A DNA stretch of 23,885 nt from a virus: IMG/VR virus record IMGVR_UViG_3300046321_000042, positions 1-23,885 of that record, one strand, 5' to 3'. Below, in pieces: positions 1-23,885 of this stretch. Both the position numbers and the translations under genes were made by a program. Position 1 is the stretch's first letter; every line of letters begins with the position of its first letter. Below the pieces are notes generated by a model. It did not search any database. It saw nothing but the letters and a program-made list of their open reading frames with translations, and had not been told where the DNA came from.

Positions 1-2
1 TT

Positions 3-185
3 GAGGCAGCAGAGGCAGCGGGTGGCGAAGGCGGAACTGTCGGGTATCTGACGCTTCAGGCAATCGAAAACCCCGGCGCATTTATGGGCCTTCTGGGTAA
101 GATTTTGCCTAGCGTTGTCGTGGGTGATCCTGAAAACCCACTGAACGTTATTACTCGCATTGAACTTGTTGCGGGCGGCAAGTGA
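3..185 (+). CDS. terS: Terminase small subunit, C-terminal part (probable)
   Basis: This open frame enters from the left edge and ends at TGA 183-185, leaving 60 visible residues. The visible part contains GYLTLQAIENPGAFMGLLGK followed by a LPSVVVGD element and a short IxRIELVAGGK tail. This resembles the C-terminal end of alphaproteobacterial phage proteins that sit directly before the large terminase and are called small terminase or DNA-packaging proteins. That family match is from memory. Its stop overlaps the GTG start of the large terminase (GTGA, 182-185), as expected for a packaging pair. The DNA-binding N-terminus lies outside the window, so the identification rests on position and the tail motif. 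Confidence 0.6.
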   Translation, partial: EAAEAAGGEGGTVGYLTLQAIENPGAFMGLLGKILPSVVVGDPENPLNVITRIELVAGGK

Positions 186-1471
186 CAACCGTTCGATTGG
201 AGTTGCCAGAAAAGCTTGTTCCACTGTTTGAGGGGGAGGCTGACGTTCGCGCGGCTGACGGGGGGCGGGGTTCCGCGAAAACCCGCACGTTTGCAAAAAT
301 GACAGCCGTGCGGGCGATGATGTGGGACAAGGCAGGGCGGTCGGGCCAAATCCTATGCGGTCGCCAGTTTATGAACTCGCTGTCAGATTCATCGCTTGAG
401 GAAGTCAAGGCGGCTATCAGGTCAGAGCCTTGGCTTATGGCCGCTTTTGATATTGGCGAGAAATACATCAAAACGAAAAGTGGGCGGGTTTACTACACAT
501 TTACAGGCCTTGACCGGAACATTGCCAGCGTCAAATCTAAGGCGCGCATTTTGCTTTGCTGGGTCGATGAGGCGGAACCAGTAACCGATGAGGCTTGGAC
601 AACGCTAATCCCGACGCTGCGGGAAGAAGACAGCGAACTTTGGGTAACGTGGAATTCCAAGCGGAAAAATGCGCCAGTCGAAAAGCGGTTCAAGGATTCA
701 ACGGACCCGCGCGTTAAATATGTCCGCATCAATTGGCGAGACAACCCGTGGTTTCCTGATGTTCTTGAGCGTGTCCGCCAGAGGGATTTGCGCGATAGGC
801 CGGACCAATACCCGCATATCTGGGAAGGCGATTATGTGAGTGTAGTTGAGGGGGCATACTTTGCAGCAGCACTAACGTTGGCCCGCGCGGAGGGCCGCAT
901 TGGCCGGGTTGCCGCTGATCCACTCATGACAAAACGCGCGATCTGGGATATTGGCGGCACCGGGGCTAAAGCTGACGCCTGCGCAATCTGGATTGTTCAG
1001 TATGTCGGGAGGGAACTGCGTTTCCTCGATTACTACGAGGCGCAAGGCCAGCCGCTTGCCACGCACGTTGCATGGTTGCAGGCTAATGGCTACGGCGCGG
1101 CTCTGTGTGTCCTGCCCCATGATGGGGCAACCAATGACCGGGTGCATGATGTAAGCTATGAGAGCGCGCTGCGGGCCGCTGGCTTTGAAGTGCAGGTTGT
1201 TGCCAACCAAGGGGCAGGGGCGGCAATGCGCCGGGTAGAGGCAGCGCGACGCCTATTCCCAAGCATGTGGTTTAATGATAAGTGTTCCGCAGGACTTGAC
1301 GCAATAGGCTGGTATCATGAAAAGCGGGATGCAGAGCGCGGTATCGGCCTTGGCCCAGATCATGACTGGTCAAGCCATGGGGCCGATGCTTTCGGGCTTG
1401 CTGCTGTTGCCTATGAGTTGCCAATCGTTGGCAAGACAGAACCGAAATTCGAACGGCGCAAGGTGGTCTAA
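182..1471 (+). CDS. terL: Terminase large subunit (packaging ATPase/nuclease)
   Basis: This 429-aa protein is the motor that pumps DNA into the procapsid and cuts the concatemer. The ATPase domain has a Walker A loop GGRGSAKT (residues 27-34), a Walker B strand ILLCWVDEAE (123-132, catalytic glutamate after the aspartate) and a coupling-type segment LWVTWNSK (about 153-160). The RNase H-like nuclease domain has acidic residues in the expected places: D256 (WDIGGTG), D314 (LPHDGA) and D402 (HGADAFG). The length is normal for PBSX/Terminase_3-type enzymes. Translation begins at GTG 182, overlapping the upstream stop; no better in-frame ATG is present nearby. The portal gene starts on the A of its TAA stop. 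Identification is firm; the packaging type (cos or pac) cannot be read from this window. Confidence 0.95.
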   Translation: MTTVRLELPEKLVPLFEGEADVRAADGGRGSAKTRTFAKMTAVRAMMWDKAGRSGQILCGRQFMNSLSDSSLEEVKAAIRSEPWLMAAFDIGEKYIKTKSGRVYYTFTGLDRNIASVKSKARILLCWVDEAEPVTDEAWTTLIPTLREEDSELWVTWNSKRKNAPVEKRFKDSTDPRVKYVRINWRDNPWFPDVLERVRQRDLRDRPDQYPHIWEGDYVSVVEGAYFAAALTLARAEGRIGRVAADPLMTKRAIWDIGGTGAKADACAIWIVQYVGRELRFLDYYEAQGQPLATHVAWLQANGYGAALCVLPHDGATNDRVHDVSYESALRAAGFEVQVVANQGAGAAMRRVEAARRLFPSMWFNDKCSAGLDAIGWYHEKRDAERGIGLGPDHDWSSHGADAFGLAAVAYELPIVGKTEPKFERRKVV

Positions 1472-3714
1472 TGGCTGATATCAAGATCATTGCGAATTTG
1501 GTGGGTGAGGCCGAGCGCCACGCGGAAAGCCAGTCAAAAGACCGCATCCGAGCGACGGAATACTATCAAGGCACTATGGCCGACACGCCTAGCGACAAGG
1601 GCAAGTCCAGCATGGTGACGCGCGATGTTCGGGCGAATATTAAGCGGGTGCTCCCTTCCATTGTTCGCACGATCTTGAATGCCGACGAGGTTGTCGAATT
1701 CATGCCCGTGGGTGAGGGCGACGAGGAAGCCGCTAAACAGGCATCCGATTACATCAACTACGTTGTTATCCCTGAATCCGATGGCCGCAACGCGATCTAT
1801 GACGCTATTCATGACGCGCTTTTGCACCGAAATGGCGTGATCAAATGGTGGTTTGAGGAAAAGAAAACTGCCGCATTTTCGTCACACTCTGGCTTGACCG
1901 AGGACGCGGTTTTGCAACTGATCGGTGAAGATGGCGTTGAGGTTGTGGAGCGATCCGAGCGGCAAGAAACGGTTGAAGAGGGCGGGCAACAGCAGGTTGT
2001 CACCGTCTATGACTGCAAGATCAAGCGGGCAATCACAAGCCGCAAAACCCGCATTGCTGCGGTTCCGCGCGAACGGTTCCTGATCCACCCCGACGCCGTG
2101 ACGCTAGACGATAGCATTCTGACAGGCGAAAAGACGACCATGCGCAAGAGCGATCTTGTCGCAATGGGCTACGACTTCGAGCTTATCCGCGATCTGCCAA
2201 CGGCTGACGAGGACGACACAGAACGCGACATTCGCCGCGATAATATCACGCGCGAGGCGGAAGAAACCGGGCCGAATTCCGAGGTAGATTACTACGACCT
2301 TTTTGTTCGAATTGACATGGACGGCGACGGCATTGCCGAATTGCACCATATGTGCTTTGCAGGCGGGCTGACAGAGCGGCACCTGCTTTCCGACGAGGAA
2401 TGCGATGAGGTGCAATTCACCGATATCTGCGTGATGCGCCAACCGCACCAATGGGAAGCGGTGTCGCTCGCTGACGACCTGATGGATTTGCAGCGGGTTA
2501 AAACCGTGCTGCTGCGTCAAACACTCGATAACATCTATTGGCAAAACAACCCACAGCCGACGGTGCAAGAGGGCGTTGTATCCAATATGGACGCGGTGAT
2601 GAACCCTGAATTCGGCCTGCCTATCCGTGTTCGGCAAGGGGTGGACGTTCGGGCGGCGCTTGGGTTTAATCAGGTTCCATTCGTGGCATCCAATTCCTTC
2701 GCCATGATGGAATACATGGACAAGGAAGCGCAGGACCGCACGGGCGTAAGTGACGCATCGGCTGGCCTTGCGCCTGATGCTCTACAAAACATGACGGCCA
2801 AGGCGTCAGCCATGATTGAACAGGCTGGCATCGGGCAGACTGAACTGATGGTTAAGACGGCGGCGGATGGGCTTAAGCGGCTGTTCCGTGGGCTTTTGCG
2901 CATGATTATTCGGCATCAAGACATCCCGCGCACGGTTCGGCTTCGCAACAAGTGGGTGCAGGTTGACCCGCGCGACTGGAATTCTGAAATGGATTGCACG
3001 GTTAACACGGGCCTAGGCGCGGGCACCCGTGAGCGCGACATGATGATGATGCAGCAAATCATGGCAATGCAGGAAAAGATGATTATGGCGTTTGGGCCTG
3101 ATAACCCATTTGTGAAGCCTGATCAGGTTTACAACGCGACGGTGCGGATGGTCGAGGCGGCGGGCGTGAAAAACCCAAGCATGTTCTTCACCGATCCGAA
3201 CCCCGAAGAAGTGCAGGCCAAGCTGGACGCGGCCAAGAACGCGCCCGATCCAAACGCGCAGAAAATGCAAGCGACCATGCAGATTGAGCAAGCGAAAATG
3301 CAGGCCAATATGCAGGTCGAGCAGGCCAAGCTGCAATCCACCATGCAGCTTGAACAGGCGAAAATGCAGGCCAGCACGCAGAAAGAGGCGGCGCAAATGG
3401 AAGCCGATCTTGCGGTTAAGCAGGCGGAGCGCGAAACGCAGCTTATGCTAGCTTCGCAGGAATTGGCGTTTAAGCGCGAGGAACTGGCGGCAAATCAGCG
3501 GCTTGAATTCACCAAGCTTGGCATGTCCCAAAGCGAGGACGGCTCGCCCGTTGACGCGCGCGGCAATGAGATGATGCAGGTTTTGCAGCAGGTTTCCGCG
3601 ATGGTCGGGGCGGTGAGTGATCAACTGCAAGGCGCGCAACGGCCCAAGCGTATCGTGCGCGATGGCAACGGCGATATAATCGGACTTGAACCCTATGACG
3701 CGGCGGTGAACTGA
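1471..3714 (+). CDS. Portal protein, P22-type, with hendecad-repeat C-terminus
   Basis: This 747-aa protein should form the dodecameric ring at the capsid vertex through which DNA passes. The N-terminal third (RIRATEYYQG at about 27-36, then VTRDVRANIKRVLPSIVRTI and a RNGVIKWWFEE segment) is typical of the P22-like portal family. The size fits P22 gp1 (about 725 aa). Residues about 599-675 are seven consecutive 11-residue blocks rich in Met, Gln and Glu (for example MQATMQIEQAK, MQANMQVEQAK, LQSTMQLEQAK), predicting a long right-handed helical barrel or coiled coil. P22 portal also ends in a long alpha-helical barrel, so this is probably the equivalent structure. The gene starts in a TAATG overlap with the large terminase and ends in a TGATG overlap with the next gene. 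Confidence 0.92.
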   Translation: MADIKIIANLVGEAERHAESQSKDRIRATEYYQGTMADTPSDKGKSSMVTRDVRANIKRVLPSIVRTILNADEVVEFMPVGEGDEEAAKQASDYINYVVIPESDGRNAIYDAIHDALLHRNGVIKWWFEEKKTAAFSSHSGLTEDAVLQLIGEDGVEVVERSERQETVEEGGQQQVVTVYDCKIKRAITSRKTRIAAVPRERFLIHPDAVTLDDSILTGEKTTMRKSDLVAMGYDFELIRDLPTADEDDTERDIRRDNITREAEETGPNSEVDYYDLFVRIDMDGDGIAELHHMCFAGGLTERHLLSDEECDEVQFTDICVMRQPHQWEAVSLADDLMDLQRVKTVLLRQTLDNIYWQNNPQPTVQEGVVSNMDAVMNPEFGLPIRVRQGVDVRAALGFNQVPFVASNSFAMMEYMDKEAQDRTGVSDASAGLAPDALQNMTAKASAMIEQAGIGQTELMVKTAADGLKRLFRGLLRMIIRHQDIPRTVRLRNKWVQVDPRDWNSEMDCTVNTGLGAGTRERDMMMMQQIMAMQEKMIMAFGPDNPFVKPDQVYNATVRMVEAAGVKNPSMFFTDPNPEEVQAKLDAAKNAPDPNAQKMQATMQIEQAKMQANMQVEQAKLQSTMQLEQAKMQASTQKEAAQMEADLAVKQAERETQLMLASQELAFKREELAANQRLEFTKLGMSQSEDGSPVDARGNEMMQVLQQVSAMVGAVSDQLQGAQRPKRIVRDGNGDIIGLEPYDAAVN
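3265..3495 (+). repeat. Seven 33-bp (11-codon) tandem repeats inside the portal gene
   Basis: Each 33-bp unit encodes one 11-residue block. The first three units keep the pattern xQxxMQxEQAK almost exactly (MQATMQIEQAK, MQANMQVEQAK, LQSTMQLEQAK). The next four (MQASTQKEAAQ, MEADLAVKQAE, RETQLMLASQE, LAFKREELAAN) diverge but keep the register. The DNA units are similar rather than identical, so the array is old or under selection for protein shape. Confidence 0.8.
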
Positions 3715-4133
3715 TGGCATCCTTGATTTTCAACAGCGCGCTTCGTGACGAGGCAATCGGCGGGGTGGACTACGACACCGACACATTCAAGGTTATGCTG
3801 ACAACATCGGCGTATACCGAAAACAAAGACACCCACACCAAGCGGTCGGACATCACAAGCGAAGTGGTCGGCGCGGGCTATACGGCTGGCGGCAACACTG
3901 TGACGGTGACGGTTGGCGCAGTGGATACGGCAAACGACCGAGTTGATATTTCACTCGGCGGCACCACTTGGGCGGCATCGACGATCACGGCGCGCAAGGC
4001 GGTCTATTACAAATCGCGGGGCGGCGCGGCTTCGGCTGATGAAATCATTGCGGTGATTGACTTCGGCGCTGATGTTTCAACCACTGTCGGCACGTTCACG
4101 CTGACGGCCTCGACGCTAAGGAAGCAGAACTAA
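3714..4133 (+). CDS. Probable virion protein, small beta-rich (139 aa)
   Basis: The protein begins MASLIFNSALRDEAIGG and continues with DTFKVMLTTSAYT, a GAGYTAGGNTVTVTVGAVD stretch and TTWAASTITARKAVYYK. It has no Cys and many Thr, Val and Ala residues, which suggests an all-beta fold. The pattern FKVMLTTSAYTxNKDTHxxRSDIT and GxGYTAGG recurs in phage structural modules as a conserved protein without a settled function (from memory). Placement between portal and scaffold, with one-base stop/start overlaps on both sides, argues for a virion component such as a head decoration or fibre. No enzymatic motif is visible. Confidence 0.7.
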   Translation: MASLIFNSALRDEAIGGVDYDTDTFKVMLTTSAYTENKDTHTKRSDITSEVVGAGYTAGGNTVTVTVGAVDTANDRVDISLGGTTWAASTITARKAVYYKSRGGAASADEIIAVIDFGADVSTTVGTFTLTASTLRKQN

Positions 4134-5320
4134 TGCTGATCCTATCCCAAACGTCAGTCATTCGCATTGTCACATCGGCAGCGGCTCAAATTGAGGTACA
4201 CGCCTCTGTTGTTGATATTGCCGGAACGGTTGTTTCTGTGCCCGATCCCGTCAACACGCCACACATCACGACAGCGGCAACAACGACGGTTGTCCCATCC
4301 CCCGGCGCTGGGGTGAAGCGCAACGTCAAGCACCTCAACATTACCAATGACCATGCAAGCGCGTCTTGTTCGGTTACTGTAGAGCATTTTGACGGGACAA
4401 CCGCGATTGAACTCATGGCGTTCACCTTGTTGCCCGGTGAAAACATGATCTTCAACGAGGAAGGTCGATGGGCGCACCGTGACGCGCAGGGGGCAGAATA
4501 TCCCCCGGCGGGCCTTGGCGCTTACAATGGTTTTTCAGTTGGCCTCATGAAATCCACAACCGCCCCCGATGCGGCTGGCTATTGGTATTGCACGTCAAAG
4601 GATGGCGGCTTTCCGGGCGCATGGAACCCCGGCACACCCGGCCTAAATGGCCGCAACACCGACGGAACGGTATCGCCTGACTTCGGGTGTATCCCGATTA
4701 AGAACCCCGCAGCCGGGGCTAATTTTATCACCGAACTGCAAATGGCGGCATCAGTTAACCACTCGCACCTTTTGTTTGATGTGCTTTGGGTGAATAGTGG
4801 TCTTGTGGTGACAACGCTTACCGCGCAGGCGATCACACAGCCGACGCTCCCCGCTCGCGACATTAACGGCACCACAAACGGCGAGGGCTGCAATATCGCC
4901 ATGCTGTTTACGGCGGCTGCGACCAATGCGGCGGTGATCAGCAACACTACTGTTTCCTATACCAATTCGGACGGGGTTGCTGGTCGCACGGCAACGCTAT
5001 CTGCAATTGTCGGTTCGCAAATCCCTGCAACACCTGTTAACGGAACGCTGATTTGGTTTAACCTAGCGGCGGGGGATCGTGGCGTTCGTTCGATCCAGTC
5101 TGTGACGCTTGGCACCTCATTGGCGACGGGGTCTGTTAGCATGATGGTGACGCGCGATGTTGCGACAATCGGCACAACCATTGTTAACGTGACCGCGCAA
5201 AAGGTTGTCGGGTCGCCGGGGATCAGAATTTATAACGGCACGGCCTTGCTGCATTGCGTCCTTGCCAGCGCGCCAACTGCAACCTTTGTTGCTGGTGAAA
5301 TATCGGTAGCGGAGCGGTAA
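4133..5320 (+). CDS. Probable virion surface or decoration protein (395 aa)
   Basis: The N-terminal region (residues about 1-125) has two beta-rich halves: a start with TSVIRIVTSAAAQIEVHAS, then HITTAATTTVVPSPGAGVKR and LLPGENMIFNEEGRW. This organisation, a small beta-sandwich ending in an xLxPGExMxFxExxxW motif, is common in phage virion proteins (from memory). The rest is Thr-, Asn- and Ala-rich, with several Gly-Thr turns and repeated TTxT strands, again pointing to beta structure. There is no signal peptide, membrane segment or catalytic motif. It starts in a TAATG overlap and ends in another, so it is translated together with its neighbours. A capsid decoration or head fibre role is an inference. 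Confidence 0.65.
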   Translation: MLILSQTSVIRIVTSAAAQIEVHASVVDIAGTVVSVPDPVNTPHITTAATTTVVPSPGAGVKRNVKHLNITNDHASASCSVTVEHFDGTTAIELMAFTLLPGENMIFNEEGRWAHRDAQGAEYPPAGLGAYNGFSVGLMKSTTAPDAAGYWYCTSKDGGFPGAWNPGTPGLNGRNTDGTVSPDFGCIPIKNPAAGANFITELQMAASVNHSHLLFDVLWVNSGLVVTTLTAQAITQPTLPARDINGTTNGEGCNIAMLFTAAATNAAVISNTTVSYTNSDGVAGRTATLSAIVGSQIPATPVNGTLIWFNLAAGDRGVRSIQSVTLGTSLATGSVSMMVTRDVATIGTTIVNVTAQKVVGSPGIRIYNGTALLHCVLASAPTATFVAGEISVAER

Positions 5321-6162
5321 TGTCAGGCGGGGTTTTCAGTGCTGATATTGCCCCGGAAGGCTGGTTTGACAAGCTGTCAACTGATGAAGGATGGTTCAGC
5401 TATGAATTCATATCTCAAGGCTCTGGGGCGGTAGACGCAACAGCCCCCGGCGCAAGTCTGGGGTATGCGCTGTCACTACTTCCCGGCGCTGCATCTGGCG
5501 GCGGCGCTATTGACGCGACAGCCGACGGCGCAACCATATCCTATGCGGAAAGCATAATATCCGGCGCGGCAACGGCGTCTTCGCAGGCCAGCGGCGCAAC
5601 CGTTGGCATCGGCTATTCGATCATTGCAGGGGCCGCGCAGGCGGCGTCCCAAGCGCAGGGGCAGGCGTTGCCGCTGGCCTACTCGCTATTGCCGGGGGCC
5701 GCGTCTGGCGAGGCCAATGCCACGGCAAGCGGAGTGACGGTATCCTATGCCTATGCGCTGCTTGCGGGCATTGCATCTGGGGCCGCGTCGGCAACGGGCG
5801 GTCGCGGCGATGACGCTTTTAGGTCAGCCGGGGCGGCGCGCAAATTCTGGGCCGACAAAGCCGATGAATGGCTAGAGCAAAGCATCGACCGGATCAAAGC
5901 CGCCGCGCCAAAGTCAGAGGATGCGCGCGAAGCTGTTGCCGATGACATTCTATCCGAGGCCAGCGATAGGTTGATGGATTGGCCCGCGTTTGCACCACAG
6001 ATTGACGCGGTGCAGCGTATCGCCCAGCGGCTTGCGGTTCCGACTGTGGACTATTCGGAAATTGCGCGCTATATTGCCGAACAAATGCAGGCCGTGGAAG
6101 CCGCCCGTCGTGTAATGCGGCGCAAGCGCGATCTCGAGGCCCTTTTGCTGCTGGTGGATTAA
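5320..6162 (+). CDS. Repeat-containing phage structural protein (280 aa)
   Basis: The protein has two unlike halves. Residues about 36-160 are five degenerate 22-26-residue repeats around a core resembling SYAySLLPGAASG (visible at 48-60, 73-84, 97-107, 118-130 and 141-153), rich in Ala, Gly and Ser. Residues about 165-280 are charged and helical, and end in RRKRDLEALLLLVD, a Leu-rich tail that recurs in similar phage and prophage proteins (from memory). The first half looks like a beta-repeat or fibrous surface element. The second may be an assembly or attachment domain. It follows the 395-aa gene in a TAATG overlap and abuts the next gene without a spacer. I do not recognise a named family, and virion location is inferred from context. 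Confidence 0.65.
   Translation: MSGGVFSADIAPEGWFDKLSTDEGWFSYEFISQGSGAVDATAPGASLGYALSLLPGAASGGGAIDATADGATISYAESIISGAATASSQASGATVGIGYSIIAGAAQAASQAQGQALPLAYSLLPGAASGEANATASGVTVSYAYALLAGIASGAASATGGRGDDAFRSAGAARKFWADKADEWLEQSIDRIKAAAPKSEDAREAVADDILSEASDRLMDWPAFAPQIDAVQRIAQRLAVPTVDYSEIARYIAEQMQAVEAARRVMRRKRDLEALLLLVD
5425..5799 (+). repeat. Five tandem Ala/Gly/Ser-rich coding repeats
   Basis: Within the 280-aa protein, about 66-78 bp of DNA repeats five times, each unit encoding a version of A-x-G-A-x-x-x-Y-A-x-S-L-L-P-G-A-A-S-G. The first and fourth copies share YxLSLLPGAASG / AYSLLPGAASG almost exactly. The second, third and fifth are more divergent. Boundaries are approximate. Confidence 0.65.
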
Positions 6163-6390
6163 ATGACAGACAAAGACCGCATGTCCCTCGCCGAGCAAAT
6201 GCTTGCAAACCCGCTTTTCAGCGTAATCATGAATGAACTCGAAGCATCGGCTATCGAGCGCATGGTTTACGCCGCCAATGACTTAGCCCGCCATGAGTGC
6301 CAGCTGCGCATTCAGGCGGTTCGTTCTTTCCGTTCCGATTGCAAGGATCTCCTTCGCAGCAACCGCGAACGAAAAGCGGTGGTTGCATAA
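6163..6390 (+). CDS. Small conserved phage protein before the scaffold gene
   Basis: This 75-aa, mostly helical and charged protein contains LANPLFSVIMNELEASAI and LRIQAVRSFRSDCKDLL. Small proteins with the same layout (a LxNPxFxxxxxxLExxAI helix followed by an RxQAVRxFRxDL helix) are often found between portal and scaffold genes in podoviruses, without an assigned function (from memory). ATG 6163 directly follows the TAA of the previous gene. Its own TAA overlaps an 11-codon mini-frame that leads into the scaffold gene. A role in head assembly is likely from position only. Confidence 0.75.
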   Translation: MTDKDRMSLAEQMLANPLFSVIMNELEASAIERMVYAANDLARHECQLRIQAVRSFRSDCKDLLRSNRERKAVVA

Positions 6391-6425
6391 TGCAGCACCG
6401 CCCCAAGCCTAAAGGCGCACTATGA
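6390..6425 (+). other. Eleven-codon bridging mini-ORF, possible translational coupler
   Basis: The short gap between the 75-aa gene and the scaffold gene is exactly filled by ATG...TGA encoding MQHRPKPKGAL. Its ATG overlaps the upstream TAA (TAATG), and its TGA overlaps the scaffold ATG (ATGA). No strong ribosome binding site precedes the scaffold start, so a ribosome passing through the mini-frame could deliver initiation there. It could equally be chance in a short gap. Confidence 0.35.
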
Positions 6426-7327
6426 CAGACGATATCAACAACCCAGACGATGGGACTGAAGAAGTCACCGCCCAAGCACCCGATACCACAGGGGAGTGGG
6501 ACTACTACGACCCCGAAGAGGATAACGTAGAAGCCCCCGAAACCGCTGCGACCGAAGATGGGACAGAAGAAGCGGCCCAAGAGGCCGATGTCGGTGAAGC
6601 CGCTGCAGTTGAGGCCCCGCTTGATGCGGTGGTCAAGATGGCGGACGGCACCACGGCCAAGGTTTCCGACCTTTTGCAAGGGAATCTACGTCAAGCCGAC
6701 TACACGCGGAAATCGCAAGAACTGGCGTCAAGCCGTCAAGCGGTGGAAGCGAACCTTCAGCGTATCGAAGGCATCACCGAAGCGTTTATTGACCACCTCA
6801 CTAAGCTTGTGCCCGAAGCCCCCGATCATGCTTTGGCCCTGCGCGATCCTAACGCCTACACGCGCCAACTGGCGCAGCATCAGGCGGCTATGGCGCAGGT
6901 CCAGTCATTGGTTGAGATCGGCTCACAGCCCAAGCAAATCAAGTCGGCGATCACTGCGGAAAACCAAGCGGCGCAATTGGCGGAAGAAAACCGCATGTTG
7001 CAAGATCGGTTCCCCGCGATTGCCACGAGGGAAGGCCGGGATAAGTTCTTTTCAAATGCGGCGGCTGTCGCAAATGATATGGGCTTTTCCAATGACGAAC
7101 TTTCGAAGGTCACTGATCACCGAATTTTCGCCATGGCTCACTATGCCAAGATCGGCATGGATGCGGTTAAAACGCGCGATGCGGCAAAGGCCAAACTTCA
7201 GGCCGCGCCGCAAGTTTCCCCCCGCAGGCCCGGTCAGGCTCAAGGTGGGAATCGGAATGCTGAGGGTATGAAGAAGCTCGCCCGGTCTGGGTCCATGAAG
7301 GACGCATTGCGGATTGAGTTCGATTAA
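6422..7327 (+). CDS. Capsid scaffolding protein
   Basis: This 301-aa protein has the composition of a phage scaffold. There is a very acidic, disordered N-terminus (residues 1-67, many Asp and Glu), a long helical and coiled middle (about 95-195, with EENRMLQDRFP), and a basic Gly/Pro-linked C-terminus ending in a short helix (MKKLARSGSMKDALRIEFD). In other phages the basic C-terminal helix binds the coat protein and the helical core drives assembly. The gene lies directly before the major capsid gene, the standard order. No protease catalytic motif is visible, so it is probably a separate scaffold rather than a protease fusion. Confidence 0.88.
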   Translation: MTDDINNPDDGTEEVTAQAPDTTGEWDYYDPEEDNVEAPETAATEDGTEEAAQEADVGEAAAVEAPLDAVVKMADGTTAKVSDLLQGNLRQADYTRKSQELASSRQAVEANLQRIEGITEAFIDHLTKLVPEAPDHALALRDPNAYTRQLAQHQAAMAQVQSLVEIGSQPKQIKSAITAENQAAQLAEENRMLQDRFPAIATREGRDKFFSNAAAVANDMGFSNDELSKVTDHRIFAMAHYAKIGMDAVKTRDAAKAKLQAAPQVSPRRPGQAQGGNRNAEGMKKLARSGSMKDALRIEFD

Positions 7328-7351
7328 CCCCCCATAAAAGGACGTAGCATA

Positions 7352-8344
7352 ATGGCTACCATTGCAAACACCTTCCAGTCTGCCAGCGCCAAGGGCAACC
7401 GCGAAACGCTGCACAATGTCGTGTCGATGATTGATCGGGAAGACACCCCGATTTATTCGATGATCGAAAAGGAAACCTTCACGGGCATCCACCCTGAATG
7501 GGAAACCGATTCCTTGGCTGCGCCGGGCGATAACGCGCAGTTGGAAGGCGATGAATATACGTTTGGTGCTACTACGCCAGCCGTGCGCATGGGTAACTAC
7601 ACCCAAATCTTGCGCAAAGAAGGCATTATCTCGCGGACGCAGGACCGCGTTGACAATGCGGGTTCGCACGAACAAACCCGCCGCCAAAAGGTCAAAAAGG
7701 GCGTTGAAATTCGCCGCGATGTGGAATGGTCGATCCTTTCGCCAAACGCCTCTGTTGCGGGCGCAACCCGCAAGAGCGCGTCGATGTCGTCGTGGATCGC
7801 GTCCAACGCATCGCGCGGCGCGACTGGCGCAAACGGTGGCTACAACACAGGCACGGGCCTGACTGCTGCCCCAACCAACGGCACCCAACGCGCTTTCACT
7901 AAGCTGCTGATGGACGGTGTGATGCAACAGGGCGCGCAAAACGGCGCTAAGTTCAAGCACGTTTCTGGATCGCTTTATATCAAGTCGGTTTTCGCAACGT
8001 TCATGTCCGACGCCAACGTTGCGGCTTTCCGCTATGCGGCGAAAGAGGGCGAAGAGAACACGATGGTTGCGACCGCCGATGTCTATCTTGGCCCGCACGG
8101 CAAGGTCATGTTCCACGAAAACGTGGTGCAGTCCGGATCGGCGGCCTTGGCGCGCAACGTGTTCTTCATTGACCCTGAGTTCCTCAAGTGGGGCTGGCTG
8201 GACAAAATCCAAGAGGACAAGTTGGTTTCGCGCACGGGCGATGCGAACAAGTTCGTCCTCATTGGCGAGGGCGCGCTGAAAGTGTCGAACGAAAAAGGCT
8301 TGGGCGTGGTTGCTGACGTGTTCGGCATGACTGCGGCTAGCTAA
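7352..8344 (+). CDS. Major capsid protein, SU10/DUF5309-type
   Basis: This 330-aa protein begins MATIANTFQSASAKGNRE and carries the early motif DREDTPIYSMIEK (28-40), then a GAxTPAVRMGNYTQI segment, and a KFKHVSGSLYIKS element in the second half. These match the phage capsid family first described as DUF5309 and now linked to the SU10 major capsid protein (HK97 fold; from memory). It should form the icosahedral shell on the scaffold encoded immediately upstream. An AAAAGGA ribosome binding site lies shortly before ATG 7352. This is one of the few late genes not overlapping its predecessor, consistent with high, independent initiation. A GC-rich hairpin follows its stop. Confidence 0.93.
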   Translation: MATIANTFQSASAKGNRETLHNVVSMIDREDTPIYSMIEKETFTGIHPEWETDSLAAPGDNAQLEGDEYTFGATTPAVRMGNYTQILRKEGIISRTQDRVDNAGSHEQTRRQKVKKGVEIRRDVEWSILSPNASVAGATRKSASMSSWIASNASRGATGANGGYNTGTGLTAAPTNGTQRAFTKLLMDGVMQQGAQNGAKFKHVSGSLYIKSVFATFMSDANVAAFRYAAKEGEENTMVATADVYLGPHGKVMFHENVVQSGSAALARNVFFIDPEFLKWGWLDKIQEDKLVSRTGDANKFVLIGEGALKVSNEKGLGVVADVFGMTAAS

Positions 8345-8351
8345 TGAAACC

Positions 8352-8373
8352 GGGCGGGCTTAACGGCCCGCCC
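8352..8373 (+). terminator. GC-only hairpin after the capsid gene
   Basis: GGGCGGGC (8352-8359) pairs perfectly with GCCCGCCC (8366-8373) across a 6-nt loop TTAACG, 8 bases after the capsid stop. There is no T-run behind it (CTCATCTAATGG follows), so it is not a classical full-strength intrinsic terminator. It may be a partial terminator, or a 3' stabiliser that raises capsid mRNA relative to the genes downstream. Confidence 0.6.
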
Positions 8374-8393
8374 CTCATCTAATGGAGGCCCCC

Positions 8394-8558
8394 ATGGCTA
8401 AAGAAGAAAACACGGTGAAAGCGGTTATCCTGCGCGATTATTGGGATGAAAACGGCGAGCGACACAATGCCGGGGCCGTTGTTGACGTGTCGAAAGATGT
8501 GTTGATTGACGGCATGGGAAAGGGCATCTTGGCCCATGCGCCGAGCGAAACGGAGTAG
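8394..8558 (+). CDS. Small phage protein after the capsid gene (54 aa)
   Basis: ATG 8394 is preceded by a strong TGGAGG ribosome binding site at 8383-8388, and the frame runs to TAG 8556-8558. An in-frame ATG at 8382 would place this ribosome binding site inside the gene, so 8394 is preferred. The product contains VILRDYWDENGERHNAGAVV, then a short LIDGMGKGILAHAPSETE tail. Small proteins with the pattern RDxWDxxGxRxxAGxVV directly behind capsid genes are common in phages and look like a short beta-barrel (from memory); their function is not settled. The next gene has GGAG overlapping the end of this one as its ribosome binding site. Confidence 0.8.
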   Translation: MAKEENTVKAVILRDYWDENGERHNAGAVVDVSKDVLIDGMGKGILAHAPSETE

Positions 8559-8563
8559 TTTCT

Positions 8564-8887
8564 ATGATTGTTCGGGATGGTGATTGGACGCTTCATTCTG
8601 CGGATGTTCGCGCGGGTAAATACGTTTGGACCCGCCGCAACGATGATGGGTCTATCACCTCCCGGACAGACACGCATTGTGACGCGATTGCAGACGTGAA
8701 TAAGGCGCAGCGCAATATGTCTGCGAATAACTGGAAGGGCGACTGGCATATGATCGCGTCAATTCCAAAGGCAATCGCATGGGATCAGTTGGTCCCGGCC
8801 CATTCTGCGGGCGATGACAAGTTTGTCTCAAAGTGGCTAAATGATAGCGACAACCGCGCATGGCGCACTAAAGAGGGGCGCGTCTGA
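8564..8887 (+). CDS. Conserved phage head/neck-module protein (107 aa)
   Basis: The protein begins MIVRDGDWTLHSADVRAG and has a central DVNKAQRNMSANNWKGDWHMIASIP segment and a C-terminal KWLNDSDNRAWRTKEGRV. The combination of a helix xxNKAxxN, a WxxxAxIPxxIxW strand and the closing LNDxDxRxxRTxxGxV is shared by a widespread small phage protein found beside capsid genes (from memory), of unknown function. It follows the 54-aa gene after 5 bases and its TGA overlaps the next ATG (TGATG). Position suggests a head or neck role, but nothing in the sequence shows an activity. Confidence 0.75.
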   Translation: MIVRDGDWTLHSADVRAGKYVWTRRNDDGSITSRTDTHCDAIADVNKAQRNMSANNWKGDWHMIASIPKAIAWDQLVPAHSAGDDKFVSKWLNDSDNRAWRTKEGRV

Positions 8888-9474
8888 TGGCCTATGCAAC
8901 GGATGCGTTTGCCGACTTCATTGACCTGCGCACGGCGGTCATTGAGCATGTCAAAGACCCCGGCATAGCGGACGTATTCCCGCGATTGCTGGCGATTGCG
9001 GAAAGCCGCTTAAATCGAACCCTGCGGATGCGGGCGCAAATCACCAGTGCTACTGTGACATTTGTTGACGGTCGCGCGCCAATCCCCACCAATCTGGCGG
9101 AGGTGATCGGGCTTTATGACGCCACCGGGGCGGAATACGTCCAGCAAGCCGCGCAAGATCGGTCTGGGCGGTATTACTCCATCCAAGGCGATGAGCTCGT
9201 GACGCTGGCCTTTGCTGGCGATTTGACACTTGATTTCTACGCGATGATCCCGCCACTGGGTACTTCGATCACGGCGACAAATTGGCTGTTGTCCAAATAT
9301 CCAGAGGTTTACCTATACGCTGTCGGGTTTGAAGCTGCAAAGCAGACGCAAAATGCCGATCTGGCGAGCGCCACCAAGGCGTTGCTGGATGGGGCGATTG
9401 CCGAGGCTAAGGCAGATGATATGACCGCCCGCTATTCGCGCGCGCGGGTCCGGGTTTATGGGGTGACGCCATGA
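8887..9474 (+). CDS. Head-tail adaptor protein
   Basis: This 195-aa protein has the recognisable adaptor start: FADFIDLRTAVIEH, then VFPRLLAIAESRLNRTLRMR, a helical element with the pattern FxxLLxxAExRLNRxLRxR. Beta strands (VTFVDGRAPIPTNLAEVIGL) and a long C-terminal helix follow. Phage adaptors of this type (SU10 adaptor, P22 gp4-like in role) form a ring beneath the portal and join it to the tail. The next gene overlaps it by ATGA (9471-9474). No peptidoglycan-cleaving motif like that of P22 gp4 is visible. Confidence 0.8.
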   Translation: MAYATDAFADFIDLRTAVIEHVKDPGIADVFPRLLAIAESRLNRTLRMRAQITSATVTFVDGRAPIPTNLAEVIGLYDATGAEYVQQAAQDRSGRYYSIQGDELVTLAFAGDLTLDFYAMIPPLGTSITATNWLLSKYPEVYLYAVGFEAAKQTQNADLASATKALLDGAIAEAKADDMTARYSRARVRVYGVTP

Positions 9475-10073
9475 GTTTCCTAACAATCTGTCAAGAATTG
9501 GCGAAAAGCGTGGGCCTTGAATCGCCTGATTTGGTCATGACCTCGCCGAAACGGGAATGGGCCGAGGCGGTCGTCATGTCAAACGCGGTTGGCGATGAAA
9601 TTGCACGGCGCGTGGATTTTGGCGTTTTACGCAAATCAACGACGCTTGCGGGGGATGGGGTAACGCAAGCTTACACCCTGCCCCCTGACTTTTCACGCAT
9701 TATCCCCGGCATTGGGGTGCAAAGTGCGGGCGCGACTGTTAGGCCGCTCACAAACGCTGAATGGGCGTCGCTGCCCCCCGTTGTGGGTGTGCCCCGCTAT
9801 TTCCTGCTGGAGGCCCGAAGCATTACGCTTTGGCCGTTCATGGCGTTGTCGGCAAGCGCGACCGTGCGCTATCAGTCGCGCAATTGGTGCGGCAATGGGT
9901 CCAACAAGTGGGCATCGGATACCGACGTTGCGCTGGTCGATGAGGAGCTTATGGTAAAGGGCCTGATCGTGCATTGGCGGCGTCAAAAGGGCATGCCTTA
10001 TGAGGATTATGAGGCAGAGTATGAGGCGGCGCTAACCGCCGTTGCGCGCTTTGACGATAGGAGCCGCATTTAA
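9471..10073 (+). CDS. Neck/tail protein, second head-tail connector (200 aa)
   Basis: The N-terminal helix MSFLTICQELAKSVGLESP is the common opening of phage neck or tail tubular A-like proteins. A beta-rich core follows, containing a VTQAYTLPPDFSRIIPG motif (about 63-79) in which a YxLPxDF element is typical of this type (from memory), plus LPPVVGVPRYFLLEARSITLWPF. The C-terminus ends with a charged helix. It lies between the adaptor and the tail nozzle, joined by ATGA at its start and TAATG at its end, so it most likely forms a further ring or side element of the short tail. The exact homologue is not certain. Confidence 0.72.
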   Translation: MSFLTICQELAKSVGLESPDLVMTSPKREWAEAVVMSNAVGDEIARRVDFGVLRKSTTLAGDGVTQAYTLPPDFSRIIPGIGVQSAGATVRPLTNAEWASLPPVVGVPRYFLLEARSITLWPFMALSASATVRYQSRNWCGNGSNKWASDTDVALVDEELMVKGLIVHWRRQKGMPYEDYEAEYEAALTAVARFDDRSRI

Positions 10074-11662
10074 TGCAAGTCCTTCCCAAGCGCAAAGCCC
10101 CGCCAAAGGGGCAGCCGCCAATGCAGCCAGCACAGGCGTTTTCGTTTCCGTCGCCTATGCGCGGGCTTGTGTTGAATGAAAACATTGCGCTGCCCACCCC
10201 CGGCGGCGCGCTGATTTTGGACAACTGGATTTGCACGACTAAGGGCATCAAGGCGCGGGGCGGCACGGCGCTGCATGTCCCTCTTGGCGGTGAAGTTCGG
10301 GCGATGTTCGTCTACCGATCGGGCGGTGTGGAGATTGCCTTTGCGGCAACCGACACGACAATCAGCAACATCTCTGTTTCTGGGATTGTTCCGCCTGCGG
10401 TGAACATTTCAGGCCAGACAAGCGGCGTGTATTCTCACGAGCAATTCGGCACGGCAGGCGGCGATTACCTATATGCGGTGAACGGCACTGACAAAGCGCA
10501 GCTATTCGATGGGGTGACGTGGACGCAGATTGACGGGCTATCAGTGCCAGCTATCACTGGCGTATCGACTTCGCTGTTTTCCAATGTGTGGTCTTTCGCT
10601 AATCGGCTGTTTTTCGTTGAAAAAAACACAATGACGGCGTGGTATTTGCCAGTTGATAGCATTGGGGGGCTGGCGAGTAGTTTTTCACTGGCTGGCATTT
10701 TCAAGCGCGGCGGGTCGCTTCTATTCGGGGCTACATGGTCGATGGATGCAGGCGACGGCCTTGACGATAAGTGCGTGTTTGTCAGCGATCAAGGCGAGGT
10801 CGCCGTTTATGAGGGCACGAACCCCGGTAGCGCTGCGGACTGGCATAAGGCAGGCGTTTACAGCATCACGCCGCCGCTTGGCTCTAAGGGCAAGATGCAG
10901 GCAGGCGGTGATCTGTTGATTGCAACGCAGGTTGGCCTTGTGCCGATCTCGCAGGCGATTTCACGCGACCCCGCTGCGCTTGAATTGGGCGCAGTGACGA
11001 AGAATATTACCCCGCTATGGCAAAAAAAGGCGTTTGAGCTTGGGGCCGGGGCTTGGGAAATTGAGAAATGGCCGTCTGAAAATATCATCATTGTTTCGCA
11101 GCCGGGGGACAATGAGAGGTCCTGCCTTGTGTGCAACCTGCAAACGGGGGCATGGTCTAGGTTCACAGGAATAAGCGTTCAATGCCTGACTTACTTTGAC
11201 GGGTCGGTGATGTTTGGCGGCAAGGATGGGTCGATCTATCGCTTCGAAAGCGGCGGTAGCGATGACACTATTCCATACACCTGCGTTTATTTGGGTCAGC
11301 ACGACCCCATGGCGACGCCGGGAATTGAAAAGACGATTGCGCAAATGCGGGTCACGTTTCAGCTTTCGACCCCCGCTGCGCCTTTCATATCTGCCAAGGT
11401 CAACCACGATCTTGCGATAAGCTCGCCACCTAATGCCGCAACTGAGGAATCAAGCGCAGCCGTTTGGGGTGTTTCCATTTGGGGCGATGCGACTTGGGGC
11501 GGGTCTAGCATTGCGCAGACGCGCGCGCTTTGGTCAGCAATCGGTCGCACGGGCTATGCAATTGCCCCGGAGGTTCAGCTTACATTTGGCAGCATATCCA
11601 AGCCAAAGATTGAGCTTGTTGGTATTGACGCAACTTTCCATGTTGGGGCGATGGTGACATGA
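10073..11662 (+). CDS. Tail nozzle / stabilisation protein (P22 gp10- or T7 gp12-like)
   Basis: The 529-aa product has an N-terminal segment PGGALILDNWICTTKGIKAR (about 43-62), resembling the xGxALxLDNWxxTxxGxxxRxG motif common in podoviral nozzle proteins (from memory). Repeated beta blades with F/W-xN-R/K-LFF elements follow (WSFANRLFFVE at about 180). A Trp/Gly-rich stretch AVWGVSIWGDATWGG lies near residues 463-477. The predicted fold is a beta-propeller plus platform domains. In P22-like phages this protein closes the tail and holds the DNA. It starts at TAATG after the neck gene and ends in ATGA with the GNAT gene. Confidence 0.82.
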   Translation: MQVLPKRKAPPKGQPPMQPAQAFSFPSPMRGLVLNENIALPTPGGALILDNWICTTKGIKARGGTALHVPLGGEVRAMFVYRSGGVEIAFAATDTTISNISVSGIVPPAVNISGQTSGVYSHEQFGTAGGDYLYAVNGTDKAQLFDGVTWTQIDGLSVPAITGVSTSLFSNVWSFANRLFFVEKNTMTAWYLPVDSIGGLASSFSLAGIFKRGGSLLFGATWSMDAGDGLDDKCVFVSDQGEVAVYEGTNPGSAADWHKAGVYSITPPLGSKGKMQAGGDLLIATQVGLVPISQAISRDPAALELGAVTKNITPLWQKKAFELGAGAWEIEKWPSENIIIVSQPGDNERSCLVCNLQTGAWSRFTGISVQCLTYFDGSVMFGGKDGSIYRFESGGSDDTIPYTCVYLGQHDPMATPGIEKTIAQMRVTFQLSTPAAPFISAKVNHDLAISSPPNAATEESSAAVWGVSIWGDATWGGSSIAQTRALWSAIGRTGYAIAPEVQLTFGSISKPKIELVGIDATFHVGAMVT

Positions 11663-12126
11663 CCTATCAAATCAGCATCGAAAACGGCCATGACAACTAT
11701 TCAGAATTGGAGCCAAACTATCGGGCCCATTTCTCCGAAATGCAAGCTCGGCTGATGGCCTCCGGCGTGCAAATTGGCGGATATAACCCACGTCTTGACC
11801 TGTATTTTGAAGCATTTGACGGCAAATGGTTGATAAATTACGTGGTTAGGTTTAAAGGTAAGGCTGTAGGGCATAGCAACGTCTATGTGACAGCGGACAT
11901 GCACACCAGTGAGAAAATTGCGTCTGAAGATACGATCTATATCCTTCCAGAACATCGGAACGGGATCGGCAAAAAGCTCGTGCAATTTATACTTGTGGAC
12001 CTTCAGTCGCGCGGTGTTAAGCGTGTGCAAATTTCACCAGTTACAGATCTTCGTGTGGCGAAAATATGGCGGCGGATGGGCTTTACTGATGTGGCGAGCC
12101 TAATGTCTTACACCTTCAAGGATTAG
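11659..12126 (+). CDS. GNAT-family N-acetyltransferase
   Basis: This 155-aa protein has the core acetyl-CoA-binding signature. Strand beta4 DTIYILPEHR (91-100) is followed by the pyrophosphate-binding loop R100-N-G-I-G104 and helix KKLVQFILVDLQ. A later VAKIWRRMGF (133-142) matches the closing GNAT motif. The enzyme should transfer an acetyl group to an amine on an unknown substrate. It lies between the nozzle and ejection-protein genes, overlapping the nozzle stop by ATGA, and its end carries the AAGGA ribosome binding site for the next gene, so it is wired into the late operon. By hand count positions 11701-12120 are about 48% GC against about 59% in the preceding 11401-11580, which suggests later acquisition. 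GNAT genes are known at similar places in podoviruses, with function untested (from memory). Confidence 0.88.
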   Translation: MTYQISIENGHDNYSELEPNYRAHFSEMQARLMASGVQIGGYNPRLDLYFEAFDGKWLINYVVRFKGKAVGHSNVYVTADMHTSEKIASEDTIYILPEHRNGIGKKLVQFILVDLQSRGVKRVQISPVTDLRVAKIWRRMGFTDVASLMSYTFKD

Positions 12127-12130
12127 CGAT

Positions 12131-13114
12131 ATGTGCGTTTCTGCCCCAGCACCCACCCCGCCTAAAGAGACCAGCGCTGCAACGACGGGCGGGAATGTCA
12201 CTACTGGCATCACCAACGCATGGCTGCAAAACATGGACGAAACGGGGCCGGATGGGTCGCGCACGTTCACGCAAAGTGGCACGCAGTCGGTGACAGACCC
12301 CTACACGGGCATGACGTACCAAGTCCCTCGCTTCTCGGTCAACACCACGCTTTCCGCCGCGCAGCAGGGTATTAAGACGCAGCAGGACGCGGCAAGCCTG
12401 AACTTGGCAACGCTGGGGAATAACCTTTCCGGCACCCTCGGCAAACAGTTGACGGGCAACTTCTCGCTTGGCAATGAGGCAATCGAAAGCCGCCTGATGG
12501 ATTTGGGCCGCAAGCGGCTTGACCCGATGTTTGCGCAGCGCGATGAGGATTTGCGGACGCGGCTTTCAAACCAAGGCATTAAGGCCGGGTCGCAGGCTTA
12601 CGACCGCGAAATGAACAACCAAGGCCAGCAGCAGAATGACGCCTACAATCAGCTTTTGCTGACCGGGCGCGGGCAGGCCGCGAACGAATTGCTGACCGAG
12701 GATAACCAACGGATCAACCAGATTTCCGCGCTGTTGGGTGGTGGGCAGGTTTCGCAGCCGAACTTCCAGACATCGGCGGGCATTGGCGGGATTGCGGGCA
12801 CTGATAACGGCGCGATCATTGCGAATAGCGATGCGGCGCGGCAAGCGGCTTGGCAGCAGAAACAAGCATCCTTGGGTTCTATGCTTGGCGGTATCGGCGG
12901 GCTCTTCTCGCTATCCGATGAAAACGCCAAGACGGATAAGAAGAAGATCGGCGAAACCAAGGACGGCATGGGGCTTTACAGTTTCAAATACAAAGGTTCA
13001 CCGAAAACCGAAGTCGGGCTTATGGCTCAAGAGGTTCAGAAGAAAAAGCCGGGGGCTGTTCGCAAGGGCAGCGACGGTTTCCTTCGCGTTGATTATGGAA
13101 GGGCGCTGCAATGA
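12131..13114 (+). CDS. Internal virion protein with C-terminal S74-like chaperone domain
   Basis: The first 250 residues of this 327-aa protein are typical of a podoviral ejection protein: MCVSAPAPTP, then DPYTGMTYQVPRFSVNTTLS, and long Gln/Asn-rich amphipathic helices (RDEDLRTRLSNQGIKAGSQA). A Gly-rich linker (about 249-258) leads to residues 262-327, which look like a short S74 intramolecular chaperone: SDENAKTDKKKIG, LYSFKYKG, VGLMAQEVQ, PGAV and DGFLRVDYGRAL. In phage endosialidases this domain trims itself just before a Ser, using a Ser/Lys pair five residues apart. S262 and K267 have that spacing. The S74 motif is clear. Whether it cleaves here is an inference. The gene overlaps the next by ATGA. 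Confidence 0.78.
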   Translation: MCVSAPAPTPPKETSAATTGGNVTTGITNAWLQNMDETGPDGSRTFTQSGTQSVTDPYTGMTYQVPRFSVNTTLSAAQQGIKTQQDAASLNLATLGNNLSGTLGKQLTGNFSLGNEAIESRLMDLGRKRLDPMFAQRDEDLRTRLSNQGIKAGSQAYDREMNNQGQQQNDAYNQLLLTGRGQAANELLTEDNQRINQISALLGGGQVSQPNFQTSAGIGGIAGTDNGAIIANSDAARQAAWQQKQASLGSMLGGIGGLFSLSDENAKTDKKKIGETKDGMGLYSFKYKGSPKTEVGLMAQEVQKKKPGAVRKGSDGFLRVDYGRALQ

Positions 13115-15054
13115 CTTTCGCGCAGGGTATGTTTTCGATTGATCAAAAAGCAACCCCGGATCAGGTCGCCAAAAAGCGGGCAATGATTGCGGCGCTTATG
13201 CCCCGGTATGGGTCGGCCAAATATGTAGGCGAGGGTCTTGGGCAGTTGGCGCATGGCGTCATGACTGGCATTCAAAACCGCAAGTTGGATAAGGTCGAAG
13301 GCGAAGGTGCGGCGGGTGCGAATGATATTTTCAGCCGCTTGATGGGCCGTCAAGGCGCTGCTCAAGGTGGCGGCGCGGGGCCCATGTCGGTTCTCGGCAT
13401 CCCGCCAGAGACAAGCCAGCCAATGCCAGCGGCGGATAGCGGCATGATCGGCGCGCAAGGTGGCGGCTCATTTGGGCTTCCTGCTGCGGATGCTGGCGGC
13501 ATGCAAGGCGGCATGTCTATGCCCCCGCAAAAGTCTGGCGGGCTGGACTTCGGTGGTCTTGAGCAACAATATGGATTGCCAGCGGGCTATCTTGCCAACG
13601 TCGCGCAAATCGAAAGCGGCGGCGATCCAAACGCGCAGAACCCCAATTCCAGCGCGGGGGGGATGTTTCAGTTTATTGACAGCACGGCCAAGCAATACGG
13701 TGTCACTGATCGGTTTGACCCGACGCAGGCAGCAAATGGCGCGGCGCGGCTGGCTGCGGATAACGCGGCTTCACTGCGCAAGGTCTTGGGGCGTGAGCCT
13801 ACGGCGGGCGAGTTGTATCTTGCCCATCAGCAGGGTGCGGGCGGCGCGTCTAAGCTGCTGTCCAACCCTAACGCGCTGGCGTCTGCTATTGTCGGCTCTG
13901 AGGCCGTGCGATTGAACGGCGGCACGGACAATATGACGGCGGGCGAGTTTGCGAACAAATGGGTTAGCAAGGTAGGCGGTGGCCAAGGCGGCGAATACGC
14001 CCCGCCACAAATACCAATGACAGAGCTTTACGCCGCGATGCAAAGCCCGTGGATGAATGATCAACAGCGGGCAATGATCGGCTCGATGATTGATCAGCAA
14101 ACCCAAGCCGCCGATCCTATGCAGCAAATGCAGATGCAAAAGGCGCGGATTGAGCTTGATCAAATGCAGAACCCCGGCGCGCCTAAGCCGATTGAGGTTG
14201 GCGGCGTGTTGCTTGATCCGACGACCTATCAGCCTATCTTTGATAGTCGGGTGCAGGCGGGCGGTGATGGGTTCACCCTCGGCGCTGGGCAGCAACGCTA
14301 TGACGCGCAAGGCAATATGATTGCAAGCGGGCCTGAGGCGGTTGCACCCCGGCCTCTCAATCCGCAAGAGCGTCAACAGTGGGGCATCCCCGCAACTGAC
14401 ACCCGGCCATATGCGATTGAGTCCGGCAAGCCACCGCAATTGATCGGCGGTGGCGGCGTTACGGTCAATAATGACATCGGCGGCGGCGGTAAGTTTGAGG
14501 AAGCCTTCGCCAAGGGGGATGCTGACACCGTTGCATCTGTTTACAATTCCGGCTTGTCTGCGCAGCGCAATTTGGGGCGGATTGATCAGCTTGAAGGGCT
14601 TTTGTCCCAGTCCCCAACCGGGATGCAAGGCGCGCTTGCACAGGCCGCTGGCGAATGGGGCATAAACACCGAGGGTCTCGATGCGGTGCAATCCGCGCAG
14701 GCTATTATCAACTCTCTCGTTCCTGAGCAGCGGCAACCCGGTTCCGGCCCCATGTCTGACGCTGACTTGGCGCTGTTTAAGCAATCGCTTCCCCGCATTA
14801 TCAACCAGCCGGGGGGGAACAAGACCATCGTGGACACTATGCGGGCGATTGCTCAGTATGACGCGGAAGGGGCTTCCATCGTGCAGCGGCTTCGGTCTGG
14901 CGAGTTGACGCGCCCGCAGGCGTTTGAGGCGCTTCAATCCCGCGCTAACCCGCTTTCATCGGCGCAAGGCACAGCAGGCCAGCCAGCGCAACCGACTGGG
15001 GCGGGCATCCCTGACGATCTAACGCCTGAAGAAAAAGCTATGTTGGGGTTGTAA
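13111..15054 (+). CDS. Internal virion protein with lytic transglycosylase (SLT) domain
   Basis: This 647-aa ejection protein probably opens the peptidoglycan during genome entry. The enzymatic domain (about 147-285) has the SLT signature: LEQQYGLPAGYLANVAQIES with catalytic E168, then NSSAGGMFQFIDSTAKQYG and ELYLAHQQGAGG. N-terminal residues 1-145 are low-complexity and Gly/Met-rich after a short helical start. A Gln/Met-rich helical region (about 335-360) and a helical C-terminal domain (about 470-605) follow; the latter resembles a segment seen in other podoviral internal proteins (from memory). It starts in an ATGA overlap and ends two bases before the next gene. No signal peptide is present, consistent with packaging inside the head. 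Confidence 0.86.
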   Translation: MTFAQGMFSIDQKATPDQVAKKRAMIAALMPRYGSAKYVGEGLGQLAHGVMTGIQNRKLDKVEGEGAAGANDIFSRLMGRQGAAQGGGAGPMSVLGIPPETSQPMPAADSGMIGAQGGGSFGLPAADAGGMQGGMSMPPQKSGGLDFGGLEQQYGLPAGYLANVAQIESGGDPNAQNPNSSAGGMFQFIDSTAKQYGVTDRFDPTQAANGAARLAADNAASLRKVLGREPTAGELYLAHQQGAGGASKLLSNPNALASAIVGSEAVRLNGGTDNMTAGEFANKWVSKVGGGQGGEYAPPQIPMTELYAAMQSPWMNDQQRAMIGSMIDQQTQAADPMQQMQMQKARIELDQMQNPGAPKPIEVGGVLLDPTTYQPIFDSRVQAGGDGFTLGAGQQRYDAQGNMIASGPEAVAPRPLNPQERQQWGIPATDTRPYAIESGKPPQLIGGGGVTVNNDIGGGGKFEEAFAKGDADTVASVYNSGLSAQRNLGRIDQLEGLLSQSPTGMQGALAQAAGEWGINTEGLDAVQSAQAIINSLVPEQRQPGSGPMSDADLALFKQSLPRIINQPGGNKTIVDTMRAIAQYDAEGASIVQRLRSGELTRPQAFEALQSRANPLSSAQGTAGQPAQPTGAGIPDDLTPEEKAMLGL

Positions 15055-15056
15055 TA

Positions 15057-17702
15057 ATGGGTATCACCGACGAGCAATTCAAAGCAGCGGCGCGCAAGGC
15101 ATATGAGGCGGGGGATGTTAAGACCGCCCGCAGTTTGCTTGCGCGGGTATCGAAGGCCCCCATTCAACATCAAGCCCCTGTAATTGGGACGGATCAGCGC
15201 GCGGCCAATGTAACAGCCAATGCAGATCGGCAGGCGCAAATTGACGCCGCCGCAATGCAGGGTATGGGAGCGCAGCCGACCAAGAGCTTTAACGACCAAT
15301 GGGGCGAAAACTTTGCCAGAGTTTTGCAGCCTATTGCAAACTTCGGTAATCGGGCGATGGAAAGCGCGACCTTTGGCGTTCTTGGCGATGAATATCGTGC
15401 CGCCGTCCAAAGTGTTTTGCCGGGGGTGGATTATGAGGGGGCGCTTGCAAATGAGCGCGCGCAAGAGGCCAGCATGGGCTTGCCTGCCCAGATCGGCGCT
15501 GATGTTCTTGGCGGCCTTGCGCCAGGGAAGCTGGGCGTCAATCTAATGCAAGGTGCGTCTAGCCTTGGCGGTTCAGTGTTGCGCGGCATGGGCTTAGGCA
15601 CAGCGGGCGGCGCGGCTCAGGGCTGGATGGAAGGCGAAGGCGGGGCTGATAACCGCGCGGTAGGATCGGCCATAGGCGGCACTCTGGGCGGCGTTATTGG
15701 CGGCGCGACGCCTCTTGTTGGCGCACTCGGTCGGCAGGCCGTTCGATCTGTGTCTGATTCCGCGCGCGGGTCACGTTTGGGGGCTGAGATTGGGGGGGCT
15801 GTCGGGACAAGCGGAAAGACTGGCCGTGTGTTGGCTGATCTGATTGGGCGTGAAGACCCCCGCGCCATGCGAGAGGCTCTAGTCAAATCAGGGCAAGGCG
15901 CAATGCTTGGCGATGCAAGCCGTAGCGCCACGGGTGCGCTTGATATGGCAATGCAAACGCCCGTTCCCGGCGCTCAAATCGCGTCGCAGCGGATTAATGA
16001 CCGGGCCAAGGGGGCATATGGTGACATTGCGCGCATTCTTGATGAAACAATGGGCGCTCCTGTTGGCCTGAATTCGGCGCAATCGGCTATCCGTTCGGAA
16101 ACGGCGGCAAATCGAGGTTGGCTCTACGATCAAGCGTTTAGCAAGGATATTGATTGGCGGTCTCCTGCTGGCATGGAATTGCGCGGGCTGTTGCAGACAA
16201 CGCCCAAAGACGTGATGTCACTTGCCGCGAAGAATGCGAGCATGAAGGCCCGTGCGCCTTATGTGCCTGATTCCGCATATGCCGATGAATTTGCGGACAC
16301 GGTGACTTCCAAGCCGGGGGCATTGGCTGGCAATAATGCAGAACGGCAGGAACTCAACGCCTTCTTTTCGGAATATGACCGGGTTTCTGGCGGTTCTCGC
16401 TTTAAGCGGCCAACATCACACACGATCAAGGCTTTGGGCGGGGTTGACCCTTCATCGTCGGCAGGGCAAGAGCTTTACGCCTTGGGGATCAACCCAAGAA
16501 CCGCGCCGGGTTTGTTCCGTCGTGGCGGCATGGGTGATCTGGACAATCTCGACATTTCCAAGTTTCCAGACACCATGACTGGCGACGGGACCGGGAATTA
16601 TGCCGACCGCAACGCGGTGATTGGGGCTATCGTTTCGGAGGCCAAGGGCCAGCCTTTGCTTGCGTCCGAAGATATGATTGACAGCGCCACATTTTCAGAA
16701 CTTGACGAACTTTTTCCACAATATGAGGCGCGGCGTGCAGCGCTCACCCGTGAAGATCGAGCCATGGCGCGCGGGCCAACTGCCCCTGCGCAAGCGGTGG
16801 ATACCGTGCCGATGCAAAGCATCCGTGATGTTGACCAAATCAAGCGTGCGCTTGACGAGGTTAACCGGACAAATGCGGGGCAAGGCCTCATGGGTGGTCA
16901 GACTGAATACGGCGTTGAGGCAGGCAAGCGGGCGCGTGAAATCCGCGATCTGCTGACTGAAATCAGCCCCGAATATAAGGACGCCCTTGCGGCGGGGGCC
17001 GACACTATCAGCCGGACTAAAGGCGTAGAATTTGGGGCAACAGTCTTGCGGCCCCAAACCACACGCGAAACCGTTGCCGATATGGTGAAAAACTCCACGC
17101 CGGGGGAAATGACGGCAATTCGCCAAGGCTTGAGGTCGCAGATTGACGAAACCCTCGCCAATGTTCGGGCCGTTGCGTCCGATCAGAATGTTGACGCCCG
17201 CGCGGCTTCGACGGCTTGGAGTAACATGTCTTCACCCGCTGCCCGGTCAAAAATGCAGCTTCTTTTGGGCGATGCGTGGCCTAAACTTGAAAAGCAACTG
17301 GACGAGGCCGGGGCGGCAATTGGGCTTCGCGCCAATACCTCGGCTAATAGCGCCACAGCAGGACGGCAATTCGCCAAAGAAGCAGTTGACGCCGTGAACG
17401 CCCCCGGCGCGCTTCGTCGTGGTGAGGTTATCAAGGCGGGGCGAAACCTGATAGGAGGCGTCACTGGGGGCTCTCCTGACGCTATTGCGCGCGCAAGCGC
17501 AGACACTCGCAGCGAATTGGCGGATGTTCTGACCCGTCAAGGCGGAACCGCGCCGCAAAGCCTAAACGCCATTCTCAAGGCTTTGATAGATAACCCGCAA
17601 AACCTTGACGCTGGCAAAACACTCGAACAAATCGTTAGAATGGCTGGCATGGGCGCTATCCCTGCTGCGGTTCGCGGCGTTAACAACATGAAAGGCCAAT
17701 AA
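15057..17702 (+). CDS. Large internal virion (DNA ejection) protein, 881 aa
   Basis: The N-terminus is a small helical repeat (EQFKAAARKAYEAGDVKTARSLL, residues 7-29), often seen at the start of alphaproteobacterial phage ejection proteins. Residues about 145-225 are Gly-zipper, membrane-active sequence (IGADVLGG, GLGTAGGAAQG, SAIGGTLGGVIGGATPLVGALG), suited to building a channel across the cell envelope. The rest is mostly helical. Residues about 440-560 look like a separate inserted module (DPSSSAGQELYALGINPRTA, LFRRGGMGDLDNLD, NYADRNAVIGAIVSEAKG). The flanking parts (up to about 400 and from about 585, IRDVDQIKRALDEVN) read as one continuous ejection-protein domain. It lies directly after the transglycosylase protein, the usual podoviral order. 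Confidence 0.8.
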   Translation: MGITDEQFKAAARKAYEAGDVKTARSLLARVSKAPIQHQAPVIGTDQRAANVTANADRQAQIDAAAMQGMGAQPTKSFNDQWGENFARVLQPIANFGNRAMESATFGVLGDEYRAAVQSVLPGVDYEGALANERAQEASMGLPAQIGADVLGGLAPGKLGVNLMQGASSLGGSVLRGMGLGTAGGAAQGWMEGEGGADNRAVGSAIGGTLGGVIGGATPLVGALGRQAVRSVSDSARGSRLGAEIGGAVGTSGKTGRVLADLIGREDPRAMREALVKSGQGAMLGDASRSATGALDMAMQTPVPGAQIASQRINDRAKGAYGDIARILDETMGAPVGLNSAQSAIRSETAANRGWLYDQAFSKDIDWRSPAGMELRGLLQTTPKDVMSLAAKNASMKARAPYVPDSAYADEFADTVTSKPGALAGNNAERQELNAFFSEYDRVSGGSRFKRPTSHTIKALGGVDPSSSAGQELYALGINPRTAPGLFRRGGMGDLDNLDISKFPDTMTGDGTGNYADRNAVIGAIVSEAKGQPLLASEDMIDSATFSELDELFPQYEARRAALTREDRAMARGPTAPAQAVDTVPMQSIRDVDQIKRALDEVNRTNAGQGLMGGQTEYGVEAGKRAREIRDLLTEISPEYKDALAAGADTISRTKGVEFGATVLRPQTTRETVADMVKNSTPGEMTAIRQGLRSQIDETLANVRAVASDQNVDARAASTAWSNMSSPAARSKMQLLLGDAWPKLEKQLDEAGAAIGLRANTSANSATAGRQFAKEAVDAVNAPGALRRGEVIKAGRNLIGGVTGGSPDAIARASADTRSELADVLTRQGGTAPQSLNAILKALIDNPQNLDAGKTLEQIVRMAGMGAIPAAVRGVNNMKGQ

Positions 17703-17703
17703 C

Positions 17704-19680
17704 ATGCCAAGATCAGGCCCCGGCGTATACTCGAAGCCATCCGGCACGACGCCAACGAACGGCGATGACATTGAGGCCCCAGCATACAACCTGCTGATGG
17801 ACGATATCGTTGCCGACCTAAACACGCCGCGCCCTATCGTTGCGGGCGGCACGGGCGCGTCTACAGTGCAAGGTGCAAGGGATGCGCTGGGCATTTCAAC
17901 CCCCTTCGCCACCCGCGCGGCTGCAATCGCGGCAACCATTCCCGTAACGGTCAACGCCATTGCGGTTTTGCACAACGGGGTGTGGTGTAAATATGTCTAC
18001 AACCCGGCGGGCACGGCGCTAACCACGGCGGGCGCGCGGAATTGGTCGCCAGTGGCCCCCGTGTATCTTGAGCATTGGGGGGTTGATGGTGACGGGCTGG
18101 CTGATGACACCGCGAAAGTCATCGCCGCAACGACAGCAGGATTCCCCATTGTTAATGCATCCTCGCGGAAATATCGCCTAACCAATCAAGTCGTTCTGAA
18201 CGACGTTAAATTGATTGGTGAAGGCTATCAGTTCTCAAGCATGAATGTGTCGTCTGTCGCTGACTTATCGGGGTCGGTGTTCATTTGCGACTTCCTGCCA
18301 GCAACTGCGGAAAGCATGTTCCATTTGGGGCGTGGCGGGATGATCGAAAGCCTGATGGGCTATAGCAATCGCCAAACTGCAACACGCCCAGCCGCATGGG
18401 TCCCAGTTGTAACGCCGTGGTTTGTGACATCTGGTCAATTCGCGGACACTTCGCGCCCCGGTCGAGATGAAAAAAGCGGTGCGCGTAAGGTGATGTTCCT
18501 TGAGTTTACCCACGGGCTTCGACTTCGCACTGGTGGTGAGCAGGGTATCTACGAGCAGGTTTACGGCAACCCGCTTACGGTTGGCCTTGAGGCGGACGCG
18601 AACTATGATGTCACCCGCTTCATTGACTTCCATTTCTGGCCGTTTGGCGGCAATACAAACGTTTGGCAGGTAAACGAACGTGTGTGGACGCTGAATAACC
18701 TGAAAGCATTTAGGTTTGGGCGGGTTGACGGGCTATTGATGCGCGGCTGCTTTACGATTGGCGCGGCGCAAGCGGTGGAGTTTTACCCGTCGGAGACCAC
18801 GACGGCACTTGTTGGCGGGGCGACGACCAACTTCCACATGACGGATTGCTATCTTGATGCAAACAATACATCCCTTAAAGTTACGGGCACCTACGCCGCC
18901 GGGTGGCGTGTTTCCGGCCATATTGTTGGCGGCACGATGGCGCACTATGATAATGCTGCCGAGGAAACCCTAGTTGAAGCCGAGAACATTGTAATCGAGA
19001 GCGACTTCAAGGAAATCCAAATGGTTGGGGTCCGCATGGTTGCTTCGGGCGGCAATCGTCGCGGCGGCTATGGCAAGGTCACGGCGGCAAATGGCATATT
19101 GAACATGAATGGTTGCTCGGTTAACGAATGGGACATTGACGCGCTAGGAACCCCTGCTTTCGTTCAATCCGGTGCCAATAGCGCAATCAACTTGGGTGAC
19201 ATGCAGTTCTTTGCGGCAACCAATACGCCGATGAACATGGTGGGGAAAAACATTCTTAGCGGGCGGGTTCGCGTCAAGACAAACCAAATCTCTTGGACGC
19301 CGACACTGACATTCGCCACCCCCGGCAACTTGTCAGTGGCATATGGTGCAGTTAGTGGCGCGTATCGCTTGGACGGCGACTTGCTGAATATCAAGTGCCG
19401 CCTTGTTGCGACGCCAACATTCACAACTGCGTCGGGGGCGCTGCGTATTGGTGGCTTCCCGGTTATTCCTGCGCTATCTGCGACCCCCACTGAGTTCGCG
19501 GTAGGTTTCTTGACAAACGTGGCCATGGGAACCCGATATGAGGTTGCCGGGCGGTACACACCCGGGCTTGGATATTTCGAGTTCTTTTTGACTGGCGCAA
19601 GTGCAACGTCATTGGCAGCAACAGACATCACCAGCGGAACATCGGTCAGTATGCTGTTTGAAGCCACGGTTTGGCTCTAA
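17704..19680 (+). CDS. Tail spike with beta-helix receptor-binding domain
   Basis: This 658-aa protein begins with a virion-attachment region (MPRSGPGVYSKPSG, then YNLLMDDIVADLN and VAGGTGASTVQGARDALG, residues 1-63) like podoviral tail fibres. Residues about 121-170 (LEHWGVDGDGLADDTAKVIA) match the start of pectate-lyase-like beta-helices, where G-(V/A)-x-G-D-G-x-x-D-D-T is the hallmark. The middle is Gly/Asn/Thr-rich with repeating strands, consistent with a trimeric beta-helix that binds or cuts surface polysaccharide. From W531 (SWTPTLTF) a C-terminal beta-sandwich begins. The catalytic residues cannot be assigned by reading. It is the last virion gene before the lysis module and starts 1 base after the preceding stop. 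Confidence 0.82.
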   Translation: MPRSGPGVYSKPSGTTPTNGDDIEAPAYNLLMDDIVADLNTPRPIVAGGTGASTVQGARDALGISTPFATRAAAIAATIPVTVNAIAVLHNGVWCKYVYNPAGTALTTAGARNWSPVAPVYLEHWGVDGDGLADDTAKVIAATTAGFPIVNASSRKYRLTNQVVLNDVKLIGEGYQFSSMNVSSVADLSGSVFICDFLPATAESMFHLGRGGMIESLMGYSNRQTATRPAAWVPVVTPWFVTSGQFADTSRPGRDEKSGARKVMFLEFTHGLRLRTGGEQGIYEQVYGNPLTVGLEADANYDVTRFIDFHFWPFGGNTNVWQVNERVWTLNNLKAFRFGRVDGLLMRGCFTIGAAQAVEFYPSETTTALVGGATTNFHMTDCYLDANNTSLKVTGTYAAGWRVSGHIVGGTMAHYDNAAEETLVEAENIVIESDFKEIQMVGVRMVASGGNRRGGYGKVTAANGILNMNGCSVNEWDIDALGTPAFVQSGANSAINLGDMQFFAATNTPMNMVGKNILSGRVRVKTNQISWTPTLTFATPGNLSVAYGAVSGAYRLDGDLLNIKCRLVATPTFTTASGALRIGGFPVIPALSATPTEFAVGFLTNVAMGTRYEVAGRYTPGLGYFEFFLTGASATSLAATDITSGTSVSMLFEATVWL

Positions 19681-19681
19681 C

Positions 19682-20020
19682 ATGATGTCCATGATCTGGG
19701 CAGAAATCATGACGCCTAGCAATCAGGTGGGCCCGTTAGATCGGGCTTACCGCCGGGCGGTGGTCGGCATTGGGCACGCGGTTCTGGGGGCCGCGTGTGT
19801 TGCCGGGTTGCCGGGGTATGGCATTTGGTTGGCGGCGGGATTGGCGCTGGCCTACTGGCTGGTCAAAGAGCGCGGCGATATGTTTCGCGGCGGGGCATGG
19901 GCTGACGGGGCAGAGGACACCGTTATGGTGGCCTTGGGCGCATGGTATGGGCCTTGGTGGTGGCCTGCCGTTGTGCTGGCATGTGGGGGCTATCTCATGG
20001 TTATGGGGGCGCGGCGGTGA
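19682..20020 (+). CDS. Multi-pass membrane protein of unknown function (112 aa)
   Basis: I take the start as ATG 19682, immediately after the tail spike stop. In-frame ATGs also occur at 19685, 19691 and 19709, and none has a clear ribosome binding site. Hydrophobic segments lie at about residues 25-42, 46-62 and 92-109 (WWWPAVVLACGGYLMVMG), with a charged loop KERGDMFRGGAWADGAEDT between the second and third. No named domain is recognised. It overlaps the next membrane-protein gene by GTGA. The position next to the endolysin makes a role in lysis or host membrane modification possible, but this is inference. Confidence 0.7.
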   Translation: MMSMIWAEIMTPSNQVGPLDRAYRRAVVGIGHAVLGAACVAGLPGYGIWLAAGLALAYWLVKERGDMFRGGAWADGAEDTVMVALGAWYGPWWWPAVVLACGGYLMVMGARR

Positions 20021-20460
20021 AAGACTGGTTCGTACCCCCGGCATCCCGCAACCTAAGGCGGCACGGAGATAGTCAGACTGTCGTCCAGCTTGCCTTTTTA
20101 GGTATGTCTGTGGCATTCTGGGTCGCAGCAAAGATGCGGGAAGCCCCGGTAATGGACGAGCGGATTTATGGCAAAGTCGTGGGGGCGTATCCGGCAGAAT
20201 GGTGGGCGACGTCGATCATGCTGGCATCAGGGCTTTACCTTGCCGGGATCATTATTAACGGCTCTTGGCGCTGGTCTGCGGCGCTGCGGTTGGTTGGGGC
20301 TTTCTGGCATGGCGCAACGCTTTCCCTGTTCACCTACGGCGGCGCAACGGCGGAATATGGCGACCCGATTATGATATGGGGCGGCACGGCACTAGGGATG
20401 CACGTTGCATTTATCTGCTGGAATATCGGTGATTTTGCGCGGGCGGTGCGGCATGGCTGA
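20017..20460 (+). CDS. Four-segment membrane protein of unknown function (147 aa)
   Basis: The gene starts at GTG 20017 in a GTGA overlap with the preceding stop. An upstream in-frame ATG at 19942 would lie deep inside the previous gene and is less likely. The soluble start KDWFVPPASRNLRRHGDSQT is followed by hydrophobic stretches at about 21-39, 62-80, 87-107 and 116-136. Pairs of small membrane proteins of this kind occur in alphaproteobacterial phages beside lysis genes (from memory), without known function. Its end overlaps the next gene by 8 bases. It could be a pinholin, a superinfection-exclusion factor or a structural helper; the sequence does not decide. Confidence 0.72.
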   Translation: MKDWFVPPASRNLRRHGDSQTVVQLAFLGMSVAFWVAAKMREAPVMDERIYGKVVGAYPAEWWATSIMLASGLYLAGIIINGSWRWSAALRLVGAFWHGATLSLFTYGGATAEYGDPIMIWGGTALGMHVAFICWNIGDFARAVRHG

Positions 20461-20695
20461 TTCGGACTTGATTTCGCAAATCCCGGCCTTGATCGAAAAG
20501 GGCGGATTGCCTGCGGTTGTCGGCGGTGCGCTGTTGGCCCTGCTATACAAGTTCGGCAAAAAGGAAAGCCCCGATACGCAGCTTGCCGACGCCCTGAAAG
20601 AATTAACGGGCGAAGTTATGAAAATGCGGCTAGAAATGACGGAACGGTTCACGCGCATCGAAAGCGACGTGCGGCATTTGGAGCAGAAAAAATGA
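20453..20695 (+). CDS. Holin-like protein: one membrane segment plus coiled coil (80 aa)
   Basis: ATG 20453 overlaps the end of the preceding gene and gives MADSDLISQIPALIEKGG. A single hydrophobic segment at about 19-33 (LPAVVGGALLALLYKF) comes next, then a charged tail with a coiled coil (LADALKELTGEVMKMRLEMTERF to RHLEQKK). One membrane helix with a coiled-coil domain is the build of small phage lysis proteins such as XhlA-like factors, though there the order is reversed. A further in-frame ATG at 20405 lies inside the upstream gene and is rejected as the start. Its TGA overlaps the next ATG (ATGA). Holin is a reasonable but unproven call. Confidence 0.65.
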   Translation: MADSDLISQIPALIEKGGLPAVVGGALLALLYKFGKKESPDTQLADALKELTGEVMKMRLEMTERFTRIESDVRHLEQKK

Positions 20696-20862
20696 ATGTC
20701 TTGCGTCAAGGGCCGTGCAACCCCGAAGCTATCCCCAAAATGACGCCGGGGGAGGTTCATGCTGAATTGGTGCGGCTGGCTCACAACTACGGGCTATGCG
20801 AGGCCCCATATACGGCGGCGGTAATGCACGCGGCGGCAAAATTGATCGAGGCAGGGCTATGA
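20692..20862 (+). CDS. Small protein of unknown function before the endolysin (56 aa)
   Basis: This short frame starts in an ATGA overlap with the preceding gene and ends at TGA 20860-20862, one base before the endolysin start. The product, MNVLRQGPCNPEAI then TPGEVHAELVRLAHNYGL and a helical AAVMHAAAKLIEAGL end, is soluble and mostly helical, with two Cys. I recognise no family. Its tight packing between two real genes, with no gap left over, is the main support. Its end supplies the GGCAGGG region that serves as the endolysin ribosome binding site. Confidence 0.6.
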   Translation: MNVLRQGPCNPEAIPKMTPGEVHAELVRLAHNYGLCEAPYTAAVMHAAAKLIEAGL

Positions 20863-20863
20863 A

Positions 20864-21544
20864 ATGACACGCGCAGAAATCTACATCCCCCGCATTTTGA
20901 AGCACGAAGGCGGGTTTGTTAACCACCCGCGCGACCCCGGCGGCGCTACCAATCGCGGCGTCACCATTGGCACCCTGAAACGGCTTGGCATTGATGTGGA
21001 CGGCGACGGCGATAGCGACATAACCGATCTACGCCACCTTCGGGAATCGGACGCCGTGCGAGTGTTCAAGACGTTCTATGCCGACAAGGTGCAAGCCGAT
21101 TTACTGCCGATCGGTCTTGATTATGCCATGACTGACTTTGCGGTCAACTCCGGGCCGGGGCGGGCGGCGCAACACCTGCAACGGATTTTAGGCGTGGAAG
21201 CCGACGGCGATATTGGGCCAAAGACATTGGCAAAGGTTGCCGACTGCGACCCCAAGGCGCTGATCACCGCGCTTTGCGATAGCCGGTTGCGGTTTTTGCG
21301 CGGGCTTGAAACATGGCGCGACTTCGGGCGGGGCTGGCAATCGCGGGTTGATGCGGTTCGTCGGGATGCGTTGGCGGATGCCGATCAAAACGCAATCAAA
21401 CAAACTACCCCGCAAAACCAATCGGTTGCAGGCGAAAAGCCAAAAGACGGCGCAACCAATCAAACAAAGCCGCGCGGCTTTGTCGCTGCAATCATTGCAA
21501 TCATTGTCGGCTTGATCGGCTTCAAAATCAGCAAAGGGGATTAA
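20864..21544 (+). CDS. Endolysin, glycoside hydrolase 108 family, with C-terminal membrane anchor
   Basis: The 226-aa protein has the GH108 signature near the start, LKHEGGFVNHPRDPGGATNR, with catalytic Glu at position 15 (HEGGF). A peptidoglycan-binding domain follows (about 82-165, with DFAVNSGPGRAAQHLQ and GVEADGDIGPKTL), the usual partner of GH108. It should cut the glycan strands of host peptidoglycan at the end of infection. Residues about 168-203 are a hydrophilic linker. Residues 205-221 (GFVAAIIAIIVGLIGFK) are a clear transmembrane helix ending in KISKGD. There is no N-terminal signal or SAR domain. A C-terminal tail anchor would hold the enzyme on a membrane until release. Confidence 0.92.
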   Translation: MTRAEIYIPRILKHEGGFVNHPRDPGGATNRGVTIGTLKRLGIDVDGDGDSDITDLRHLRESDAVRVFKTFYADKVQADLLPIGLDYAMTDFAVNSGPGRAAQHLQRILGVEADGDIGPKTLAKVADCDPKALITALCDSRLRFLRGLETWRDFGRGWQSRVDAVRRDALADADQNAIKQTTPQNQSVAGEKPKDGATNQTKPRGFVAAIIAIIVGLIGFKISKGD

Positions 21545-21546
21545 TC

Positions 21547-21750
21547 ATGTGGCAAGGTCGCTTTCTGATCTACGTTTTGGGGCTCGGCGCGTCTGGGCTG
21601 GCAATGTCTGGCTATGCCGACTTTAACGCGGAAACGTGGATGCTCGATATTCACCCGTTCAACCTTCGCGAATTCGCACTGACTGCGACGGCGGCGGTAG
21701 GCAATGCCTTGGCGGCGGTGGCATCTATTCGCGGGTGGCGGCGCAAATGA
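21547..21750 (+). CDS. Small two-segment membrane protein, holin candidate (67 aa)
   Basis: The protein has a first hydrophobic segment at about 6-21 (FLIYVLGLGASGLAMSG), a soluble ADFNAETWMLDIHPFNLRE loop, and a second segment at about 42-60 (ALTATAAVGNALAAVASI), then a basic end GWRRK. Two membrane helices with a positive C-terminus, placed two bases after the endolysin and overlapping the spanin gene by ATGA, fit a class II or III holin. Similar small proteins stand beside endolysins in alphaproteobacterial prophages (from memory). The 80-aa protein upstream is a competing holin candidate. Confidence 0.68.
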   Translation: MWQGRFLIYVLGLGASGLAMSGYADFNAETWMLDIHPFNLREFALTATAAVGNALAAVASIRGWRRK

Positions 21751-21974
21751 CTTGGCTTATCCCCGCCCCCATCCGCCGCGCGCTAGCGTGGGCCGTAGCA
21801 GGCCTTGCCGCTGTCTGGGCTATCCGTGCCGGGGCAAAGCGAGAGGCGCGCGCTGAGACGGCTCTGGAAGCGGCGAGCGAATACAAACTCACAATGGAGG
21901 CAATGGGCCGTGTGGAAATTGATGATAGCGTCGATGATATTCAGCGGTGGTTGCGTGAGCGCGCAAAACGATAG
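21747..21974 (+). CDS. Inner-membrane spanin (Rz-like)
   Basis: ATG 21747 (ATGA overlap with the preceding stop) gives a 75-aa protein. Its N-terminal membrane helix lies at about 12-28 (ALAWAVAGLAAVWAIRAGA) and is followed by a charged helical periplasmic part ending in DDIQRWLRERAKR. This is the standard i-spanin layout. The call is supported by an overlapping lipoprotein frame that begins inside its 3' end, as in Rz/Rz1 pairs. The protein would span the periplasm and pair with the outer-membrane spanin to fuse the two membranes at lysis. An upstream in-frame ATG at 21636 lies in the preceding gene and is not used. Confidence 0.75.
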   Translation: MTWLIPAPIRRALAWAVAGLAAVWAIRAGAKREARAETALEAASEYKLTMEAMGRVEIDDSVDDIQRWLRERAKR

Positions 21975-22101
21975 CGCGATCTGCGACGGAACAACGGCGG
22001 CACGGTCTGAACATGCCGCCGCTTTGGCCGATGATGGCGGGCCGCGATCTATGGTGACGGGGGCGCGGCTTATTCGGTTGGTGGATGCGGGGTGTCGTTA
22101 A
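21910..22101 (+). CDS. Outer-membrane lipoprotein spanin (Rz1-like), overlapping
   Basis: The frame shifted relative to the i-spanin has GTG 21910 with GGAGG at 21896-21900, 9 bases before it. The 63-aa product begins with a short hydrophobic leader and a lipobox-like IFSGG-C (Cys15). This would leave a lipid-anchored 48-residue chain containing ICDGTTAARSEHAAALADDGG and ending GARLIRLVDAGCR. The lipobox is not canonical (Ser rather than Leu at -3), but it sits where Rz1 start regions lie. The first 65 bases overlap the i-spanin gene and the rest continues past it. The stop is TAA 22099-22101, interlocked with the stop of the opposite-strand gene. Confidence 0.65.
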   Translation: MWKLMIASMIFSGGCVSAQNDSAICDGTTAARSEHAAALADDGGPRSMVTGARLIRLVDAGCR

Positions 22102-22457
22102 GCATCTGGGCCAAGCCTTGCCTGTAATTTGTTAAGTGTCTCATCAAAATCAACAATAATACCAAACCATCTAACTCGCGCGCCTTGGCCGTCGCAGTAG
22201 TCAACTGCTATTTTTGCAGTAGATGGGGTTCTCCGCCACCGTAGTTCATTGTTTAACCACGGCGAGACGCTGATTTTGTCAATCTCGCGTGGTATGTGGG
22301 TAAGTGTCGGGGCATCATCTGGCATAAATATTGATACTACAGGCTTTAACAATACTCTCGCAAAGTGGCGCTCTTTGATGGCATCAAACACCTTCCGATC
22401 AAAAGCATCAAAACTCATATTGTAACCATCGATTATCAAGGCTATGTCTCCTTTCAT
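22098..22457 (-). CDS. Uncharacterised AT-rich protein ending the leftward cassette (119 aa)
   Basis: The longest frame starts at ATG 22457, but an AAGGAG ribosome binding site lies inside it and points to TTG 22439 (8-nt spacing), giving 113 residues. The product starts (M)KGDIALIIDGYNMSFDAFDRK, then FARVLLKPVVSIFMPDDA and VRWFGIIVDFDETLNKLQ. It is a soluble alpha/beta protein with no Cys cluster or membrane segment. The IALIIDGYN start recalls NYN/PIN-type nuclease openings, but the protein is too short and the remaining acidic motifs are not evident, so I assign no function. By hand count the gene is about 45% GC (161 of 360), while sampled late genes are about 60%. It looks acquired. Confidence 0.6.
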   Translation of the reverse strand: MKGDIALIIDGYNMSFDAFDRKVFDAIKERHFARVLLKPVVSIFMPDDAPTLTHIPREIDKISVSPWLNNELRWRRTPSTAKIAVDYCDGQGARVRWFGIIVDFDETLNKLQARLGPDA

Positions 22458-22506
22458 TCCGGTGTGATTACATGCCCGTGGTGGCGATTTATGAGGCTGC
22501 TAGGCG

Positions 22507-22782
22507 TTAGCACCAAATCGGCAAGCGACTAGCAACCGTGCGAGGTTCGCAAGGCCACCCCATATAATTTCCGCCCGGTTGTCTGTCCGTGAATAAGAGC
22601 CGCTTTCGCTGCAATTCTACATGCCGTTGAATATGTCCGGCGTCTGCATCTGGCGACATATGCCCGGAAACGATTGAACGGGTGGCAAACATGGCAATTT
22701 CAGCAGCTTCAATGCGGCGATAGGCGTCTGCACAATCAAACCAATCGCGCGGGCGGTGCGTAAAGTCCGGTTTCTTTGTCAT
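22507..22782 (-). CDS. Uncharacterised small protein of the leftward cassette (91 aa)
   Basis: ATG 22782 overlaps the stop of the preceding gene in the cassette (ATGA), the usual sign of coupled translation. The product has a charged N-terminus (MTKKPDFTHRPRDWFDCADAY), a predicted helix RRIEAAEIAMFATRSI, a His/Glu/Arg-rich segment (HIQRHVELQRKRLLF) and an ending with GGNYMGWPCEPRT. It has three Cys, well separated. No family is recognised. A 49-base gap separates it from the AT-rich gene that follows. Confidence 0.6.
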   Translation of the reverse strand: MTKKPDFTHRPRDWFDCADAYRRIEAAEIAMFATRSIVSGHMSPDADAGHIQRHVELQRKRLLFTDRQPGGNYMGWPCEPRTVASRLPIWC

Positions 22783-23135
22783 TCCGTCACCCCATTAAGC
22801 GCCGCATTTGCCGCCGTCCGCGCTGCGTCCTCTCTTTCCTGAGCCGATGCCATTGTCGCGGCAACATCGCTTTCGCGCCGTGCCTCCTCTGCGGTGGTAA
22901 ATGCGTCAAACACCGCCTGAATTTTAGCCTCGTGATCGGTGGCGATGATGTGTTGCAAGCGCCACCAATGCCGAAGCCCCGCTTTGTCGCTGTAGCCTGC
23001 ATCCGGCCATTCAAGCCCTGTCGCCACATCAATTCCGTTAAACCGCAGCGTGAACGGCCTGCGTTGGTTGCGGTAGCTGATAACCATGTCCCAACCATCG
23101 GGTAGGTTGCGCGTGATTGTGTGTGAAAACCTCAT
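22779..23135 (-). CDS. Uncharacterised protein of the leftward cassette (118 aa)
   Basis: The start ATG 23135 overlaps the regulator stop (ATGA), and TGGAGCGG upstream, inside the regulator gene, can serve as ribosome binding site. The N-terminal half is mixed beta with aromatic residues (NLPDGWDMVISYRNQRRPFT, WPDAGYSDKAGLRHWWRLQH). The C-terminal half (about 72-118) is a highly charged helix with many Ala, Glu and Arg, ending in NAALNGVTE. The split into a compact domain and a long helix suggests a protein-binding factor, but I do not recognise the family. Confidence 0.6.
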   Translation of the reverse strand: MRFSHTITRNLPDGWDMVISYRNQRRPFTLRFNGIDVATGLEWPDAGYSDKAGLRHWWRLQHIIATDHEAKIQAVFDAFTTAEEARRESDVAATMASAQEREDAARTAANAALNGVTE

Positions 23136-23458
23136 TCCGCCGCTCCATATTTATATTCGATCCAATGCGATCCAGGCCCATGTAATTTGTTTTGCAGTGC
23201 CACAAGCCGATCTAGTGTTGGCAGCTTGTCATATTGGTGCCAAGCCCCGCCGCCATAGCAATGCGCAATCCTGACCCATGCTTTCGGCGCTATTCCGGTC
23301 AACATCAGCCCCATCATGGCATAGGCATAGAGCGGATCAACCGTATTGCCCGCAACGATAGCCTGCACCGTGCGCAGGCCTATATCCAGCACGTCGGCAA
23401 GGGCCTGTTGCGTCATGCCCATGCCTTCATATGCTGCGCGGAATTCGGCGGGGGTCAT
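23132..23458 (-). CDS. Helix-turn-helix transcriptional regulator (108 aa)
   Basis: Residues 16-37 carry an XRE/Cro-type helix-turn-helix: TQQALADVLDI, turn, GLRTVQAIVAG, with the usual MTQQxLADxLxIxxRTVQ pattern. The preceding helix TPAEFRAAYEGMG is typical of small phage regulators. The C-terminal part (about 54-108) contains HCYGGGAWHQYDKLPTL and may mediate dimerisation; it is not recognised. The gene lies in the leftward cassette, overlapping genes on both sides by ATGA. The palindromic TGACAT cluster about 250 bases upstream is a plausible binding site, which would make it an autoregulator of this divergent region. That link is inference. Confidence 0.85.
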   Translation of the reverse strand: MTPAEFRAAYEGMGMTQQALADVLDIGLRTVQAIVAGNTVDPLYAYAMMGLMLTGIAPKAWVRIAHCYGGGAWHQYDKLPTLDRLVALQNKLHGPGSHWIEYKYGAAE

Positions 23459-23619
23459 TTGGTGGACTCGTTTTCAACAGCAAGGGCGTCGATTACATCA
23501 CTATGGTCGCACCCCATGCGGTCACATATGATTGCAATAATGAATTCTGTGGATTTTTCTGGAAAATCATCATCAGCTTGCCCCCATGCCGCCATGATTT
23601 CTCGTTGCTTGCTGGTCAT
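23455..23619 (-). CDS. Small acidic protein, first gene of the leftward cassette (54 aa)
   Basis: ATG 23619 has a strong AGGAG ribosome binding site 8 bases upstream on the same strand, and the TGA stop overlaps the start of the helix-turn-helix gene (ATGA). The 54-residue product is acidic and helical (MTSKQREIMAAWGQADDDF, then STEFIIAIICDRMGCDHSDV), ending DALAVENESTK, with two Cys. The strong ribosome binding site and exact coupling make it more credible than a chance frame. No family is recognised; a regulator or partner of the downstream helix-turn-helix protein is only a guess. Confidence 0.75.
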   Translation of the reverse strand: MTSKQREIMAAWGQADDDFPEKSTEFIIAIICDRMGCDHSDVIDALAVENESTK

Positions 23620-23719
23620 TCTCAATTCTCCTATTCACGTTACCACCACATATACCGCAACAGCCGCGCAATGCAAGCGCAATAACGCAACCGTCGCGCT
23701 TTTCTAATGTCAGAAACCC

Positions 23720-23763
23720 ACCGCATTTTTGACATAAGCCGCGCGTTATGTCAAAAATGCGGT
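23720..23763. repeat. Perfect 18-bp inverted repeat, operator candidate
   Basis: The left arm ACCGCATTTTTGACATAA (23720-23737) is the exact reverse complement of 23746-23763, around an 8-nt spacer GCCGCGCG. Each arm carries TTGACAT. In RNA it would form a long hairpin followed by TTTTG on the plus strand, but the sequence-identical arms next to a promoter fit a repressor operator better. The terminator reading remains possible. Confidence 0.7.
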
Positions 23764-23767
23764 TTTG

Positions 23768-23796
23768 TTGACATGGCGAGCGCGTGGTGGTATAGT
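23768..23796 (+). promoter_or_regulatory. Rightward sigma-70-like promoter
   Basis: TTGACA (23768-23773) and TATAGT (23791-23796) are separated by exactly 17 bp, close to ideal consensus (5 of 6 at -10, 6 of 6 at -35). Transcription should begin near 23803 and read into the frame that leaves the window. The -35 box is the fourth copy of the TGACAT motif, and the palindrome ends 4 bases upstream, so a protein bound there would block this promoter. Confidence 0.75.
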
Positions 23797-23829
23797 TTGC
23801 GGGCGCGATGAACTTGCGGGGATAGCTGG

Positions 23830-23885
23830 ATGAAGCCCCGGACAGGCCCGTTGATATTGCATGGTATAGGCGTGCCATATGGATT
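23830..23885 (+). CDS. Start of a rightward gene, truncated by the window edge
   Basis: ATG 23830 is preceded by GGGGA with 8-base spacing and lies about 27 bases after the predicted transcription start. The visible 18 codons, MKPRTGPLILHGIGVPYG, stay open to the right edge. Too little is visible to name a product. It may be the first gene of an early or replication unit, since it is driven by its own strong promoter. A short earlier ATG (ATGAACTTGCGGGGATAG) stops after 5 codons and does not count as a gene. Confidence 0.4.
   Translation, partial: MKPRTGPLILHGIGVPYG

Follow-up and report, generated by a model that had tools for sequence, protein, structure and literature searches.

A palindrome and TGACAT motif copies beside a strong predicted promoter in a podovirus, with a core and promoter shared by a second, different phage

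Results

The locus and its phage

The window, by which is meant the whole stretch of DNA that was analysed, is a linear virus record of 23,885 bases and represents a podovirus fragment with terminase, SU10-type portal, capsid, tail, and lysis genes. The portal protein is 53-65% identical to those of Sulfitobacter phages pCB2047-A/C, phiGT1, EBPR podovirus 2, and Rhizobium phage N2. Two further contigs (G001 and G002) belong to the same virus; they overlap the left part of the window at 99.99-100% identity and add 15.2 kb upstream, which brings the known sequence of the phage to 39,053 bases (the genomes of relatives measure about 40-44 kb). In this upstream sequence (contig L168), positions 10714-11547 encode a protein of 277 aa that contains a long (Cys-Ser-x)n tract (CSGCSDCSG...) built on a 9-nt repeat unit, and contig G001 ends within this repeat; the C-terminal part of the protein is related to a pentapeptide-type protein encoded at L168 3152-3655, and both match phrog_31265.

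The palindrome studied here is flanked by a leftward cassette of five genes (22098-23619) on one side and by the end of the record on the other, and the sequence features of the region, read directly from the DNA, are collected in Table 1. A probable overlapping i-spanin/o-spanin pair (21747-22101, lipobox SGGC) closes the lysis cassette, and its stop codon overlaps the end of the leftward cassette. The helix-turn-helix protein encoded by the second cassette gene matched HTH_3 at an E value of 4e-4, which is below the Pfam cut-off, and phrog_14076 (transcriptional regulator) at 1e-5. Neither this protein nor its neighbour had relatives in the viral contigs or plasmids searched, and among annotated phages the helix-turn-helix protein gave only a weak match in a Paracoccus phage. 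An XafT-like match of the same protein was rejected as weak and generic, with 14 of 14 control genomes matching too, and an AlphaFold model made from the single sequence (pLDDT 57) was not used.

Table 1. Features at the right end of the window and their counterparts in contig L221 of the second phage
Feature	Positions	Strand	Remarks
Remaining cassette, three ORFs without known family	22098-23135	-	convergent with the late/lysis operon
XRE-type helix-turn-helix protein, cassette gene 2	23132-23458	-	108 aa; ligand proposed in the preliminary description
First cassette gene	23458-23619	-	54 aa; RBS AGGAG; codon score gene-like
Weak candidate leftward promoter (PL)	23649-23676	-	TTGCAT-16-TATATG; by eye, missed by the promoter scan
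Site A	23707-23712	-	TGACAT; half-site TTTCTGACAT (23716-23707), 1 mismatch to TTTTTGACAT
Inverted repeat	23720-23763		arms ACCGCATTTTTGACATAA / TTATGTCAAAAATGCGGT, 18 bp each; spacer GCCGCGCG
Conserved core	23729-23753		TTGACATAA-GCCGCGCG-TTATGTCA; holds sites B (23730) and C (23748); L221 9607-9631
Block difference	23754-23758		AAAAT in the window, GGTTTTC in L221; sole difference right of the core
Identical stretch	23759-23885	+	127 nt; L221 9639-9765; common end point of both contigs
Promoter PR	23768-23796	+	TTGACA, 17-nt spacer, TATAGT, extended -10 TG; unchanged in L221
Possible rightward ORF, start	23830-23885	+	MKPRTGPLILHGIGVPYG...; runs off the record; codon score gives no support for coding

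Palindrome, motif copies, and promoter

A preliminary description of this DNA had placed four copies of one motif within 68 bp, with the inner pair lying in a perfect 18-bp inverted repeat, and both statements were borne out. The ATGTCA copies are those at 23707 and 23748, the TGACAT copies those at 23730 and 23769, and the two arms (23720-23737 and 23746-23763) are 100% complementary across 8 nt. The orientation of the copies alternates (-, +, -, +) at centre-to-centre distances of 23, 18, and 21 bp, and all four share the longer half-site TT-N-YTGACAT. Eight places in the window lie within one mismatch of TTTTTGACAT, and four of the eight are these copies.

The longest perfect arm found in 30 dinucleotide shuffles of the whole window was 8-12 bp, compared to the 18 bp observed, and 300 shuffles contained at most two TGACAT/ATGTCA motifs per 68 bp, compared to four here. 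TGACAT is over-represented window-wide (20 copies vs 9.9 expected). Palindromes with 8-bp arms are not rare alone, with six in the window and 4.6 per shuffle, and the statistical weight therefore rests on the full 18-bp arm and the flanking copies.

The last copy had also been described as the -35 box of a rightward promoter, and this was confirmed, as TTGACA (23768-23773) overlaps site D, the TGACAT at 23769-23774. The promoter matches the consensus at 11 of 12 positions and ranked first among 14 promoter hits in the part of the window that was scanned (4000-23885). The layout is divergent, with the leftward genes starting at 23619, and the rightward unit leaves the record after about 80 nt. 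No relatives of the possible rightward ORF were found, and no frame scores as coding when the 127 nt common to both contigs are read as protein on either strand; in L221, an open minus-strand frame runs into thyX. A perfect 9-bp inverted pair (TACCACCAC / GTGGTGGTA) was also observed at 23641-23649 and 23784-23792, one member lying just downstream of the candidate leftward -10 and the other running into the rightward -10.

A second phage shares the core and the promoter

A pattern search with the last bases of the window returned one more contig, L221, which belongs to a tailed phage (G022) that carries a tape-measure-like gene (686 aa), genes for a sliding clamp and thyX, and three tRNAs, and that displays no colinear homology to the window phage. 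The last 165 bases of L221 align to 23723-23885 at 96% identity, and nothing aligns to the left of 23723. The core, TTGACATAAGCCGCGCGTTATGTCA, is identical in the two, and to its left a single base differs (T/C at 23728). L221 is without site A and without the outer 10 bp of the arms, which leaves palindrome arms of 8 bp in that phage; both the sharing and the missing outer arms are direct observations. Core and promoter are not equally spaced in the two phages, at 15 vs 17 nt, a difference of 2 bp.

Outside the palindrome region, what G022 has in common with the window phage is limited to a tail-spike domain, the N-terminal portion of one early gene, and a weak match in the lysis region, and these make a common host likely and exchange plausible. 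The tail-spike domain (17902-19072 in the window, 1631-2798 in contig L230 of G022) is 74% identical over 473 aa and about 73% identical in DNA over 1.2 kb. Its presence in a podovirus and in the otherwise different G022 points, at the level of sequence, to exchange of a receptor-binding module.

The two contigs end exactly 127 nt after their last difference, as expected when an assembler breaks at a segment common to two genomes. We take the shared 127-nt end to be a k = 127 assembly-graph branch, this value of k being one of the metaSPAdes settings; a literature check on this setting gave no match. Such a break requires just two upstream contexts, and the window phage and G022 supply both.

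Searches for further examples gave little. The core pattern TGACAT-N12-ATGTCA, with up to one mismatch, occurred in none of the 25 records searched, most of which were family relatives, and exact matches to the core pattern in viral and genome contigs came only from unrelated A+T-rich phages and one Saprospiraceae contig. The matches inspected overlap an ATG-TCA start codon and were thus ascribed to chance, and a peak at spacer 6 among the viral-contig matches was due to a few repeated phage families. An Rfam search returned nothing credible.

Discussion

An exchanged control module

The palindrome region probably serves ordinary gene regulation. The reading that we favour, with some reserve, is that it would be the left edge of a transcription-control module exchanged between two different phages, probably of the same host. 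The core and PR are identical in L221 although all sequence further left differs, and the recurrence of core and promoter in a second phage contig suits a regulatory module. In the mechanism that we infer for protein binding and regulation, a putative dimeric regulator most likely binds the core operator, TGACATAA-N8-TTATGTCA, whose midpoint lies about 62 bp upstream from the predicted start, and in the window phage this regulator would also occupy the further copies, one at 23707 and one overlapping the -35 box. The strong host-type promoter that follows the core operator would drive the rightward unit beyond the record, and binding of the putative regulator would set its activity. This regulator is likely to be either encoded by the shared module or supplied by the host, and the join produced by the exchange would lie at the left edge of the operator.

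The preliminary description had proposed an operator set between divergent units, with the helix-turn-helix protein of the leftward cassette as its natural ligand. The symmetric sites beside a strong promoter, and the recurrence of the core and PR, support the operator part of this proposal; the proposed ligand is disfavoured, and the perfect 18-bp arms and the copy at 23707 are not conserved in the second phage. G022 keeps the same core and promoter next to thyX and is without a relative of the helix-turn-helix cassette, and the helix-turn-helix protein is therefore not the obvious ligand. A second divergent intergenic region in the upstream sequence (L168 3655-3770) is a stronger candidate for the main switch between lysis and lysogeny in this phage; it separates a leftward early gene from a small Cro-like gene on its right (phrog_664, DNA-binding, E 1e-3) and has TGACAT copies nearby at 3636 and 3671.

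Under the control-module reading, the perfect 18-bp arms are probably local to this phage and would stem from template-switch correction of a quasi-palindrome. Template switching makes quasi-palindromes perfect (PMC7202029), and the change of 5 vs 7 nt in a single block is consistent with such an event having perfected the palindrome. Because only two sequences are compared, the direction of the AAAAT/GGTTTTC change is one that we infer. Several observations stand against a control module: the 2-bp difference in spacing is not what a helix-phased activator site usually shows, a palindrome with 8-bp arms is not rare by chance, a fully identical 8-nt spacer exceeds what an operator needs, although recent common descent explains it, and CATAA-N8-TTATG resembles Xer sites.

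Should the control-module reading be correct, the promoter-operator edge is the same in two unrelated, co-occurring phages, the operator marks the join, and the most striking feature of a region, here a perfect 18-bp palindrome, can be its least conserved part. Altogether, we regard the finding as real but probably an ordinary regulatory region, the interest of which lies in its sharing between unrelated phages and in the possible reading as a recombination site.

Alternative explanations

The main alternative, though unlikely, is that the core is an Xer/dif-like site, that is, a tyrosine-recombinase core of two inverted 11-bp arms around an 8-nt centre, which might integrate an integrase-less phage at the host dif (as an IMEX) or resolve dimers; the shared right flank might then be host DNA or an Xer-mobilised module. 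The arms TTTTGACATAA/TTATGTCAAAA match dif XerD half-sites, TTATGTCAAAA agreeing at 10 of 11 positions with TTATGTCAAAT of Burkholderia and at 9 of 11 with the E. coli half-site (both from PMC2731167), and they carry the ATAA/TTAT inner ends of dif/Xer sites; the alphaproteobacterial XerD arms in the same table fit worse, at 6-9 of 11. Every site in that table has a 6-nt centre, most of them low in G+C (PMC2731167), whereas the centre here is 8 nt long and all G+C (GCCGCGCG). The integrase-less Burkholderia phage phiE12-2 uses the attP AATTTGACATAAGGTAAA (PMC2920897), and a Legionella dif/att site has perfectly symmetric arms (PMC9765430). The motif CATAA-N(4-12)-TTATG has a single occurrence in each phage (39 kb of the window phage, and G022), in either case at the core, and homology to G022 stops at the core's left edge. 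Neither a tyrosine nor a serine recombinase turned up in the known G022 sequence or in the 39,053 known bases of the window phage, the genome of which has a gap in its sequence, although an integrase was present in 10 of the 16 records searched.

The right flank and the contig ends argue against a host junction. Such a junction predicts a constant right flank, but 23754-23758 differs between the contigs, and an empty attB context would have made the contigs break 127 nt past the core's left edge rather than past 23758. It is rather doubtful that two or more unrelated tailed phages sharing a host, both without a detected integrase, use host Xer recombinases to attach through an Xer-type core with an 8-nt centre to the same host or exchanged DNA. 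Were the site of Xer type after all, the tailed podoviruses of this group would join the elements that make use of the host's system for resolving chromosome dimers. Lox- and telomere-type sites fit the arms and spacer loosely; no recombinase was found, and no protelomerase was noticed.

It is similarly doubtful that the core has no function of its own, in which case it would be a weak palindrome arising by chance or inheritance, the 18-bp form would be a by-product of template switching during replication, and only the promoter would matter. The second phage does not have the outer arms, and one block of 5 vs 7 nt makes up the difference there; chance alone is expected to yield palindromes with 8-bp arms, and template switches are able to perfect quasi-palindromes; however, this explanation does not account for the extra copies at 23707 and 23769 or for the preserved core.

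Very unlikely, in our view, is the edge of a mobile element (an IS or similar) lying beside the same target palindrome in two phages, with the shared 127 nt as the end of the element. Elements of the IS1202 family insert 5 bp from Xer sites (PMC10132070), identical DNA does stand in two unrelated phages, and the contigs break at the start of shared DNA; however, the shared part is without the TGT start of IS1202 elements, codon scores show no transposase start, and there was no credible match to known plasmids or phages.

Most improbable is the alternative named in the preliminary description, hairpin-dependent termination, in the form of an intrinsic (bidirectional) terminator shielding PR from late read-through: the long hairpin is stable on both strands (z -4.0 and -4.8), is followed by TTTTGTT on the plus strand, and was flagged by the terminator scan, and the late operon has no clear terminator where it meets the convergent cassette, but the scan performed at chance level (29 found vs 24.9 expected), the U-tract is interrupted, the stem is mostly A+T, the flanking copies and the promoter overlap are left unexplained, and in L221, where the arms shrink to 8 bp, the fold is no better than shuffles (z -0.75 vs -4.0 in the window), and a terminator or long-hairpin function is thus not a conserved property.

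Comparison with known systems

The podoviruses pCB2047-A/C, phiGT1, and EBPR podovirus 2 are colinear with the phage described here in the terminase, SU10-type portal, capsid, and tail genes, at ~50-75% identity, and none of these searched relatives carries the palindrome or promoter region of the window. The IMEX sites of phiE12-2 and Legionella LME-1 are similar to the core in their inverted arms, CATAA...TTATG ends, XerD-like half-sites, and intergenic position, and, as far as the known phage sequence goes, in that no phage integrase was found; they differ in that dif/IMEX centres are 6 nt and A+T-rich, compared to 8 nt and all G+C here, and in that the flank of the right arm partly differs between our two contigs.

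The arrangement favoured here, a control module, is closest in kind to operators of the lambda OR/OL and P22 immI Arc/Mnt type, with which the region shares repeated, symmetric short sites, a divergent promoter region, and a copy over the -35 box. Dissimilar from the lambda and P22 operators, the sites lie about 18-23 bp apart in alternating orientation, the repressor is putative, and another candidate Cro-like switch is encoded elsewhere in the genome.

Within the phage group, the nearest counterpart is a palindrome in G017 (L211 13698-13753), a relative with a similar portal protein, where a long perfect inverted repeat likewise occupies a divergent intergenic region; its sequence is unrelated to that of the window, its spacer is 12 nt, and its flanking genes are ribbon-helix-helix-like. 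The G017 palindrome spans 56 bp with perfect 22-bp arms (TAAACTATATAGCACGGTGCTG) and lies exactly between two divergent Arc/ribbon-helix-helix-like genes, the small products of which resemble each other (MARTDPQINIRLP / MARTDRQINLRLP). Each arm contains TATATAG and AGCACGGTGCT, giving the appearance of a doubled promoter-operator. The occurrence in G017 of a palindrome with 22-bp arms between divergent regulator-like genes indicates that phages of this group can carry long perfect palindromes at divergent junctions.
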